DNA of 64,000 nt from a bacterium (lineage in GTDB: Bacteria > Desulfobacterota > Binatia > HRBIN30 > CADEER01): positions 372,001 through 436,000 of the forward strand of contig JAHBUY010000004.1 of NCBI GenBank assembly GCA_019637795.1. The letters are read 5' to 3'. The notes beneath the pieces were generated by a model. That model did no database searches and was not told the DNA's origin. It was given only the letters and a program-made list of their open reading frames with translations. The position numbers and the translations under genes were made by a program. The stretch's first letter is position 1; every line of letters starts with the position of its first letter. Positions 1-64,000 of this stretch are shown piece after piece.

Positions 1-293
1 CCGCGCTCGACCAGCTCGTCCTCGTCGCCTTCGTCCTCTGCGGCCTCAGCCGCCTGGCGCGCTACAACGTCACCGCCGAATCGCTCAGCGACGCCGACGG
101 CGCGGTGACGCATTTCGAAGGCACGCCGATCCCGACCAGCATCGTGCCGCTCGCGCTGCTGCTGCTCGCCTACGCGACCGACCACCTGGGCGCCGTGACG
201 ACGCTCGGCCTTGCCTGGCATCTCCCGGTGCTGCTCTTCGCCGCGTCGGGCAGCCTGATGATCAGCAAGACGCTGCGCATCCCGAAGCCGTGA
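1..293 (+). CDS. pssA: CDP-diacylglycerol--serine O-phosphatidyltransferase, C-terminal part (partial)
   Basis: The reading frame is open from the left edge (first full codon at position 3) and ends at a TGA at 291-293, so only the last 96 residues are present. They contain the CGLSRLARYN and EGTPIPTS stretches usual in the C-terminal half of bacterial type II phosphatidylserine synthases, followed by two hydrophobic helices and a short basic tail. The enzyme makes phosphatidylserine from CDP-diacylglycerol and serine in the inner membrane, as precursor of phosphatidylethanolamine. The CDP-alcohol phosphotransferase active-site motif lies outside the window, so the exact substrate is inferred from the tail alone. 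Confidence 0.72.
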   Translation, partial: ALDQLVLVAFVLCGLSRLARYNVTAESLSDADGAVTHFEGTPIPTSIVPLALLLLAYATDHLGAVTTLGLAWHLPVLLFAASGSLMISKTLRIPKP

Positions 294-347
294 CGTCGCC
301 GCGCGGACCCGCGCCGCCGCTGCGTGGTCAATCGCGGCGGCGCGTGC

Positions 348-353
348 TAGGCG
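348..353 (+). promoter_or_regulatory. Possible -10 element of the carboxylase gene
   Basis: GCTAGGCG lies 13 bases before the carboxylase ATG, in a spacer with no Shine-Dalgarno. The hexamer resembles the GC-TA-type -10 elements seen before several other genes in this window. No good -35 is visible, so this is weak. Confidence 0.25.
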
Positions 354-366
354 TGCCGCCGCTCGC

Positions 367-3300
367 ATGCCGTGCACCCGTCTGCTGATCGCCAATCGCG
401 GCGAGATCGCCATCCGCATCGCCCGCAGCGCCGCCGAGGTCGGGGTGGCGACGGTGGCGGTGTTCTCCGAGGACGACGCCACGGCGCTGCACCGCCTGCA
501 CGCCGACGCGGCGCGGCCGCTGCGCGGCGTCGGTCCGGCGGCCTACCTGGACGCCGAGCAGCTCATCGCCGCGGCGCGCGACGCCGGCTGCGACGCGCTG
601 CACCCGGGCTACGGCTTCCTCGCCGAGCAGGCCGACTTCGCGCGCGCCTGCGGCGCCGCCGGCCTGACCTTCGTCGGGCCGCACGCCGACGCGCTGGCGC
701 TGCTCGGCGACAAGTCGAAGGCGCGCGCCCTGGCGGTCGGCGCCGGCGTGCCGGTGCTCGCCGGCAGCGAGGGCGCGGTGTCGCTCGAACAGGCGCGCGC
801 CTTCCTCGCCGGTCTCGCCGGGGCGCCGATGGTGATCAAGGCGGTCGCCGGCGGCGGCGGCCGCGGCATGCGCATCGTCGCCGAGGCCGACCACCTCGCC
901 GCCGCCTATGCCCGCTGCCGCTCCGAAGCCGGCAACGCCTTCGCCGACGATCGGGTCTACGTCGAGCAACTGCTGCCGCGGGCGCGCCATCTCGAGGTGC
1001 AGATCGTCGGCGACCGACGGGGCGGGCTCGTCGATCTCGGCGAGCGCGAGTGCACCCTGCAGCGGCGCCACCAGAAGCTGATCGAGCTCGCCCCGAGCCC
1101 GTGGGCGACGCCGCGGCTGCGCCAGCGCCTCGCCGCGGCGGCGCGGCGGCTCGCCGAGGCGGTCGCCTGCGACGGCGTCGCCACCGTCGAGTTCCTGGTC
1201 GACGCCGACGCGGCGCCGGACGAGGCGCCGTTCTTCTTCATCGAGGCGAATCCGCGCCTGCAGGTGGAGCACACGGTGACCGAGGCGGTCACCGGCCTCG
1301 ACCTGGTGGCGATCCAGCTCGCCATCGCCGCCGGCGGCTCGCTCGCCGATCTCGGTCTCGGCGCCGCCGCGCCGCCGCCGCGCGGCATGGCGCTGCAGGC
1401 GCGGGTGAACATGGAGACGGTCGGCGCGGACGGATCGGTGAAGCCCGCCGGCGGCACCCTCACCGCCTTCGACGCGCCGTCCGGACCGGGGGTGCGGGTC
1501 GATACCTGCGCCTACAGCGGCTGGTCGCCGAGCCCGCGCTTCGACTCGCTGCTGGCGAAGGTCGTCGTGCACGTCCCCGATGCGCGGATCGGCGCCGTGG
1601 TCGACAAAGCCTCTCGCGCCCTCAGCGCCCTGCGGGTCGGCGGCGTGGCGACCAACGTCGACTTCCTGCAGACCCTGCTCAGCGAGCCCGACGTGCGGGC
1701 GATGGACGTCACCACCGGCTGGGTCGACGCCCGCCTCGGCAGCCTGGCCGCCGCCGACGCGGCCCGCCATCCGCGCCGCTTCTTCGCCGTCGCCGACGTC
1801 GAGGCCGCCGCCGACGCGTCGGTGGAGATCGCAACGCCGCCGGGGGCGCGCGCGGTGCGCGCGCCGCTGCAGGGCACGGTGGTGAGCATCGACGTCGCCG
1901 TCGGGTCGCGGGTCGCCGCCGGCCAGTCGCTGCTGGTGATGGAAGCGATGAAGATGGAGCACGTCGTCGCCGCGCCGACCGGCGGCATCGTGGTCGCCGT
2001 GGCGGTGGCCGCCGGCGCCGCGGTGCGCGAGGCGGCGCCGCTGCTCTTCCTCGAACCCGCCGACGACGCGATCGCGGCGACCACCGCCGCCGACGGCGAG
2101 GACCCGAACGCGCTGCGCCCCGAGCTCGTCGAAGCGATCGAACGGCACGCCGTCGGCCTCGACGCGCGCCGCCCGGAGGCGGTGGCGCGGCGCCGCCGCA
2201 CCGGTCAGCGCACGGCGCGCGAGAACGTCGACGACCTCTGCGACCCGGGGAGCTTCGTCGAGTACGGCGCCCTCGCCCTGGCGGCGCAGCGCAGCCGGCG
2301 CCCGCTCGAGGACCTGATCGCCCGCACCCCCGGCGACGGCCTGGTGGGCGGCATCGGCACGGTGAACGCCACCCGCGTCGACCCGGCGCGCAGCCGCTGC
2401 GTGGTGATGTCCTACGACTACACCGTGCTCGCCGGCACCCAGGGCTTCCAGAACCACCGCAAGAAGGACCGCCTGTTCGAGCTCGCCGAACGCCAGCGGC
2501 TGCCGGTGGTGCTGTTCGCCGAGGGCGGCGGCGGCCGGCCGGGCGACACCGACGCCCCCGGCGTCTCCGGTCTCGACTGCCTCGCCTTCCAGTACTTCGC
2601 CGCGCTGAGCGGGCTGGTGCCGCTGGTCGGCATCGCCTCCGGCCGCTGCTTCGCCGGCAACGCGGCGTTGCTCGGCAGTTGCGACGTGGTCATCGCGACC
2701 CGGGGCGCCAACATCGGCATGGGCGGCCCGGCGATGATCGAGGGCGGCGGACTCGGCGTCTTCCGGCCCGAGGAGGTGGGGCCGCTGGCGGTGCAGGCGG
2801 CCAACGGCGTCGTCGACGTCGCGGTCGCCGACGAAGCCGACGCGGTGCGCGTGGCGCGACAGTACCTGTCGTACTTCCAGGGTCCGCTCGCCGCCTGGAC
2901 GTGCCCGGACCAGCGCCGCCTGCGCACCGTGGTGCCGGCGAACCGGCTGCGCGTCTACGACGTGCGCCGCGCCATCGCCGGTCTCGCCGACGACGACTCG
3001 GTGCTCGAGCTGCGCCGCGCCTTCGGCGCCGGCATGGTGACGGCGCTGGCTCGCATCGAGGGGCGGCCGCTCGGCATCGTCGCCAACAACCCGCTGCACC
3101 TCGCCGGCGCCATCGACCGCGACGGCGCCGACAAGGCGGCGCGCTTCATGCAGCTCTGCGACGCCTTCGACCTGCCGCTGCTCTTTCTCTGCGACACGCC
3201 CGGCATCATGGTCGGCCCGGCGGCCGAGGAGACGGCCCTGGTGCGGCACGCGGCGCGGCTGTTCGTGGTCGGCGCCAGCCTGACCGTACCGTTCTGCACC

Positions 3301-3669
3301 GTCGTCCTGCGCAAGGGCTACGGCCTCGGCGCCCAGGCGATGGCCGGCGGCAGCTTCAAGGCGCCGCTGTTCACCGTCTCGTGGCCGAGCGGGGAATTCG
3401 GCGGCATGGGCCTCGAAGGCGCGGTGCGCCTCGGCTTCCGCAACGAGCTCGCCGCGGTGCAGGACGAGGCCGAGCGGCAGGCGCTGTTCGAGAAGATGGT
3501 CGCCCGCGCCTACGAGATCGGCAAGGCGGTCAACGTCGCCTCGCACTTCGAGATCGACGACGTGATCGATCCCGCCGACACCCGCCGCTGGATCGTCGCC
3601 GCCCTCGCCGCCGCGCCGCCCCCACCGCCGCGCGCGGGGAAGAAGCGCCCCTGCGTCGACCCGTGGTGA
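367..3669 (+). CDS. Single-chain biotin-dependent acyl-CoA carboxylase (biotin carboxylase - BCCP - carboxyltransferase)
   Basis: This 1100-residue protein joins all activities of a biotin-dependent acyl-CoA carboxylase. Residues 1-445 are biotin carboxylase: LIANRGEIAIR near the N-terminus, the Gly-rich ATP-grasp loop near 160, and EANPRLQVEHTVTE near 290. A biotinyl domain follows, with the VMEAMKMEH motif and biotinylated Lys at about 529. From about 585 to the end there is a PccB-type carboxyltransferase, including a GRCFAGNAALLG segment. Length and order match the single-chain long-chain acyl-CoA carboxylase (LCC) family rather than two-subunit propionyl-CoA carboxylase. Substrate length cannot be read from the sequence. 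The ATG is preceded by no clear Shine-Dalgarno. A crotonase gene faces it 55 bases downstream, which suggests acyl-CoA metabolism here. Confidence 0.88.
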   Translation: MPCTRLLIANRGEIAIRIARSAAEVGVATVAVFSEDDATALHRLHADAARPLRGVGPAAYLDAEQLIAAARDAGCDALHPGYGFLAEQADFARACGAAGLTFVGPHADALALLGDKSKARALAVGAGVPVLAGSEGAVSLEQARAFLAGLAGAPMVIKAVAGGGGRGMRIVAEADHLAAAYARCRSEAGNAFADDRVYVEQLLPRARHLEVQIVGDRRGGLVDLGERECTLQRRHQKLIELAPSPWATPRLRQRLAAAARRLAEAVACDGVATVEFLVDADAAPDEAPFFFIEANPRLQVEHTVTEAVTGLDLVAIQLAIAAGGSLADLGLGAAAPPPRGMALQARVNMETVGADGSVKPAGGTLTAFDAPSGPGVRVDTCAYSGWSPSPRFDSLLAKVVVHVPDARIGAVVDKASRALSALRVGGVATNVDFLQTLLSEPDVRAMDVTTGWVDARLGSLAAADAARHPRRFFAVADVEAAADASVEIATPPGARAVRAPLQGTVVSIDVAVGSRVAAGQSLLVMEAMKMEHVVAAPTGGIVVAVAVAAGAAVREAAPLLFLEPADDAIAATTAADGEDPNALRPELVEAIERHAVGLDARRPEAVARRRRTGQRTARENVDDLCDPGSFVEYGALALAAQRSRRPLEDLIARTPGDGLVGGIGTVNATRVDPARSRCVVMSYDYTVLAGTQGFQNHRKKDRLFELAERQRLPVVLFAEGGGGRPGDTDAPGVSGLDCLAFQYFAALSGLVPLVGIASGRCFAGNAALLGSCDVVIATRGANIGMGGPAMIEGGGLGVFRPEEVGPLAVQAANGVVDVAVADEADAVRVARQYLSYFQGPLAAWTCPDQRRLRTVVPANRLRVYDVRRAIAGLADDDSVLELRRAFGAGMVTALARIEGRPLGIVANNPLHLAGAIDRDGADKAARFMQLCDAFDLPLLFLCDTPGIMVGPAAEETALVRHAARLFVVGASLTVPFCTVVLRKGYGLGAQAMAGGSFKAPLFTVSWPSGEFGGMGLEGAVRLGFRNELAAVQDEAERQALFEKMVARAYEIGKAVNVASHFEIDDVIDPADTRRWIVAALAAAPPPPPRAGKKRPCVDPW

Positions 3670-3724
3670 GCGGAGGCACCACCCCAGGGAGGATCACTGC
3701 GGCTCGGTGTTCCTCCGTGGCTCC

Positions 3725-4510
3725 TCAACTCGACTGCTGTCGTCCCCGCGACTGCACGCCGGCCCGGCGGGCGGCCAGCACCTCGGGCGTCAGTCCGCGG
3801 GCATGGTCGCGCGCGGTCTCGCTCTCGATCGCCAGACCGCGGGCGAAGGTCTCGGCATAGCCGGCGTCGATGACCCGCTTGTAGGCCCGCATCACGTCGG
3901 GGACGCAGGAGCGCATGTCCTGCGCCAGCGCCTGGCAGGTCGGCAGCAGCGCCGCGGGCTCGACGACGCGATTCACCAGCCCCCACGCCTCCGCCTGCTC
4001 GGCGCTCAGGTAGTTGCCGGTCAGCGACAGCTCCTTGGCGCGATAGATGCCGATGGTGCGCGACAGCTTCTGGCTGAGGCCCCAGCCCGGCATGATGCCG
4101 ACCCGCGCGTGGGTGTCGGCGAAGCGGGCGCCGCGCGCCGCGATCAGCAGGTCGCAGGCGAGCGCCAGCTCGAAGCCGCCGGTGATGGCGAAGCCGTTGA
4201 TGGCGCCGATCACCGGCTTGCCGCACCCCTGCACGGCGCCGACCACGTCGCCGCCGGCCACCGCCGATGCGGCGTCGTCGGCGGCGCCGGTCTCGCCGCC
4301 GAGCTCCTTCAGGTCGAGGCCGGCGCAGAAGGCGCGGCCGGCGCCGGTGAGAATCACCACCTCGACGGCCGGATCCCCTGCCAGACGGGTGAAGGTCTCG
4401 GCGATGGCGGCGCGCAGGACGCGCGACAGCGCGTTCATCGCCTGCGGGCGATTGAGGGTGACGGTGGCGACGCCGTCGGCGACGTCGACGAGCAGCACAT
4501 CGGCGGTCAT
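3725..4510 (-). CDS. Enoyl-CoA hydratase/isomerase family protein
   Basis: A 261-residue crotonase-fold protein. The CoA-binding oxyanion-hole segments are clear: RAFCAGLDLKELG near 70 and NGFAITGGFELALACD near 105-120. The first catalytic Glu position of hydratases is kept (GGFELA). The second, normally in a PE..G segment, reads THARVGIMPGWG and lacks the Glu, so classical syn-hydration is doubtful and isomerase or another crotonase chemistry is possible. The start has a GAAGGAG Shine-Dalgarno about 7 bases upstream and a possible TTGACA promoter. It is convergent with the carboxylase gene. Neither the acyl substrate nor the pathway can be assigned. Confidence 0.85.
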   Translation of the reverse strand: MTADVLLVDVADGVATVTLNRPQAMNALSRVLRAAIAETFTRLAGDPAVEVVILTGAGRAFCAGLDLKELGGETGAADDAASAVAGGDVVGAVQGCGKPVIGAINGFAITGGFELALACDLLIAARGARFADTHARVGIMPGWGLSQKLSRTIGIYRAKELSLTGNYLSAEQAEAWGLVNRVVEPAALLPTCQALAQDMRSCVPDVMRAYKRVIDAGYAETFARGLAIESETARDHARGLTPEVLAARRAGVQSRGRQQSS

Positions 4511-4530
4511 GGGACGCTCCTTCGCCGGCG

Positions 4531-4559
4531 ACGATCGGCGAGCGCCGGCGAGGTGTCAA
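4531..4559 (-). promoter_or_regulatory. Possible sigma-70 promoter of the crotonase gene
   Basis: On the minus strand a perfect -35 TTGACA (4554-4559) is followed after 17 bases by GATCGT (4531-4536). The crotonase Shine-Dalgarno and ATG lie 20-30 bases further. The -35 is strong and the -10 weak. Confidence 0.4.
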
Positions 4560-4683
4560 CCAGGTTGCGCGAACGAGCGGCGATGACGTAACACGGCGCC
4601 GGGTGATCGGCGGGGCGCGGCGCGTGTGGGGCGTGGCGCGCGGAAACCCGGCGGTCAGATCGTCAGCGAAACGGAGGGTCGTG

Positions 4684-6558
4684 ATGCGCAGACCGGGGGG
4701 ATCCGCCGCCGCCGCCCTGGCGGCAAGTCTGGCACTGCTGCTGGCCGCGCACGCCGCGCACGGCGCGGCGCTCGACGAAGCGGGCGAGCTCTCGCTCGGC
4801 GTCCGCAGCTACACCGCGGCGCGCGTCGGCAGCCAGCACACCGACATCTCGATCATCTACGGCACGCCGACCCACAGCCGGCAGACCTTCCGCAGCCTGA
4901 CGTTTCCGGTGTCGCCGGCCGGCCACATGCGCCAGAGCCGGTACTTCCTCGAGGCCGAGCTGCGGCACAATCTCGACCGCCTGATCAAGGACGGCTTCGG
5001 GCCGCTGGCGCTGATCAACGACCTGCCGGTGCGGGTGCGCAACGTGAAGTACAACCTCACCGGCCGCTTCGAGTACGACGGTGTCTACGACTACGGCCCG
5101 GCCGAGTACCGCACCGCGTACCAGTACTACAACGAGGTGCTGGTGCCGCCGTTCTCCGGCCGCACGCCGCCCGTCCTGCCGGTGCGGCGCACGCTGCGCA
5201 ACGTCGCCTCGTGGCGCGCCCGGCTCTTCCAGGCCTTCCTCGAGGCCGACGTCGGCAAGCTGTACCTCCGCTTCGGTCGCCAGATCCTCGCCTGGGGCGA
5301 GACCGACGCCTTCCGCCTGCTCGACAACATCAACCCGCTCGACAACAGCTTCGGCGGCTTCCTCGTCCCGCTCGACGAGCGGCGCCTGCCGCTCGACATG
5401 CTGCGCACCAGCTACCAGATCGGCGACATCCCGTTCCTGCCGTTCTACGACTCGTACCTGGAGGGCTTCGCCGCCGTCGACAACGCCGTCGCCATCCAGC
5501 CCGGCATCCCCAACGGCTCGCCGTGGCAGCTCCCCAACTTCCAGCCGAGCGCGGTCCTGCTCACCACCAAGGACATCCCGCCGACCAATCTCCCCCACAC
5601 GCGCGGCGGCCTGCAGTTCAAGTTCTCCACGCCGCTGCCGCCGCTGAGCGACGCCCAGGTGGGCATCGCCAGCTACTGGACGTATCTCGACACCCCGGCG
5701 GTGCAGACCCTGGTGCAGGGCGATCCCAACAGCGGCATCTTCTTCCCGCTCGCCATCCAGCAGGGCCGGGCGGCCGGCTACCTGGCGCAGGCGGTGCAGA
5801 CGGTGCCGACGACCCAGATCACCGGCGCCAGCATCACCACCAGCGTCCCGGCGGACTACGCGCGCTACCTCGGCCTGAGCGGCGAGCCGGTGCTGCGCAG
5901 CGAGCTCGCCTACTTCAGCAACGAGGCGCGCTTCACCCAGGCGCAGCTCGATCCCTTCGTCTATGCGCTCGGCAACTGCACCGCCGGCGGCCGCCTCACC
6001 GGCACCGGCTACTGCACCGGCGGGCGGCGCACCGGCGATTCCTGGAACTACGCCCTCGGCATCGACCACAACCAGTTCATCCGCTGGCTCAACCCGGGGC
6101 AGTCGATCTTCTTCAGCGCCCAGTTCTTCTACAAGCACTTGAACGGCGCGGCGAAGCGCGTGCCGATCCCCGCCATCGGCCCGTACGTCCCGGGCCAGCC
6201 GAAGCTGTTCAACGGCGAGGTGCTGCCCGTGCCGGCCTACAACCAGTCGCCCGACAGCCGCGGCATCCCGAGCGGCGCGTCGGAGAGCGTCTTCATCCAC
6301 CAGCCGGTCGACCAGTACCTGAACACCCTGCTGGTCGCGACCCAGTACTTCAGCGGCCAGGTGGCGCCGGCGCTCGGCGTCTTCTACGACTGGGGCGGCG
6401 CCGTCGTCGCCCAGCCGCAGGTGACCCTGGTGCGCGACCCGTTCCGCTTCACGCTCAGCTACAGCTATCTGTACGCCAGCACGCTCAAGGGCGGCTCCGG
6501 CATCAGCCTGCTGCGCGACCGCGACAATGTGTTGTTCCAGTTGGAGTACGTCATCTGA
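4684..6558 (+). CDS. DUF1302 family outer-membrane protein
   Basis: I place the start at the ATG at 4684, six bases after a GGAGG at 4673-4677. The same frame is open upstream, but without a signal sequence. The product has 624 residues. It begins with a Sec signal peptide (MRRPGG, an Ala/Leu core, then AHG-A) and is then rich in alternating aromatic residues. The segment LYLRFGRQILAWGETDAFRLL and the following NPLD are typical of DUF1302 proteins, predicted outer-membrane beta-barrels found mostly in proteobacteria. The last residues (QLEYVI) look like a terminal beta-strand. The substrate is unknown; related proteins often lie near hydrophobic-compound metabolism genes. It is convergent with glmS. 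Confidence 0.75.
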   Translation: MRRPGGSAAAALAASLALLLAAHAAHGAALDEAGELSLGVRSYTAARVGSQHTDISIIYGTPTHSRQTFRSLTFPVSPAGHMRQSRYFLEAELRHNLDRLIKDGFGPLALINDLPVRVRNVKYNLTGRFEYDGVYDYGPAEYRTAYQYYNEVLVPPFSGRTPPVLPVRRTLRNVASWRARLFQAFLEADVGKLYLRFGRQILAWGETDAFRLLDNINPLDNSFGGFLVPLDERRLPLDMLRTSYQIGDIPFLPFYDSYLEGFAAVDNAVAIQPGIPNGSPWQLPNFQPSAVLLTTKDIPPTNLPHTRGGLQFKFSTPLPPLSDAQVGIASYWTYLDTPAVQTLVQGDPNSGIFFPLAIQQGRAAGYLAQAVQTVPTTQITGASITTSVPADYARYLGLSGEPVLRSELAYFSNEARFTQAQLDPFVYALGNCTAGGRLTGTGYCTGGRRTGDSWNYALGIDHNQFIRWLNPGQSIFFSAQFFYKHLNGAAKRVPIPAIGPYVPGQPKLFNGEVLPVPAYNQSPDSRGIPSGASESVFIHQPVDQYLNTLLVATQYFSGQVAPALGVFYDWGGAVVAQPQVTLVRDPFRFTLSYSYLYASTLKGGSGISLLRDRDNVLFQLEYVI

Positions 6559-6568
6559 AGGTCGTCAC

Positions 6569-6621
6569 GTTGTTGGTTGTTGAGTTGCCAGTCAGAGTTC
6601 CGGAACCCAACAACCAACAAC
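6569..6621. repeat. Perfect 14-bp inverted repeat between convergent genes, with a nested palindrome
   Basis: GTTGTTGGTTGTTG at 6569-6582 is exactly matched by its reverse complement at 6608-6621. The 25-base loop contains a second perfect palindrome, GTTCCGGAAC (6597-6606). It fills most of the 68-base gap between the ends of the DUF1302 gene and glmS. It may act as a bidirectional terminator, but there is no T-run, and the T/G-only word is compositionally foreign in this GC-rich sequence. Confidence 0.7.
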
Positions 6622-6626
6622 CTGCC

Positions 6627-8447
6627 TCACTCCACCGTCACGCTCTTCGCCAGATTCCGCGGCTGGTCGACGTCGCGGCCGAGCTCGACGGCGGCGTAGT
6701 AGGCGACGAGCTGCAGCGGCAGGGTGAGCAGGATCGGGTTGAGCTCGTCCTCGTTCGGCGGCACCAGCAGCAGGGCGTCGCTGCGCCCCGGCAGACGCTC
6801 GTCGCCGGCGTGGGTGACGGCGATCACCGGCCCGCGCCGGGCGCGGATCTCCTCCAGTGACGACAACGACTTCTCGTAGAGGTGGTCGCGCGGCAGAACG
6901 ACGAAGGTCGGCGTCTCCGGGCACACCAGCGCCAGCGGCCCGTGCTTGAGCTCCGAGGCCGGATAGGCCTCGGCGTGGACGTAGGCGATCTCCTTCAGCT
7001 TCTGCGCCCCCTCCAGCGCCACCGGGTAGCCGTTGGCGCGGCCGATGTAGAAGGCGTTGTCGCGCGTCGCATGGGCGCGGGCGACGGCGCGGATCTGCTC
7101 GGCGCCGCGCAGGACGGCGCGCATCTGCTCGGGCAGCTTCTGCAGCCCGTCGATGATCCGCCGCCCCGCCGATGGCGACAGGTCGCGAATGCGGCCGAGG
7201 TAGAGCGCCAGCAGGGCGAAGGCGACCAGCGTGCAGGTGAACACCTTGGTCGACGCCACCGACACCTCGGGCCCGGCATGGATGTAGATCCCGCCGTCGA
7301 CGGCGCGGGCGATGCTCGAGCCGACGACGTTGACGATGCCGAGCACCCGCCCGCCCTTGCGCTGCACCTCGTGCACCGCGGCCAGCGTGTCGGCGGTCTC
7401 GCCCGACTGGCTGACGGCGACGTACAGGCAGTCCTTCTCGATCACCGGATTGCGGTAGCGGAACTCCGACGCCGCCTCGGCGTCGGCGGGCACGCGGGCC
7501 AGCGCCTCCAGCAGGTGGGCGCCGCCGATGCCGGAGTAGTACGCCGAACCGCAGCCGAGGATCTTCACCCGCTTGATGTCGAGCAGATCGCGCGGCGTCA
7601 GGTTGAGACCGCCGAGGTGCGCGGTGCTGAACTGCAGGTCGAGCCGCCCCTTCAGCGTCCGCTCGCACGCCTCCGGCTGCTCGAGGATCTCCTTGAGCAT
7701 GAAGTGGTCGTGCTCGCCGCGGTCGTAGGCCTCCTGGCCCCACTGCACCGTGGCCGGCGCCTTGGTGGTCGGCTGGTCGTCGAGCGTCACCGTGCGATAG
7801 CCGCCGGCATCGAGCACCGCGACCTCGCGGTCGTCGAGGTACAGCACCTGCTCGGTGTGACGCACCAGGGCGGCGACGTCGGAGGCGATGAACATCTCGC
7901 GCTCGCCGACGCCGATCACCACCGGGCTGCCGTTGCGCGCCGCGACCAGCCGATCCGGCTGGCGCGCGTCGACGACGGCGATGCCGTAGGTGCCCTGGAT
8001 CACCGCCAGCGCCTGCCGCACCGCCGCGTCGAGCTCGCCGCCGAACGCCTCGATGAGATGCGCCAGCACCTCGGTGTCGGTCTCGGACGCGAAGACGTGC
8101 CCCTTCGCCTCCAGCTCGGCGCGCAACTCGGCGGCGTTCTCGATGATGCCGTTGTGCACGACGGCGATGTGGCCGCTGCAGTCGCGGTGCGGGTGCGCGT
8201 TGGCGTCCGTCGGCTCCCCGTGCGTCGCCCACCGCGTGTGCGCGATGCCGACCGTCCCCTTCAACCGCCGCGGCAGCGTCGCTTCCATCTGCCGCACCTT
8301 CCCCGCCGCCTTGTGCACCTTCAGCCCGCCGCGGGTCACCACCGCGACCCCCGACGAGTCGTAACCGCGATACTCCAGCCGATGCAGCCCGGCGATCAGA
8401 ATCGGCAGCGCATCCTGCCGCCCGACGTAGCCGACGATCCCACACAT
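6627..8447 (-). CDS. glmS: Glutamine--fructose-6-phosphate aminotransferase (isomerizing)
   Basis: A full-length 606-residue GlmS. It makes glucosamine-6-phosphate from fructose-6-phosphate and glutamine, the first committed step to UDP-GlcNAc for peptidoglycan and surface glycans. The N-terminus MCGIVGYVG supplies the Cys nucleophile of the class II glutamine amidotransferase domain (about 1-240). Two SIS sugar-isomerase domains follow, with SQSGETADTLAAV and EVSVASTKVFT. The C-terminus NLAKSVTVE is the conserved tail. The ATG has a GGAGGA Shine-Dalgarno about 5 bases upstream. It lies 34 bases downstream of a small gene on the same strand and is probably co-transcribed with it. Confidence 0.97.
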   Translation of the reverse strand: MCGIVGYVGRQDALPILIAGLHRLEYRGYDSSGVAVVTRGGLKVHKAAGKVRQMEATLPRRLKGTVGIAHTRWATHGEPTDANAHPHRDCSGHIAVVHNGIIENAAELRAELEAKGHVFASETDTEVLAHLIEAFGGELDAAVRQALAVIQGTYGIAVVDARQPDRLVAARNGSPVVIGVGEREMFIASDVAALVRHTEQVLYLDDREVAVLDAGGYRTVTLDDQPTTKAPATVQWGQEAYDRGEHDHFMLKEILEQPEACERTLKGRLDLQFSTAHLGGLNLTPRDLLDIKRVKILGCGSAYYSGIGGAHLLEALARVPADAEAASEFRYRNPVIEKDCLYVAVSQSGETADTLAAVHEVQRKGGRVLGIVNVVGSSIARAVDGGIYIHAGPEVSVASTKVFTCTLVAFALLALYLGRIRDLSPSAGRRIIDGLQKLPEQMRAVLRGAEQIRAVARAHATRDNAFYIGRANGYPVALEGAQKLKEIAYVHAEAYPASELKHGPLALVCPETPTFVVLPRDHLYEKSLSSLEEIRARRGPVIAVTHAGDERLPGRSDALLLVPPNEDELNPILLTLPLQLVAYYAAVELGRDVDQPRNLAKSVTVE

Positions 8448-8481
8448 GGCTCCTCCATCACGCGCGCGCGCCGGCGCCCGC

Positions 8482-8754
8482 TCACCCGTACACCATCCGC
8501 CGCACCTGGCGTTCGCTCAGCGCCGGCGCCGCGAAGCGACGCTGCCGCGCCTCCGCGACCAGGCGGGCGAAGATCTCCGCGTTGCGCAGCTCCTCGCCCT
8601 GCAACTCGGCGTGGCGACGGACGACGAATCCCTCCAGCGACTCCGAGAAGTAGTCGAGCACCTCGGCCACCACCCGCTCGGCCTCGGCCCGACTCAGCCG
8701 CGTCGTCCGCTCCAGGTGCTCGACCAACGCGGCAAAGCCGTCCGTACTCTCCAT
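8482..8754 (-). CDS. Small hypothetical protein upstream of glmS
   Basis: About 90 residues from the ATG at 8754. The frame remains open to 8814 with further ATGs, so the start is uncertain and no clear Shine-Dalgarno favours one. The protein is alpha-helical in appearance, charged, without signal peptide or membrane segment, and ends RRMVYG. I do not recognise a family. It shares strand with glmS and ends 34 bases before it, so the two probably form an operon. The AT-richer region upstream (8755-8840) contains GATAAT-like hexamers that could supply the promoter. Confidence 0.55.
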   Translation of the reverse strand: MESTDGFAALVEHLERTTRLSRAEAERVVAEVLDYFSESLEGFVVRRHAELQGEELRNAEIFARLVAEARQRRFAAPALSERQVRRMVYG

Positions 8755-8946
8755 GAAGCGGCATGGAACCATTCGAGAACGGCGAAAGCAACGAATTTGC
8801 CCGAATACGGGCACCCATTGGCCATTATCGCCACGTCGGCTCGGCTTTTGGCTACTGGGCGGGCTGCGGGGCGCGAGGACTGTCGGTAGGCGGGGGAGGC
8901 AGGGATTTCCTCGCAGCGACGGCTTGCAGAGGTGTCGCGGCCTGGC

Positions 8947-9546
8947 ATGAGTTCAGGGGTGGCGACGCGGGCGATGCGCTGGATGACGGCGATGGCGCTG
9001 GCCGTGCAGGCGGTGGTCTGGAGCGGGCCGGTCGGCGCGCGCGGCGGCATCGAGATCGAGGGGGTGACCTTCGCCCCCAGCGTCCACGCCGGCGGTCGTC
9101 TGCTGGTGCTCAACAACGCCGGTCTGTTGCGCTACCGCGTCGTCATCAAGGCGTACGTCGCGGCGCTCCATCTCGAGGAGGGAGCGGCGCCGGGCAGCGC
9201 GCTCGGCGACGTCGCCAAGCGGCTGGAGGCGGAGTACTTCTGGGCCCTCGCCGGCCGCGACTTCGGGCCGGCGACGATCGAGGGCATGGCGCGCAACGTC
9301 GACGCCGCGACGCTCGCCTCGCTGCGGCCGCGCCTGGAGCAGTTCGCGCGGCTGTTCGTCGACATCCGCCCCGGCGACCGCTACGCGCTCACCTACCTCC
9401 CCGGCGTCGGCACCGAGCTGTCGCTGAACGGGCGCCCGCTCGGCACCATCCCGGACGCCGATTTCGCCGCCGCGCTGTTCGCCATCTGGCTCGGCCCGCA
9501 GCCGCTGGACGGCGACCTCAAGCGCGCCCTGCTGGCCAGCCGATGA
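8947..9546 (+). CDS. Chalcone isomerase-like periplasmic protein
   Basis: About 199 residues from the ATG at 8947 (a GTG-type start at 8932 is also possible). It has a hydrophobic signal-type N-terminus followed by ARGGIEIEGVTFAPSV. The rest fits the bacterial chalcone-isomerase-like fold: VIKAYVAALHLE, then RDFGPATIEGMARN, and LTYLPGVGTELSLNG. Members of this family in bacteria are usually exported and bind fatty acids or similar ligands rather than isomerise flavonoids. The gene overlaps the following acyltransferase gene by the ATGA pair, which supports a membrane-lipid role. Enzyme activity is not shown by the sequence. Confidence 0.72.
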   Translation: MSSGVATRAMRWMTAMALAVQAVVWSGPVGARGGIEIEGVTFAPSVHAGGRLLVLNNAGLLRYRVVIKAYVAALHLEEGAAPGSALGDVAKRLEAEYFWALAGRDFGPATIEGMARNVDAATLASLRPRLEQFARLFVDIRPGDRYALTYLPGVGTELSLNGRPLGTIPDADFAAALFAIWLGPQPLDGDLKRALLASR

Positions 9547-10634
9547 GCGACGCGCCGCTGTCGCCGCCGCGGTGGCGCGCCTGGGCGCGCCGCGCCACGA
9601 CGATCACCCTCTATGCCTCGGCCTGGCTGCTGCTGCTGGCGACCCTGCCGGCGCTGGCGCTGGCGGCCGCGGCGACGGACGCGTGGCGCGGCGATCGGCG
9701 ATGGCCGACGCTGCGCTGCCTCGCCTTCGCGCTGCTCTACCTGAGCTGCGAGGTGGCCGGCGTCGCCGCCGCCGGTGTCCTCTGGCTGGCGACCGCCGGC
9801 GGGCGCGGCCGCGTCAGCACGCCGGCGGCGCGGCTGAGCGGCCTGTCCGACGCCTACCTGCGCGCCAACTTCCGGCTCCAGTGCTGGTGGGCGTGCCGCC
9901 TCTTCCACGGCGCCGAACGGATCTTCGGCCTGCGCACCGTGGTCAGCGGCGACGCGGCGGTGCGCAGCGGCCCGTACCTGCTGTTCCTGCGCCACGCGAG
10001 CATCGGCGATACCGTGCTGCCGGCGGTGCACATCGGCGCCCGGCACGGCATCATGCTGCGCTACGTGATGAAGCGCGAGCTGCTGTGGGATCCCTGCCTC
10101 GACATCGTCGGCAACCGCCTGCCGAACTACTTCGTGCAGCGCGGCTCCGGCGACAGCGGGCGCGAGATCGCCGCCGTGCAGCGCCTGATCGAGCAGCTCG
10201 GCCCGAACGACGGCGTGCTCCTCTATCCGGAGGGGACGCGGTTCTCGCCGGCGAAGCGGGAGCGCGTCGTCGCCCGCCTGCGCGGGGCGCTGCCCGCCAG
10301 GCTGCAGGCGCGCGCCGAGCGGCTGCGCCACACCCTGCCGCCGCGCCTCGGCGGCGCGCTCGGCCTGCTGGAGAAGAACCCCGGCGCCGACGTCGTGTTC
10401 TGCGCCCACACCGGCTTCGAGGGCGCGGCGAGCGTCCGCGACCTGCTGGCGGGGGCCCTGATCGGCCGCGAGGTGCGGGTCGCCTTCTGGCGCGTCCCCT
10501 TCGCCTCCATCCCGCGCGACGCCGACGGGCGCGCCGAGTGGCTCTACGCCCACTGGCAGCGCATCGACGACTGGGTCGATGCCGCCCTCGCCGCCGCGGC
10601 CGCGCCGCCGCGCCCGCGCGCCCTCTCCGCCTGA
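9543..10634 (+). CDS. 1-acyl-sn-glycerol-3-phosphate acyltransferase family protein (PlsC-like)
   Basis: A 363-residue protein starting at an ATG that overlaps the previous stop (ATGA). Two to three hydrophobic helices occupy about 18-95. The acyltransferase core follows: LRHASIGDT supplies the H-x4-D catalytic motif, and LLYPEGTRFSPAKR is the conserved phosphate-binding motif. Such enzymes transfer an acyl chain to lysophosphatidic acid or another lysophospholipid at the inner membrane. It sits between a chalcone-isomerase-like gene and a DUF1295 gene in one tight run, so a specialised lipid-modifying role is plausible. Confidence 0.82.
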   Translation: MSDAPLSPPRWRAWARRATTITLYASAWLLLLATLPALALAAAATDAWRGDRRWPTLRCLAFALLYLSCEVAGVAAAGVLWLATAGGRGRVSTPAARLSGLSDAYLRANFRLQCWWACRLFHGAERIFGLRTVVSGDAAVRSGPYLLFLRHASIGDTVLPAVHIGARHGIMLRYVMKRELLWDPCLDIVGNRLPNYFVQRGSGDSGREIAAVQRLIEQLGPNDGVLLYPEGTRFSPAKRERVVARLRGALPARLQARAERLRHTLPPRLGGALGLLEKNPGADVVFCAHTGFEGAASVRDLLAGALIGREVRVAFWRVPFASIPRDADGRAEWLYAHWQRIDDWVDAALAAAAAPPRPRALSA

Positions 10635-10641
10635 GACCGCC

Positions 10642-11424
10642 GTGGACCTGGGCACCATCCTCCTCGCCACCGCGCTGGCGACGCTGCTCGCCCAACTGCT
10701 GCTCTGGCTCGCCAGCCTGCGCCTGCGCGACGTCAGCATCGTCGACATCTACTGGGGCCTCGGCTTCGCCCTGATCGCCATCGTCGCCGCGGCGCTGGCC
10801 GGCGGCTATCCGTGGCGCAAGCTGCTGCTGACCCTGCTCACCGTCCTGTGGGGGCTGCGCCTCGCCTTCTATCTGTTCTGGCGCAACGCCGGTCACGGCG
10901 AGGACTACCGCTACCAGGCGATGCGCCGCCACCACGGGGCGCGCTTCCCGCTCGTCAGCCTGGCGACCGTGTTCGGACTGCAGGGCGCGCTGATGTGGGT
11001 GGTGTCGCTGCCGGTGCAGGTCGGGCAGACGACCGTCGCGCCGGCGCACCTGACCTGGCTCGACGCCGCCGGCGCCGCGCTGTGGGCGCTCGGTCTCGCC
11101 TGCGAGAGCGTCGGCGACTGGCAACTGGCACGCTTCAAGGCCGACCCGGCGAACGCCGGCGCGGTCATGGATCGCGGCCTGTGGCGCTACACCCGCCACC
11201 CCAACTACTTCGGCGATGCCTGCGTCTGGTGGGGGCTGTGGCTGGTCGCCGCCGCCGGCGGCGCCTGGTGGACGGTGCTGAGCCCGGCGCTGATGACCTT
11301 CTTCCTGATGAAGGTCTCCGGCGTCGCCCTGCTGGAGCGCTCGATCGGCCGGCGGCGTCCGGGCTACGCCGACTACGTCGCCCGCACCTCGGCCTTCATC
11401 CCCTGGTTTCCGAAGGCCGGCTGA
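10642..11424 (+). CDS. DUF1295 family membrane protein (steroid 5-alpha-reductase-like fold)
   Basis: I take the GTG at 10642, seven bases after the acyltransferase stop; an upstream in-frame ATG lies inside that gene and adds only an Arg/Pro-rich stretch. The 260-residue product is polytopic with about six hydrophobic segments. It carries RYTRHPNYFGDACVWWGLWL near the C-terminus, the hallmark of DUF1295 and related isoprenylcysteine methyltransferase/sterol reductase folds, and ends GYADYVARTSAFIPWFP. NADPH-dependent reduction of a lipid double bond is a reasonable guess, but no substrate is proven for the family. It is the last gene of the 8947-11424 run. Confidence 0.8.
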   Translation: MDLGTILLATALATLLAQLLLWLASLRLRDVSIVDIYWGLGFALIAIVAAALAGGYPWRKLLLTLLTVLWGLRLAFYLFWRNAGHGEDYRYQAMRRHHGARFPLVSLATVFGLQGALMWVVSLPVQVGQTTVAPAHLTWLDAAGAALWALGLACESVGDWQLARFKADPANAGAVMDRGLWRYTRHPNYFGDACVWWGLWLVAAAGGAWWTVLSPALMTFFLMKVSGVALLERSIGRRRPGYADYVARTSAFIPWFPKAG

Positions 11425-11478
11425 CGGCGTGGCGGCCACCGACCCGGTCCGCTAGGAAGCGCGGCGGAGGGAGGAAGC

Positions 11479-11823
11479 ATGCGCGGATACCGAACCCTGC
11501 GCCGGCTGCTGCTGGTCGGCCTGCTCGCCGCCCCCGGAATCGGCTGCGGCACCATGCACCTCGTCGCGCCGCCGGGACGCGAAGTGTACATCATGCCGGC
11601 CGACAAGCCGGCGCAGGTGCACGTCGAGCGGACGGTCTGGTTCTACCAGTGGGGCGCCAAGGCGTTCTCGGACAGCAACAGCACGCGCCAGGACATCGAG
11701 CGCTACCACCTGCGCGAGGTCCGCTTCGATACCTACCAGAAGTGGTTCGAGATGCTGATGAATCCGGTCATGTCGATCGTCAGCATCCAGCGCCGCACCG
11801 TGATCGTGGAGGGCAACCCATGA
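11479..11823 (+). CDS. Small predicted lipoprotein A
   Basis: 114 residues from an ATG with a strong GGAGGGAGGA Shine-Dalgarno; a GCTAGGAA -10-like element lies at 11451-11458. The N-terminus has basic residues, a hydrophobic core and the lipobox GIGC (Cys about 23), so export and lipidation are expected. The mature part includes REVYIMPADKPAQVHVERTVWF and ends RTVIVEGNP. I recognise no family. Its layout matches the next gene, lipoprotein B, with which it overlaps by ATGA (size, post-lipobox segment, WFYQWGA against FYYAWGL, terminal VEGN). The two are probably diverged paralogues forming an envelope complex. Confidence 0.68.
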   Translation: MRGYRTLRRLLLVGLLAAPGIGCGTMHLVAPPGREVYIMPADKPAQVHVERTVWFYQWGAKAFSDSNSTRQDIERYHLREVRFDTYQKWFEMLMNPVMSIVSIQRRTVIVEGNP

Positions 11824-12197
11824 CACCGCGCGGTTCCCGGGTGATCGCCGCGCTGCTGATCGCCGTCCTCGCCTGCACCAGCACCGCCTGCTTCCACGTC
11901 CGCGCCGAGGCGCCGCCCTTCCCCGAGCACGTCCGCCTGCTGCCGCCCGACGCCCCGGTCGAGGTCAGCCGCAAGTACCAGACGTTCTACTACGCCTGGG
12001 GGCTGTTCCCGATGACCCAGTCGGACCAGGCGAAGTACATCATCGAGCAGGAGCGCCTGGTGGAGGCGCGCATCGTCCAGGGCGGACTGCTCGAGGGCAT
12101 CATCGCCGGCTTCTTCGGCGCCGTGGTCATCGGCGGTTTCGTCCTGCCGCAGAACATCACCGTCGAGGGCAACCGGACGCCGACCCTGCCGAAGTAG
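11820..12197 (+). CDS. Small predicted lipoprotein B
   Basis: 125 residues starting at the ATG overlapping the stop of lipoprotein A. The signal sequence ends in STAC, a lipobox (Cys about 24). The mature part contains TFYYAWGLFP, an acidic helix, then a Gly-rich hydrophobic stretch (GLLEGIIAGFFGAVVIGG) and the terminal ITVEGN. The hydrophobic stretch near the C-terminus recalls small Bor/Lom-type outer-membrane lipoproteins in general layout only; I would not assign it to that family. Its pairing with the preceding gene is the main contextual clue. Confidence 0.66.
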   Translation: MTPRGSRVIAALLIAVLACTSTACFHVRAEAPPFPEHVRLLPPDAPVEVSRKYQTFYYAWGLFPMTQSDQAKYIIEQERLVEARIVQGGLLEGIIAGFFGAVVIGGFVLPQNITVEGNRTPTLPK

Positions 12198-12248
12198 CCG
12201 GCGGCGCGGCACGTCACCGCCGCGCGGCGCTGGCGCGCTGTGCCCCGC

Positions 12249-12283
12249 TTGACGTTGAGAGTGATTACTCTAAGAGTAATCAC
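12249..12283 (+). promoter_or_regulatory. MerR-type promoter and operator of the menaquinone operon
   Basis: A -35 TTGACG (12249-12254) is followed by a perfect inverted repeat: GTGATTACTCT (12261-12271), one central A, and AGAGTAATCAC (12273-12283). Candidate -10 hexamers (TAAGAG 12271-12276; AGTAAT 12275-12280) lie inside the right half. The second gives a 20-base spacer, the elongated spacing typical of MerR-regulated promoters. The repeat ends two bases before the merR ATG, so transcription would start at or next to the start codon. This A/T-rich island stands out strongly in 73% GC surroundings. Confidence 0.78.
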
Positions 12284-12285
12284 GC

Positions 12286-13035
12286 ATGGAGTACAGCGTC
12301 GAGCAACTGGCGGGCGCGGCCGGGGTGTCCATCGACACCATCCGCTTCTACCAGGCGAAGGGCCTGCTGCCGGCGCCGCGCCGGGCGGGACGGCGGGCGG
12401 TGTACGGCACGGCGCACCTCGAGGTGCTGGAGCGGATCAAGCGCTATCAGGCGGACGGCCTGCCGCTGGCGGTGGTCAAGCGACTGCTGACCAGCGGCGC
12501 CTCGGGCGCCAAGAAGGCGGCGTTGCTCGAGGCGGTCAGCGCCGAGAGCGGCGAGCCCTCGCTGACCCGCGCCGAGCTGGCGGCGCGCTCCGGCGTTCCG
12601 GAGCCGTTCCTGGCCTCGATCGAGGCGGCGGGTCTGCTGGTCCCGGCGCTGGTCGATGGCGAGCCGCGCTACGGCGAGGCCGACCTGCGCATGGCGCGCG
12701 CCGGCCTGGCGGTGCTCGGCGCCGGCTTCCCGCTCCCCGAGCTGATGCAGATGGCGCTGCGCCACGCCCAGCACGTCGAGGGGCTGGCCGACGACGCCGT
12801 CGCCCTCTTCGACCGCTTCGTGCGCAAGGTCGACGGCGGCGGCGCCGACCCGGAACGCATCGCCGAGACGTTCCGCGAGCTGCTGCCGGCGGTGACGACG
12901 CTGGTCGCCCTGCACTTCCAGCGCACGTTGCTGCAGCGCGCCCTCGCCCGCCTGCGCCAACAGCCGGATGCGGCGGCGCTCGAGCAGGCGGTGGCGGTGA
13001 TCGAATCCGGGCGCCTGGAGGTCGCATGGCGCTGA
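12286..13035 (+). CDS. MerR family regulator with a second HTH-like domain, head of the menaquinone operon
   Basis: 249 residues. Residues 2-68 form a MerR DNA-binding domain (YSVEQLAGAAGVSIDTIRFYQAKGLLP, then GRRAVYG). A second MerR-like unit appears at about 93-165 (LTRAELAARSGVPEPFLASIEAAGLLVP, then RYGEADLRMA), followed by a helical effector-type region. No metal-binding Cys cluster is seen, so an organic ligand is more likely. The ATG directly follows a perfect palindrome, and no Shine-Dalgarno precedes it. The gene overlaps menG by 10 bases, so the regulator and the whole pathway are probably one transcript under autogenous control. Confidence 0.85.
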   Translation: MEYSVEQLAGAAGVSIDTIRFYQAKGLLPAPRRAGRRAVYGTAHLEVLERIKRYQADGLPLAVVKRLLTSGASGAKKAALLEAVSAESGEPSLTRAELAARSGVPEPFLASIEAAGLLVPALVDGEPRYGEADLRMARAGLAVLGAGFPLPELMQMALRHAQHVEGLADDAVALFDRFVRKVDGGGADPERIAETFRELLPAVTTLVALHFQRTLLQRALARLRQQPDAAALEQAVAVIESGRLEVAWR

Positions 13036-13718
13036 CCCTGCCGCCGCCCGAGGACAAGGCAGCCATGGTCCAGGCGATGTTCGACCGCATCGCCCCGCGC
13101 TACGACCTGCTGAACCGGCTGCTCACCCTGCGCCTCGACCAGGGCTGGCGACGGCGCGCGCTCCGCCTGCTCGCCGTCGGCCCGGCCGACCTGCTGGTCG
13201 ACCTCGGCTGCGGCACCGGCGATCTGTGCGCGCTCGGCCGCGTCGCCGGGGCGCGCGTCGTCGGTGTCGACTTCGCCGCCGGCATGCTCGCCCGGGCGCG
13301 CGCCCGCCGCGCCGCCGACGCCCTGGTGCGCGGCGACGCCTGCGAGCTGCCGCTGCGCGACGCCAGCGCCACCGTCGTCACCAGCGCCTTCGCGCTGCGC
13401 AACGTCATCTCCATCCCCGCGCTGCTGCGCGAAGCGGCCCGCGTGCTGCGCCCGGGCGGCCGCCTGGGGCTGCTCGAGGTCGACGAGCCGCGCCACCCGC
13501 TCAGCCGCTGGGGCCACGCCCTCTACTTCCGCCGCGCCGTGCCGCTGCTCGGCGGCCTGCTCTCCGACCGCGCCGCCTACGCGTACCTGCCGGCCTCGAC
13601 CGCCTACCTGCCGCCGGAATCCGAGCTGCTGGCGATGCTCGCCGCCGCCGGCTTCCGCCAGCCGCGCAAGCGGCGCCTCGCCGGCGGCATCGCCCAGCTC
13701 CTGCTCGCCACGCGCTGA
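13026..13718 (+). CDS. menG: Demethylmenaquinone methyltransferase
   Basis: 230 residues, class I SAM-dependent methyltransferase of the UbiE/MenG family. Diagnostic segments are MFDRIAPRYDLLNRLLTLRLDQGWRR near the N-terminus, the SAM loop LVDLGCGTGDL, and FALRNV and EVDEP later. It methylates demethylmenaquinone, the last step of menaquinone synthesis. GGAG at 13017-13020 precedes the ATG. The gene overlaps merR at its start and menF at its end (TGATG). Its place in a men-only operon argues for MenG rather than a dual UbiE role. Confidence 0.9.
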   Translation: MALTLPPPEDKAAMVQAMFDRIAPRYDLLNRLLTLRLDQGWRRRALRLLAVGPADLLVDLGCGTGDLCALGRVAGARVVGVDFAAGMLARARARRAADALVRGDACELPLRDASATVVTSAFALRNVISIPALLREAARVLRPGGRLGLLEVDEPRHPLSRWGHALYFRRAVPLLGGLLSDRAAYAYLPASTAYLPPESELLAMLAAAGFRQPRKRRLAGGIAQLLLATR

Positions 13719-15106
13719 TGGATCCCGCCCTCGCCGCGCCATGGCCGCCGCCGCGGGACAGCCTGGCGGAGGCCTGCGGGCTCGCCGCCGCGCGCCGCCG
13801 GCCGGTGCTGCTGAGCATCGCCCGCCGGCTCGCCGACCTCCCCGATCCGCTGCCGCTGGTCGCCGCGGCGCGGCGCGCCGGACGCGCCACCGCGCTGCTC
13901 GAACGGACCGACGAGGCGATCGCCGGGCTCGGCGTCGCCTGGAGCCACGCCGCCAACGGCGCGCACCGCTTCGCGACCGCCCGCGACGCGGCGGCGGCGC
14001 TGTTCGCCGAGGCGGTCGTCGACGGCGACGTCGCGCCACTGGCGATCGCCGCCTTCGCCTTCGCCCCCGCCGCGCCGGGCGGCGACTGGCAGGGCTTCCC
14101 GGCGGCGCGCGTGCTGGTGCCGCGCCTCGCCCTCCTCCGCCGCGGCGGGGTGGCGACGCGCATCGTCACCCTGCTGGTCGAACCCGGCGACGCGCCCGAC
14201 GCCGTCGCGTTCCGCCTGCGCCGGACGCTGGCGCGCCTCGACGAGTGGCGCGCCCGTCCCGCCGCGGCGGCGCATCACCCCTGCTATCGCGCCCGCCCCG
14301 CGCCGCACCCGGCGGCGTGGCAGCGCGCCGTCGCCGCCACCGTCGCCGACATCGGACGGGGCCACTTCAGCAAGCTGGTGCTCGCCCGCACCTGCCGGCT
14401 CGACGCCGACGAGCCGTTCCCGTGCGCCGCCGCGGCGGCGCGCCTGCGCCGGGCCTATCCGAGCTGCACCACCTTCTGGCTCGGCGGCGCCGGCGGCGAC
14501 TTCCTGGGCGCGACGCCCGAGTTGCTGGCGCGGGTCGACGGCCGGGCGGTTTCGACGGCCGCGCTCGCCGGCACCGCTCCCCGCGCCACCACGGCCGCCG
14601 CCGACGACGCGCTGGCGCGCGCCCTCCTCGCCAGCGACAAGGACCGCCGCGAGCACGCCATCGTCGTCGACGGCATCCGCGCCGCGCTGCAGCCGTTGTG
14701 CGAGACGCTGGCCATCGACCCCGTGCCGCAGGTGGTGCGGCTGGCCAACGCGCACCACCTGCGCAGCGCCATCGCCGGCCGGCTGACGGCGCCCGCCCAC
14801 GCGCTCGACGTCGTCGACCGCCTGCACCCGACGCCGGCGGTGGCCGGCCAACCGCGCGCCGCGGCGCTGGCGGCGCTGCCGGCCCGCGAAGGGCTGGAGC
14901 GCGGCTGGTACGCCGGTCCGCTCGGCTGGTTCGATGCCGCCGGCGACGGCGCCTTCGACGTCGCCCTGCGCTGCGCCCTGATCCGCGGCCGGCGCGCCCT
15001 GCTGTTCGCCGGCGCCGGCATCGTCGCCGGTTCGGATCCCGAGGCCGAGCTCGACGAGACGCGGCTCAAACTGCAGCCGTTGCTGGCGGCCCTGATGGAG
15101 GTGTGA
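13718..15106 (+). CDS. menF: Isochorismate synthase
   Basis: 462 residues with the chorismate-binding fold in the C-terminal half: GHFSKLVLARTCRLD, FLGATPELLARV, the STAALAGTAPR segment, SDKDRREHAIVVDGI, HPTPAVAGQPR, and RCALIRGRRALLFAGAGIVAGSDPEAELDET at the end. It converts chorismate to isochorismate, the entry step of classical menaquinone synthesis. The N-terminal 180 residues are Ala/Arg-rich and less conserved, as in other MenF/EntC proteins. It overlaps menG by one base and shares its final A with the ATG of menD-menH (TGATG). Confidence 0.92.
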   Translation: MDPALAAPWPPPRDSLAEACGLAAARRRPVLLSIARRLADLPDPLPLVAAARRAGRATALLERTDEAIAGLGVAWSHAANGAHRFATARDAAAALFAEAVVDGDVAPLAIAAFAFAPAAPGGDWQGFPAARVLVPRLALLRRGGVATRIVTLLVEPGDAPDAVAFRLRRTLARLDEWRARPAAAAHHPCYRARPAPHPAAWQRAVAATVADIGRGHFSKLVLARTCRLDADEPFPCAAAAARLRRAYPSCTTFWLGGAGGDFLGATPELLARVDGRAVSTAALAGTAPRATTAAADDALARALLASDKDRREHAIVVDGIRAALQPLCETLAIDPVPQVVRLANAHHLRSAIAGRLTAPAHALDVVDRLHPTPAVAGQPRAAALAALPAREGLERGWYAGPLGWFDAAGDGAFDVALRCALIRGRRALLFAGAGIVAGSDPEAELDETRLKLQPLLAALMEV

Positions 15107-17736
15107 TGGAGCCGGCGGTTGCCCCCGCCCCGATGCCGTCGAGCGCCCCAACCTATGCCGCGGTGCGCGCCCTGGTCGACGCCATGGCGCGCGCCGGCCT
15201 GCGCGACGTCTGCGTCGCCCCGGGCGCGCGCTCGACGCCGCTGGCGCTGGTGGTGGCGCACGATCCGCGCCTGCGCGTCTGGTCGCACCTCGACGAGCGC
15301 AGCGCGGCCTTCTTCGCCCTCGGCCTCGGCCGGGCGACGCGCCGCCCGGCGGCCGTCGTCTGCACCTCCGGCACCGCCGCCGCCAACTTCCTGCCCGCCG
15401 TCGTCGAGGCGGCGCAGGCGCGCGTGCCGCTGCTGCTGCTCACCGCCGACCGCCCGCCCGAGCTGCGCGACTGCGGCGCCTTCCAGGCGATCGATCAGCT
15501 CGCGCTCTTCGGCCGCTACGCCAAGTGGTTCTGCGAGGTCGGCGAGCCGAGCGCCGGGCGCGCCTACTTCCACGCCGTCGGCAGCCGCGCCGTGGCCGTC
15601 GCCGGCGCCGCGCCGCCCGGACCGGTGCATCTCAACCTGCCGCTGCGCGAACCGCTCGGGCCCGACGACCCGCGGGCGCTGCTGCCGGACTCGACCGACG
15701 TCGCGCCGCCGCCGACCGCGCTGCTGACGCCGGGGCGTCTGCCCGATCTCGACGCGCTGGACGCCGCGCTCTCCGTCAGCGCCCGCGGCGTCATCGTCTG
15801 CGGGCCGCTCGACGCCGACGGCGAAACCCGCGCCGCCATCGCGGCGCTGGCGGCGGCGCGCGGCTGGCCGCTGCTGGCCGACGCGACGGCGCAACTGCGC
15901 GACGGCGACCACGATCGCTCGCACGTCATCGCCGCGTACGACGCCCTGCTGCGGGATGCGGCGACGGCGCGCCGTCTGGCCCCCGCGGTCGTCCTGCGCA
16001 TCGGCCCGCTGCCGATCTCGAAGGCGCTGCTGACCTGGCTGCGCGACCTCCCCGACTGCCGGCAGGTGGTGGTCGATCCGTCGGCCGGCTGGGACGATCC
16101 GTTGCAGCGCGCGACGGCCATCGCCCACGCCGACGTGGCGCCGCTCTGCCGCGCCCTGGCGGCGCGCGGCGGGCTGGCGCGCGAGCCGCGGTGGCTCGCC
16201 GCCTGGCGCCGCGCCGATGCCGCCGCCACCGCGGCGGTGGCGCGCCAGCTCGCCGCCGACGACGCCTGCTTCGAGGGCAGCGTCGTCGCCGCGCTCGCCG
16301 CCGAGCTGCCCGCCGGCGCGACGCTGATGGTCGGCAACAGCATGGCGACCCGCGACCTCGACACCTTCTGGTCCGGCGCCGAGCGCGCCGTGCGCGTGCT
16401 GTGCAACCGCGGCGCCAACGGCATCGACGGCTTCGTCTCGACCGCGCTCGGCGTCGCCGCGGCGAGCCCCGGCCCGACCGTGGCGCTCACCGGCGATCTC
16501 GGCTTCCTGCACGACCTCGGCGGCCTGCTGGCGGCGGCGCGGCATGCGCTGCGGGCGGTGTTCGTGGTCTGCAACAACGACGGCGGCGGCATCTTCTCCT
16601 ACCTGCCGCAGGCCGACGGCAGCCCGGCGTTCGAGCGCCTCTTCCGCACCCCGCACGGCCTCGACCTGCGCGGCGGGGTCGAGATGTACGGCTGCGCCTT
16701 CCGTCGCGCGACCTCGCGCGACGCCGTCGCCGCCGCGCTGCGCGCCGCCCTCGCCGCGCCGGGCGTCACGGTCATCGAGGTGCCGATCGCGCTCGCGGGC
16801 AGCGTCGCGCGGCACCGGCGGATCTGGGCCGCCGCCGGCGCGGCGGCGCGCGCCGCCCTCGCCGGGAGCGACCCGCCGGCGCGCGCGGGGGTGCCGCGCG
16901 CACTGGCGGCGAACGGCGTCCGCTACGCGGTGCGCGAGTGGGGCGACGGACCGCCGCTGCTGCTGCTGCACGGCTTCACCGGCAGCGGCGCGCTGTGGGA
17001 GGAGCACGCGCGCCGGCTCGCCGCGCGGTTCCATGTCGTCGCCCCCGACCTGCTCGGCCACGGCGACAGCGACGCGCCGGCCGACGCCGCGCGCTACGCG
17101 ATGCGACGCGCCGTCGACGACCTGGCGGCCCTGCTCGATGCGCTGGCGCTCGAGCGCGTCCACCTGCTCGGCTACTCGCTCGGCGGCCGACTGGCCCTCG
17201 CCTTCGCCGTCGAGCAGCCGGCGCGCGTCGCCTCGCTGATCCTCGAAGGCGCGTCCCCCGGCATCGCCGATGCCGACGAGCGCGCCGCCCGTCGCGCCGC
17301 CGACGCGCAGCTCGCGGAGCGCCTCGAGCGCGACGGCCTGCCCGCCTTCGTCGACGTCTGGATGGCGCAGCCGCTGTTCGCCACCCAGGCCAGGCTGTCG
17401 CCGGCGGCGCGCGCCGCGGCGCGCGCCGCGCGCCTGCGCCAGCGCCCCGCCGGCCTCGCCGGCGCGCTGCGCGGCATCGGCGCCGGCAGCCAGCCCTCGT
17501 ACTGGCACCGCCTGCACGAGCTGGCGATGCCGGTGCTGCTCCTGGCCGGCGCCCACGACGCCAGGTTCCAGGCCATCGCGCGCGCGATGCGCGCGCGCAT
17601 CCCCCAGGCCGTGTCGCGGATCGTCCCCGACGCGGGCCACACCACGCATCTCGAGAACCCGGCGGCGTTCCAGCGCCTGGTCCGCGACTTCCTCGCGGCA
17701 GCCGACGCCGCCCCGTCACTGTCCGCCGCCGGCTGA
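15106..17736 (+). CDS. menDH: SEPHCHC synthase - SHCHC synthase fusion (MenD-MenH)
   Basis: One uninterrupted 876-codon frame encodes two successive enzymes. Residues 1 to about 575 are MenD, the ThDP enzyme joining isochorismate and 2-oxoglutarate: APGARSTPL, LDERSAAFF with Glu64 at the ThDP-activating position, GNSMATRDLDTFW, and LTGDLGFLHDLGG with NNDGGG for ThDP/metal binding. An Ala/Arg-rich linker (about 576-603) leads to an alpha/beta hydrolase, MenH, with LLLHGFTGSG. Its catalytic triad is Ser691 (GYSLGG), Asp818 (GAHDA) and His845 (GHTTHLENP). MenH removes pyruvate from the MenD product. I see no stop or frameshift between the domains; an in-frame GTG at 16891 could in principle allow internal initiation. 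Confidence 0.93.
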   Translation: MEPAVAPAPMPSSAPTYAAVRALVDAMARAGLRDVCVAPGARSTPLALVVAHDPRLRVWSHLDERSAAFFALGLGRATRRPAAVVCTSGTAAANFLPAVVEAAQARVPLLLLTADRPPELRDCGAFQAIDQLALFGRYAKWFCEVGEPSAGRAYFHAVGSRAVAVAGAAPPGPVHLNLPLREPLGPDDPRALLPDSTDVAPPPTALLTPGRLPDLDALDAALSVSARGVIVCGPLDADGETRAAIAALAAARGWPLLADATAQLRDGDHDRSHVIAAYDALLRDAATARRLAPAVVLRIGPLPISKALLTWLRDLPDCRQVVVDPSAGWDDPLQRATAIAHADVAPLCRALAARGGLAREPRWLAAWRRADAAATAAVARQLAADDACFEGSVVAALAAELPAGATLMVGNSMATRDLDTFWSGAERAVRVLCNRGANGIDGFVSTALGVAAASPGPTVALTGDLGFLHDLGGLLAAARHALRAVFVVCNNDGGGIFSYLPQADGSPAFERLFRTPHGLDLRGGVEMYGCAFRRATSRDAVAAALRAALAAPGVTVIEVPIALAGSVARHRRIWAAAGAAARAALAGSDPPARAGVPRALAANGVRYAVREWGDGPPLLLLHGFTGSGALWEEHARRLAARFHVVAPDLLGHGDSDAPADAARYAMRRAVDDLAALLDALALERVHLLGYSLGGRLALAFAVEQPARVASLILEGASPGIADADERAARRAADAQLAERLERDGLPAFVDVWMAQPLFATQARLSPAARAAARAARLRQRPAGLAGALRGIGAGSQPSYWHRLHELAMPVLLLAGAHDARFQAIARAMRARIPQAVSRIVPDAGHTTHLENPAAFQRLVRDFLAAADAAPSLSAAG

Positions 17737-17763
17737 GGGCCGCGGTCGACAGCGGAGAACCCC

Positions 17764-18582
17764 ATGTCCATCGAGTGGAAACCCCGCCGCGCCTACACCG
17801 ACATCCGCTACGAGGTCGGCGAGGGCATCGCCAAGATCACCATCAACCGCCCCGAGGTGCGCAACGCCTTCCGGCCGCAGACCGTGATGGAGCTGCTCGA
17901 CGCCTTCGCCGCGGCGCGCGAGGACCGCGCGGTCGGCGTCATCATCCTCACCGGCGAGGGTCCGGACGCCTTCTGCTCCGGCGGCGACCAGCGGGTGCGC
18001 GGCGCGGCCGGCTACGTCGGCGACGACGGCGTGCCGCGCCTCAACGTCCTCGACCTGCAGCGCCTGATCCGCGCCATCCCCAAGCCGGTCATCGCCATGG
18101 TCGCCGGCTACGCGATCGGCGGCGGCCACGTCCTGCACCTGGTCTGCGATCTCACCATCGCCGCCGACAATGCCCGCTTCGGCCAGACCGGACCGCGCGT
18201 CGGCAGTTTCGACGCCGGCTACGGCGCGACGCTGATGGCGCGCATCGTCGGCCACAAGAAGGCGCGCGAGATCTGGTACCTCTGCCGCCAGTACGACGCG
18301 CAGCAGGCGCTGGCGATGGGCCTGGTGAACGCCGTCGTGCCGCTGGCGCGCCTGGAGGAGGAGACGGTGCAGTGGGCGCGCGAGATGCTCGCCAACTCGC
18401 CGATGGCGCTGCGCTGCCTGAAGGCCGCCTTCAACGCCGATACCGACGGCCTGGCCGGTCTGCAGGAGCTGGCCGGCAACGCGACCCTGCTCTTCTACAT
18501 GAGCGAGGAAGGCCAGGAGGGGCGGAACGCGTTCCTGGAGAAGCGGCCGCCCGACTTCTCGAAGTATCCGCGCCTGCCGTGA
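17764..18582 (+). CDS. menB: 1,4-Dihydroxy-2-naphthoyl-CoA synthase
   Basis: 272 residues of a typical MenB crotonase. It closes the second ring by converting o-succinylbenzoyl-CoA to 1,4-dihydroxy-2-naphthoyl-CoA. The signature [46 protein letters not shown] and the C-terminal [16 protein letters not shown] are all present. The conserved Asp and Tyr of the active site lie in the SFDAGYG and neighbouring segments. It starts 27 bases after menD-menH, with GGAG in the spacer, and is followed by menA after 20 bases. Confidence 0.97.
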
Positions 18583-18602
18583 GCCGCGGCGACGGAGCAG
18601 CG

Positions 18603-19487
18603 ATGACGGATCCGGCCGCCCACCCCTGGCTGCTCGCCATCCGCCCGAGAACGCTGAGCGCCGCGGTGGCGCCGGTGCTGGTCGGTTCGGCGATCGCGGC
18701 GCGCGCCGGGGGGTTCCGCGCCGGTCCGGCGGCGGCGGCGCTGAGCGGCGCGCTGCTGCTGCAGATCGCCGCCAATCTCGCCAACGACGTCGACGATTTC
18801 GAGCGCGGCGCCGATACCGCGGCGCGCCGAGGGCCGATCCGCGTGACGCAGAGCGGGCTGCTCCCGGCGCGGCAGGTGCGGACCGCGCAGTGGCTCGCCT
18901 TCGCCCTCGCGGCGCTGGTCGGGCTCTACCTGATCGCGACCGCCGGCTGGCCGGTCGCCGTGCTCGGCGCCGCCGCCGTCGCCGCCGCCTGGGCCTACAC
19001 CGGCGGGCCGTGGCCGCTCGGCTATCACGGCCTGGGCGAGGTCTGCGTCTTCCTCTTCTTCGGCGTCGCCGCGGTGGTCGGCACGACCTACGTGCAGACC
19101 GCCGCCCTCGATCCGCTGGCGCTGCTCGCCGCCCTGCCGGTGGGCGCGCTGATCACCGCCATCCTGGTGGTCAACAACACCCGCGACGCCGACACCGACC
19201 GCGCCGCCGGCAAGCGGACGCTGGCGGTGCGCCTCGGCACGGCGGCCGGCCGGGTCGCATACGCGCTGCTGCTCGGCTTCGCCTATCTCGTCCCGCTGCT
19301 GCTGTGGACGCGCGGCTGGACGTCCCCCTGGGTGCTGCTGCCGCTCGCCACCCTGCCGCTCGCCGGGCGCCGCGTCGCCGACATGGGACGCGCCGCCGAC
19401 GGCCCGGCGTTCAATGCGCTGCTCGCGGCGACCGCGCAGTTGCAACTCGGGTTCGCGGTCCTGTTCGCCGCCGGCCTGTTGCGATGA
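18603..19487 (+). CDS. menA: 1,4-Dihydroxy-2-naphthoate polyprenyltransferase
   Basis: 294 residues, about eight or nine hydrophobic helices, UbiA superfamily. The first Asp-rich motif is NLANDVDDFERGADT and the second NNTRDADTDRAAGKRTL; both bind the Mg-polyprenyl diphosphate. GPIRVTQSGLL is typical of MenA. It attaches the prenyl tail to dihydroxynaphthoate in the inner membrane, giving demethylmenaquinone. The start at 18603 follows a GGAG. The stop overlaps the ATG of menC-menE (ATGA), suggesting translational coupling. Confidence 0.95.
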   Translation: MTDPAAHPWLLAIRPRTLSAAVAPVLVGSAIAARAGGFRAGPAAAALSGALLLQIAANLANDVDDFERGADTAARRGPIRVTQSGLLPARQVRTAQWLAFALAALVGLYLIATAGWPVAVLGAAAVAAAWAYTGGPWPLGYHGLGEVCVFLFFGVAAVVGTTYVQTAALDPLALLAALPVGALITAILVVNNTRDADTDRAAGKRTLAVRLGTAAGRVAYALLLGFAYLVPLLLWTRGWTSPWVLLPLATLPLAGRRVADMGRAADGPAFNALLAATAQLQLGFAVLFAAGLLR

Positions 19488-21919
19488 GCGGGACGGCGCG
19501 CGCCACGCCGTTCGCGCTGCCGCTCGTCCGTCCGCTGCGCATCGCCGGCGTCGCCGTGGCGGCGCGCTTCGGCACCCTGTTCGAGCTCGGCCGCGGCTGC
19601 GGCGAAGCGAGCGCGCGTCCGGGAGCGGCACCGCCGGACGTCGTCAGCGCCGCCGCCCGGCGCGCCGCGCTCGAGTGCGCGGCCCTCGACGACCGGGCGC
19701 GGGCCGCCGGCGTGCCGCTGGCGGCGCTGCTCGGCGGCGTGCGCCGCCGGCGCATTCCGCTCAACGCCCTGCTCGCCGCCGGCGACCCCGAGGCGGCCGC
19801 CGCCGAGGCCGCGGCATGGGTGCGGCGCGGCGTCCGCTGCCTCAAGCTGAAGCTCGACCCGACGGATCTCGCCGGCGAGCGGCGGCGATTGGCCGCCGTC
19901 CGCGCCGCGGTCGGCCCGGCGGTCGCGCTGCGCGCCGACGCCAACGCGGCGTGGTCGGTGGACGACGCGATCGCGGCGCTGCGGGCGCTCGCCGCATACG
20001 ACCTCGAGTACGTCGAGCAGCCGGTGGCGGACATCGCCGGCCTGGCGGCGGTGCGCCGCGCCGTCCCGGTGGCCATCGCCGCCGACGAATCCGCCGCCGA
20101 CCTGGCAGGCGTGGAGCGGCTCATCGCCGCCGCGGCGGCCGACGTGATCGTCATCAAACCGGCGTGGCTGGGTCTGCGCGACAGCATCGCCGTCGCGCGC
20201 CGCGCCCGCGCCGCCGGGCTCGGCGTGACGGTGACCTCGGCGCTCGACGCGAGCGTCGGCATCGCCGCCGCGGCGCAGGTGGCGGCGGCGATCGAGGGAC
20301 CGCTGCTGGCCTGCGGGCTGGCGACGGCGGCGCTGCTGGCAAGCGACCTGGTGCGGTCGCCGCTGGCCATCGCCGACGGCGCGCTGGTGGTGCCCGAGGC
20401 ACCCGGGCTGGGCGTCGAGGTCGACGCCGCGGCGCTGGCGCGGGCGCAGATGGGGACGGCGTATGCGGTCGATGCCGAGGCCATCCCACGATCCCGACGC
20501 CGCGCGGCGCCGCCCCCGACCGCGGCGCCGGCCGCGCGTTCGCTCCTGGCCGAGCGGGCGGCGACGCATGGCGAACGCGTCGCGCTCGAGGACGGCGAGC
20601 GGACGCTCACCTTCGCGGCGCTGCACCGGCGCGCCGCCGCGGTGGCGGCTCGGCTCGCGACCGCCGGCGTCGGCGGCGGCGAGCGCGTCGGGCTGCTGCT
20701 CGGCGATCGCCTCGCCTTCGCCGTCTGGCTGCACGGCATCGCCCACCGCGGCGCGGTGGCGGTGCCGCTCGGCGAGCGGCTGACCGCGGCGGAGCTGGAA
20801 CGACAGTTGCGCGCGGCGCCGTGCCGGGCGCTGATCACCGACGGCGACACCGACGCGCTGGCGCGCGCGTTGCCGGATGCGCTGGTCGGCGCGCGCCTGG
20901 CCGGGTCCGACATCGGCAGCGGCAACGCGCCCGCGGCGCCCTTCGATCCCGCGGCGCCGCACAGCATCGTCTTCACCTCCGGCAGCAGCGGGGCGCCGAA
21001 GCCGATCGCGCTCACCGCCGGCAACCACTACTGGAGCGCGCTCGGCTCGGCGCTGGCGCTCGGCGTGCGCGACGACGACCGCTGGCTCGCCTGCCTGCCC
21101 CTGCACCACGTCGGCGGCCTCGCCATCCTGATGCGCGGCCTGGTGTCGGCGCTCCCGGTGGTGTTGCAGCCGCGCTTCGACCCGGCGGCGGTGAATGCCG
21201 CCATCGACGGCGCCGGCATCTCGCGCCTCTCGCTGGTGCCGACCATGCTGCAGCGGGTGCTCGAGGCGCGCGGCGCGCGCCCCTTCCCGCCGCGTCTGCG
21301 CACCGTGCTGCTCGGCGGCGCGCCGGCGCCGCGCGCGCTGCTCGCGGCGTGCGCGCGCCGCGGCGTGCCGGTGGTGACCACCTACGGCATGACCGAGGCG
21401 GCGTCGCAGATCGCGGTCGACGGCCGGCCGCTGCTCGGCGTCTCGATCCGGGTGCGGCGCGACGGGGCGCTGGCGCCGCCCGGCGTGGTCGGAATCGTCG
21501 AGATCGACGGCCCGGTGGTCAGCCCGCTCGCGCGCGACGGCGAGGGCTGGCTGGCGACGCGCGACCTCGGCGTCCTGGCGGCCGACGGCCGCCTGGCGAT
21601 CGTCGGCCGCGCCGACGACGTCATCATCAGCGGCGGCGAGAACGTGCACCCGCGCGAGGTCGAGGAGGCGCTCGAGAGCCATCCCGGAATCGCCGAGGCC
21701 TGCGTCTTCGGCCTCCCCGATCCGATCTGGGGCGAGATCGTCGCCGCCTGGGTGCGGCCGCTGACGGCGCCGGGTCCCGACCCCGGGGCGCTGCTCGCCC
21801 ACGCGCGGGCGCGGCTGGCGAGCGGCAAGGTGCCGCGCCGGCTGCGCGTGGTCGCCGACTTCCCGCGCTCGCCGGCCGGCAAGATCCTGCGCCGCGCGGT
21901 GCGCGCCGCGGCGCGCTGA
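19484..21919 (+). CDS. menCE: o-Succinylbenzoate synthase - o-succinylbenzoyl-CoA ligase fusion (MenC-MenE)
   Basis: A single 811-residue chain. Residues 1 to about 328 are MenC of the enolase superfamily, with every catalytic residue in place: Lys121 and Lys123 (LKLKL), metal ligands Asp152 (RADANAAW), Glu178 (EYVEQP) and Asp201 (AADES), and Lys225 (IVIKPAW). A short Arg/Pro/Ala linker leads to MenE, an AMP-forming acyl-CoA ligase: VFTSGSSGAPKP, TTYGMTEA, TRDLG, the hinge GRADDVIISGGENVHPREVEEAL, and the catalytic-Lys segment SPAGKILRR. The two halves perform consecutive steps, dehydration of SHCHC to o-succinylbenzoate and its CoA activation. I see no internal stop. Confidence 0.93.
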   Translation: MSGTARATPFALPLVRPLRIAGVAVAARFGTLFELGRGCGEASARPGAAPPDVVSAAARRAALECAALDDRARAAGVPLAALLGGVRRRRIPLNALLAAGDPEAAAAEAAAWVRRGVRCLKLKLDPTDLAGERRRLAAVRAAVGPAVALRADANAAWSVDDAIAALRALAAYDLEYVEQPVADIAGLAAVRRAVPVAIAADESAADLAGVERLIAAAAADVIVIKPAWLGLRDSIAVARRARAAGLGVTVTSALDASVGIAAAAQVAAAIEGPLLACGLATAALLASDLVRSPLAIADGALVVPEAPGLGVEVDAAALARAQMGTAYAVDAEAIPRSRRRAAPPPTAAPAARSLLAERAATHGERVALEDGERTLTFAALHRRAAAVAARLATAGVGGGERVGLLLGDRLAFAVWLHGIAHRGAVAVPLGERLTAAELERQLRAAPCRALITDGDTDALARALPDALVGARLAGSDIGSGNAPAAPFDPAAPHSIVFTSGSSGAPKPIALTAGNHYWSALGSALALGVRDDDRWLACLPLHHVGGLAILMRGLVSALPVVLQPRFDPAAVNAAIDGAGISRLSLVPTMLQRVLEARGARPFPPRLRTVLLGGAPAPRALLAACARRGVPVVTTYGMTEAASQIAVDGRPLLGVSIRVRRDGALAPPGVVGIVEIDGPVVSPLARDGEGWLATRDLGVLAADGRLAIVGRADDVIISGGENVHPREVEEALESHPGIAEACVFGLPDPIWGEIVAAWVRPLTAPGPDPGALLAHARARLASGKVPRRLRVVADFPRSPAGKILRRAVRAAAR

Positions 21920-21955
21920 CGGCGCGGCGACCGCGGCCCGGGCGCGGACCCCACG

Positions 21956-21985
21956 TTGCCGCCGCTCGCGGCGTGCGCTTTATTC
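21956..21985 (+). promoter_or_regulatory. Possible promoter of the isocitrate dehydrogenase gene
   Basis: TTGCCG (21956-21961) and TTATTC (21980-21985) are 18 bases apart in the 108-base gap after the menaquinone operon. The T-rich CTTTATTC is unusual for the local composition. The gene then has its own GGAGG Shine-Dalgarno. Confidence 0.3.
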
Positions 21986-22027
21986 GGCCGGCGCGGATCT
22001 GGGCAACCCGCCGGACGCGGAGGTGGC

Positions 22028-23056
22028 ATGAGCAAGCACTCGGTGGTGTGCATCCCAGGCGACGGCATCGGCCCGGAGGTGATGACGGCCGTGCAACGCA
22101 TCCTCGCGGCGGCCGACGCGCCGCTCGAGTGGGTCGAGCGCCAGGCCGGCCTGGCGGCCCTCGCGGAGAGCACGGACGTCCTGCCGGCCGCGACCCTGGA
22201 GGCGATCGAGCACTGCGGCGTCGCCCTCAAGGGCCCGTGCACGACGCCGGTGGGCGAGGGCTTCACCTCGGTCAACGTGCAGTTGCGCAAGCGCATGACG
22301 CTGTACGCGGCGGTGCGGCCGGTGCGCAATCTGGCCGGGGTGCAGACGCGCTTCGACGGCGTCGACCTGATCATCATCCGCGAGAACACCGAAGGGCTCT
22401 ACAGCGGCATCGAGAACCAGATCACCGATGACGCGGTGATGAGCATGAAGGTGGCGACCCACACCGCCTGCACCCGCATCGCCCACTGGGCGTTCCGCTT
22501 CGCCACCCGCCGCCAGCGGCGCAAGATCACCGTCTTCCACAAGGCCAACATCATGAAGATGACCGACGGCCTGTTCCTGCGCGAAGCGCGGCGGGTGCAC
22601 CAGCGCGAGTACCCGAACATCGACTACCAGGAGATGATCATCGACGCCGGCTGCATGAAGCTGGTGCAGGATCCGACCCAGTTCGACGTGCTGCTGCTCG
22701 AGAACCTGTACGGCGACGTGGTCAGCGACCTGTGCGCCGGGCTGGTCGGCGGCCTCGGCGTCGTTCCCGGCGCCAACTACGGCGATCGCCATGCGGTCTT
22801 CGAAGCGGTGCACGGCTCGGCGCCCGACATCGCCGGCAGCGGCATCGCCAATCCGCTGGCGCTGCTGATGTCAGCGGTGATGATGCTCAACCACCTCGCC
22901 GACGAGCGCGACGACCCCCGTTGCCGGCAGGTCGGGGAGCGGATCAAGCGCGCCTACGACGGCGCCCTCGAGGCGGGAGAGAAGACCCGCGACCTCGGCG
23001 GCTCGCTCGGCACCGACGGCTTCGCCAACGCCGTCATCCGCCGCCTCGCCGGTTGA
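22028..23056 (+). CDS. NAD-dependent isocitrate dehydrogenase (isocitrate/isopropylmalate dehydrogenase family)
   Basis: 342 residues from the ATG at 22028, which has CGGAGG about 5 bases upstream. IPGDGIGPEV opens the beta-decarboxylating dehydrogenase fold. TSVNVQLRKRMTLYAAVRP carries the Ser, Asn and Arg residues that bind isocitrate, which separates it from LeuB-type enzymes. IIIRENTEGLYSGIE, YGDVVSDLCAGLVGGLG and HGSAPDIAGSGIANP are the remaining signatures. Length and the compact form fit the NAD-type (homo-oligomeric, eukaryotic IDH3-like) group of the TCA cycle. A homoisocitrate or tartrate-type relative is less likely given the NVQLRK segment. Confidence 0.88.
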   Translation: MSKHSVVCIPGDGIGPEVMTAVQRILAAADAPLEWVERQAGLAALAESTDVLPAATLEAIEHCGVALKGPCTTPVGEGFTSVNVQLRKRMTLYAAVRPVRNLAGVQTRFDGVDLIIIRENTEGLYSGIENQITDDAVMSMKVATHTACTRIAHWAFRFATRRQRRKITVFHKANIMKMTDGLFLREARRVHQREYPNIDYQEMIIDAGCMKLVQDPTQFDVLLLENLYGDVVSDLCAGLVGGLGVVPGANYGDRHAVFEAVHGSAPDIAGSGIANPLALLMSAVMMLNHLADERDDPRCRQVGERIKRAYDGALEAGEKTRDLGGSLGTDGFANAVIRRLAG

Positions 23057-23201
23057 CCGGTCCCGCCGACCGCCCACGGCCGGTGCCGCAGCGCGTCCAC
23101 GGCGGTACGCCGGGTGGCGCACAATCGTCCGGCGGCGGCGGCGGCGGGCGTGTCCTTCCCGACGCCAGGGCTGGCGCCGAACTTGCTGATCCCCGCCCTC
23201 C

Positions 23202-25028
23202 GTGGACGAGGACTCCCCGCTCGACAGCGCCTATCGGAACGAGAGCGAGCACCTGGTCGCCGACCGCCTGCCGCTGACCGTGGGCCTCTGCCTCGGGCTG
23301 TTCGGGCTGGCCGGGATCTTCGAGTACCTGCTCTACGACGACCACTGGCCGGTGTTCCTGGCCATCTACCCGCTGGAGGTGGCGGTCTTCGTGCCGTTGC
23401 TGATGTGGCGGCGCGAGCTGGTGCGGCGCGGCTGGCTGTCGGCGGTCAACATCCTCGCCTGGTCGGCGCTGATGATCCTGGTGCACGTCTACGGCTGGAT
23501 CGCCGGGATGCCGCCCGAGCTGACGTTGCTGGCGGCGATCTGCCTGATGACCGGCGTCTCGCTGCTGCTGCCCTGGGGCCTGCGCGGGCAGAGCGTGCTG
23601 GTGGCGGTGGCGCTGATCGCCAGCGCCGCGCTGCTGGCGGCGACCCCGGCCTCGGCGGTGCCGGCCCCCTACCTGCTGTTCGTCAGCGCCGCGGCGGCGG
23701 CGGTGTCGCTGTTCGGCGCCCACCACCTCGACCTCTACCGCTTCGCCATCTTCTGCGAGGCGACGCGGCGCGAGGAGGAGGCGGCGGTCGGCCAGAGCCT
23801 GGTGGCGATCGCGCGCGAGATCAACGACTCGCTCGACGCCGACGACGTGCTCGACCGCATCGCCGACGCCATCCGCAGCGCCCTGCACGCCAGTTGGAGC
23901 GTCATCATCCTGCGCGACGCGCAGGGCGGACACCTGATCGTCGGCACCGCCGGCCGCGTGCCGGGCGCGATCGCCAGCCTGCGCGGCGTCGAGTTCGACG
24001 CCGGCGCCTTCCCGCTGGTCGACCGCATCCTCGACGCGCGCGATCTGTCGCTCAGCGACGAGGACGCCGACAGCGAGACGGCGGCGCTGCTGCAGCGCTG
24101 GGAGACGCGCTCGCTGCTCGGCGCCGCGCTGTCGCGTCGCGACGCCGTCATCGGCGTCGTGCTCGCCGGCACCCGCGCCGGCGCGGCGCGCTTCGCCGAC
24201 CGCGGGCGCGAGTTGGTGCGCGGCGTCGCGCAGCACGTCGCGATCGCGCTCAACAACGTCCGCCTGGTCAGCGACCTGCGGCGCGCCGACAGCCTCAAGA
24301 CCGAGTTCCTGTCGACCATGTCGCACGAGCTGCGCACGCCGCTGAACGTCATCATCGGCTACGCCGACCTGTTGCGCGACGAGGCCTTCGGGCCGGTGAT
24401 CGGCGATCAGCAGGACGTGCTCCGCCGGCTGCGCGACAACGCCCACTCGCTGCTCGAGCTGATCAACGCCACGCTCGAGGTGAACCGCATCGAAGCCGGC
24501 CGCAGCGGCCTGCAGCTCCGCGAGGTCGACCTGCGCACGCTGCTCACCGAGCTCCAGTACGAGACCGACGCGCTGCCGCGGCAGCCGGGGGTGGCGCTGC
24601 GCTGGGAAGTGCCGCGCAACGCCGATCTGATCCGCACCGACCCGATGAAGCTCAAGATCGTCGTCCGCAACCTGGTCGGCAACGCGCTCAAGTTCACCAA
24701 GCGGGGCGCCGTCACCGTGTCGGTGCTGTTCGACGCCCGCGCCCGCCTGCTCGACGTCCAGGTGCGCGATACCGGGGTGGGGATCCCGAGCGAGCACCTG
24801 CCGCACATCTTCGACATGTTCCACCAGGCGCCCAGCGATGCCGCGACCAGCGGCGTCGGCCTCGGCCTCTACATCGTCCGCCGCTTCGTGGAGCTGCTCG
24901 GCGGCCGGGTCAGCGCCAGCAGCCGCCCGGGCGACGGCTCGATCTTCCGCCTGTCCCTGCCCGCCGGCGTGGTGATGCAGCCGCAGCCGGTGTCGATCGA
25001 GGAGCACCGGCGCCGCAGGAGCGCCTGA
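23202..25028 (+). CDS. Sensor histidine kinase with GAF domain (orphan)
   Basis: 608 residues from a GTG at 23202; no Shine-Dalgarno decides the start. Five or six hydrophobic helices span about 22-180, then a helical linker and a GAF-like domain (about 200-355). The HisKA domain has FLSTMSHELRTPLN with phospho-acceptor His at about 375. The HATPase has NLVGNALKFTK (N box), RDTGVGIP (G1), IFDMFHQ (F box) and GVGLGLYIV (G2). No response regulator lies nearby, so its partner must be elsewhere. The signal is unknown; the membrane part is not a recognised sensor and could report membrane or quinone state. Confidence 0.9.
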   Translation: MDEDSPLDSAYRNESEHLVADRLPLTVGLCLGLFGLAGIFEYLLYDDHWPVFLAIYPLEVAVFVPLLMWRRELVRRGWLSAVNILAWSALMILVHVYGWIAGMPPELTLLAAICLMTGVSLLLPWGLRGQSVLVAVALIASAALLAATPASAVPAPYLLFVSAAAAAVSLFGAHHLDLYRFAIFCEATRREEEAAVGQSLVAIAREINDSLDADDVLDRIADAIRSALHASWSVIILRDAQGGHLIVGTAGRVPGAIASLRGVEFDAGAFPLVDRILDARDLSLSDEDADSETAALLQRWETRSLLGAALSRRDAVIGVVLAGTRAGAARFADRGRELVRGVAQHVAIALNNVRLVSDLRRADSLKTEFLSTMSHELRTPLNVIIGYADLLRDEAFGPVIGDQQDVLRRLRDNAHSLLELINATLEVNRIEAGRSGLQLREVDLRTLLTELQYETDALPRQPGVALRWEVPRNADLIRTDPMKLKIVVRNLVGNALKFTKRGAVTVSVLFDARARLLDVQVRDTGVGIPSEHLPHIFDMFHQAPSDAATSGVGLGLYIVRRFVELLGGRVSASSRPGDGSIFRLSLPAGVVMQPQPVSIEEHRRRRSA

Positions 25029-25140
25029 GCGGAGGCCATGCGACCCGCCGGGAGGCCAGGCGTGGTCGCCGCAACCGGCCGCTGATCGTCGGCGGTCGTT
25101 GGCGTCCGGAACGCGCCGCCGGGCAGGGCGCGCCCACTGC

Positions 25141-26436
25141 TCACGCCGTCTCCGGCTTCCCCATCACCATGCGGGCCACGCGCCGGCCGATCTCGACCGC
25201 GTAGTTGGTGCCGCGGTCCCACGGGTAGACCTGGCTCATGCTGGCCAGCCACAGGCCGGGCAGCGGCGTCTTGATCGCCGGGATGTTGCGCGAGTGGTTG
25301 CGCAGCGGGATGGGCTGGGCGTACTCGGTACGCCAGACCCAGTGCTGCTTCACCCAGCCGCGGTCGAAGGACGGGTTGAAGCGCGACAGCGACGGCAGGA
25401 AGCGCTCGAGCAGCGCGTCGGCCGAGAGCTGGAAGTACTCGTGGCCGGGCGGCAGGTAGTCGCCGCAGTACAGGATGTGGTCGCCGCCGTAGTGCTCGGG
25501 GGGCAGGAAGTTGGTGTGCTCGACCAGTGCCAGGTAGGGGAAGCCCGCCTCCTTGGGGAGGTTGAACCAGTAGTAGTCGGTGAGGCGCTGGCGCAGCGTG
25601 ATCACCATCACCACGGCGCCGAGGCTCTTCAGGTTGGTGAGCTGGGCGCTGTACGCGGCGGGGAGCTGCGGCGCCATGCGCGCCAGGGCGCGCGGCGCGG
25701 TGGTGGCGATGCAGTGGTCGACCACCAACGGCCCCTCGGGCGTGGTCACGGTCAGGGTCCCGTCCGGATTGGTGGCGATCTGCGCGATCGGCGCCTCGAG
25801 GGCGATCGTCGCGCCCGCGGCCCGTACCCGATCGGCGAGCAGGTCGAGGAAGGCCTGGAAACCGCCCTCGAAGGTGCCGAGGCGCATCGTCCGCGATTTG
25901 ATGCGGGCCCACAGCCAGGCGAGGTTGATGTCCTTGTAGTGCTCCTCGCCGAACTTGCCGACCAGCATCGGCCGCCACACCGCGTCGTAGGCGCGCCACC
26001 CGAGCCAGCGCTGCAGCCACTCGTGCGCGGTGTGCTTCTCCAGCGCGATGCCGTTGGGCAGCGCCTTGAAGTAGGCGCCGACGGCGCCGAAGCGGACGAC
26101 ATCGAGCCAACTGAAACCGGGGAAGGTGATCCAGCGCCGCGGCGAGTCGAAGGGATAGAACCTCCCCTCGTGGTAGACGACGGTGGTCGGCCGCGGGAAG
26201 ATCACCTTGTCCCTGGCGCCCAGCTCGTCGATCAGGCCGAGGATGTCGGCATCGGACTGGAACCAGTGGTGGTAGAATTTCTCCAGCGTCCAGTCCCAGT
26301 GGTCGGCCTTGAATCCGGCGGCGAGCCCGCCGACGCGGTTCGCGGCCTCGAACACGGTGACGGAATGACCGGCCCTGGTCAGGTCGTATGCGGCGGCGAG
26401 GCCGGCGGCGCCGGCACCGATGATCGCGATCTTCAT
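25141..26436 (-). CDS. FAD-dependent amine-oxidase-like oxidoreductase
   Basis: 431 residues. The N-terminus [19 protein letters not shown] is an FAD-binding Rossmann motif, followed by [14 protein letters not shown]. The family includes protoporphyrinogen-oxidase-like, phytoene-desaturase-like and UDP-galactopyranose-mutase-like flavoproteins. The C-terminal [28 protein letters not shown] carries the second FAD contact. Proteins of this exact type (YHHWFQSD near 55) recur in surface-polysaccharide loci, where substrates remain unknown. GGTGGAGG precedes the ATG, with a GATAAC -10-like element about 17 bases upstream. It is convergent with the histidine kinase gene. Confidence 0.8.
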
Positions 26437-26797
26437 GCGACCTCCACCGTTATCGCGCTGGTCACGGCCCTTTCAACACGACGGCGCGAACGCGGAGCGG
26501 CGCGGCATTGCCCGGCCATGTCGTCGACACGGCTGGAGTCGTGGGCGAACGGCGGTTCGCTGTCACGCCGTTTGCCGTGAGACCGGACGCCAGCGCCCGC
26601 GGCGGGACGGGACAGCGGGTGAGCGTCATGACGCCACCGGCGGCGAGGTTCGGAACGCCCGCCGGCCAACCGCCTCACGGCGCGACCGCCCGCGGTGCCG
26701 GCCCGGCTCCGGTTCGCCGCGGACGCCGCGGGCGCGCTCCCTCGCCCGGCGCGGCCGAGGTCTGCTACGTCGGACGCAGCAGCGAGGAGCGACGTTG
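26437..26797. other. Intergenic region between divergent genes
   Basis: This 361-base gap separates the flavoprotein gene (minus) from the GFA gene (plus). It holds start-proximal signals on both sides: GATAAC with GGAGG on the minus strand, and GCTACGTC (-10-like, TACGTC at 26766-26771) followed by GAGGAG at 26784-26789 on the plus strand. Open frames inside it are Arg-rich and look like composition artefacts. I see no repeat or RNA gene. Confidence 0.5.
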
Positions 26798-27205
26798 GTG
26801 ACCAAGACCATCGAAGGCGGCTGTCTGTGCGGCGCGGTGCGGTATCGCATCCAGGGTGAGCCGCTCGTCAGCACGACGTGCCAGTGTCGGACCTGCCGCA
26901 AGGCCTCGGCAGCGGCCATCGTGCCGTGGCTGCATCTCGATGCGGCGAATTTCTCGTTCACCGCGGGCAGGCCGGTCGAATTCACGTCGTCGCCCCCGGT
27001 CACGCGCACCTTCTGCGGACGCTGCGGCACGCCGTTGACCTACTGGACCACGGACTACGGGCCGGCGATCGACGTCACGACCAACAGCCTCGATGACCCG
27101 GAGGCGTTTCCGCCCGTCGCCCACGTCTGGACCAGTCACAAGCTGCGCTGGGTCGAGCTCGCGGACGGGCTGCCGTGCCTCGACGAAGGTCCGCCATCGG
27201 CATAG
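26798..27205 (+). CDS. GFA family (CENP-V/GFA domain) zinc protein
   Basis: 135 residues from the GTG at 26798; a TTG one codon earlier fits the GAGGAG Shine-Dalgarno equally well. The zinc ligands of the GFA fold are all visible: GGCLCGAVRY near the N-terminus, CQCRTCRKAS, and FCGRCGTPLTY. The family is named for glutathione-dependent formaldehyde-activating enzyme, but most members have no proven activity and may be S-hydroxymethylglutathione or small-thiol binding proteins. It is flanked by long non-coding sequence and looks monocistronic. Confidence 0.85.
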   Translation: MTKTIEGGCLCGAVRYRIQGEPLVSTTCQCRTCRKASAAAIVPWLHLDAANFSFTAGRPVEFTSSPPVTRTFCGRCGTPLTYWTTDYGPAIDVTTNSLDDPEAFPPVAHVWTSHKLRWVELADGLPCLDEGPPSA

Positions 27206-27332
27206 CCCGCGCCGTCCGGCCCCGATCCGACACGGCGCCCTGCCATCCGAGCAGAGACGCGGTTGACGCGCGAAGGCGCCGGGTGGCCTCGGCCCGCCCC
27301 CTGGCGGCTGGCCGGGCAACCGCCCGGCCTGC

Positions 27333-27338
27333 TATGGG
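27333..27338 (+). promoter_or_regulatory. Leaderless-type -10 element of the DUF2298 gene
   Basis: GC-TATGGG ends six bases before the ATG at 27345, and no Shine-Dalgarno is present. If TATGGG is a -10, transcription starts at or next to the start codon. The same spacing recurs at several other genes in this window. Confidence 0.4.
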
Positions 27339-27344
27339 CCGCCG

Positions 27345-29483
27345 ATGGCGGTGCTGATCTGGTGGTTGCTGCTCGAGGCGCTGGGCATCCTGGCGCTTCC
27401 GCTGCTCTTTCCGCTGTTCGGACGCGCGTCGGCGCACGGCTACCCGTTCGCCAAGATCGCCGGCCTGCTGCTGCTGACCTACGTCGCCTGGCTGCTCGGC
27501 TTCGCCGTCCCCTACGGCACGGCGCTCGCCGTGTCGCTGGCCGGCTGGATCGCGCTGGCGGCGGCCCTGGCCGTGGCGCAGCGCGCCGCGATCGGCGCCT
27601 GGCTGCGCGACGGCGGCTGGCGGCAGGTGGCGCGCGCCGACGGCCTGTGGACCATCGGCTTCCTCTTCTTCGTCTTCCAGCGCTGGATGGCGCCCGACAT
27701 CTTCGGCGCCGAGAAGTACATGGACTTCGCGTTCATCAACGGGCTGCTGCGCGCCGATGCCATGCCGCCCTACGATCCGTGGATGAGTGGCGACACCATC
27801 AACTACTACTATTTCGGCTACCTGATGTTCGCCAACCTGCTGCGCCTGGCGCCGGTGGCGGACACCGTCGGCTACAACCTCTGCGTCGCCACCGTCGGCG
27901 GCCTCGCCTTCTCGCAGACCGCCTGGGTGGTGCTGGCGCTCACCGCGCGCTGGGGCCTGGCGGTGCTCGGCGGCGCCATGTCGTCGCTCCTCGGCAACCT
28001 CGACGGCGCCTGGCAGTTCCTCGAGAAGGGGACGTTGCGCGGCATGGACTACTGGCGCTCGTCGCGCATCGTCGCCAAGGGCGACACGATCAACGAGTTC
28101 CCGTTCTTCTCCACCATCCACGGCGACCTGCACCCGCACTTCATGGTGCTGCCGGTCGGCATCCTGCTGCTGGCGGCGCTGCTCGACGAGCGCCTGTTCC
28201 CGTCGCGCCCGGAGGACGCGCCCGCCAACCCCTGGCGCGCGCTCGTGCCCTGGGCGCTGGTCACCTTCGTGCTCGCCGCGATGGTGGCGATCAGCAACTG
28301 GGAGCTGCCGATGGGCGTCCTGGTGGTGGCCCTGCTCGCCGGCCGCGCCATCCCGCTGACGCCCCTGTTGTCGCGCCAGCGCCTGCGCCTCGGCGTGCGC
28401 CTGGTGGTGATGCTGGTCGGCATCTACGTGCTCTTCCTCCCCTTCTACCTGCACTTCGTGCCGCCGCTGGTGAAGCCGGGGCCGAACGAGCCGTGCATCG
28501 GCTCCGCCTGCTTCACCATCGCCACCACCTCGCTGGCGCAGTTCGTCACCGTCTTCGGCCTGCTGCTGTTCCCGCCGGCGGTGCTGGTGGCGGCGCGCGG
28601 CGCCCGCCTGCTGCCGAGCGGCGGCGGCGAGGGCCAGCATCTGCTCTACGCCGTCGTCGGCCTGGCGATCGCCGTCGCCGCCTTCGCCGGCAACGCCGTG
28701 CTGCCGCTGCTGGCGATCATCGTCCTCGGCGCGCTCGCCGTCGCCTACCGCGACAGCGACGGCCCCGAACGCGCCGGCTTCCTGCTCATCGCCCTCGGCG
28801 CCACGGCGCTGCTCGCCTGCGAGCTCGCCTTCATCAAGGACTCGTACGGCGAGAAGCTCTACCGCATGAACACCGTGTTCAAGCTCTACTTCCAGGGCTG
28901 GACGATCCTCGCCATCGCCGCCCCGTGGGCGCTCGGCCGGCTGCAGGCGCGCCAGTGGCAGTGGGCGCCGACGGCGCGCCTGATCGGCGGCGCCACCGCG
29001 GTGCTGGTCGCCATGTCGGCCTGCTACCCGCTCGGCATCACCCTCGACCGCATCAACTCGCCGTGGAAGACGCTCGACGGCAACGCCTACCTGCGGCGTG
29101 AGCACCCCGACGACTTCGCCGCCATCGAGTGGCTGCGCGCCAACGTGCCGGAGCAGGCGGTCATCCTGGAGGCGACCGGCAACCCGTATTCGTACTTCGC
29201 CCGCTTCTCCGCCAACACCGGGCTGCCGACGGTGCTCGGCTGGGCGAACCACGAGGGCCTGTGGCGCGGCCACGACAACACGGTGATGGCGCGGCGCGAC
29301 GACGTCATGCGCATCTACAACGGCCCGTCGCTGGAGGCGGTTGCGCCGCTGCTCGACAAGTACGGCGTCCGCTACATCCTGGTCGGCGACGTCGAGCGCG
29401 ACGAGCACGCCGCCGGGCTGGCGAAGTTCGCCGAGCTGCCGGTGGCGTTCCGGAGCGGCGGGACGGTGGTGTACCGGCGATGA
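27345..29483 (+). CDS. DUF2298 (Chlor_Arch_YYY) polytopic membrane protein
   Basis: 712 residues, strongly hydrophobic with about 13-15 predicted helices, then a soluble C-terminal domain (about 582-712). The family hallmark YYYxG is at residues 154-158 (NYYYFGY). AEKYMDFAFINGLLR and PFFSTIHGDLHPHFM are further conserved stretches. Members, first noted in Archaea and Chloroflexi, have no established function; fold and context place them near GT-C/PMT glycosyltransferases that use lipid-linked sugars. A GT4 glycosyltransferase and a methyltransferase follow on the same strand. The soluble C-terminal domain is related to the matching part of the 1639-residue protein at 41107-46026. Confidence 0.85.
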   Translation: MAVLIWWLLLEALGILALPLLFPLFGRASAHGYPFAKIAGLLLLTYVAWLLGFAVPYGTALAVSLAGWIALAAALAVAQRAAIGAWLRDGGWRQVARADGLWTIGFLFFVFQRWMAPDIFGAEKYMDFAFINGLLRADAMPPYDPWMSGDTINYYYFGYLMFANLLRLAPVADTVGYNLCVATVGGLAFSQTAWVVLALTARWGLAVLGGAMSSLLGNLDGAWQFLEKGTLRGMDYWRSSRIVAKGDTINEFPFFSTIHGDLHPHFMVLPVGILLLAALLDERLFPSRPEDAPANPWRALVPWALVTFVLAAMVAISNWELPMGVLVVALLAGRAIPLTPLLSRQRLRLGVRLVVMLVGIYVLFLPFYLHFVPPLVKPGPNEPCIGSACFTIATTSLAQFVTVFGLLLFPPAVLVAARGARLLPSGGGEGQHLLYAVVGLAIAVAAFAGNAVLPLLAIIVLGALAVAYRDSDGPERAGFLLIALGATALLACELAFIKDSYGEKLYRMNTVFKLYFQGWTILAIAAPWALGRLQARQWQWAPTARLIGGATAVLVAMSACYPLGITLDRINSPWKTLDGNAYLRREHPDDFAAIEWLRANVPEQAVILEATGNPYSYFARFSANTGLPTVLGWANHEGLWRGHDNTVMARRDDVMRIYNGPSLEAVAPLLDKYGVRYILVGDVERDEHAAGLAKFAELPVAFRSGGTVVYRR

Positions 29484-29511
29484 ACCCGCGCAGGCAGAAG
29501 GGGCGACGGGC

Positions 29512-29554
29512 TTGAGGGGTTGAGGGGTTGAGGGTTGGGGTTCCCTCAACCCCT
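29512..29554 (+). repeat. Tandem TTGAGGGG repeat forming a 12-bp hairpin before a start codon
   Basis: Three near-identical copies of the octamer TTGAGGGG run from 29512. AGGGGTTGAGGG (29523-29534) pairs perfectly with CCCTCAACCCCT (29543-29554) around an 8-base loop. The hairpin ends five bases before the ATG of the glycosyltransferase gene and replaces any Shine-Dalgarno. It could terminate upstream transcription or block translation initiation. Confidence 0.7.
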
Positions 29555-29559
29555 TCCGC

Positions 29560-30705
29560 ATGCGCGTTCTCATCGCCCTCACCTACTACCGCCCCCACGT
29601 CAGCGGCCTGACGATCTACGCCGAGCGGCTGGCGCGCGGGCTGGCGCGGCGCGGCCACGCGGTGACGGTGCTGACCTCGCGCTTCGCGCCGGCGCTGCCG
29701 GAGCGCGAGCAGCGCGACGGCGTGCAGGTGGTGCGCGTGCCGGTGGCGCTGAAGGTGAGCAAGGGCGTGATCATGCCGCGCTTTCCGGCGGCGGCGCTGG
29801 CGGCGATCGCCGACGCCGACGTCGTCAACGTGCACATGCCGCAGTTCGAGGCGGCGCTGCTCGCCTGGCTGGCGCGGTGGCGGCGGCGCGCGGTGGTGCT
29901 CACCTACCAGTGCGACCTGCGGCTGCCGGCGGGCGCCTTCAATCGCGCCGTCGAATGGAGTCTGCGGCCGCTCAACCGGCTTGCCGCCGCCGCCGCCGAC
30001 GCGATCGTCGTCAGCAGCGACGACTACGCCCGCCACTCGCCGTTCCTGGCGCGGTCGATGGCGGCGGTGCGCGCCATCGCGCCGCTCGTCGACCTGCCGG
30101 AGCCGACCGCCGCCGACACCGCGGCGCTGCGCGCCGCCTGGGGCGCCCAGCGGCCGACCATCGGCTTCGCGGCGCGCTTCGCCGCCGAGAAGGGCGTGGA
30201 GTATCTGCTCGAGGCCCTGCCGGCGGTGCTGGCGGCGGTGCCGGAGGCGCGGGTCGTGTTCAGCGGCGCCTACAAGGACACGGTGGGCGAGGAGGCGTAC
30301 TGGCAGCGCCTGGCGCCGCTGCTCGACCGCCACCGCGACCGACTCACCTTCCTCGAGCTGCTGCCGATGGAGCAGATGCCGGCCTTCTTCGCCGCCTGCG
30401 ACGTCCTGGCGGTGACCAGTCTGAACTCGACGGAAGCGTTCGGCATGGTACAGGTCGAGGCGATGCTGTCCGGCACGCCCGTCGTCGCCACCGACCTGCC
30501 CGGCGTCCGCGAAGCGGTCGGCCGCACCGGCATGGGCCTGATCGTGCCGCCGCGCGATCCCCAGCGCCTGGCGGCGGCGCTGGTCGAGGTGCTGGGCGAC
30601 CGCGCGCGCTTCGTCCGGCCGCGCGCCGACGTCGTCGCCGCCTTCGACCTCGAACGCTCGCTGCGCCAGTACGAGGAGCTCTTCGCGGCGGTGCGGCGGC
30701 CATGA
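29560..30705 (+). CDS. Glycosyltransferase family 4 protein
   Basis: 381 residues with the GT-B fold. The N-terminal domain opens LIALTYYRPHVSGLTIYAERLARGLARRGH, the acceptor-side loop. The C-terminal donor domain has TIGFAARFAAEKGVEYLLEA and the retaining E-x7-E type segment STEAFGMVQVEAMLSGTPVVATD. It transfers a sugar from a nucleotide donor to a lipid carrier or glycan in the cytoplasm; donor and acceptor are not evident. The ATG directly follows a hairpin without a Shine-Dalgarno. The stop overlaps the methyltransferase ATG. Confidence 0.9.
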   Translation: MRVLIALTYYRPHVSGLTIYAERLARGLARRGHAVTVLTSRFAPALPEREQRDGVQVVRVPVALKVSKGVIMPRFPAAALAAIADADVVNVHMPQFEAALLAWLARWRRRAVVLTYQCDLRLPAGAFNRAVEWSLRPLNRLAAAAADAIVVSSDDYARHSPFLARSMAAVRAIAPLVDLPEPTAADTAALRAAWGAQRPTIGFAARFAAEKGVEYLLEALPAVLAAVPEARVVFSGAYKDTVGEEAYWQRLAPLLDRHRDRLTFLELLPMEQMPAFFAACDVLAVTSLNSTEAFGMVQVEAMLSGTPVVATDLPGVREAVGRTGMGLIVPPRDPQRLAAALVEVLGDRARFVRPRADVVAAFDLERSLRQYEELFAAVRRP

Positions 30706-31442
30706 GCGAGGCGCCGCGCAAACCGGCCGCGGCGGCGCGGCCGCCGGCGAGGTCGCCCTACACCGAGACGTACTACGCGCGGCACGGCCTCGCCGGCGAC
30801 CGCATCGCCCTCTGGTTCTACGCCCGCCTGGTTCGCCGCCTGCGGCCGCAGGGCGGCCGCCTGCTCGACTTCGGCTGCGGCACCGGCCACCTGCTGCGCC
30901 GCCTCAGCGATCACTTCGAGGCGTACGGCTACGACGCGTCGGCCGAGGCGCGCGGCGCCTGCCGGCTGACGGCGCCCGACGCCGTGGTGCTCGAGGAGTG
31001 GGAATCGCTGCCGGCCGGCCACTTCGACGTCATCGTCGCCCTGCACGCGCTCGAACACCTGCCGCAGCCGCGGCCGGTGGTCGAGTCGATGGTCCGCCAC
31101 CTCGCGCCCGGCGGCCTGCTGCTGTTCGTGGTCCCCAACCCGAGCGGCCTCGGCCATCGCATCAAGGGCCGCCACTGGTTCGCCTATCGCGACCCCACCC
31201 ACGTCAGCGTGCTCAGCCGCGGCGAGTGGCTGACCATCGCCCGCCGCTGCGGCCTGACCGTCCGCTGGGTGCGCGGCGACGGCATGTGGGACCCGCCCTA
31301 CCTGCCGCTGCTGCCGGTCGGCTTCCAGCGCCTGCTCTTCGGCGCCCCCGCCGGCATCCAGCTCATCCTGCCGCTGCGCCGCCCGTTCCTCCCCGACACC
31401 CTGGGCGAGTGCCTGATCGTCGCGGCGGAGCGGCCGCGCTAG
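30702..31442 (+). CDS. Class I SAM-dependent methyltransferase
   Basis: 246 residues; the start overlaps the previous stop (ATGA). SAM-binding motif I is LLDFGCGTGHLLRRL, the acidic residue of motif II follows in YGYDAS, and HALEHLPQP is motif IV of the Methyltransf_11/23 type. The C-terminal third contains an apolar stretch that could contact membrane lipid or a lipid-linked glycan. Methyltransferases of this sort next to GT4 enzymes usually cap or modify surface glycans, which is an inference from context. Confidence 0.85.
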   Translation: MSEAPRKPAAAARPPARSPYTETYYARHGLAGDRIALWFYARLVRRLRPQGGRLLDFGCGTGHLLRRLSDHFEAYGYDASAEARGACRLTAPDAVVLEEWESLPAGHFDVIVALHALEHLPQPRPVVESMVRHLAPGGLLLFVVPNPSGLGHRIKGRHWFAYRDPTHVSVLSRGEWLTIARRCGLTVRWVRGDGMWDPPYLPLLPVGFQRLLFGAPAGIQLILPLRRPFLPDTLGECLIVAAERPR

Positions 31443-31498
31443 TGCACCGTCGTTGAGATAGGGTCGGACGGGCGCGGAGGAACGGCGCTCAGCGCTCG

Positions 31499-31527
31499 TT
31501 GTCAGGTCAAGTGGATCTGACTACACT
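31499..31527 (+). promoter_or_regulatory. Promoter of the phd-vapC pair (leaderless)
   Basis: TTGTCA (31499-31504), a 17-base spacer and TACACT (31522-31527) make the best sigma-70 match in the window. The -10 ends six bases before the ATG, so the mRNA is expected to be leaderless. GTCAG/CTGAC half-sites overlapping the spacer could be the antitoxin operator. Confidence 0.7.
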
Positions 31528-31533
31528 GGTCAC

Positions 31534-31824
31534 ATGAGGACGGCTGCGGTGGCGGAATTGAAGGCGCAGCTCAGTCGATACCTGAGCCGCGTCAAGGCTG
31601 GAGAGGAGGTGCTGGTCACCGAGCGTGGGATCCCCATCGCGCGCCTGGTGCCGGCCGCCAGCAGCGGAACGATGGACGAGCAGTTGCGCGATCTGGAACG
31701 CCAGGGGCTGATTCGTCTCGGCCCGGGCGTCCTGCCCAAGGACATCTGGAAGCTGCCGCGGTCGCAGGACCCGGGCGCCGCGCTGCGCCGGGCCGTCACC
31801 GAGGAGCGCGAGGACGGCCGGTGA
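31534..31824 (+). CDS. Type II antitoxin, Phd/YefM (prevent-host-death) family
   Basis: 96 residues. The N-terminus TAAVAELKAQLSRYLSRVKAGEEVLVTERGIPIARLVP is the Phd/YefM DNA-binding fold. The C-terminal half, rich in charged residues and a Trp, would wrap the toxin. It is expressed from a strong promoter with no leader. The stop overlaps the toxin's GTG start (GTGA), the usual arrangement for a coupled toxin-antitoxin operon with the complex autorepressing. Confidence 0.9.
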   Translation: MRTAAVAELKAQLSRYLSRVKAGEEVLVTERGIPIARLVPAASSGTMDEQLRDLERQGLIRLGPGVLPKDIWKLPRSQDPGAALRRAVTEEREDGR

Positions 31825-32246
31825 CGTTCTGGGACACCTCAGCGATCGTCCCGCTGTGCGTCGTCGAGCCGGCGACCGCGCGGGCGCGGGCGCTCGCCAC
31901 CGCGGACCCCTCGCTGGTGGTGTGGTGGGCGACGCGCACCGAATGTCTCTCGGCCATGGCTCGACGGCGTCGCGACGGACAGTTGAGCCCCCAGGCGGAG
32001 CGACGGGCCCGCCGCGTGCTCACGGCGCTGGCGGGTGCATGGTCGGAGGTGCTGCCGAGCGAGGCGCTCCGCGAGCGCAGCGAGCGCCTGCTCTCGGTAC
32101 ACCCCCTGCGCGCCGCGGATGCCTTCCAACTCGCGGCGGCGTTGCTGTGGTCGCGGGGAGCGACCTCGACCCACGCGCTCGTCTGCTTCGACGAGCGGCT
32201 GCGCGACGCCGCCCACCGCGAGGGCTTCCAGGTCCTCCCGGACTGA
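31821..32246 (+). CDS. vapC: VapC-type PIN-domain toxin ribonuclease
   Basis: 141 residues from a GTG overlapping the antitoxin stop. The acidic residues of the PIN active site are visible: Asp in FWDTSAIVPL at the N-terminus, Glu in TRTECLSAM, Asp in RAADAFQLAAAL and Asp in CFDERL near the end. Such toxins cleave tRNA or rRNA when released from the antitoxin. Phd-type antitoxins with VapC toxins are common. It looks intact. Confidence 0.9.
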   Translation: MTFWDTSAIVPLCVVEPATARARALATADPSLVVWWATRTECLSAMARRRRDGQLSPQAERRARRVLTALAGAWSEVLPSEALRERSERLLSVHPLRAADAFQLAAALLWSRGATSTHALVCFDERLRDAAHREGFQVLPD

Positions 32247-32320
32247 CCCGCCCCCCCGACGCAGCCGGAACGATCAGCCGAGCAGGCGCGCCATCGCGCG
32301 GGCGGCATTCCCGCCCCGCG

Positions 32321-32363
32321 GGTCACGATGTGACCCCGCCGGTTGCGCCTTCCGGTTGGTAGG
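32321..32363 (+). promoter_or_regulatory. Shared palindrome and GGTTGGTAGG box upstream of the cysteine-repeat protein
   Basis: GGTCACGATGTGACC (32321-32335) is an inverted repeat (GGTCAC/GTGACC). GGTTGGTAGG follows at 32354-32363, 18 bases later. The same two elements, in the same order and orientation, lie upstream of the secreted-protein gene at 37054-37491, so both genes probably share a regulator or a special sigma factor. Confidence 0.6.
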
Positions 32364-32436
32364 ACGGCCCCGGCGGACGAGCCGAGCCCCGGGGACGGCA
32401 GCGGACGGCACAACCATGAACGGGAGGAAGATCACC

Positions 32437-33123
32437 ATGCTGCTGCAGCGCATCGTTCCCTCAGCACTGCTCGTCATCGCCCTGACGGCACCGACGCCCT
32501 CGGCCGAGGCGGCCTGCGCCTCGGCCCATTCGGGGGGCCACAAGGGCAAGGTCACGGTCTGCCACCGGCCGCCGGGCAAGCCGACGAAGCCGCAGACGCT
32601 CTCCATCGATCAGGCGGCCCTGAAAGCGCACCTCGCCCACGGCGACACCCTGGGGAGCTGCACCACCGGCTGCGCGGCCAGCGGACGGCCGTGCCAGGGC
32701 GCCGGCGACTGCTGCAGCGGTCTCTGCCAGGCCGGCGTGTGCGCCACGCCGTGCGCCGCGGACGGCGGCGCCTGCGCCACCGACGCGCAGTGTTGCAGCG
32801 GCGTCTGCAATGCCGGCACCTGCGCCCCGCCCTGCGGCGCCGAGCAGGCGGCGTGCGAGAGTGGCGACGACTGCTGCAGCGGCATCTGCACCGACACGAC
32901 CAAGACCTGCGCCGAACAGTGCACCATCGGTCCGGAGCTGTACGGGCCGCCCTGCAGCCGCGACCTCGACTGCTGCGAGGGCCAGGGCTCCTGCCTCTTC
33001 GGCCTCTGCTTCGCGGACTTCGCCTGCGCCATGCCGGGCCAGGCCTGCGACATCGAATCGGACGATCCGGTGTTGTGCTGCTTCGACGACGAGTGCGTCG
33101 ACGGCGTCTGCGTCGCCCGCTGA
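32437..33123 (+). CDS. Secreted cysteine-repeat protein (knottin-like repeats)
   Basis: I place the start at the ATG at 32437, eight bases after GGGAGGA; an ATG at 32416 lacks a ribosome-binding site. The 228-residue product has a signal peptide (SALLVIALTAP, cleavage near AEA-A). A segment starting VTVCHRPPGKP and ending LAHGDTLGSC follows, a motif seen in many secreted bacterial proteins. Five tandem units of about 25-28 residues come next, each built on C-x5/6-CC-x3-C-x3/4-C (for example CQGAGDCCSGLCQAGVC). The pattern resembles inhibitor-cystine-knot or Dickkopf-type disulphide modules. A structural, adhesive or inhibitor role outside the cell is likely; no enzyme motif is seen. Confidence 0.75.
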   Translation: MLLQRIVPSALLVIALTAPTPSAEAACASAHSGGHKGKVTVCHRPPGKPTKPQTLSIDQAALKAHLAHGDTLGSCTTGCAASGRPCQGAGDCCSGLCQAGVCATPCAADGGACATDAQCCSGVCNAGTCAPPCGAEQAACESGDDCCSGICTDTTKTCAEQCTIGPELYGPPCSRDLDCCEGQGSCLFGLCFADFACAMPGQACDIESDDPVLCCFDDECVDGVCVAR

Positions 33124-33147
33124 ACCGCCATCGAGAGCGCACGCGAC

Positions 33148-33171
33148 GGGGCGGACCGCCGGGTCCGCCCC
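33148..33171 (+). terminator. GC-rich hairpin terminator after the cysteine-repeat gene
   Basis: GGGGCGGACC (33148-33157) and GGTCCGCCCC (33162-33171) form a perfect 10-bp stem with a 4-base loop, 25 bases after the stop codon. There is no strong T-run, so termination may be partial or Rho-assisted. Confidence 0.65.
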
Positions 33172-33224
33172 GTGTTCGCATCCCCCGCGGCGGCGATTGA
33201 CACGACCGCGACCGGGTGCCGAAC

Positions 33225-36200
33225 ATGGCGCCCGCCATGGAAGCCGCCGCGCCCCTCGCACCGCCTCCGTTCGTCGGCCGCGCCAGCGAGCTGGCGCGGC
33301 TCGAGGGGGCGCTGGCGGCGGCGGCCGCCGGCCAGGGCGCGCTGTACCTGATCGGCGGCGAGCCGGGGATCGGCAAGACCCGCCTCGCCGACGAGCTGAC
33401 CCGCCGCGCCGCGGCAGACGGTTGGGCCACCGCCTGGGGGCGCTGCTGGGAGAGCGGCGGCGCGCCGGCATACTGGCCCTGGGTGCAGGCGCTGCGCGCC
33501 CTGGTGGCCGAGCTGCCCGCCGACCTGGTGACGAGCCGCGTCGCCGCCGCGCCCGACCTGTTGCACGTGCTGCCCGAGCTGCGCGGCCGGCTGCCGGATC
33601 CGCCGGCGTTGGAGCCGCCCGACGCCGAGCTGGGACGCTTTCGCGTCCTCGACGCCACCACCTCGCTGCTGCGCGCCGGCGCCGCCGCGCGGCCGCTGTT
33701 GCTGGTGCTCGACGATCTGCACGCCGCCGACCACTCCTCGCTCCTCCTCCTGCGCTTCCTGGCCCGCGAGCTGCGCGACCTGCGCCTCGTCGTCGTCGGC
33801 ACCTATCGCCAGAGCGAGACCGCCGGCGACCCCGAGGTGGCGGCGGCCTTCGCCGACCTGGTCCGCGACGGCCATCGCGTCACCCTGCACGGCCTGAGCG
33901 CGGATGCGGTCGCCGACTATCTCGCCGCCACCGCGCCGGCGCGGGCGACGCCGGCGACCATCGGCGCCGTGCACGCGGCCAGCGATGGCAACCCCCTGTT
34001 CGTCTCCGAAATGGTGCGGCTGTGGAGCACCCCCGGGGGCGCCGGCGACGGGGCCCTGGCCATTCCCGAGGAGCTGCGCGGCACCCTACGCCGCCGTCTC
34101 GCGCCGCTGCCGGAGGCGGTGCGGCGAGTGCTCACCCTGGCGGCGGTGCAGGGGCGCGAGTTCGACCTCGTGCTGGTCGAACACGTCATCGGGACGGGCG
34201 GCGGCGCGGCGGACGCGCCGGTCGGAACATCGCCGGTGAGCGCGGCGCTGGATCTCGCCCAGGCCGCCGGCATCGTCCGCCCGCTCGCCGACACCCTGGG
34301 CCGCTTCACCTTCGCCCACGCCCTGATGCGCGACGTCCTCCACGACGACCTGCCCAGCGCCGAGCGCGCCACCCTGCATCGCCGGGTCGCGGCGGCGATG
34401 GAGCGGATGCACGCCGCCAACCTCGACGCGCACCTGGAACCGATCGCCCACCACTACGCCCAGGCCGCGCTCGGCGGCGAGGTGGACAAGGCGGTGGAGT
34501 TCGCCCGCCGGGCGGGCGACCGCGCCCTCGGACTGCTCGCCCACGAGGATGCCGTGCAGCACTTCCAGCACGCGCTGCGCGCCCTGGAGTTGCGCCGCGA
34601 CGGCGCCCGCCCCGGCGACGCGGTCCTCCGCTGCGAGTTGCTGCTCTCGCTCGGCGACGCCTGTTGGGGAACCGGCGACCTGGGGCGCATGCGCGCGACC
34701 TACGAGCGGGCCGCCGACGCGGCGCGCGGCCTCGCGCGCGCCGAGGGCGCGCACCGGCTGGCGCGCGCCGCGCTCGGGTTGGGCGGCCGGCAACAACGCG
34801 CCCACGTCGCCTTCGACCAGGTCGTCGTCGGGCTGCTGGAGGAGTCCGCCGCGGCGCTGGGCGAGGAAGACAGCCCGCTGCGCGCGCGGGTGCTCGCCCG
34901 CCTGGCGTACGCGCTGTACACCCGGCCCGACTCGGCCGCGCTGCGGCGCCGGCTGTGCGCCGAGGCCGAGGCGATGGCGCGGCGGATCGGCGATCCGGGA
35001 ACGCTGCGCTGGGTGCTCAACGACGCGCGCTGGGCGCTGTGGGGCCCGGACGCGATCGAGCAGCGCCTGGAGATGGGTCGCGAGCTGTCGCGCATCGCCG
35101 AACGGCTCGGCAACGTCGAGCTGGTGCTCGACGAGCACGCCTGGCGCGTGGTCGACCTGCTGGAGCTCGGCGACCGCGCCGCCGTCGACGCCGAGCTGTC
35201 CACGTATGCCGGTGTCGCCCGCGAGCACCGCCGGCCCTGGTCGCTCTGGTACGTCGCCCGCTTCGAGGCCATGCGCGCCCTGCTGGAGGGCGACTTCGCC
35301 GCCGCCGAGGGCCATGCCGGCACCGCCCTGGAGGCGATCAACCGCGCCGCCCTGGCCGACGCCCAGCTCATCTACGGCACGCAGCTCCTCGCCATCCGCA
35401 CCGAGCAGGGGCGCCTGGCGGAGCTGGAGGCCGGCATGCAGGCGTTCGTCGCCCAGTACCCGGCGGTCGAGATCTGGCGCTACGTCGACGCCTACCTGCA
35501 GGCGGAGCTCGAGCGCCCGGAGGCGGCGCGCGCCGCCCTCGTCCGGGTGCTCGATCCACGGCAGCCGGCGCTGCCCGAGGGCTACCTGCGACTGGCCGCC
35601 TGCAGCTACCTGGCCGAGGCCTGCGCCGCCGTCGGCGACCAGGCCCGCGCCGCGGCGCTCTACGACCTCCTGCTCCCCTACGCCGGCCGCGCCGTCGTCG
35701 TCGGCTTCGGCGTCATCTGCCGCGGCGCCGTCGACCGCTACCTCGGCCTGCTCGCCGCCACCGTCGGCCGCGGCGACGCGGCCGCGGCGCACTTCGAGGC
35801 CGCGCTCGCCATCGACGCCCGCCTCCGCGCCGCGCCGTGCGAAGCGCGCACCCGCTACGCGTACGCGCAGATGCTGCTCGCCCGCCCGGGCGACGCCGCG
35901 GCGCACGCGAAGGGCACGGCGCTGCTCGCCGCCGCCGGCGCCATCGCGGCGCGGCTCGGCATGGACGACCTGCGGGCACGGATCGAGCGCCTCGCCGCCG
36001 CGCACCAGCCGGCGCCGCGCGCGGCGCCCCGCGCCGCCGCCGCGACCACCGGCGCGCTGCCCTGCGTCTTCCGGCGCGAGGGCGAGCACTGGGTGATCGG
36101 GCTCGGCGACCGGCCGGCCCGCCTGCGCGACCTGCGCGGCTTCACCTACATCGCCCACCTGCTCGGCCGCCCCGGCGACGAGGTGCACGTCTTCGACCTG

Positions 36201-36638
36201 GTCGACGCGGCCGAGGGCGCGGCCGCCGACCCCGCGACGCCGGCGGCGCGCGATGCCGGCGACGCCGGGCCGGTGCTCGACGCCGCGGCGCGCGCGGCCT
36301 ACCGGGCCCGTCTGCTCGAGTTGCGGGAGGCGCTCGACGAGGCGGAGCTCGACCACGACCTCGGCCGCATCGAGCGGTACCGGTCCGAAATGGAAGCGCT
36401 CGCCTCCCAGCTCGCCGAGGCCACCGGCCTCGGCGGTCGCGAGCGGCGCGTCAGCGCGCCGGCCAATCGCGCCCGCGTGGCGGTCGCCAAGGCGGTGCGC
36501 ATCGCCCTGGCGCGCATCGACACCCATTGCGGCGACTTCGCCAGCCACCTGCGGCTGACCATCCGCACCGGCACCTTCTGCTGCTACGTGCCCGACCCGC
36601 TGCGACCGACCGCCTGGGACCTCGGGCACGACGGCTGA
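33225..36638 (+). CDS. Large AAA ATPase with TPR-like repeats (STAND-type signalling protein)
   Basis: 1137 residues from the ATG at 33225 (a GTG at 33216 and an ATG at 33237 are alternatives; none has a Shine-Dalgarno). FVGRASELARLEGAL leads into a Walker A GGEPGIGKTRLADEL near 43-57 and a Walker B LLLVLDDLHAAD near 158-170. An alpha-helical TPR-like region fills about 420-930. The last 190 residues (FRREGEHWVIGLG near 949, then RGFTYIAHLL and RTGTFCCYVPDP) form a C-terminal module known from other multidomain ATPases and cyclases, function unknown. No DNA-binding domain or kinase is visible, so the output is unclear. The 3' end overlaps the convergent cupin gene by 55 bases. Confidence 0.82.
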   Translation: MAPAMEAAAPLAPPPFVGRASELARLEGALAAAAAGQGALYLIGGEPGIGKTRLADELTRRAAADGWATAWGRCWESGGAPAYWPWVQALRALVAELPADLVTSRVAAAPDLLHVLPELRGRLPDPPALEPPDAELGRFRVLDATTSLLRAGAAARPLLLVLDDLHAADHSSLLLLRFLARELRDLRLVVVGTYRQSETAGDPEVAAAFADLVRDGHRVTLHGLSADAVADYLAATAPARATPATIGAVHAASDGNPLFVSEMVRLWSTPGGAGDGALAIPEELRGTLRRRLAPLPEAVRRVLTLAAVQGREFDLVLVEHVIGTGGGAADAPVGTSPVSAALDLAQAAGIVRPLADTLGRFTFAHALMRDVLHDDLPSAERATLHRRVAAAMERMHAANLDAHLEPIAHHYAQAALGGEVDKAVEFARRAGDRALGLLAHEDAVQHFQHALRALELRRDGARPGDAVLRCELLLSLGDACWGTGDLGRMRATYERAADAARGLARAEGAHRLARAALGLGGRQQRAHVAFDQVVVGLLEESAAALGEEDSPLRARVLARLAYALYTRPDSAALRRRLCAEAEAMARRIGDPGTLRWVLNDARWALWGPDAIEQRLEMGRELSRIAERLGNVELVLDEHAWRVVDLLELGDRAAVDAELSTYAGVAREHRRPWSLWYVARFEAMRALLEGDFAAAEGHAGTALEAINRAALADAQLIYGTQLLAIRTEQGRLAELEAGMQAFVAQYPAVEIWRYVDAYLQAELERPEAARAALVRVLDPRQPALPEGYLRLAACSYLAEACAAVGDQARAAALYDLLLPYAGRAVVVGFGVICRGAVDRYLGLLAATVGRGDAAAAHFEAALAIDARLRAAPCEARTRYAYAQMLLARPGDAAAHAKGTALLAAAGAIAARLGMDDLRARIERLAAAHQPAPRAAPRAAAATTGALPCVFRREGEHWVIGLGDRPARLRDLRGFTYIAHLLGRPGDEVHVFDLVDAAEGAAADPATPAARDAGDAGPVLDAAARAAYRARLLELREALDEAELDHDLGRIERYRSEMEALASQLAEATGLGGRERRVSAPANRARVAVAKAVRIALARIDTHCGDFASHLRLTIRTGTFCCYVPDPLRPTAWDLGHDG

Positions 36639-36973
36639 CGGCCGTCCTCCGCGGGCGAGACGACGAGCAGCGTGCAGCCGACCTCGCTGTGCGCCGGCCC
36701 CTCGGCCGCATCCGTTACCGCGACCGCCGATCGCCCCGGCCACAGCCGCCGTCCGCCGTGGATCAGCTCGCCGTCGAGCACGAACAGCAGGTGTGGCTCG
36801 ACGCCGGCTATCGCCAGCGTCGCGCCGGGGGCGAAACGGAACAGCCGCAGCCACCAGCCGGCGACGACACCGAGGTCGCGCTCGAACACGCGCGGCGCCG
36901 CCGGCGACGGGCGCCACTCCCCGGCACGCGAGAGGGCGCCCTCGCCGGCCGAGCGCGGATACCGTTCATCCAT
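36584..36973 (-). CDS. Cupin-domain protein (ChrR-like)
   Basis: 129 residues from the ATG at 36973. The segment LFRFAPGATLAIAGVEPHLLFVLDGELIHGGRRLWPG gives a short beta-barrel of the cupin type seen in ChrR-like anti-sigma domains, but the usual His ligands of motif 1 are mostly absent (only one His before LLFVLDGE), so metal binding is doubtful. The gene runs toward and overlaps the last 55 bases of the AAA ATPase gene. The true end could be affected if the overlap is not real. Confidence 0.5.
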   Translation of the reverse strand: MDERYPRSAGEGALSRAGEWRPSPAAPRVFERDLGVVAGWWLRLFRFAPGATLAIAGVEPHLLFVLDGELIHGGRRLWPGRSAVAVTDAAEGPAHSEVGCTLLVVSPAEDGRQPSCPRSQAVGRSGSGT

Positions 36974-37053
36974 GCCCACCCCCGACTCCCGCCCGACGCC
37001 GAGCTGGCGCGCCGGCCGGGCGCGCGGCCCCGAACCCGCCGCGCCGCCGGCGA

Positions 37054-37491
37054 TCAGTTGATCGCCGGCCCCTTGCAGGCCTCGCCGTGGAGGTCGCTGA
37101 CGGTGGCGCTGGTCAGCGACGGCTGACCGAAGGTGAGGACGATGATGTCCGCGCCGCTGGACGTGAGGTCCGGGTAGTCCATGCCCATGGCGATCTCCTG
37201 GGTGTAGGGCGCGGTGAAGAGCGCCCCCTGGCGAATCACGGTGACGCCGAAGCGCAGGATCGCGCCGTCCGAGGAGCGGCACACGGTACCGTGCGCGACG
37301 CCGCTCGTGCCGCCGGTGCCGCGGAACGGCTGACACTTGCCGGCCCCTGGCAGCTTCCACGAACGCGCCACCAGAAACGGCGTCGCCCCCGCTCCGGCGT
37401 AGATGCAGAGGTCCTTGGCCATCGCCGCGCCCGGCCCGACCAGCAGCAGGCCGGCGATGGCGGTAGCGGCGATTCCCGACAGACGAGCCAT
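37054..37491 (-). CDS. Small secreted protein of unknown function
   Basis: 145 residues with a clear signal peptide (MARLSGIAATAIAGLLLVGPGAAMA-K) and an exceptionally good GGGAGGATGGG ribosome-binding region. The mature part is about 120 residues with four Cys, probably two disulphides. I do not recognise a fold. Its upstream region shares a palindrome and a GGTTGGTAGG box with the cysteine-repeat protein gene at 32437-33123, so the two secreted products are probably co-regulated. The cupin gene follows on the same strand 80 bases downstream. Confidence 0.72.
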   Translation of the reverse strand: MARLSGIAATAIAGLLLVGPGAAMAKDLCIYAGAGATPFLVARSWKLPGAGKCQPFRGTGGTSGVAHGTVCRSSDGAILRFGVTVIRQGALFTAPYTQEIAMGMDYPDLTSSGADIIVLTFGQPSLTSATVSDLHGEACKGPAIN

Positions 37492-37535
37492 ATCCCATCC
37501 TCCCTCGTGTGGTTGGTTCCCGGCGCCACCGGGCG

Positions 37536-37575
37536 CCTACCAACCAGGCGTGACCGGGCGGGTCACACCGTGACC
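37536..37575 (-). promoter_or_regulatory. Shared palindrome and GGTTGGTAGG box upstream of the secreted-protein gene
   Basis: Read on the minus strand, GGTCACGGTGTGACC (37561-37575) is followed 15 bases later by GGTTGGTAGG (37536-37545), about 45 bases before the ATG at 37491. It matches the arrangement at 32321-32363 with one base changed in the palindrome centre. Confidence 0.6.
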
Positions 37576-37673
37576 TGCCGCCCGGCGGGCGAAGGCGTCC
37601 GGGACCGCGGCGCGGATCGCGATCGACGCTGTCGCGCCCCACGCCGCGGCGTGACTCGCACCCGCCGGCGCGC

Positions 37674-37679
37674 TACGGA
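37674..37679 (+). promoter_or_regulatory. Leaderless-type -10 element of the LLM oxidoreductase gene
   Basis: GC-TACGGA ends six bases before the ATG at 37686. GTGACT at 37651-37656 is a fair -35 with a 17-base spacer. No Shine-Dalgarno is present. Confidence 0.42.
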
Positions 37680-37685
37680 CGGCGC

Positions 37686-38537
37686 ATGGATCTCGGCGTC
37701 GCCATCTTCCCGACCGACTACACCATCCGCCCCGACGACTTCGCCCGCGCCTGCGAGGCGCGCGGGTTCGAGTCGGTGTGGTTTCCCGAGCACACCCACA
37801 TCCCGGCGAGCCGCCGGACCCCGTACCCGGCCGGCGGCGACCTGCCGCCCGAGTACTGGTCGACCTTCGACCCGTTCCTCGCCCTGACGGCGGCGGCGGC
37901 GGCGACCAGCCGCATCAAGCTGGCGACCGGCATCTGCCTCGTCGTCGAACGCGACCCGATCGCCACCGCCAAGGCGGTGGCGACGCTCGACGTCCTGTCG
38001 CGCGGCCGCGTGCTGTTCGGCATCGGCGCCGGCTGGAACGTCGAGGAGATGGCCAACCACGGCACCGACTACCGCCGCCGCTGGACGCTGCTGCGCGAAC
38101 GGGTGCTGGCGATGAAGCAGATCTGGACCCAGGAGGCGGCCGAGTTCCACGGCGAGCTGGTCGACTTCGATCCGATCTGGTCGCTGCCCAAGCCGGTGCA
38201 GAAGCCGCACCCGCCGATCATCCTCGGCAGCGCCTCGCGCAAGAGCCTCGACCGGGTGGTCGCGTACTGCGACGGCTGGGTGCCGATCGGCCTGGCGATG
38301 CGCGACCTGCCGGGCGCCATCGCGGCCCTGCGCGACAAGGCGACCGCGGCGGGGCGCGATCCCGCCACGATCGAGCTCTCCCTCTTCTGGGCCCCCGGCG
38401 ACGGCGATCAGTTGCGCCGCTACCGCGACATGGGCATCGCGCGCGCCATCCTCGCCGTCCCGCCGGCGGCGCCCGACGCCGTGCTGTCGATGCTCGACGG
38501 CTATGCGCCGCTCGTCGCCGAGCTGACCGCTGGCTGA
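37686..38537 (+). CDS. LLM-class F420-dependent oxidoreductase
   Basis: 283 residues of a luciferase-like monooxygenase fold. VAIFPTDYTIRPDDFARACEARGFESVWFPEHTHIP, SRIKLATGICLVVERDPIATAKAVATLDVLSRGRVLFGIGAGWNVEEM and HPPIILGSAS are typical of the F420-using subgroup found in mycobacteria and related lineages. It presumably reduces or oxidises a small organic substrate with coenzyme F420; the substrate cannot be inferred. Presence of this gene implies, but does not prove, F420 synthesis elsewhere in the genome. It stands alone between a divergent secreted-protein gene and a cyclase gene. Confidence 0.85.
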   Translation: MDLGVAIFPTDYTIRPDDFARACEARGFESVWFPEHTHIPASRRTPYPAGGDLPPEYWSTFDPFLALTAAAAATSRIKLATGICLVVERDPIATAKAVATLDVLSRGRVLFGIGAGWNVEEMANHGTDYRRRWTLLRERVLAMKQIWTQEAAEFHGELVDFDPIWSLPKPVQKPHPPIILGSASRKSLDRVVAYCDGWVPIGLAMRDLPGAIAALRDKATAAGRDPATIELSLFWAPGDGDQLRRYRDMGIARAILAVPPAAPDAVLSMLDGYAPLVAELTAG

Positions 38538-38633
38538 TGGCGCGGCCGGATCCCAGCCCGGCCGCGCGGGCTGCCGTGCGCCGGCTCCCCTTCTTCACCT
38601 CCTCCGGCCATCCGGCGGCGGGCTGAGTCCCCG

Positions 38634-39869
38634 GTGCGCTCACCGGCCGTCGAGCGCGCCATCGCCGCCGAACGGGCGGCCAACGTCCGCCTGCTCAACG
38701 GCGGGCGGCTCGTCGCGTTGCTGGTGGCGCTGGCGGTCGCGCTCGCCTTCGAGGTGCAGCGGGCCGTCAGCGGCATCGCCTACGTCGGCCCGTCGCTGGC
38801 CCTGCTCGGCGCCTACGGCGTTGCCGCCGCGCTGGCTTTCCGGATCGGCCGCGGGTCGGCGGCGCGCGCTCGACTGACCGGCTACGCCGCCGGGCTGGTC
38901 GACGTGCCGTTCGTCTACGTCCTGCTCGGCCGCCTGCACGCCAGCCTGGTGGTCGCTGGCTTTGCCGACGACGGCCGGGTCATCGCCGCCGGCGGCACCG
39001 CCTTCTTCCTGCTGCTGGTGTTCGTCTCCGCCGGCCTGCTGGCGCGCGCCCAGGTGTACACCACGGCGCTGCTGGCGGCCGGCTGCAACCTGGCGCTGCA
39101 GATCGGGGCGGGCGTCGACCAGGTGCAGGCGACCTTCTCGACCGTTGCCATCCTCTTCGGCGCGGCCGTCGGCCTGACGGTCAGCCGGCGCGGCCTGCGG
39201 TTGGTCAGCGACGTCGCCGTCCAGCAGCTCCGCCGCGAGCGCCTGGCCCGCTACTTCTCACCCCAGGTCGCCGAGGCGCTGGGCGAGCGCGGCGAGTTCG
39301 GCGCCGGGGAGATCCGCGAGGTGACGGTGTTGGTCGCCGACCTGCGCGACTTCACCACCCTGTCGTCGGGCCGCGACGGCGCCGAGACGGTGGCGATGCT
39401 GAACGAGGTCTTCGCCGTGCTGGTCGAGGTGCTGTTCCGCCACGGCGGCACGCTCGACAAGTATCTCGGCGACGGCCTGCTCGCCTACTTCGGCGCCCCG
39501 GTGGCGCAGCCCGACCACGCCGCCCGAGCGGTGCGCTGCGCGCTCGACTGCCGCGCCGCGCTCGTCGACCTCAACCGCCGGCGCGCGGCGCGCGGCGCGC
39601 CGGCACTGCGGCTCGGACTCGGACTGCACAGCGGCGCGGTGGTGGTCGGCGACGTCGGGGTCCCCGCCCGCCGCGAGTACACCCTGATCGGCGAGGCGGT
39701 GAACCTCGCCGCGCGCGTCGAGGAGGAGACCAAGCGGCGCGGCGAGGACATCCTGCTCACCGGCGCCACCCGCGCCCGGCTCGGCGACGCCGTGCCGCTG
39801 CGCGCCCTCGAGCCAATGTGGCCGCGCGGCGGCGCCGCGCCGCTCGACCTCTACGCCCCGCTCGGCTGA
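38634..39869 (+). CDS. Membrane-bound adenylate/guanylate cyclase (class III)
   Basis: 411 residues from a GTG at 38634. Five or six hydrophobic helices occupy about 20-190. The class III catalytic domain follows (about 215-405): VTVLVADLRDFTTLSS supplies a metal-binding Asp, TLDKYLGDGLLAYFGAP a second, and LRLGLGLHSGAVVVGDVG then YTLIGEAVNLAARVE the nucleotide-contact segments. Adenylate cyclase is the more common bacterial activity. The membrane part is a sensor of unknown signal. It lies about 96 bases downstream of the LLM gene on the same strand. Confidence 0.9.
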   Translation: MRSPAVERAIAAERAANVRLLNGGRLVALLVALAVALAFEVQRAVSGIAYVGPSLALLGAYGVAAALAFRIGRGSAARARLTGYAAGLVDVPFVYVLLGRLHASLVVAGFADDGRVIAAGGTAFFLLLVFVSAGLLARAQVYTTALLAAGCNLALQIGAGVDQVQATFSTVAILFGAAVGLTVSRRGLRLVSDVAVQQLRRERLARYFSPQVAEALGERGEFGAGEIREVTVLVADLRDFTTLSSGRDGAETVAMLNEVFAVLVEVLFRHGGTLDKYLGDGLLAYFGAPVAQPDHAARAVRCALDCRAALVDLNRRRAARGAPALRLGLGLHSGAVVVGDVGVPARREYTLIGEAVNLAARVEEETKRRGEDILLTGATRARLGDAVPLRALEPMWPRGGAAPLDLYAPLG

Positions 39870-39924
39870 CGGCGAGCGCCCGCCCTGCCGATGCGGAAAC
39901 CAATCCCGCAGGGGCGGCATCTGC

Positions 39925-39930
39925 TATCGT
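39925..39930 (+). promoter_or_regulatory. Leaderless-type -10 element of the flavin-binding protein gene
   Basis: GC-TATCGT ends seven bases before the ATG at 39938, with no Shine-Dalgarno and no clear -35. Confidence 0.38.
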
Positions 39931-39937
39931 TGGCGCG

Positions 39938-40831
39938 ATGGCGGGCCCATTTCACGACGGCGAGCGCGCCATGCAGCAGCGGGCCGGCACCGCGGCGATG
40001 GCGGCGAGGATCGGCAATTCGATCCACGCCGAGATCCCGGCGCGGGCGCGCGACCTCATCGGCGAGCAGCCCTTCGCGGTGCTGGCCAGCCGCGACGCCG
40101 CGGGACGGACGTGGGCCTCGATCGTCGTCGGCGAGCCGGGGTTCCTGCGCGCCCCCGACGCCCGCACGCTCGAGATCGCGGCGACACCGCACGCCGGCGA
40201 TCCGCTGGCGACCGACCTCGGCAACGGCGCCCCCCTCGGCGTCCTGGTGATCGACCCGGCGACGCGGCGCCGCCTGCGCATCAACGGCGTCGTCAGCGCC
40301 GCCGACGGCCCGATCCGGCTCGCCGTCGACGAGTGCTTCGGCAACTGCCCCAAGTACATCCAGCAACGCGAGCTGCGCCCGGCGGCGGCCGCCGGCCGCG
40401 GGGCGACGCGGCGCGCGGCGGCGCTGTCGCCGGCACAGCAGCAGCGCATCGCCCATGCCGACACCTTCTTCATCGCCTCGCAGCACCCCCGCGCCGGGCT
40501 CGACGCCTCGCACCGCGGCGGCAACCCGGGCTTCGTCGAGGTCGTCGACGCCGGCCACCTCGCCTGGCCCGACTACGCCGGCAACGCGATGTTCCAGACC
40601 CTCGGCAACCTGACCAGCGAGCCGCGGGCCGGGCTGCTGTTCGTCGACTTTGCCAGCGGCGACGTCCTGCAGCTCACCGGCCGCGCGACGGTGGACTTCG
40701 ACCGACGGCGCGCGCAACGGTACGCCGGCGCCGAGCGCGTCGTCGACGTCGCCATCGACGAGGTGCGCGACACCCCCGGCGCCGTGCCGCTGCGCGCCGG
40801 GCCACCGGCGTATTCGCCCCACAACCCGTAG
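39938..40831 (+). CDS. Pyridoxamine 5'-phosphate oxidase family flavin-binding protein
   Basis: 297 residues from the ATG at 39938. The N-terminal half (LIGEQPFAVLASRDAAGRTWASIVVGEPGFLRA) is a split-barrel FMN-binding fold, and GNPGFVEVVDAGHLAWPDYAGNAMFQTLGNLTSEPRAGLLFVDF is a second copy-like split-barrel segment near the C-terminus. Proteins with this layout occur fused to ferredoxin reductases or alone and reduce or bind flavin, haem or F420. VDECFGNCPKYIQQR contains two Cys that might bind a metal or form a disulphide. Its job here is not evident; it has its own promoter-like element. Confidence 0.8.
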   Translation: MAGPFHDGERAMQQRAGTAAMAARIGNSIHAEIPARARDLIGEQPFAVLASRDAAGRTWASIVVGEPGFLRAPDARTLEIAATPHAGDPLATDLGNGAPLGVLVIDPATRRRLRINGVVSAADGPIRLAVDECFGNCPKYIQQRELRPAAAAGRGATRRAAALSPAQQQRIAHADTFFIASQHPRAGLDASHRGGNPGFVEVVDAGHLAWPDYAGNAMFQTLGNLTSEPRAGLLFVDFASGDVLQLTGRATVDFDRRRAQRYAGAERVVDVAIDEVRDTPGAVPLRAGPPAYSPHNP

Positions 40832-41055
40832 CCCGCCGCGCGGTGCGCGAGGATCCCGGCGAGACGGGCGACGGTGCCGCCGCGGGGCGGCGACCCGGTC
40901 GTCGCGTCACGGTTCGTGGAGATCGACCGCCTCGGCGCGGACGACCGGGAGCGGTTGCTCGGGATCTGACGGCCGGAAGCGGGCGGTCGAGTCCGGCCCC
41001 GCCGGTGCTCTCGACCTCGCGCGCCTCGGCGCGGGTCCGCGGTGCGCGGGGCTTC

Positions 41056-41083
41056 TTTGCATCGCCACTCCGATCCGTATAAG
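41056..41083 (+). promoter_or_regulatory. Possible promoter of the giant GT39-DUF2298-NHL gene
   Basis: TTTGCA (41056-41061) and TATAAG (41078-41083) are 16 bases apart, 23 bases before the ATG at 41107, in a noticeably A/T-rich patch of an otherwise non-coding 275-base gap (40832-41106). Confidence 0.45.
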
Positions 41084-41106
41084 GCGACGCAATTGTCTTG
41101 CCTGCC

Positions 41107-44100
41107 ATGAGTAGCTCGCCCAGCTCACCCAGTCGGCTGCGTCTCTGGCTCGTCGCCCTGCTGGTCTTCGCGGCCGCGGTGCGGCTGGTCGGGCTCGATT
41201 TCGACGACAAGCACTTCTTCCACCCCGACGAACGGCGCATCGCCTTCGCCGTCGGGGAGCTGTCGTTCCAGCCGCTGCAGCTCAACCCGCACTTCTTCGC
41301 CTACGGCTCGTTCCCGTTCTACGTCAACCGCGCCGTCAGCAGCCTGCTCAGCAACATCGACCCGCGGATGGCGAACTACGACGGCGTCATGATGACCGGG
41401 CGCGCCGTCAGCGGCGTCATCGGCACGCTGACGGTGCTGCTGCTCACCGTGCTCGGGGCCCGCCTCTACAACCGCTCGGTCGGGCTGCTCGCCGGCTTCC
41501 TGCTCGCCGCCTGCGTGCTGCACGTGCAGAACTCGCACTACGGCACCACCGACATCTTCCTCACCTTCCTGGTCACCCTGGCGCTGTACTGCATGATCGG
41601 GATCGTCCAGCGCGGCTGGACGCGCGACTACGTCTACGCCGGCCTGGCGATCGGCTTCGCCGCCGCGACCAAGTTCAGCGCCCTGCCGCTGCTCGCGCCG
41701 CTCGCCGTCGCCGGCCTGGTGCGCATCCCGCGCGACGGCTTCCTGCGGGTCGCCGGCCGCGGCCTGCTCGCCGTCGTCTGCCTGGCCGCGGCCTTCGCCG
41801 CCGGACAGCCGTACGCGATCCTCGACTTCGCCAACTACGCCCGCGACATCACCGAGCAGAGCGGCATGGTGCGCGAAGCCGGCCGCCTGCCGTACACCAA
41901 CCAGTACATCGGGGTGGTGAAGTACTACTACGACCTGACCCAGATGTTCTGGTGGGGCATGACGCCGCCGCTGGCGATCGCCGCCATCTGGGCGACCGCG
42001 GCGCGGGTGGTCGGGGCGGTCCGCGAACGCTCCGCCACCGACGCCGTGCTGCTGGCGTGGGTGCTGCCGTTCTTCCTCATCACCGGCTCCTTCGACGTGA
42101 AGTTCGTCCGCTACCTGCTGCCGATCTACCCGATCATGATCCTGTGGGCGGCGGCGTTCCTGTGGCGCGCCGCCCAGCGCTCACTGCTCGGGCGGATCGC
42201 GATGTGGGGGGTGGCGATCGCCACCGGCCTGGCGGCGCTGGCGTTCCTGTCGATCTACACCCGGCCGCACACGGTGGTGACCGCCTCGGAGTGGCTCTAT
42301 CGCAACGTGCCGCCGGGCAAGGTGATCGTCACCCAGCACTGGGACGAGGGCTTTCCGCTGCCGCTGCCGGGGCAGAACCCGGGCAAGTACAAGGTCGACG
42401 ACCTGCCGTACTACGAGCCCGACACCCCCGGAAAATGGCGCGACATCGCCAACCGCCTCGCCGCCGCCGACTACATCGCCTTCCAGACCAAGCGGCTCTA
42501 CGGCGCGCTCACCATGGCGCCGCAGAAGTACCCGATCGCCAACAACTACTTCTACCAGCTCTTCGCCGGCGATCTCGGCTTCACGCTGGTCTACGACCAC
42601 GCCTCGCGCCCCGAGCTGCTCGGCCTGGAGGCGCCGGACGAGCTCGCCGACGAATCGATCACCGTCTACGACCACCCGAAGGTGCTGATCTTCGAGAACA
42701 CCGGCCGCCTCTCGGCGGACGAGCTGTACGAGAAGATCATGCACGGCATGCCGTCGAAGAAGCTGACCCGCACCGACCTGCTGCTGGCCGAGGCCAACCG
42801 GGTCGGCGGCACCAGCGAGCCGGCGAGCCCCATCCGCGCCAGCGTGCCGGCGCTGCTCTGGTTCGCGCTGATCGTCGAGCTGCTCGGAGTCGCCGGCTTC
42901 GCCATCCTGCGCCGCGCCCTGCCGGTGCCCGGGGTCTACGGCCTGGCCAAGGTCTTCGGCATCCTGCTCTTCGCCTACATCCCCTGGCTGCTGGTCAGCA
43001 CCGGCCAGGCGGCGTTCACCCGCGGCACGCTGGCCGCGACCCTCGGCGGGCTGCTGCTGTGGGGCGCCCTCGCCTGGCGGCGCGGCCGCGGCGACGAGCC
43101 GAGCGGCGAGTGGGCGCCGACCGAGCTGCTCTTCTGGGGCAGCTTCCTGCTGTTCCTGCTGGTGCGCGCCTTCAACCCGGAGATCTTCTGGGGCGAGAAG
43201 CCGATGGACTTCTCGTTCCTCAACGCGCTGATGCGCACCACGACGCTGCCGCCGCCGGAGCCGTGGTTCTCGGGCTCGACGCTGCACTACACCTACTTCG
43301 GGCACTACGTCGTCGCCGCCCTCGGCAAGGTCGGCAACATCCACCCCGGCCTGGTGTTCAACCTCGGCATCGCGCTCTTCGGCGCCCTCACCGCCAGCGC
43401 CGCCTTCGCGCTCGGCGGGGCGATCGGCGGCCGGCGCGGCATCGGCCTGCTGTGCGCGGTCTTCGTCGTGCTCATCGGCAACCTCGCCGGGCTGCGCGAG
43501 GTGCTGGCCCGCCACGTCATCAACTTCGACTACTGGTGGGCGACCTCGCGGGTGATCAAGGACACCATCAACGAATACCCGTTCTGGAGCTTCCTGTTCG
43601 CCGACCTGCACGCGCACGTGCTGGTGATGCCGTTCTCGCTCAGCTTCCTCGCCCTGGCGGTGTGGTGGGTGCGGCGCAGCGACGCGCCGGCGGTCATCAG
43701 CCCGCTGGCCACCGTCGTCCTGCTCGGCTTCCTCCTCGGCGCCATCATGGTGACCAACGGCTGGAGCTCGCCGACCTACATCCTGTTCTTCCCGTTCCTC
43801 CTCGGCTGCACGGCGCTGGCCCAGTCGTCGTTCGGCCGCGGACGGGTGGCGCTGCTCGGGGTCCTCGGCCTGGTCGCCGCCGGCCTGGTCGCCGCCAAGC
43901 TGGCGATGCCGCAACCGCCGCCGTGGCTGATCGAGCAGGTCGGCGATCCGCTCGCGGCGCGCCTGCTGCCGGCAGCCCTGGCCGGCGCGGCGGGGCTGTT
44001 CGTCCTCGTGCTGCTGCCGGCGCCGACGATCCTGACCGGCCTGCTGGTGGGCCTCGCCTACCTGCTGTTCCTGCCGTTCTGGCGCGACTTCAGCCCGCCG

Positions 44101-46026
44101 CCGCGCAACTTCGGCCTCGAGGATCAGTCGTTCGCCAACGCCTGGGACTTCGCCAACATCTTCGGCCTCTTCCTCTTCATCGCCATCCCCTTCGTGTTCG
44201 CGCTCTGGCGGCGCGCCCTGCGGCCGGTCGAGCAGCCGCTGGGGTTCGGCCGCCGGCTGGCGATGTGGCTGGTCGCCCTGACCGTGCTCGCCTGCTGGCT
44301 GGCCTCGGTGCCGGCGGTCGCGCACCTGCTGCCCTTCGGGCTGCGCGGCTCGCTGCGCCTCGGCCTGGCGATCCTCGCCGTCCTCTCGTTCTCGGTGGCC
44401 ATCCAGCGCGGCCTCACCTCGACGCAGCGGGTCGCGGTCAGCATGCTCGCCTTCGCCTTCGCGATCACCGCCGGCACCGACATGGTGTTCGTCTGGGATC
44501 GCATGAACACCATCTTCAAATTCTACCTCGAGGCCTGGTTCCTGTTCGCGGCAGGCAGTGCCGCCGCCACCGCCGAGCTGTGGCGCGGCCTGATCCGCCG
44601 GCCGGCGCTGCGCCGCGCCTGGCAGCTCGGCCTGGTGGTGCTGCTGGCGCTGGCGACGTTCACCGCCGTCAGCGGCATCTGGGCGGTGGTGCGCACCGAT
44701 CGCGTGCCGACGCCGGAGCCGACCCTCGACGGCACCGCCTATCTCGCCGAGCAGGCGCCGCTCGAGCGCGCCGCCTACGAGTGGCTGAACGACAACGTCG
44801 CCGGCATCCCGGTGGTCGCGGAAGCGTACGGCCCGTCGTACCAGGACTACGCGCGGGTGGCGATGAACACCGGCCTGCCGATCGTCCTCGGCTGGGACTA
44901 CCACGTCAGCCAGCGCGCCCAGCGCTGGCCGGACATCAACAAGCGCAAGGACGACCTGAAGCGGCTCTACACCACCGACAGCAAGCAGGTGGCGGCGGAG
45001 ATCCTGCGCAAGTACCACATCGCGCTGGTCTACGTCGGCGGCGTCGAGCGCCGCGCCTACAGCGGCGGCAACCTCAAGCGCTTCCAGGAATGGAACGACC
45101 TGCTGAAGCCGATCTACACCAACCCCGGCGTCACCGTCTTCGCGGTCGAGGGCCAGTACGCCGGCGCCATCCCGGTGAACGCCATCCAGGAAGTGCCGCC
45201 GGTGCCGGAGGGCGAGGAGGTCAAGGTCCAGGGCGCGCCCGGGCAACTGAGCCAGCCGCGCGGCCTGGCGCTGGACGGCGCGGGCAACGTCTACGTCGCC
45301 GACTTCGGCAACGACCGCATCCAGAAGTTCGACCCCGATTTCGGCTTCGTGAAGGAATGGGGCTCGCACGGCGACCTGCCGGCGCAGTTCAAGCAGCCCG
45401 GCGACGTCGCGGTCGGCCCCGACGGCAGCGTCTACGTCGCCGACACCTGGAACCAGCGCGTGCAGGTGTTCTCGCCCGACGGCGAGTACCTGCGCGAGTG
45501 GACCGACAAGTACTACGGGCCGCGCGGCATCGCCGTCGGGCCGAACGGCGCCGTCTACCTGGCCGACACCGGCAACCACAAGGTGCGCCGCTTCACCCCG
45601 GACGGGGTCGAGGATCGCGCCTGGGGCAGCCTCGGCAAGGAGCAGGGCCAGTTCACCGAACCGGTCGGCCTCGCCGTGGACAAGACCGGCAAGGTCTACG
45701 TCGTCGACAACGGCAATGCGCGCCTGCAGATCTTCGACCGCGACGGGGCGCTGATCGGCGCCTTCCCGGTCGACGGCTGGGAGCAGAAGGTGTTCTCCGA
45801 GCCGCACGTCGCGGTCGCGCCCGACGGCACCATCTGGGTGACCGTGCCGACCCGGCAGCTCATCCGCGCCTACCACGCCAAGGGCGGCGTGGTGAAGGAG
45901 ATCCAGGGCGGCGACGATCCCGCCCTGCCCTTCGACCGCCCGATGGGCATCGCCTACGACCCGCGCACCGACACGCTGGTCATCAGCGACCTCGAGAACC
46001 GGTTGGCGCGCGTGCCGGCGCCGTGA
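41107..46026 (+). CDS. GT39-type glycosyltransferase - DUF2298 - NHL propeller fusion protein
   Basis: A 1639-residue protein with three modules. Residues 1 to about 590 are a GT-C/PMT-like glycosyltransferase; HPDER at 39-43 sits where GT39 enzymes place their catalytic acidic residue, followed by many helices and a long extracytoplasmic loop. From about 600 to 1365 comes DUF2298, with HYTYFG at 727-732 in place of the YYYxG motif and PFWSFLFADLHAHVLVMPFS, ending in a soluble domain related to that of the 27345 protein. From about 1375 to the end, six NHL blades (for example NVYVADFGNDRIQKF, SVYVADTWNQRVQVF) form a beta-propeller, expected outside the inner membrane. A GT-C enzyme using a lipid-linked sugar, tethered to a protein- or glycan-binding propeller, is the best guess. 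Confidence 0.88.
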   Translation: MSSSPSSPSRLRLWLVALLVFAAAVRLVGLDFDDKHFFHPDERRIAFAVGELSFQPLQLNPHFFAYGSFPFYVNRAVSSLLSNIDPRMANYDGVMMTGRAVSGVIGTLTVLLLTVLGARLYNRSVGLLAGFLLAACVLHVQNSHYGTTDIFLTFLVTLALYCMIGIVQRGWTRDYVYAGLAIGFAAATKFSALPLLAPLAVAGLVRIPRDGFLRVAGRGLLAVVCLAAAFAAGQPYAILDFANYARDITEQSGMVREAGRLPYTNQYIGVVKYYYDLTQMFWWGMTPPLAIAAIWATAARVVGAVRERSATDAVLLAWVLPFFLITGSFDVKFVRYLLPIYPIMILWAAAFLWRAAQRSLLGRIAMWGVAIATGLAALAFLSIYTRPHTVVTASEWLYRNVPPGKVIVTQHWDEGFPLPLPGQNPGKYKVDDLPYYEPDTPGKWRDIANRLAAADYIAFQTKRLYGALTMAPQKYPIANNYFYQLFAGDLGFTLVYDHASRPELLGLEAPDELADESITVYDHPKVLIFENTGRLSADELYEKIMHGMPSKKLTRTDLLLAEANRVGGTSEPASPIRASVPALLWFALIVELLGVAGFAILRRALPVPGVYGLAKVFGILLFAYIPWLLVSTGQAAFTRGTLAATLGGLLLWGALAWRRGRGDEPSGEWAPTELLFWGSFLLFLLVRAFNPEIFWGEKPMDFSFLNALMRTTTLPPPEPWFSGSTLHYTYFGHYVVAALGKVGNIHPGLVFNLGIALFGALTASAAFALGGAIGGRRGIGLLCAVFVVLIGNLAGLREVLARHVINFDYWWATSRVIKDTINEYPFWSFLFADLHAHVLVMPFSLSFLALAVWWVRRSDAPAVISPLATVVLLGFLLGAIMVTNGWSSPTYILFFPFLLGCTALAQSSFGRGRVALLGVLGLVAAGLVAAKLAMPQPPPWLIEQVGDPLAARLLPAALAGAAGLFVLVLLPAPTILTGLLVGLAYLLFLPFWRDFSPPPRNFGLEDQSFANAWDFANIFGLFLFIAIPFVFALWRRALRPVEQPLGFGRRLAMWLVALTVLACWLASVPAVAHLLPFGLRGSLRLGLAILAVLSFSVAIQRGLTSTQRVAVSMLAFAFAITAGTDMVFVWDRMNTIFKFYLEAWFLFAAGSAAATAELWRGLIRRPALRRAWQLGLVVLLALATFTAVSGIWAVVRTDRVPTPEPTLDGTAYLAEQAPLERAAYEWLNDNVAGIPVVAEAYGPSYQDYARVAMNTGLPIVLGWDYHVSQRAQRWPDINKRKDDLKRLYTTDSKQVAAEILRKYHIALVYVGGVERRAYSGGNLKRFQEWNDLLKPIYTNPGVTVFAVEGQYAGAIPVNAIQEVPPVPEGEEVKVQGAPGQLSQPRGLALDGAGNVYVADFGNDRIQKFDPDFGFVKEWGSHGDLPAQFKQPGDVAVGPDGSVYVADTWNQRVQVFSPDGEYLREWTDKYYGPRGIAVGPNGAVYLADTGNHKVRRFTPDGVEDRAWGSLGKEQGQFTEPVGLAVDKTGKVYVVDNGNARLQIFDRDGALIGAFPVDGWEQKVFSEPHVAVAPDGTIWVTVPTRQLIRAYHAKGGVVKEIQGGDDPALPFDRPMGIAYDPRTDTLVISDLENRLARVPAP

Positions 46027-46079
46027 GGCGCCGGCGGGCCCGCCAGCACCGACCACCGTGCCGGGACGCGACGCCGCGG

Positions 46080-46238
46080 TCAGAGCGATCGCGCGTCGGC
46101 GTGCTCGCGCAGGCTGGCGATCATCATGCCGACCATGGCCGCCAGCAGCATCCAGGCGAGCAGTCCTCCGCTGCCGAAGCTGAGCACCCCGCTCAACGGG
46201 TCGCTCTGCCACAGGCTGGCGACATATGCGGAGAGCAT
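46080..46238 (-). CDS. Small single-pass membrane protein
   Basis: 52 residues from the ATG at 46238, with AAGGAG about 9 bases upstream. A single hydrophobic helix (LLAWMLLAAMVGMMIASL, about 26-43) is followed by a charged tail ending HADARSL. The size and layout suggest a small membrane protein that regulates or assembles with a partner. I recognise no family. Its ribosome-binding region overlaps a near-perfect inverted repeat, and the gene is convergent with the giant glycosyltransferase gene. Confidence 0.55.
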   Translation of the reverse strand: MLSAYVASLWQSDPLSGVLSFGSGGLLAWMLLAAMVGMMIASLREHADARSL

Positions 46239-46249
46239 CTCGATTCTCC

Positions 46250-46265
46250 TTTCCTGACCAGGAAA
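46250..46265 (-). promoter_or_regulatory. Inverted repeat overlapping the ribosome-binding site of the small membrane protein
   Basis: TTTCCTG and CAGGAAA are perfect 7-base arms separated by two bases (46250-46265, plus-strand reading). The minus-strand AAGGAG of the small gene (reverse complement at 46247-46252) overlaps the left arm. It could be an operator or a translation-control hairpin. Confidence 0.4.
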
Positions 46266-46483
46266 ACCGAGCATCGGCCGTGCCAGATGCGGCGGCGCGT
46301 CTCGTCGCCGCTTCGCCGTCCGGGTGCGCGACGCGACGCGTCACGCGGCGATGGATTCCGGCGCCAGCGGCAATGCCGCACGGGTCGCGGCGGGCGCGCG
46401 GCGCTGGAGCAATGCCGGCGCGAGCTGCTACTCAGCGCCGTCCCGTGCCCCGAGCCGGGGATCCCTGCGAGAGGAGCTCTGCG

Positions 46484-47281
46484 ATGAACACCGACCACTG
46501 TCTGATCGAGCGCGACGGTCACGTGCTGACGATCACCCTCAATCGACCGGAGGCGAAGAACGCGCTCAGCCCCGGCATGCTGGCCGGCATGTACAAGGCG
46601 TGGCGCCAGCTCGACGAGGACCGCGAGCTGCGGGTCGCCATCCTGACCGGCCGCGGCGACGTCTTCTGCGCCGGCGCCGACCTCAAGGCGATGGGCGCCG
46701 GCGAGTCCGACGACGAGTTCATGCGCCTCATGTCCGAGGTGCCGGACATCCACTGGCAGGCGCTGCTGCGCCACAACCGGCCGCTCAAGCCGATCATCAC
46801 CGCGGTCGAGGGCTTCGCGGTCGCCGGCGGCACCGAGATCCTGCAGGGCACCGACATCCGCATCGCCGCCGAGGACGCCGTGTTCGGCGTCACCGAGGCG
46901 CGCCGCGGCCTCTTTCCGCTCGGCGGCTCCAGCGTCCGCCTGCGCCGCCAGATCCCCTACACGCTGGCCGCCGAGATCCTGCTCACCGGCCGCCACGTGA
47001 CGGCCAGGGAGGCGCTCGACTTCGGCCTCATCGGCCGCATCGTGCCCAAGGGACAGGCGCTGGCCGAGGCGCGCAAGGTGGCGCAGGTGGTGTGCGAGAA
47101 CGGGCCGCTGTCGATCCGCGCCCTGATGCGCATGCTGCGCGAGGTGGACGAGAGCGTCCCCGAGGCCGAGGCGCTGGCGCGCGAGCTCGAGGTGGGCAGC
47201 CCGATCTTCGGCACCCGCGACGCGCGCGAGGGCATGAAGGCCTTCGCCGAGAAGCGCAAGCCCGTCTACACCGGCGAATGA
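46484..47281 (+). CDS. Enoyl-CoA hydratase/isomerase family protein (crotonase)
   Basis: 265 residues from the ATG at 46484, with GAGAGGAG about 8 bases upstream. DVFCAGADLKAMG and EGFAVAGGTEILQGTDIRIAA form the oxyanion hole. Both acidic positions of hydratases are kept (GGTEIL and GVTEARRGLFPLGG), unlike the crotonase at 3725-4510. It is translationally coupled (ATGA) to the TLP1-type gene, so both probably act on the same acyl-CoA, perhaps in steroid, fatty-acid or aromatic degradation. Confidence 0.88.
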   Translation: MNTDHCLIERDGHVLTITLNRPEAKNALSPGMLAGMYKAWRQLDEDRELRVAILTGRGDVFCAGADLKAMGAGESDDEFMRLMSEVPDIHWQALLRHNRPLKPIITAVEGFAVAGGTEILQGTDIRIAAEDAVFGVTEARRGLFPLGGSSVRLRRQIPYTLAAEILLTGRHVTAREALDFGLIGRIVPKGQALAEARKVAQVVCENGPLSIRALMRMLREVDESVPEAEALARELEVGSPIFGTRDAREGMKAFAEKRKPVYTGE

Positions 47282-48786
47282 GCCCCTCCGATCTGGCGCC
47301 GACGACGCCGGTGATCGTCGGCGTCGGCTTCCACCAGGAGCGCGAGGACGATCCCAGCCGCTGCCTCGAGCCCTACCAGCTCATGGTGCGCGCCGTGCGC
47401 GCCGCGGTCGCCGACGCCGGCGGCGCCCCGGCGCTGGCCACGCAGCTCGAGTCGATCGCGGTGACGCAGGGCATGTGGCAGTACCGCAACCCGGGGCGGC
47501 TGGTCGCCGCGGCGCTGGGCTGCCCGACGGCGACCAGCATCGTCTCCGACCTCGGCGTCCTGCAACTGACGCCGCTGAACGACCTGTGCCGGGCGATCGC
47601 CGCCGGCGAGCAGACGCTCGGCGTCGTCACCGGCGGCGAGGCGCAGTACCGCGCCCTGCGCAGCATGATCAGCGGCCAGCCGGCGCCGGAGACCGAGCAG
47701 GCGGAGGACACGCCGCCGCCCGACCGCTTCCTCACGTCGAGCGACCCCTTCTGCAGCGACCTCGAGGGGCAGCGCGGCCTGCACCTGCCGGTCGAGCTCT
47801 TCGCCATCATCGAATCGGCGCTGCGCCACGCCCAGGGCCTCGACATCGAGACCCACCGCGATCGCGTCGCCGCGCTCTACAGCCACTTCAGCGAGATCGC
47901 CGCCGCCAACCCGCACGCCTGGCGGCGCGACCCCATGTCGGCGGCGGAGATCCGCGACCCGACGGCGAAGAACACGATGCTGGCGTTCCCCTACACCAAG
48001 CGCCACTGCACCCAGTGGAACGTCAACCAGGGCGTCGCCATCCTCGTCTGCGCGGCGGGGCGCGCGGCGCAGCTCGGCCTCGACCGCGGGCGCTGGATCT
48101 TCCCGCTCGCCGCCGCCGAGTCGCGCCACGTCGTCGTCCTCGCCCAGCAGCGGCAGTTGCACAGCCACCTCGGCACGGTGCGCTGCGGCGAGCGGGCGCT
48201 CGCCCTCGCCGGGCTGGCGACCACCGATCTCGCCGCCGCCGAGCTCTACAGTTGCTTTCCGGCGGCGATCCAGTCCTTCGCCCGCGACCTGCGGCTCGAC
48301 GGCGTGTGCCCGCTCACCGTCACCGGCGCGATGCCCTTCGCCGGCGGTCCGTACAACCACTTCAGCCTCGAGGGCGTGGCGCGCATGGTCGAGGTGCTGC
48401 GCGAGGACGGCGCGAGCCGGCGCGCCGGGCTGGTGGCCAATCTCAGCGGCATCTTCGGCAAGCAGGGATGCGTGGTGCTGGCCAACGCCGCCAACCCGCG
48501 CGGCTACCAGTTCGAGGACGTCACCGCCGCGGTCGCGGCGGCGGATCCGCCGCTGCCGCTCGACGGCGACTACGAGGGCCCGGCGACCATCGTCGGCTAT
48601 ACCGTCGTCTACCTGCGCGAGCACCCGACGCACGCCGTCGCCATTTGCGACACGCCAAGCGGGGCGCGCACCGTGGCGCGCTCCGACGATCGCCCGCTGC
48701 TCGAGTCCATGACCCGCGAGGAGTTCGTCGGCCGCGCGGTCGCGGTGGCGCGCGACGGGCGCTTCACCCGCGCGCCGGGCGCGTAG
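47278..48786 (+). CDS. Thiolase-like protein type 1 (TLP1-like)
   Basis: 502 residues; start overlaps the crotonase stop. The thiolase fold is recognisable (VIVGVGFHQERED, then TSIVSDLGVLQLTPLNDLCRAIAAGEQTLGVVTGGEAQ, and YNHFSLEGVARM). The position of the nucleophilic Cys in true thiolases is not a Cys in SDLGVLQL. The last 80 residues (GPATIVGYTVVYLREHPTHAVAICDTPSG) match the extra C-terminal beta-domain of TLP1 proteins. Classical beta-ketothiolysis is therefore unlikely; CoA-ester binding with a partner, or another condensation, is possible. A regulatory or non-catalytic role with the coupled crotonase should be considered. Confidence 0.85.
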   Translation: MSPSDLAPTTPVIVGVGFHQEREDDPSRCLEPYQLMVRAVRAAVADAGGAPALATQLESIAVTQGMWQYRNPGRLVAAALGCPTATSIVSDLGVLQLTPLNDLCRAIAAGEQTLGVVTGGEAQYRALRSMISGQPAPETEQAEDTPPPDRFLTSSDPFCSDLEGQRGLHLPVELFAIIESALRHAQGLDIETHRDRVAALYSHFSEIAAANPHAWRRDPMSAAEIRDPTAKNTMLAFPYTKRHCTQWNVNQGVAILVCAAGRAAQLGLDRGRWIFPLAAAESRHVVVLAQQRQLHSHLGTVRCGERALALAGLATTDLAAAELYSCFPAAIQSFARDLRLDGVCPLTVTGAMPFAGGPYNHFSLEGVARMVEVLREDGASRRAGLVANLSGIFGKQGCVVLANAANPRGYQFEDVTAAVAAADPPLPLDGDYEGPATIVGYTVVYLREHPTHAVAICDTPSGARTVARSDDRPLLESMTREEFVGRAVAVARDGRFTRAPGA

Positions 48787-48792
48787 CGGGGC

Positions 48793-51105
48793 TCAGCGTC
48801 GGCGCTGGCCGCCCGCGCATTCGCCGGGCGTCAGGGCGTCGGCGGTGCTCCGCAGGTACGCCGAGCCGCCGCGCACCAGCAGCAGCGGCTTGCAGATCGG
48901 GCTGACGGGGAGGGTCGCGCCGGTGATGCCGAGGGTGTCGAAGCGCGCCGTCACCGACGTGCCGGCGGTGGCCACCTTCAGCGTGCCGATCGTCTCGCTG
49001 CCGAGGCGGACGTCGTAGACGCCGGCCGGGAGCTGCCGCGTTTCGACGGTGAGCTGCTCGCGTCCGCCGCCGCCGCGGTAGTAGACGGCGCCGCGCGCGC
49101 CGGGGCTGACGCCGGTGTTGCTCAGGGTGGCGCTCAGCTCCTCGTCGTCGACGTCCGGCGGCGCGTCGCCGGGCAGCGTGAAGCGCACCTCGCCGGCGTC
49201 GTCGGTGAGCTGCACGCGGCAGCCGCGCAGGTCCACCTGCGGCACGCCGAGAATGGCGTTGCCCCGCCCGTCGGTGTCGAAGCTGGCCACCGGCGTGTCG
49301 TCCACCCAGACCGTGTAGCGGCCGGGCGCCAGGTCGCGCGCGTGCAGGTCGATGGCGGTGCTGGCGCAGCGGCGCTGGAAGCGCATGCGCACCGCGCCGG
49401 AGACGCCGGCGGCGGTCGCCGCCAGCGGGATGATCGTCGCCACGCCGCCGCGGCCGTCGGCCGCCGGCGCCCAATGCGCCAGCGCATCCACCAGGGCGCG
49501 GGCGCGCGGGGAGCCCCAGCCGGTCGGGAAGTCCCACCCCGGCCCGGCGGCGAAGGCGCCGTTGTCGCCGGACACCACGTCGACGAACGGCGCCGGCGAC
49601 AGGGCGTCGGTGAGCGCCAGCTCGCAGAGCTGCGGCGCCGCCAGGCCGAGCGTGCCGCGCCCCGCGCGGGCGCGCGCCTGGTTGGCGAGCGCCACCAGCG
49701 CCGCCCAGATCGGCGCCCCGACGCTGGTGCCGCCGGCGGCCAGCCACCCGCCGTCGCTGAGCATCAGGTAGCCGCTGCCGAGATCGGCGTTGAAGGCGAC
49801 GTCGGCGAGCAGCCGCTGCGGGCTGGGGTGCATCTGCCACTGCGGCGCGGCGAAGCGGGTGCTGGCGCCGCCGCCGCTGCCGGGCCAGGCCGTCTCGTCG
49901 AAGCCGTCGCCGCGCGGGCGCAGCGCCGTGCCGCCGACCGCCAGCACGTACGGATGCGAGGCCGGGAAGCTGACGCCGGGCGCCCCGCCGCCGCAGGCGA
50001 AGGCGCCGTCGTCGCCGGAGGCGGCGATGACGGTGATGCCCTGGGCGGCGGCGCGCAGGAAGATCGCGTCGACCTGGCTCAGGTAGGAGCGCGGGTAATC
50101 GGTCTCGCAGCGGCCCCAACTGGTGGTGAGCACGGCGGCGCGATTGTCGGCGACGATGCGGTCGTAGGCGCGCAGCAGCGTCGTGCTGATGGCGTCGGTG
50201 CCGGCGTACACCAGCACCCGCGAGCCCGGGGCCATGGCCGAGGCCCATTCGACGTCGAGCGTCGTCTCCATCCGATCGCCGGCGCTCGCCGCCACCGGCG
50301 CCTGCGCGCCGGCGACCGGAATGAGCTCCACCGAGGACAGGTCGCGGGCGATCCCGTGCGCCCGCCAGAACGCCGTCAGGTCGGCCGGGTCGAACTCGTA
50401 GGCGGTGGCGATGGCGATCGTCGCCCGCCGCGCGTCCTCGCCGCGCACGCCGTCGGCGTACAGGGCGTCGAAGCCGTAGAGCTGCGCGATCGCCGCCGGC
50501 CCGAAGGGCGCCGCCGCGATGCCGGGCCGATCGGGGCCGGGATCGGGGGGCGCCAGCGCCGCGGCGGCGCCGACCGCGACCACCTGCGCCCCCAGCTCCT
50601 CCGGCACCTGCGGCGGGGCGGCGGTGACGGTGTGCACGCCGCGGCTGTCGCGGATCTGCAGCAGCCCGGTGCGCAGCGTCTGCGCGACGCGGACCGCCGG
50701 CCCCTCCGCGGTCACCTGCAGCCGCGACGGGGCGATCTCGATGATGCGCAGGCCGTGGCGGCGCAGGAAGCGCGCCGCCGCCGCCACCTGCGCCGCGCGC
50801 GGCGCGAAGCGGCGGGCGAACTCGCGCGCGCCGAGGAACTGCTGGTACCGCGGCGAGCGCGGATCGTGCACCGCGCGCACGAGCTCCTCGAGCGCGGCGC
50901 GATCGCGCCAGGCGAAGCCGAGCACGACGCGCACCGGCGCCTCGTCCGCCGGCGGGCCGAGGCGCACCGCGCCGCGCTCGAGCGCCATCAGATGCTGCTC
51001 GACGTCGACGCGCGTTCCGCTCGCCTGTAGTCGCGCCTCGGCAACGACCAGTCGTGGGACCAGGCAGGCGAACAGCAGAACGATCAGGCATCGGCGAGCG
51101 GTCAT
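48793..51105 (-). CDS. Secreted S53 family serine-carboxyl peptidase (sedolisin)
   Basis: 770 residues. A signal peptide (about 1-22) precedes an inhibitory pro-domain (about 35-185) with HDPRSPRYQQFLGAREFARRFAP. The catalytic domain follows: Glu280 and Asp284 in METTLDVEWA, the oxyanion Asp in AASGDDGAF, and the nucleophile Ser461 in GGTSVGAPIWAAL. Sedolisins are acid-active endopeptidases matured by self-cleavage. About 230 residues after the catalytic domain form a beta-rich tail with no recognised function, probably cell-surface or substrate binding. It is convergent with the TLP1-like gene only 6 bases away. Confidence 0.9.
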   Translation of the reverse strand: MTARRCLIVLLFACLVPRLVVAEARLQASGTRVDVEQHLMALERGAVRLGPPADEAPVRVVLGFAWRDRAALEELVRAVHDPRSPRYQQFLGAREFARRFAPRAAQVAAAARFLRRHGLRIIEIAPSRLQVTAEGPAVRVAQTLRTGLLQIRDSRGVHTVTAAPPQVPEELGAQVVAVGAAAALAPPDPGPDRPGIAAAPFGPAAIAQLYGFDALYADGVRGEDARRATIAIATAYEFDPADLTAFWRAHGIARDLSSVELIPVAGAQAPVAASAGDRMETTLDVEWASAMAPGSRVLVYAGTDAISTTLLRAYDRIVADNRAAVLTTSWGRCETDYPRSYLSQVDAIFLRAAAQGITVIAASGDDGAFACGGGAPGVSFPASHPYVLAVGGTALRPRGDGFDETAWPGSGGGASTRFAAPQWQMHPSPQRLLADVAFNADLGSGYLMLSDGGWLAAGGTSVGAPIWAALVALANQARARAGRGTLGLAAPQLCELALTDALSPAPFVDVVSGDNGAFAAGPGWDFPTGWGSPRARALVDALAHWAPAADGRGGVATIIPLAATAAGVSGAVRMRFQRRCASTAIDLHARDLAPGRYTVWVDDTPVASFDTDGRGNAILGVPQVDLRGCRVQLTDDAGEVRFTLPGDAPPDVDDEELSATLSNTGVSPGARGAVYYRGGGGREQLTVETRQLPAGVYDVRLGSETIGTLKVATAGTSVTARFDTLGITGATLPVSPICKPLLLVRGGSAYLRSTADALTPGECAGGQRRR

Positions 51106-51469
51106 GGGCGCGCGTTGGAACTGCGCCAGGGAAAGTGCACCGCCTGTGCCATGCGTCCGCGCAGGACCCGCGATCCCGCGCGCCGACGGCGGCCATTGGG
51201 CTTTTCGCCGTCGCCGTCGTCACGCGCGTGACGCAACGCGTTGAAGTGCGCGCACGCGTGACGATCGCGCCAGCGCAGCGCGCCGTCACCTGCGTGGCGA
51301 ATTCCCCGCCTCTCGCGCCGCGGTGACGCAGCGCGCTAGACGCCGCGCCGCGCGCGGCGTTCAGCTCGCATGTGGAGTCGCTGTCGACCTCGCCGCCGAG
51401 GTGATGATGCGCAGGCGACGGGCGACGTGGCGAGCGGCCGCGGCGCGCGCGACGCGACTCGTCAGAGCG
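51106..51469. other. Intergenic region with a 16-bp palindrome and repeated CGTGACG half-sites
   Basis: This 364-base gap upstream of the S53 peptidase gene (minus) and downstream of the GT4 gene (minus) carries the perfect palindrome CGTCACGCGCGTGACG at 51218-51233. Further half-sites are CGTGACG (51257-51263), CGTCAC (51284-51289) and GTGACG (51323-51328). Several other CG-rich small palindromes surround them. No credible gene is seen. Confidence 0.5.
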
Positions 51470-52606
51470 CTAGGCGGATGGCGCGCCGCGCCCGGCCATC
51501 GCCGCGAACAGCGCCGCGTAGGCGGCGGCGGCGTGATCCCAGCTCCAGTGCGCGGCGGCGTAGGCGGCGACGGCGGCGCGCGCGTCGGCGGCGAGCAGCG
51601 GCGTCGAACCGGCGAGCAGGGCGCGCACGGCATCGGCCGTCGGCCGCGGCTCGGCGACCAGGAAGTGCTCCCGTCCGTCGGCCCAGGCCGCGTAGGTCTC
51701 GGGCGACACGATCGCCGGGCAGCCGCAGGCCATCGCCTCGGCGACGCTGAGCGGGAAGCCCTCGCCGGTGGACGGCAGCACCAGCACGTCGCCGGCCCGG
51801 TACCACTCGCGCAGCGCCGCCTGCGGCACCACCGGCACGACGCGCACGTTGCGCAGCCCCCAGGCGGTGGGGTCGATCGGCCCGGCGCCGATGAGGACGA
51901 AGAGGACCTCCGGCAGCGCCCGCGCCACCTGCTCGAGCACCGGCAGCCCCTTCATGAAGAGGAAGCGGCCGACGTAGAGGGCGACGCGCCGGTCCAGCGG
52001 CAGGTCGAGCCGCTGGCGGGCGGCGCGGCGCGCCGCGGCGTCGCCGAAGGAGAAGAGCGCCGCGTCGACCCCGTTGGCGATGAAGCGCGGCGGCAGCGGA
52101 TAGGCGACGTGCGCCGCGAACCACTGCTGGACGGCGCGCGAGATGAACACCGCCTGGCGGACCCGCCGGTGCACCGCCAGGCCGAGCGTGTGGTAGGCGC
52201 CGAGCTGGATGCCGCGCAGCACACGGCTGCGGTAGAACGGCCACGGCCCCGCGTGTTGGGTGAGCACCAACGGCTTGCCGAGCCGGCGCGCCCAGCGCAG
52301 CGCCAGCAGCGTGCCCGGGTACAGGCAGTCGTGCGGATTGACGACGTCGCACCACTCCACCCAGCGGCGCACGGCGCGCGCCGCCTCGCGCCCCCACAGC
52401 GGATAGGCGACGCCGGCGGCGCGGAAGGGCAGGTCGGAGGCCGCCACGCGCACCTGGCCGGCGCTCGGCGCCGCCGCCGGCAGATCGCTCGACAGCCACA
52501 CCGACTCGTGCCCGAGGCGCGGATAGCGGGCGTGCAGCGCCGCCGCCGTCAGCTCGATCCCACCCCAGTGCGGCAGTTGGTAGTGGGTCACGGTCAGGAT
52601 CCGCAT
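51470..52606 (-). CDS. Glycosyltransferase family 4 protein
   Basis: 378 residues from the ATG at 52606; a longer frame upstream adds only an Arg/Ala-rich stretch that overlaps the divergent gene. LTVTHYQLPHWGGIELTAAALHARY opens the N-terminal domain. RVALYVGRFLFMKGLPVLEQVA and STGEGFPLSVAEAMACGCPAIVSPE carry the donor-binding and retaining-type Glu segments. It probably adds a sugar to a surface glycan or lipid carrier. A leaderless-type -10 (GC-TATCGA) lies seven bases before the ATG. It is divergent from the exported peroxiredoxin gene. Confidence 0.9.
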   Translation of the reverse strand: MRILTVTHYQLPHWGGIELTAAALHARYPRLGHESVWLSSDLPAAAPSAGQVRVAASDLPFRAAGVAYPLWGREAARAVRRWVEWCDVVNPHDCLYPGTLLALRWARRLGKPLVLTQHAGPWPFYRSRVLRGIQLGAYHTLGLAVHRRVRQAVFISRAVQQWFAAHVAYPLPPRFIANGVDAALFSFGDAAARRAARQRLDLPLDRRVALYVGRFLFMKGLPVLEQVARALPEVLFVLIGAGPIDPTAWGLRNVRVVPVVPQAALREWYRAGDVLVLPSTGEGFPLSVAEAMACGCPAIVSPETYAAWADGREHFLVAEPRPTADAVRALLAGSTPLLAADARAAVAAYAAAHWSWDHAAAAYAALFAAMAGRGAPSA

Positions 52607-52613
52607 CGCGCGG

Positions 52614-52619
52614 TCGATA
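52614..52619 (-). promoter_or_regulatory. Leaderless-type -10 element of the GT4 gene
   Basis: On the minus strand GC-TATCGA ends seven bases before the ATG at 52606. No Shine-Dalgarno is present. Confidence 0.42.
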
Positions 52620-52678
52620 GCAATTCCCGCCGCCGAGCGACACGGCGGCGCGACCTTCCGCCGGCCCGCCTTCCAGGC

Positions 52679-52684
52679 TACAAC
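52679..52684 (+). promoter_or_regulatory. Leaderless-type -10 element of the exported peroxiredoxin gene
   Basis: GC-TACAAC ends seven bases before the ATG at 52692. Together with the minus-strand element 60 bases away it makes a divergent promoter pair. Confidence 0.42.
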
Positions 52685-52691
52685 GGACGCC

Positions 52692-53237
52692 ATGCGCGCG
52701 ACCCGGCGAGCGATCACCGCGCTGGCCTGCCTGCTGCTGTCGGCGCAGGCCGCGGCCGGCGGCGAGCTGAAGCCGGGCGACCCGGCGCCGGTGTTCCGCG
52801 CCAAGACGCAGGACGGCGCCGACTTCGATCTCGCCCAGCGCGCCGGCCAGTGGACCGTGCTGTACTTCTATCCCAGGGCGGGAACGCCCGGCTGCACCAA
52901 GCAGGCGGACGGATTCCGCGACGGCCTGGCGGCGATTCGCGAGCGCGGCGCCGAGGTGTTCGGCATCAGCACCGACACGGTGGAGGCGCAGGCCCGGTTC
53001 CACCAGGACGAGCAGCTCTCGTTCACGCTGCTCGCCGATCCCGACGGCGCCGTCGCCGAGCGGTACGGCGCCAAGATGCCCCTGCTGACCGTCGCCAAGC
53101 GCTGGACGTTCATCATCGACCCGCACCTGACCATCCGCCAGATCGAACGCGACGTCGATCCGCCGACCGACGCCCGACGGGTCGCCGCCGCGCTGGCGAC
53201 GCTCGAACGCGGCGCCACGCCGGCGCCGCGGCCCTGA
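52692..53237 (+). CDS. Exported 1-Cys-type peroxiredoxin (BCP/PrxQ-like)
   Basis: 181 residues with an N-terminal signal sequence (ITALACLLLSAQAAAG). The thioredoxin fold carries YFYPRAGTPGCTKQADGF; Cys68 is the peroxidatic residue. The position five residues later, a resolving Cys in PrxQ, is Asp, so it is a 1-Cys enzyme needing an outside reductant. It should destroy peroxides in the periplasm. It is convergent with a second peroxiredoxin gene only 12 bases away. Confidence 0.88.
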   Translation: MRATRRAITALACLLLSAQAAAGGELKPGDPAPVFRAKTQDGADFDLAQRAGQWTVLYFYPRAGTPGCTKQADGFRDGLAAIRERGAEVFGISTDTVEAQARFHQDEQLSFTLLADPDGAVAERYGAKMPLLTVAKRWTFIIDPHLTIRQIERDVDPPTDARRVAAALATLERGATPAPRP

Positions 53238-53249
53238 GCGGTCGCGCCC

Positions 53250-53738
53250 TCAGCCGAGCGTCCGGAGCACGCCGATGGCCTCGTCGACGTGCTTGGTGGC
53301 GTTGAGCTGCGAGTTGAAGACGTGGCGGATGACGCCCTGCTTGTCGATCACGAAGGTGACGCGGCCGGGCAGCAGGCCGAGCGACTTCGGCACCTTGAAC
53401 TGCCGGCGCACCTCGCCCCCGACGTCCGCCAGGAGCGGGAACGGCAGCCGGTACTTCTCGGCGAACTGCTTGTGCGACTGCTGCGAGTCGCTGCTGATCC
53501 CGATCACCTCGGCGCCGACGTCGGTGAAGGCCGTGTACTGGTCGCGGAAGCTGCACGACTCCTTGGTGCAGCCCGGCGTGTCGTCCTTGGGGTAGAAGTA
53601 GACGACGACGTTCTTGCGCCCGGCGAAGTCCGCCAGGCTGACGGACCGGCCGTCCTGATCCGCGAGCGTGAACGCCGGCGCGCGGTCGCCGACCCCGAGA
53701 CCCGCCGCGTTGCCGACCAGTGCATCGAGCAATCCCAT
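53250..53738 (-). CDS. bcp: Cytoplasmic PrxQ/BCP-type peroxiredoxin
   Basis: 162 residues without a signal peptide. [18 protein letters not shown] holds the peroxidatic Cys57 and the resolving Cys62 of the PrxQ pattern, so thioredoxin-dependent reduction is expected. GGAGGA precedes the ATG, and a GC-TAAGAA -10-like element lies about 43 bases upstream. It faces the exported peroxiredoxin gene tail to tail. Confidence 0.92.
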
Positions 53739-53780
53739 GCTGTCCTCCCGCTGCTGGACGGCCGGAACGGCCGCGGCCGC

Positions 53781-53786
53781 TTCTTA
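53781..53786 (-). promoter_or_regulatory. -10 element of the bcp gene
   Basis: On the minus strand GC-TAAGAA lies about 43 bases before the ATG at 53738, leaving a leader that carries a GGAGGA Shine-Dalgarno. Confidence 0.42.
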
Positions 53787-53881
53787 GCGCTCCGACGTGG
53801 GCGGCGTAAATGCCCAGCGCCGCGCCCAGCGCCGCGCCCTGTCGCCGCGCCCGCTCTGTGGCCTCCGCGAGGGTTCTTGGC

Positions 53882-53887
53882 TATGGT
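53882..53887 (+). promoter_or_regulatory. Leaderless-type -10 element of the GT2 gene
   Basis: GC-TATGGT (preceded by TTCTTG) ends nine bases before the first ATG at 53897; no Shine-Dalgarno is present. Confidence 0.42.
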
Positions 53888-53896
53888 CCGGCGGCC

Positions 53897-55072
53897 ATGA
53901 TGGAGGCGTTGCCGTCGGCCGCGGAGCCCGCCGTGGAGGTCTCGGTCATCCTGCCGTGCCTCAACGAGGCCGAGACCATGGAGGCCTGCGTCACCAAGGC
54001 GGTGGCGACGCTCGAGCGCCTCGGCCTGCGCGGCGAGGTGATCGTGGTCGACAACGGCTCGAGCGACGGCTCGCCGGCGATCGCCGCCCGCTGCGGGGCG
54101 CGCGTCGTCCACGAGGGCCGACGCGGCTACGGCAGCGCGCTGATGCGCGGCGCCGAGGAGGCGCGGGCGCCGTTCATCATCATGGCCGACGCCGACGACT
54201 CCTACGACCTCACCGACCTCGAGCGCTTCATCGACGGGCTGCGCGCCGGCAGCGACGTCGTCATGGGCACCCGCATCCGCGGCACCATCGAGCCGGGGGC
54301 CATGCCCTGGCACCACCGCTGGATCGGCAACCCGATCCTCACCGGCCTGCTCAACCTGCTGTTCCGCGCCGGCGTCTCCGACGCCCACTGCGGCATGCGC
54401 GCCTTCACCAAGCGCGCCTACCGGCGCATGCACCTGCAGACCCTCGGCATGGAGTTCGCCTCGGAGATGATCATCAAGGCGGCGCTCGCCGACCTGCGGA
54501 TCAGCGAGATCCCGATCACCCTGCGCCGCGACGGCCGCAGCCGGCCGCCGCACCTGCGCTCGTTCCGCGACGGCTGGCGCCACCTGCGCTTCATGCTGCT
54601 GTTCTCGCCGACGCACCTCTTCGTGCTGCCCGGCCTGTGCTGCATGGCGCTCGGCCTGATCCCGCTCACCGCCCTCGGCGGCGGCGCGCGGCACCTGTTC
54701 GGGCTCACCTTCGACGTCCACTACATGGTGCTCGGCAGCCTGCTCACCGTGCTCGGCTACCAGATCGTGACCACCGGCCTGTTCGCCAAGGCCTATTCGC
54801 ACGCCGCCCGGCTCTACGCCCCGGATCGCACCCTGCGCACGCTGCTGCGCCACTTCAGCCTCGAACGCGGCCTGCTGCTGGGCGGCGTCATCTTCCTCGC
54901 CGGATTCCTCATCGACGGCGCCATCCTCGTGCGCTGGCTGGCCAGCGGCCGCGAGACGCTCGACGCCGTGCGGCCGGCGCTGCAGGCCTCGACGCTGATG
55001 ATCGTCGGCGCGCAGACGGTGTTCTCCTCCTTCTTCCTCAGCATGCTCGCCGTCCCGCGGCGCGAGGGCTGA
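53897..55072 (+). CDS. Glycosyltransferase family 2 protein (dolichyl-phosphate-mannose-synthase-like)
   Basis: 391 residues (ATGs at 53897 and 53900 are in frame). The GT-A domain (about 15-240) has VILPCLNEAETMEACV, VVDNGSSDGSP, MADADDSYD (the donor-binding DxD) and ISEIPITLRRDGRS. Four or so hydrophobic helices follow to the C-terminus. Such enzymes charge polyprenyl-phosphate with a sugar at the cytoplasmic face, making the donor for GT-C transferases. That fits the GT39-like genes downstream. Confidence 0.9.
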   Translation: MMEALPSAAEPAVEVSVILPCLNEAETMEACVTKAVATLERLGLRGEVIVVDNGSSDGSPAIAARCGARVVHEGRRGYGSALMRGAEEARAPFIIMADADDSYDLTDLERFIDGLRAGSDVVMGTRIRGTIEPGAMPWHHRWIGNPILTGLLNLLFRAGVSDAHCGMRAFTKRAYRRMHLQTLGMEFASEMIIKAALADLRISEIPITLRRDGRSRPPHLRSFRDGWRHLRFMLLFSPTHLFVLPGLCCMALGLIPLTALGGGARHLFGLTFDVHYMVLGSLLTVLGYQIVTTGLFAKAYSHAARLYAPDRTLRTLLRHFSLERGLLLGGVIFLAGFLIDGAILVRWLASGRETLDAVRPALQASTLMIVGAQTVFSSFFLSMLAVPRREG

Positions 55073-55082
55073 ACGCGAGCCG

Positions 55083-58000
55083 GTGGCGGTGGCGGGAGCA
55101 GACGCAGCGACGACGACGGCCGGACGCGACACCCCGCGGCGGCACTGGCCGGGAGCGCTGGCGATCCTCGCCGTCGTGCTGCTCGCGTACGGGATCGCGG
55201 TGCTGGTCGGGCGGGCGCAGGAGGCGGCGAACGTCCGCATCCTCGGGCTGTTCGATCCCCTCTTCCTGTGGCTGCGCGAGGGCGGCGCGAAGGCGAGCGA
55301 CTGGCTCGAACGCCACCCCGCCGCGGTCGCCGGCAGCCTCACCGGCGGCGTGCTGCTGATCGTGCTCGGCGCGGCCGTCGCCACCCGCCGCCTGCCGCGC
55401 GCCGTCCTCGCCCCCTGCGCCGTGCTGCTGCTCGGGGTCTGGGGCCAGGCCCTGCTGCTGATGGACGCGACGCCGCTCGGCGCCTACGTCTACCTGCTCG
55501 CGGTCTTCGCCGCCGCCGCCTACGGGTGGCGGCGGCCGATGCGCCGCCTGGCCGGGTTCCCGCCGTTCGGCGCCGACGCCGGCGCCGGCATGGCGGGAAG
55601 CTGGCAGCCGAGTTGGCCCGCCGAGTGCGCCATCGTCATCGCCATCGGCCTCGTCGCGCTGCTGTTCCGCACCTGGGCGCTGACCGAGCTCTCCGACTTC
55701 CTCGACCTCGAGATGGTCGACTCGTGGGCGCAGAGCCGGACCCTGGCGGGGGTGGCGCAGTACTACCGCTACACCTTCCTCACGACCAATCCGGGCGCCG
55801 TCCACCTGCTGCCGCAATGGGCGATCTTCCACCTCTTCGGCTCTTCCGTCTTCACCCTGCGCATGGCCCCCGTGCTGTGGGGGGTCGTCGCGACGCTGCT
55901 CATGTACTGGTTCGTGCGCCGCATCGCCGGCGTCGGGCCGGCCGTGCTGGCGGCGGTGATCTTCGCCACCGCGCCCGACCAGCTCTTCTGGTCGCGCAGC
56001 GAGAACGGGTTCTTCTCGCCGGTGGCCGTGCTGGCGCTGGTCAGCCTGCACGTCTGCTACTGGCTGGCGGCGCGCTTCTCGCTGCGCTCGGCGCTCGCCG
56101 CGGCGCTGCTCATGCCCGCATCGCGCTACTTCTACACCACCAGTCTGGCGATGTTCCTGTTGCCCATCGCGGTCGCCGGACACGCCGCGGTGTTCGTCCG
56201 CGGCGCCTGGCGCAAGCTCTGGTTCGTGCTGCCCATTCTCGCGCTCGGGCTGGTCGCCTGGTGGTTCCACCTGACGCTGCTGCTGGGCGTCCTGACCGAC
56301 AACTACCAGTTCCGGCACCCGGCGCAGATCTACGGCGGCACGGCGTGGACGCGCCAGGGCGATTTCTCGCGGGCCTCGCCGCTCGAGCTGGTTCGCCAGC
56401 AGGCCGCCTCCATGGGGGAAGGCCTGATGCGCACGGTGCGCGACATGACCTTCCTGACCACCGATGGCTTCGGCCACTGGTACATCCGCTCGCAGGTGAA
56501 CCCGCACGCCACGACCATGAACGTCGGGCTGGTCGTCCTGCTGGCGCTGGGGGTCGGCTACCTGCTGGGGCAGTTGCGCGACCCGCGGGCGTGGCTGCTG
56601 CTGGTCTGGCTGGCGCTGTCGCTCCTCGGCGGCATCATGAGCCGCGACGCGACGCCGCGCCGCATGAGCATGCTGTTCCCGGCGGCGCACGTCATCGGCA
56701 CGGTGTTCGTCGCCGCCGCCATCCGCGGCATCCGCCAGGGCGCCGGCCGGCGCATCGCCGACCTGGCCACCGGCCTGGCGGCGGTCGCCCTGGCGATCGT
56801 CGTCCTCACCAACACCGTCTCGCACTTCCGGCTGCCGATGCAGCCGGTGATCTTCGCCGACTACGGCCGCTTCCTGCTGCCGGCCCTGCGCGACAGCGAC
56901 ACGGTCTTCCTGAACCTGCCGCGGCCCTTCATCAGCCTGCTGCAGTTCACCGACGGCGACCGCTTCGTGCGCGCCCCCTGGTGCGTGCAGCAGGTCCCCG
57001 ACGACGGCAATTGGCTCGCCGTCGCCCTGGAGCCGACGTGCACGTTCAACGACGCGGCGTATTCGCTGGTCTTCACCCCGGCCGAGATCGAGGCGGCGCG
57101 CGCCGCCCATCACCCGCGGCGGATCAGCTACGTCTTCTTCGTCGACCCCACCAACCAGTGGCAGCTCGATCTGGTGCGCGCGCTGTATCCCGCCGCGGCG
57201 GTCGCCGACTACGTCAGCCCGCGCGACCAGCGACACATCGCCGTGGTGACCATCGACCTCGCCGACAGCATCGCCCTGCGCGCCCCGCTGCTGCGCAGCG
57301 CCGCCACGCCGGCGCCGGACGTCCTCGCCGACGTGACCGAGCACGTGGTCGCCGAGGACGCGCCGCCCGCCCCCGCGGCCGCGCTCGCGGGCGGCCTCTG
57401 GCTCGACGGCGACAGTTGGTACGCCTTCGAATTGCAGCCGCCGTGCGCCGGCGCGCGGCTGCGCATCGACGACCGCGACACCGCCGGCGAGGAGCGGACG
57501 CCGCTCCTCGCCGGGGTCCACCGCCTCTCGCTCGAGATCCCGGACCCGTCGGCGTGCGCCCTGCCGCTGCGCATCGCGGCGTCGCGGCCGGACGCGCCGG
57601 CGCCGGCGGCACTGGCGCCCGATCGCTTCACCAGCCCGCAGGTCGCCGCCCTGCCCGCCGCGGCGGCGCCGCCGGTGCGCACCTATCCCGGCTACCCGGA
57701 CGCCAAGCCGCTGCTCAAGCTGGGCAGCCGCTCGGCGGATCTCGCCATCGGTCCGGACGGCACGCTCCATCTCGCGGCCATGGTCGAGGGGCGTTGGTAC
57801 CTGCAGAAGTACACGCCGGACGGCACGCCGATCGGTTCCTGGGACATCGGCGCGCCGCCGGAGATGGATCCCGGCACGATGAGCGTCGCCGACGACGGGA
57901 CGGTGGCGATCCTGTTCGGCCGCCAGGTGATCCTGCTGGCGCCCGACGGCCGCCGCCTCGGCTCCTGGGATCACGTCTGGTTCGTGTGGGAGACGCAGAT

Positions 58001-58478
58001 CGCGTTCTGGGGCGATCACCTGCTGGCGACCATTCCGCACCGCGATTCGATCGCCGTGTTCAGCCGCAGCGGCGAGCTCGTCGAGGAGGTGCGCACCTTC
58101 GAGGGCGGGCCCGGCCACTTCTTCTCGCCCTCCAGCTTCGCCTTCACGCCCGAGGGCGACATGGTGGTGCTGCAGCCGAACGGCCGGGCCCTGCGCCTGC
58201 GCACCCCGCGCGGCGAGCTGCGACCGCAGTTCGTGGGCGAGCTGGCGACGAGCTCGACCTCCCCCGGCGTCGCCTTCGACGGCCCCGAACGGCTGCTGCT
58301 GCCGGGCGGCGGCGCCGTCGACGTCTACGACGCGGAGGGGACGCGCTTGATGGCGGCGGACCCGAGCGCCGATCTCGGCCGTATCAAGATCGGCAAGTCG
58401 GCGCGCGTCCGCGCCGCCGGCGGCGCCGTGTACCTGCTCAACCCGGAAGGGGGCCGCGTGTGGACCGTCCATCGATGA
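55083..58478 (+). CDS. GT39-like membrane glycosyltransferase with C-terminal beta-propeller
   Basis: 1131 residues from a GTG ten bases after the GT2 stop. About a dozen helices fill the first 560 residues; FLDLEMVDSWAQSRTL and TTNPGAVHLLPQWAIFHL after residue 210 are in the place of the GT-C catalytic loop. A mixed soluble region with a jelly-roll-like stretch (about 600-860) follows. Residues from about 878 to the end contain propeller-like blades (LGSRSADLAIGPDGTLHLAA, GTMSVADDGTVAIL, VAFDGPERLLL), related in pattern to NHL repeats but more diverged than in the 41107 protein. The stop overlaps the next GT2 gene (ATGA). Confidence 0.8.
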   Translation: MAVAGADAATTTAGRDTPRRHWPGALAILAVVLLAYGIAVLVGRAQEAANVRILGLFDPLFLWLREGGAKASDWLERHPAAVAGSLTGGVLLIVLGAAVATRRLPRAVLAPCAVLLLGVWGQALLLMDATPLGAYVYLLAVFAAAAYGWRRPMRRLAGFPPFGADAGAGMAGSWQPSWPAECAIVIAIGLVALLFRTWALTELSDFLDLEMVDSWAQSRTLAGVAQYYRYTFLTTNPGAVHLLPQWAIFHLFGSSVFTLRMAPVLWGVVATLLMYWFVRRIAGVGPAVLAAVIFATAPDQLFWSRSENGFFSPVAVLALVSLHVCYWLAARFSLRSALAAALLMPASRYFYTTSLAMFLLPIAVAGHAAVFVRGAWRKLWFVLPILALGLVAWWFHLTLLLGVLTDNYQFRHPAQIYGGTAWTRQGDFSRASPLELVRQQAASMGEGLMRTVRDMTFLTTDGFGHWYIRSQVNPHATTMNVGLVVLLALGVGYLLGQLRDPRAWLLLVWLALSLLGGIMSRDATPRRMSMLFPAAHVIGTVFVAAAIRGIRQGAGRRIADLATGLAAVALAIVVLTNTVSHFRLPMQPVIFADYGRFLLPALRDSDTVFLNLPRPFISLLQFTDGDRFVRAPWCVQQVPDDGNWLAVALEPTCTFNDAAYSLVFTPAEIEAARAAHHPRRISYVFFVDPTNQWQLDLVRALYPAAAVADYVSPRDQRHIAVVTIDLADSIALRAPLLRSAATPAPDVLADVTEHVVAEDAPPAPAAALAGGLWLDGDSWYAFELQPPCAGARLRIDDRDTAGEERTPLLAGVHRLSLEIPDPSACALPLRIAASRPDAPAPAALAPDRFTSPQVAALPAAAAPPVRTYPGYPDAKPLLKLGSRSADLAIGPDGTLHLAAMVEGRWYLQKYTPDGTPIGSWDIGAPPEMDPGTMSVADDGTVAILFGRQVILLAPDGRRLGSWDHVWFVWETQIAFWGDHLLATIPHRDSIAVFSRSGELVEEVRTFEGGPGHFFSPSSFAFTPEGDMVVLQPNGRALRLRTPRGELRPQFVGELATSSTSPGVAFDGPERLLLPGGGAVDVYDAEGTRLMAADPSADLGRIKIGKSARVRAAGGAVYLLNPEGGRVWTVHR

Positions 58479-59464
58479 CACGCGGCCGCCTGGTCGTCGT
58501 CTCGCCCGTGTACAACGAGCAGGAGGGCATCGTGCACTTCGCGCAGGCGACGCTCGCGGTGCTCGACACCCTGCCCTACGCGTCGCAGCTCATCCTGGTC
58601 TGCGACGGCGCCACCGACGGCACGCCGGCGCTGCTCGATGCGCTGCAGACGCAGCATCCGGATCGGATCACGGTCATCCACCTGTCGCGCAATTTCGGCC
58701 ACCAGGCGGCGCTCACCGCGGGCATGGATCACGCCGACGGCGACGCCATGATCTGCCTCGACTGCGACATGCAGCACCCGCCGTCGCTGATCCCCGAGCT
58801 GGTGGCGCGCTGGGAGCAGGGCTACGACATCGTGCAGGCGGCGCGGCGCGAGATCGCCGACGTGAGCTGGTTCAAGCGCGCCACGGCGCACGCCTTCTAC
58901 GCCATGCTCAACATGCTGTCGCCGACCCGCATCGAGCCGATGGCGTCCGACTTCCGCCTGCTCTCGCGCCCGGTGCTCGAGGTGTTCAAGCGCGACCTGC
59001 GCGAACGCGACCGCTTCGTCCGCGGGCTCGTCTCCTGGGTCGGCTTTCGCTACGCCTGCATCGAGTTCGATGCCCCGCCGCGCTTCGCCGGACAGAGCAA
59101 CTACCCGCTCGGCAAGATGCTGCGCTTCGCCCGCACCGGCATCATCTCGTTCTCCAAGGTGCCCCTCAAGGTCGCCTCGCTGCTCGGCCTCATCGTCAGC
59201 GGGCTCAGCCTCACCTACGGCGCCTACGCGGTGTTCGCCTACATCTTTCTCGCCCGCTTCGTCATCCCCGGATGGGCGTCGATCGTCCTCGTGACGACCT
59301 TCCTCGGCGGCTGCCAACTGCTCTTCCTGGGTCTGATCGGCGAGTACATCGCGACCATCTTCGACGAGATCAAAGGCCGCCCGGTGTACATCGTCGCCCG
59401 GGCGCGCGGCCCGGCGGCCGCCGCCGCGGCGCCGCCACCGGTGCCGCCGCGCCAGGCGGAGTGA
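58475..59464 (+). CDS. Glycosyltransferase family 2 protein (GtrB/ArnC-like)
   Basis: 329 residues; ATG overlaps the previous stop. The GT-A domain carries VVSPVYNEQEGI, VCDGATDGT and CLDCDMQHPP (DxD). RFVRGLVSWVGFRY, then PPRFAGQSNYPLGKMLRFARTGIISFS and two C-terminal helices are typical of undecaprenyl-phosphate glucosyl- or Ara4N-transferases such as GtrB and ArnC. It probably loads a lipid carrier for the adjacent GT39-like protein. The last 25 residues are an Ala/Pro-rich tail. Confidence 0.92.
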   Translation: MTRGRLVVVSPVYNEQEGIVHFAQATLAVLDTLPYASQLILVCDGATDGTPALLDALQTQHPDRITVIHLSRNFGHQAALTAGMDHADGDAMICLDCDMQHPPSLIPELVARWEQGYDIVQAARREIADVSWFKRATAHAFYAMLNMLSPTRIEPMASDFRLLSRPVLEVFKRDLRERDRFVRGLVSWVGFRYACIEFDAPPRFAGQSNYPLGKMLRFARTGIISFSKVPLKVASLLGLIVSGLSLTYGAYAVFAYIFLARFVIPGWASIVLVTTFLGGCQLLFLGLIGEYIATIFDEIKGRPVYIVARARGPAAAAAAPPPVPPRQAE

Positions 59465-59518
59465 GCGCCGCGGGGCCAGCGCGGGACGGCCGGTCGCCGC
59501 GCGCCCGCCGCCGCCCGG

Positions 59519-60589
59519 TCAGTGGATCTCGTCGGCGGCGAGCGGGCGGCCGTAGATGGTCAGGTTGCTGATGCGGCCGTTGGCGCCGACGTACTGGCTG
59601 CCGGGGAAGTCGGAGCCGACGTGGATCGGGGTCGAGTCGCGGAACACCAGGTCGTTGGGCAACGTCGTCTGACCGACCGGCTGGCCGTCGACGTAGAGCG
59701 CCATCAGCGCCTCGCCCCAGGTCGCCGTCACCCGGTGCACCTGGTTCGGCTGCCAGCCGTCGATGTAGACGTTGACGTTGGTCTCGACGCCGCTCGAATC
59801 GATGATGATGAAGCGCAGCGCGTTGTAGTTCTTCACGATCTGCAGGTTGTTCTCCCACCGGTGCTCGTCGCGGATCTGCAGCAGCGAGTTGTTGGTCTCG
59901 TCGCTGCCCGCCCAGTGCGGTTGGATGTCGAAGGCGATGGTGCCCATCGCGCCGTCGACGTGGCCCGCGGCGGGCAGGGTGTACTGCGCCTGCTCGGTGA
60001 ACTCGACGGCGTCGCGGTCCACCACCACGCCGTCGGCCTGCGTCGGATCGCCGCCCTGCGCTGGATCGATGCTGCCCTGGAGCGGGATCGACAACAGGAC
60101 CCCGCCGGGATCGCGGCGCGCCTCGTCGGGCGCCGGCTCGTCCACCGACTGCGCCGGGTGGTGCGGCGCCGCCGCCCCGCCGCCGGCGCGCGGCAACGTC
60201 CCCGTCCGCGCCGCCAGCAGCTCGCTGGCGAGCGCGCCATCCGCACCATCCGTGCCGCGGCCGCTGCCGCTGCGCCCGAGCGCGGCGCCGCCGCGCCGCG
60301 CCCCGGCGATCACCTCGGCGGCGCCGCCGTCGGCGTCGGCACCGGATCCACCGCGCTTGCCGCGCCGCTCCTCGGGGAGCAGGCCGCCGGCACCGCCGCG
60401 GCGGCTGCCGCCGCGGGTCTCGGACCCGTGGTTCGCGATGCCCACCGCGGCGCGGGTGCCGTCGCCCGCGGCGACGCCGAGCGCGCCATCGCCGCCCCGC
60501 ACCCTGCCGCCGTCGACGACGTAGCCGACCCCGAACAGCGCCAGCGCCGCCACCATGACCGCCACGGCGATGAGTTGTACCCGCTCCAC
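59519..60589 (-). CDS. Membrane-anchored LamG-domain protein
   Basis: 356 residues from a GTG at 60589 with GAGGA upstream. A single signal-anchor helix (LIAVAVMVAALALFGVGYVV) is followed by a Gly/Ala/Arg-rich low-complexity linker (about 30-130), then a LamG/concanavalin-like domain (about 145-356) with QADGVVVDRDAVEFTEQAQY, HRWENNLQIVKNYNALRFIII and ALMALYVDGQPVGQT. It is probably displayed outside the cell and binds glycan or protein. It is divergent from a polytopic membrane protein gene. The low-complexity linker may be subject to sequence-composition drift, so its exact length is uncertain. Confidence 0.78.
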   Translation of the reverse strand: MERVQLIAVAVMVAALALFGVGYVVDGGRVRGGDGALGVAAGDGTRAAVGIANHGSETRGGSRRGGAGGLLPEERRGKRGGSGADADGGAAEVIAGARRGGAALGRSGSGRGTDGADGALASELLAARTGTLPRAGGGAAAPHHPAQSVDEPAPDEARRDPGGVLLSIPLQGSIDPAQGGDPTQADGVVVDRDAVEFTEQAQYTLPAAGHVDGAMGTIAFDIQPHWAGSDETNNSLLQIRDEHRWENNLQIVKNYNALRFIIIDSSGVETNVNVYIDGWQPNQVHRVTATWGEALMALYVDGQPVGQTTLPNDLVFRDSTPIHVGSDFPGSQYVGANGRISNLTIYGRPLAADEIH

Positions 60590-60906
60590 GCGTCCTCGAT
60601 CCCGCCGCCGGTCGGATCGTCCGCCGCCGCTCCTCGCGCGGTCGAGACGCCGCCGGCACGCGCCCTCAGGAGGAGCGATGACGGGCGTTTCGCAATTGCT
60701 GCATCCGCCACCCACCCGGCGTGATCGGCGGCGGCGCATCGGGGGCCGCGGCGCCGATGAGAGGCGGACCGTTGACCCGGTCGCACGACCGCTGGTAGAG
60801 CCTGCGGCCATTGCGACGTGAGACGATCGCACTGCTCATCATTCCAGCCCCGCTCGTGCCCGCCCTCGACTCGCCACCCGAAACGCCCGCGCCGCATCGC
60901 GCCGCC

Positions 60907-62028
60907 ATGCCGCGCGCCCTGCGGCTGCTCGTCGCCTGGACGCTCGGGATCGCCGTGTTCGCGCTCACCATGTATCGCGCCAACACCGCCGGCCAGTACG
61001 ACGACTATCCCAACGCCTACGCCTACGCCGAGATCCATGCCTTCGCCACCGGCACCCCGGTGATGGCGACCACCGCCTTCGGGCCGGAGCGCGAGAGCTC
61101 CTGCGGCATCTTCCACATCACCCACCACCCGCTGTTCTCCCACTACGTCGCGGCCGCGTTCGAGTGGGTCGGCCTGCCCGCCAAACTGGCGATCCAGCTC
61201 GGCATGGCGATCCCGAGCGCCGCGCTGGTGCTCATCGTGGCGCTGGCGTCGTGGCAGGCGGGGCTGGCGCTGGCGATCACGCTCGGCGCCGCCCTGATGT
61301 TCGCCCCCGGGTACTACCAGTGGCTCTCGTACCCGCTCACCGACTCGTGGGCCTTCGGGTGCTACTTCCTCGCCGGGCTCGCCGCGGTCTCCCGGCGCTG
61401 GCAGTGGCTGCCGGTGGTCACCTTCGTCATGGCGTGGTGCTCGATCAACGCGGTGGTGTACCATGCGGCGCTGATCGCCGGCGTCCTCATCGCCGCCTAC
61501 GGCGTCAGCCTGCGCGCCATCGGCATCGGCCTCGCCTCGATCGCCGCCTACGTCGTCGCCTACGCGATGCACATGCTCCAGGTGTGGTGCCACTTCGATT
61601 GGGACACCCACCAGGTGTGGCTCGACTACTTCGTCGGCGACGGCCGCAACACCAGCCTGATGCTGCGCGTGTCGCCGCTGACCTTCTCCGAACGCCTGCG
61701 GACCGGCGTCGACCTGAACGCGCAGTTCCTGGCCGAGATGGTGCGGAACCAGCACGGCTCGTGGTCGGTGGGCTGGTTCTGGCTGCTGGCGATCCCCGCC
61801 CTGCTCTGGGCGCTGGTGATCGCGCGCTCGCTGAGGACCGGACTGGCCATCCTGGCCTTCCTCGTGCTCTTCAGCGGCACCGCGTTCCTCGTGCCCGGCC
61901 TGCTGATGCCGCACCTCCACTACATGCCGCGCTACTACCTGCTGCTGGTCTTCGGCGCGGTGATCATCTGCTGCGTCGAGGTGACGCGCGCGGCGCGCGG
62001 CGCCGACGCGGAGCGCCGCGCCGCCTGA
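60907..62028 (+). CDS. Polytopic membrane protein, possible GT-C superfamily member
   Basis: 373 residues from the ATG at 60907; in-frame TTG (60811) and GTG (60856) are alternatives and none has a Shine-Dalgarno. About ten hydrophobic helices. QYDDYPNAYAYAEIHAFATGTPV after the first helix occupies the place of an acidic catalytic loop in GT-C transferases. HITHHPLFSHYV follows. No family signature is firm. Lying between a LamG protein and a GT/LamG/NHL protein, it could be a lipid-linked-sugar transferase or a glycan-handling permease. Confidence 0.6.
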   Translation: MPRALRLLVAWTLGIAVFALTMYRANTAGQYDDYPNAYAYAEIHAFATGTPVMATTAFGPERESSCGIFHITHHPLFSHYVAAAFEWVGLPAKLAIQLGMAIPSAALVLIVALASWQAGLALAITLGAALMFAPGYYQWLSYPLTDSWAFGCYFLAGLAAVSRRWQWLPVVTFVMAWCSINAVVYHAALIAGVLIAAYGVSLRAIGIGLASIAAYVVAYAMHMLQVWCHFDWDTHQVWLDYFVGDGRNTSLMLRVSPLTFSERLRTGVDLNAQFLAEMVRNQHGSWSVGWFWLLAIPALLWALVIARSLRTGLAILAFLVLFSGTAFLVPGLLMPHLHYMPRYYLLLVFGAVIICCVEVTRAARGADAERRAA

Positions 62029-62048
62029 CGCGACCGGGCGCCCCGCGC

Positions 62049-64000
62049 TCAGCGCAGCGGCACGACGCGCACCACGTCCTCGCCGCGCGACACGACGAGG
62101 AGGCGATCGCCGTCGAGGGCGATGCCGGACGGCTCCTTGATGGCGGTGCCGAGCGGCGCCAGCTCGCTGCCGTCGGGGCGGAAGCGGCGCACCGCCTGGG
62201 CGTCCCAGTCGCCGACGTAGAGGATGCCGTCGTCGTCGATCGCCAGGTAGACCTCCTTCAGGCGCTCGCCGCTCCAGCCGGGAACGGGGATGCTGCCGAT
62301 GGCGCGACCGTCGGCGGCGAAGCGCTCGAGGCGATTGTTGCCCGAGTTCACGACCCAGACGTCGCCGTTCGGCGCCACCGCGACGTCGACCGGTTCCACC
62401 AGGTGCCCGATGCCGCTGCCGCCGCTCTCGCCGTAGGTGGCGAGCAGGTGCCCGTCGCGATCGTAGACGGTGACCCGCCCGCCGGCCGCCTCGGCGATGT
62501 AGATGCGGCGGTCGCGCACGGCGAGCCCGCGCGGGCTCGAGAGGCTCGGCGCGCCGGTGATGGTGAACATCGGCTGGCCGTCGCGGTCGAACGCCTGGAC
62601 GCGCTGGTTCCAGAGGTCGGCGACGTAGACGAACTCGTCGTCGGCGGCGACGTCGTGCGGCTCGCGAAACTGGCCCGGGCCCGCTCCCGGTCCCCCCCAG
62701 GCGCGCAGGAAGCTGCCGTCGCGGGCGAACGACTGGATGCGGTGGTTGTTGCGGTCGGCGACGAATAGGCGCCCGCCCGGTCCGACGGCGATGCCGATCG
62801 GCTGATCGAGCTCGCCCGGCCCGCTGCCCTGGCCGCCGTCGAAGGCGCTGTTGGCATCCGCCGGCGCCGGCGCCTCGGGCGCCGAGCCGGCCGGGCTGGC
62901 GACCGCCGACACCGCCCCGCTGATGCCGCGCCAGCGCGCGTCGGCGCTGACCGCGCCGAACGGCGTCGTCTCGAAGTCCTCCTCGAAGGTGTTCAGCTCC
63001 GACGGCTGCCGCGCCGGGCTCCACTGCGCCTCGCCCGGTGACAGGAGACCGGGCGCCGCGGCGACGTCGTCGACGAACAGGCGGATGCCCGGCGCGGCGT
63101 TGACCACGAATCCGGTCAGGCGCGATGCCGGCGCCGCCAGCGGCAGGACCGTCGGCGCGCCGCCGTCGACGTAGAGGGTCGCGCGCCCGTCGCCGCCGAG
63201 CGCGATCACCAGCTCGTACCAGCGCCCGGCCTCGAGCGCCGACGCGGGCACCACCGTCGCCGTCGTGCGGCCGCGCGCCTCGAGCCCGCCGTCGCCGAAG
63301 CCCAGCGTCAGGACCAGCGGCGCCCGTCCGAGGCGCGGCGGGCACTCGCTGAGCAGCGCCACCTCGCCGCCGGCGCCCGCGCCCTGCAGGCGCATGAGCT
63401 GCAGGCGCACGGTGTAGCCGAGGGCCTGGCCGACGGCGGGGAAGCAGCGCATGGCGGTGGCCGCGCCGTCGCCGCCGACCGCCAGCACGCGCGAGGTGTC
63501 GGAGAACAGGCCGCTGTGCGCCGTGTGCTGCGGCTCCACGATCAGCGCCATGCCGACCGGCCGGCCGTCGGCGCGCCGGCTGGTGATCGCCTCGCTGCGG
63601 TGCTCGCCGAACAGGCGCGACAGGCGCTCGAAGGCGGCGCGGCCGGCGGGCTTGAGGTCGGTGGCGAAGACCAGCCCCTTGCGCCCGTAGCGGTTGATGC
63701 GCGGCTCGATGTCCTCCAGCCGCCGCCCGAGGACGTAGTGGCTCTCGAGCGGCGAGCCGCCGCCGTTGTACGAGAGATAGGTGAGCGTGTAGTCGGGCCA
63801 GTCCTCGGCGACGACGTAGCGGCTGTAGCGCTCGCCGAAGCCGCGCAGGTACTCGCCCGCCGCCGTCGCCTCGGGGCTGAAACCGATGATGCGGCGCGGC
63901 GCCGGGCCGAGAAATTCGCGATAGGTCTCGATACCGGCGATGCCGATCACGGCCAGCGTCAGCGCCGCCGCCGCCCCGCGCGCCGCCGCCGGCGGCAGCA
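62049..64000 (-). CDS. Membrane protein with LamG and NHL propeller domains (partial, N-terminus beyond the window)
   Basis: The frame is open to the right edge, so at least 650 residues are coded and the start is missing. Near the edge the translated sequence is an Ala/Leu-rich helix (LTLAVIGIAGIETYREFLG), which looks like the last helix of a membrane module. A soluble region follows with a LamG/concanavalin-type domain (about 63000-63560). Five or six NHL blades (62050-62830; for example RLFVADRNNHRIQSF, FVYVADLWNQRVQAF) complete the protein. The layout resembles the GT-C/propeller proteins at 41107 and 55083, so the missing part is likely another glycosyltransferase module. It is convergent with the polytopic gene. 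Confidence 0.8.
   Translation of the reverse strand, partial: LPPAAARGAAAALTLAVIGIAGIETYREFLGPAPRRIIGFSPEATAAGEYLRGFGERYSRYVVAEDWPDYTLTYLSYNGGGSPLESHYVLGRRLEDIEPRINRYGRKGLVFATDLKPAGRAAFERLSRLFGEHRSEAITSRRADGRPVGMALIVEPQHTAHSGLFSDTSRVLAVGGDGAATAMRCFPAVGQALGYTVRLQLMRLQGAGAGGEVALLSECPPRLGRAPLVLTLGFGDGGLEARGRTTATVVPASALEAGRWYELVIALGGDGRATLYVDGGAPTVLPLAAPASRLTGFVVNAAPGIRLFVDDVAAAPGLLSPGEAQWSPARQPSELNTFEEDFETTPFGAVSADARWRGISGAVSAVASPAGSAPEAPAPADANSAFDGGQGSGPGELDQPIGIAVGPGGRLFVADRNNHRIQSFARDGSFLRAWGGPGAGPGQFREPHDVAADDEFVYVADLWNQRVQAFDRDGQPMFTITGAPSLSSPRGLAVRDRRIYIAEAAGGRVTVYDRDGHLLATYGESGGSGIGHLVEPVDVAVAPNGDVWVVNSGNNRLERFAADGRAIGSIPVPGWSGERLKEVYLAIDDDGILYVGDWDAQAVRRFRPDGSELAPLGTAIKEPSGIALDGDRLLVVSRGEDVVRVVPLR

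Follow-up and report, generated by a model that had tools for sequence, protein, structure and literature searches.

No function has been assigned to the DUF2298 family (Chlor_Arch_YYY), and the literature searched yielded no experimental work on any of its members. This agrees with an earlier note on the DNA studied here, which regarded the family as being without known function; in the portion of the literature that was accessible, only a mention in a gene-neighbourhood table was found. AglS and Agl22 were considered as known DUF2298 proteins, but this found no support in the literature consulted and was dropped. The family is widespread, with members in 115 of 197 genomes sampled from the Methanosarcina phylum and in 104 of 151 sampled from the Bellilinea phylum (Chloroflexota). 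Among GT-C enzymes, the PMT1-PMT2 and POMT1-POMT2 heterodimers have two GT-C units side by side in the membrane. Agl23, encoded near DUF2298 in archaea, has been purified from Haloarcula hispanica and reported to translocate lipid-linked oligosaccharide, i.e., to be a flippase (PMC11182771).

We analysed a stretch of bacterial DNA of 64,000 nucleotides, referred to here as the window, which contains a single uninterrupted frame at positions 41107-46026 (+). The frame starts with an ATG at 41107, is open from 41098, and encodes 1639 amino acids. The earlier note had read a GT-C transferase, a DUF2298 domain and an NHL propeller in this one chain, and Pfam and NCBIfam analyses bear out both the description and the coordinates. 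The parts of the chain are as follows:

41107..42801, + strand: PMT/ArnT-like GT-C module 1, amino acids 1-565 (PMT_2/PMT matches, fold)
42829..43083, + strand: three extra helices heading DUF2298, amino acids 579-601, 610-631 and 639-659 (predicted helices, loop charges)
43111..44694, + strand: module 2, the predicted GT-C core of DUF2298, amino acids 669-1196 (PF10060/TIGR03662, GT-C fold, conservation)
44716..45156, + strand: outer C-terminal domain of DUF2298, amino acids 1204-1350 (AglB-like shape, profile comparison)
45157..46023, + strand: module 3, NHL beta-propeller, amino acids 1351-1639 (PF01436, structure match by sequence)

The whole three-part order is also present in close relatives from other genomes, and therefore the fusion does not result from a frameshift or an assembly error.

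Module 1 matched PMT_2 (amino acids 99-227, E 1.4e-11, 45.3 bits versus a cut-off of 26.1) and PMT (PF02366/GT39; amino acids 96-206, E 6e-8, 32.9 bits versus a cut-off of 22.7) in the Pfam scan. It has about 11 predicted membrane helices followed by an outer domain (amino acids 386-565), and its predicted fold gave Z scores of 30.9 for AglB, 28.6 for Pmt4, 28.4 for Pmt1-Pmt2 and 27.2 for ArnT. Residues of the active-site type are D41, E42, H144, D149 and R335, which are conserved in fused relatives. The Pfam scan of the window protein gave no match to the MIR domain of eukaryotic PMTs, module 1 scores far under the cut-off of the ArnT model, and no match to TIGR03663 (Agl23; cut-off 126) was obtained at E <= 0.01. 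Some module-1 sequences of fused relatives do weakly resemble TIGR03663 (E 6e-10, below the cut-off).

Module 2 was identified by PF10060 (amino acids 621-1147, E 2.5e-85, 287.7 bits versus a cut-off of 27.8) and TIGR03662 (amino acids 582-1347, 440.2 bits versus a cut-off of 300.25). When the DUF2298 profile was compared with the PDB by sequence, all matches were at chance level and no solved GT-C enzyme was reached, so the assignment given here rests on the predicted structure. The AlphaFold model of the DUF2298 part of the window protein has a pLDDT of 92 and a pTM of 0.92, and the only PDB matches found by Foldseek at E <= 1e-3 were GT-C enzymes (DPY19, 1.5e-8; OST, 4e-6; AftA, 3e-4). A structural aligner gave Z 19.9 for yeast STT3 (476 residues, 7.4 A), followed by archaeal AglB (17.4), ArnT (17.1) and Pmt4 (16.3). 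The convincing structural matches were all GT-C enzymes (STT3/AglB/PglB, DPY19, ArnT, PMT and Aft). The C-terminal domain alone aligned with that of AglB (3vu0_C) with Z 11.6 and 2.6 A over 116 residues, and hhalign against a profile of 12 archaeal AglB proteins found a relation in the C-terminal part (E 2e-6, probability 90%). Comparison of the DUF2298 and module 1 profiles gave a weak relation (E 2e-4, probability 47%) covering only 154 columns. DUF2298 is thus predicted to consist of a GT-C glycosyltransferase core that is preceded by three further helices at the N-terminus and followed by an outer domain resembling that of AglB. Since the deviation is 7 A over 476 residues, the modelled membrane core has clearly diverged from that of the oligosaccharyltransferases (OSTs). 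DUF2298 as an OST was rejected: the WWDYG acceptor motif of OSTs is absent from the window protein. At the roughly equivalent stretch the DUF2298 family has GW..H (GWxxH); WWD was carried by 12 of 14 archaeal STT3 ORFs scanned.

Conservation was analysed in an alignment of 61 DUF2298 domains from the window and the fetched loci. Seven residues are invariant in all 61, namely E123, E249, H261, H263, R558, N560 and K564 (A2 numbering). The active-site-type residues of module 2 in the window protein are E697, D701, D833, H835, H837, R1132, N1134 and K1138. Two of them lie in the first outer loop after the first GT-C transmembrane helix (669-689): E697 is a glutamate in 61/61, and the D701 position is occupied by D in 48 and by E in 13 sequences. 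Ten residues from both modules (D41, E42, R335, E697, D833, H835, H837, R1132, N1134 and K1138) are identical in 37/37 fusions. The family motif YYYxG reads YTYFG in the window protein (LHYTYFGH), confirming the HYTYFG reported previously; only the first Y is invariant in the alignment, and T occupies the middle position in 7 of the 61 members.

The model of residues 1-1200 shows a shared arrangement in the two modules: TM1 is followed by an acidic motif on the outer side and an amphipathic helix, and then by TM2 and TM3. The outer acidic motifs are D41/E42 in module 1 and E697/D701 in DUF2298, an acidic/His motif starts TM4 in each (H144/D149 and D833/H835/H837, respectively), and a conserved Arg is present further along (R335 and R1132). 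Both modules thus look intact in the model. Because DUF2298 is itself a predicted GT-C protein and both modules keep active-site-like residues, the chain as a whole is predicted to be a GT-C enzyme, a second GT-C enzyme and a propeller. Two complete GT-C active sites in a single chain would be uncommon among enzymes of this kind. The predicted fold and the conserved residues speak against the view of DUF2298 as a non-transferase partner module, taken in the earlier note. The fold in itself does not prove catalysis, because GT-C folds include non-catalytic members, one of which, PIG-U of the GPI transamidase, is among the structural matches of DUF2298, and because Agl23, which is also GT-C-like, is reported to act as a flippase.

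The model of residues 1-1200 has a pTM of 0.70 and a poorly predicted linker (residues 563-573), which makes the relative placement of modules 1 and 2 uncertain. Basic residues are present in loop 602-609 and in the loop after the third extra helix, and loop 632-638 has none. Module 1 would end outside, and the three extra helices would return the chain to the cytoplasmic side. With the chain back inside after these helices, both active sites would face outwards. The three helices are also present in stand-alone DUF2298, and so the domain would be topologically suited to follow another GT-C protein.

The NHL match (PF01436; E 1.6e-38, 129 bits in Pfam) corresponds to a six-bladed propeller at amino acids 1375-1636, in which six repeats could be read by eye, and which aligns by sequence with the NHL structures of TRIM71, Thin and Brat. 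This third module is a lineage-specific part of the architecture. PMT-DUF2298-NHL chains were seen only in Binatia, an unclassified bacterium (L030), some Acidobacteriota, HRbin30, CSSED10-310 and the order to which the window belongs. Chloroflexota carry such a propeller on a PMT-like protein encoded nearby in the cluster (L057, L058, L073, L077, L091 and L105), and loci L032, L036 and L043 have both arrangements. The genome of the window encodes two further PMT-NHL proteins, and the closest propeller, in an 882-residue PMT-NHL protein (L159, G000:C3:105573-108218), is 51% identical to that of the fusion. A further large GT-C-NHL protein, with a weak PMT_2 match and a hint of a laminin-G-like domain, has its start outside the window and its end within it (62049-64000, minus strand; L158). 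The propeller therefore moves from one GT-C enzyme to another within a single pathway, which speaks for a function there, most simply the docking of an acceptor or a partner.

The fusion of the first two modules is common. PMT-DUF2298 fusions were found at 68 of 89 loci, a set that is biased because it was fished with a fused query; 34 of these fusions are accompanied by a stand-alone DUF2298 at the same locus. The sampled Chloroflexota are less biased: using an ORF length of at least 1280 amino acids as a proxy for fusion, 74 of the 85 Chloroflexota genomes among those listed have a fused DUF2298. PMT-DUF2298 is therefore the usual form in this phylum and not exotic, and the fusion is not a singular case. 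DUF2298 is, on the other hand, more strongly linked in function to GT-C enzymes than the earlier note claimed: rather than occurring equally often with unrelated partners, DUF2298 had a PMT-type module as its only recognised N-terminal partner (68/89 loci of the biased set). In the phylum of the window itself, TIGR03662 is present in only 10 of 297 sampled genomes. DUF2298 is unfused in the archaea examined, and in Ktedonobacteria the two modules are encoded by separate neighbouring genes. An apparent N-terminal fusion of 1255 amino acids in an archaeon (L139) was rejected, being probably an over-extended frame with a GT2-like ORF overlapping on the other strand.

In the tree, the fused DUF2298 sequences, with a few unfused ones inside, form one group (SH-aLRT 88) that spans several phyla, and the stand-alone paralogue branches apart from it. 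The NHL-bearing fusions form a sub-group that includes two fusions in which NHL was not detected. Module 1 and DUF2298 co-diverge, their distances correlating with a rho of 0.52 versus 0.20 for the best of 500 shuffles. Chloroflexaceae contain PMT-DUF2298-DUF2298 chains of 2782-2863 amino acids (L068:5526-14117 and L059:1037-9385), which are followed by another DUF2298 gene. The idea that such a chain joins the fused protein with the stand-alone paralogue was dropped, since its second domain falls inside the fused group. A different tandem GT-C ORF, encoding 1431 amino acids, contains PMT_2 twice and matches STT3 weakly; it lies shortly beyond the end of the window in a region rich in GT-C genes (G000:C4:445494-449789, minus strand; L156:10495-14790).

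The window also contains the other members of a DUF2298 cluster:

25141..26436, - strand: PRK07233-family FAD oxidoreductase (465.6 bits versus a cut-off of 252)
27345..29483, + strand: stand-alone DUF2298 paralogue, 712 amino acids (PF10060 E 3e-84, TIGR03662 485 bits)
29560..30705, + strand: GT4 glycosyltransferase, a conserved neighbour of stand-alone DUF2298
30702..31442, + strand: class I methyltransferase, similar to those of Chloroflexota clusters

In the window, the fusion is set apart from these genes by others that span about 10 kb. The same gene order is seen at a Candidatus Binatia locus (L029), where the cluster is compact (kinase, PRK07233, DUF2298, GT4, fusion). The usual order in Chloroflexota is GT4, methyltransferase, GT-C, fusion, DUF2298, GT-C, with the last GT-C protein being weakly Agl23-like in L106. 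The archaeal order is Agl23, PRK07233, GT2, GT2, DUF2298, and the Agl23 neighbour in L061 matches TIGR03663 with 572 bits. These partners probably make and handle polyprenyl-linked sugars, the presumed donors. The PRK07233 protein consistently accompanies DUF2298, in archaea as well as in bacteria (L061, L129, L131, L134-L136). Its annotation is that of a hypothetical FAD oxidoreductase with kinship to HpnE/phytoene desaturases, and it may act on the polyprenyl carrier.

Other genes of the window include those for a STAND-like AAA ATPase (1140 amino acids), a luciferase-like monooxygenase and a class III nucleotide cyclase, which lie between the two halves of the cluster (33216-39869). Menaquinone-type genes at 17764-21919 encode an ECH (MenB-like) protein, UbiA, and a protein that joins an enolase-superfamily domain to an AMP-binding ligase, by its Pfam domains probably a MenC-MenE-like fusion. 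A sedolisin-type protease with a pro-kumamolisin activation domain is encoded at 48793-51105 (-), and an ORF of 1100 amino acids at 55176-58478 (+) has no Pfam match at E <= 0.001.

We favour, with moderate confidence, the reading in which the window protein is a tandem, two-site GT-C glycosyltransferase that works at the outer face of the membrane and uses polyprenyl-phosphate sugars. GT2/GT4 enzymes would make the polyprenyl-phosphate sugar carrier inside the cell. The three extra DUF2298 helices would reset the topology such that both active sites face outside, where each would take a sugar from such a carrier and transfer it to an acceptor, possibly a protein or a glycolipid. The two transfers may be coupled or consecutive, and the propeller, also outside, would most likely dock the acceptor or a partner. 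A broader proposal is tentative: DUF2298 would be a new family of outer-face lipid-linked-sugar transferases common to archaea and bacteria, and at the same time the two-site fusion would be an assembly line. As part of this joint proposal, two sugars might be added, or built and then transferred en bloc, while the acceptor stays unreleased and is held by the propeller; the covalent GT-C pair would be one not described before.

Rather unlikely, in our view, is that only module 1 transfers sugar and that DUF2298 is a GT-C-derived scaffold, or a subunit holding the acceptor or lipid, in an obligate pair. The presence of PIG-U chains among the structural matches is compatible with a non-catalytic role, and the separate neighbouring genes in Ktedonobacteria are as expected of a subunit pair; however, seven residues kept in 61/61 sequences are more than a scaffold needs, and DUF2298 stands without a fused PMT in the archaea examined. 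Somewhat less probable still is a flippase complex, in which both GT-C-fold modules would move polyprenyl-phosphate sugars across the membrane and transfer nothing. The archaeal gene neighbourhood, the reported activity of Agl23 and the weak TIGR03663 likeness of some fused module-1 sequences point in this direction. However, the module 1 studied here gave no such match at E <= 0.01, and both modules keep the outer acidic/His residues that characterise GT-C catalysis and that a protein acting only as a flippase could do without. The AglB-like outer domain and the propeller, too, point to an acceptor on the outer side. That neighbouring cluster genes merged by loss of a stop codon, without mechanistic meaning, is highly improbable: although the parts occur separately and adjacent in several lineages, the fused group spans several phyla, the module distances correlate and the PMT-DUF2298 order is fixed.

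The GT-C assignment and the named candidate catalytic residues make the function of DUF2298 testable by enzymology, and the recurrent partners (Agl23, PRK07233, GT2/GT4 and PMT-NHL) outline a surface glycosylation pathway common to archaea and bacteria. Pfam may already place PF10060 in its GT-C clan; in that case the fold would not be new, and the novelty would lie in the architecture and the cluster alone.

Compared with known systems, module 2 is a full member of TIGR03662/PF10060, a family described as uncharacterised, to which we here assign a predicted GT-C fold, an AglB-like domain, invariant residues and recurrent partners. STT3/AglB/PglB are its best structural matches, with the outer C-terminal domain included, but at the sequence level only the C-terminal part is similar, and DUF2298 differs from them in having three extra N-terminal helices and no WWDYG. 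Module 1 matches the PMT/PMT_2 models and is close to both the PMT (GT39) and ArnT (GT83) folds; it differs in the lack of a MIR match and in its low score against the ArnT model, and it is joined to a second predicted GT-C module and a propeller. Agl23 (TIGR03663, "flippase activity-associated"), the neighbour of DUF2298 in archaea and in some Chloroflexota, is GT-C-like by its PMT matches, whereas module 1 is not a member of TIGR03663. Finally, PMT1-PMT2 and POMT1-POMT2 consist of two subunits of one family, whereas the window protein would unite two GT-C families in one chain.
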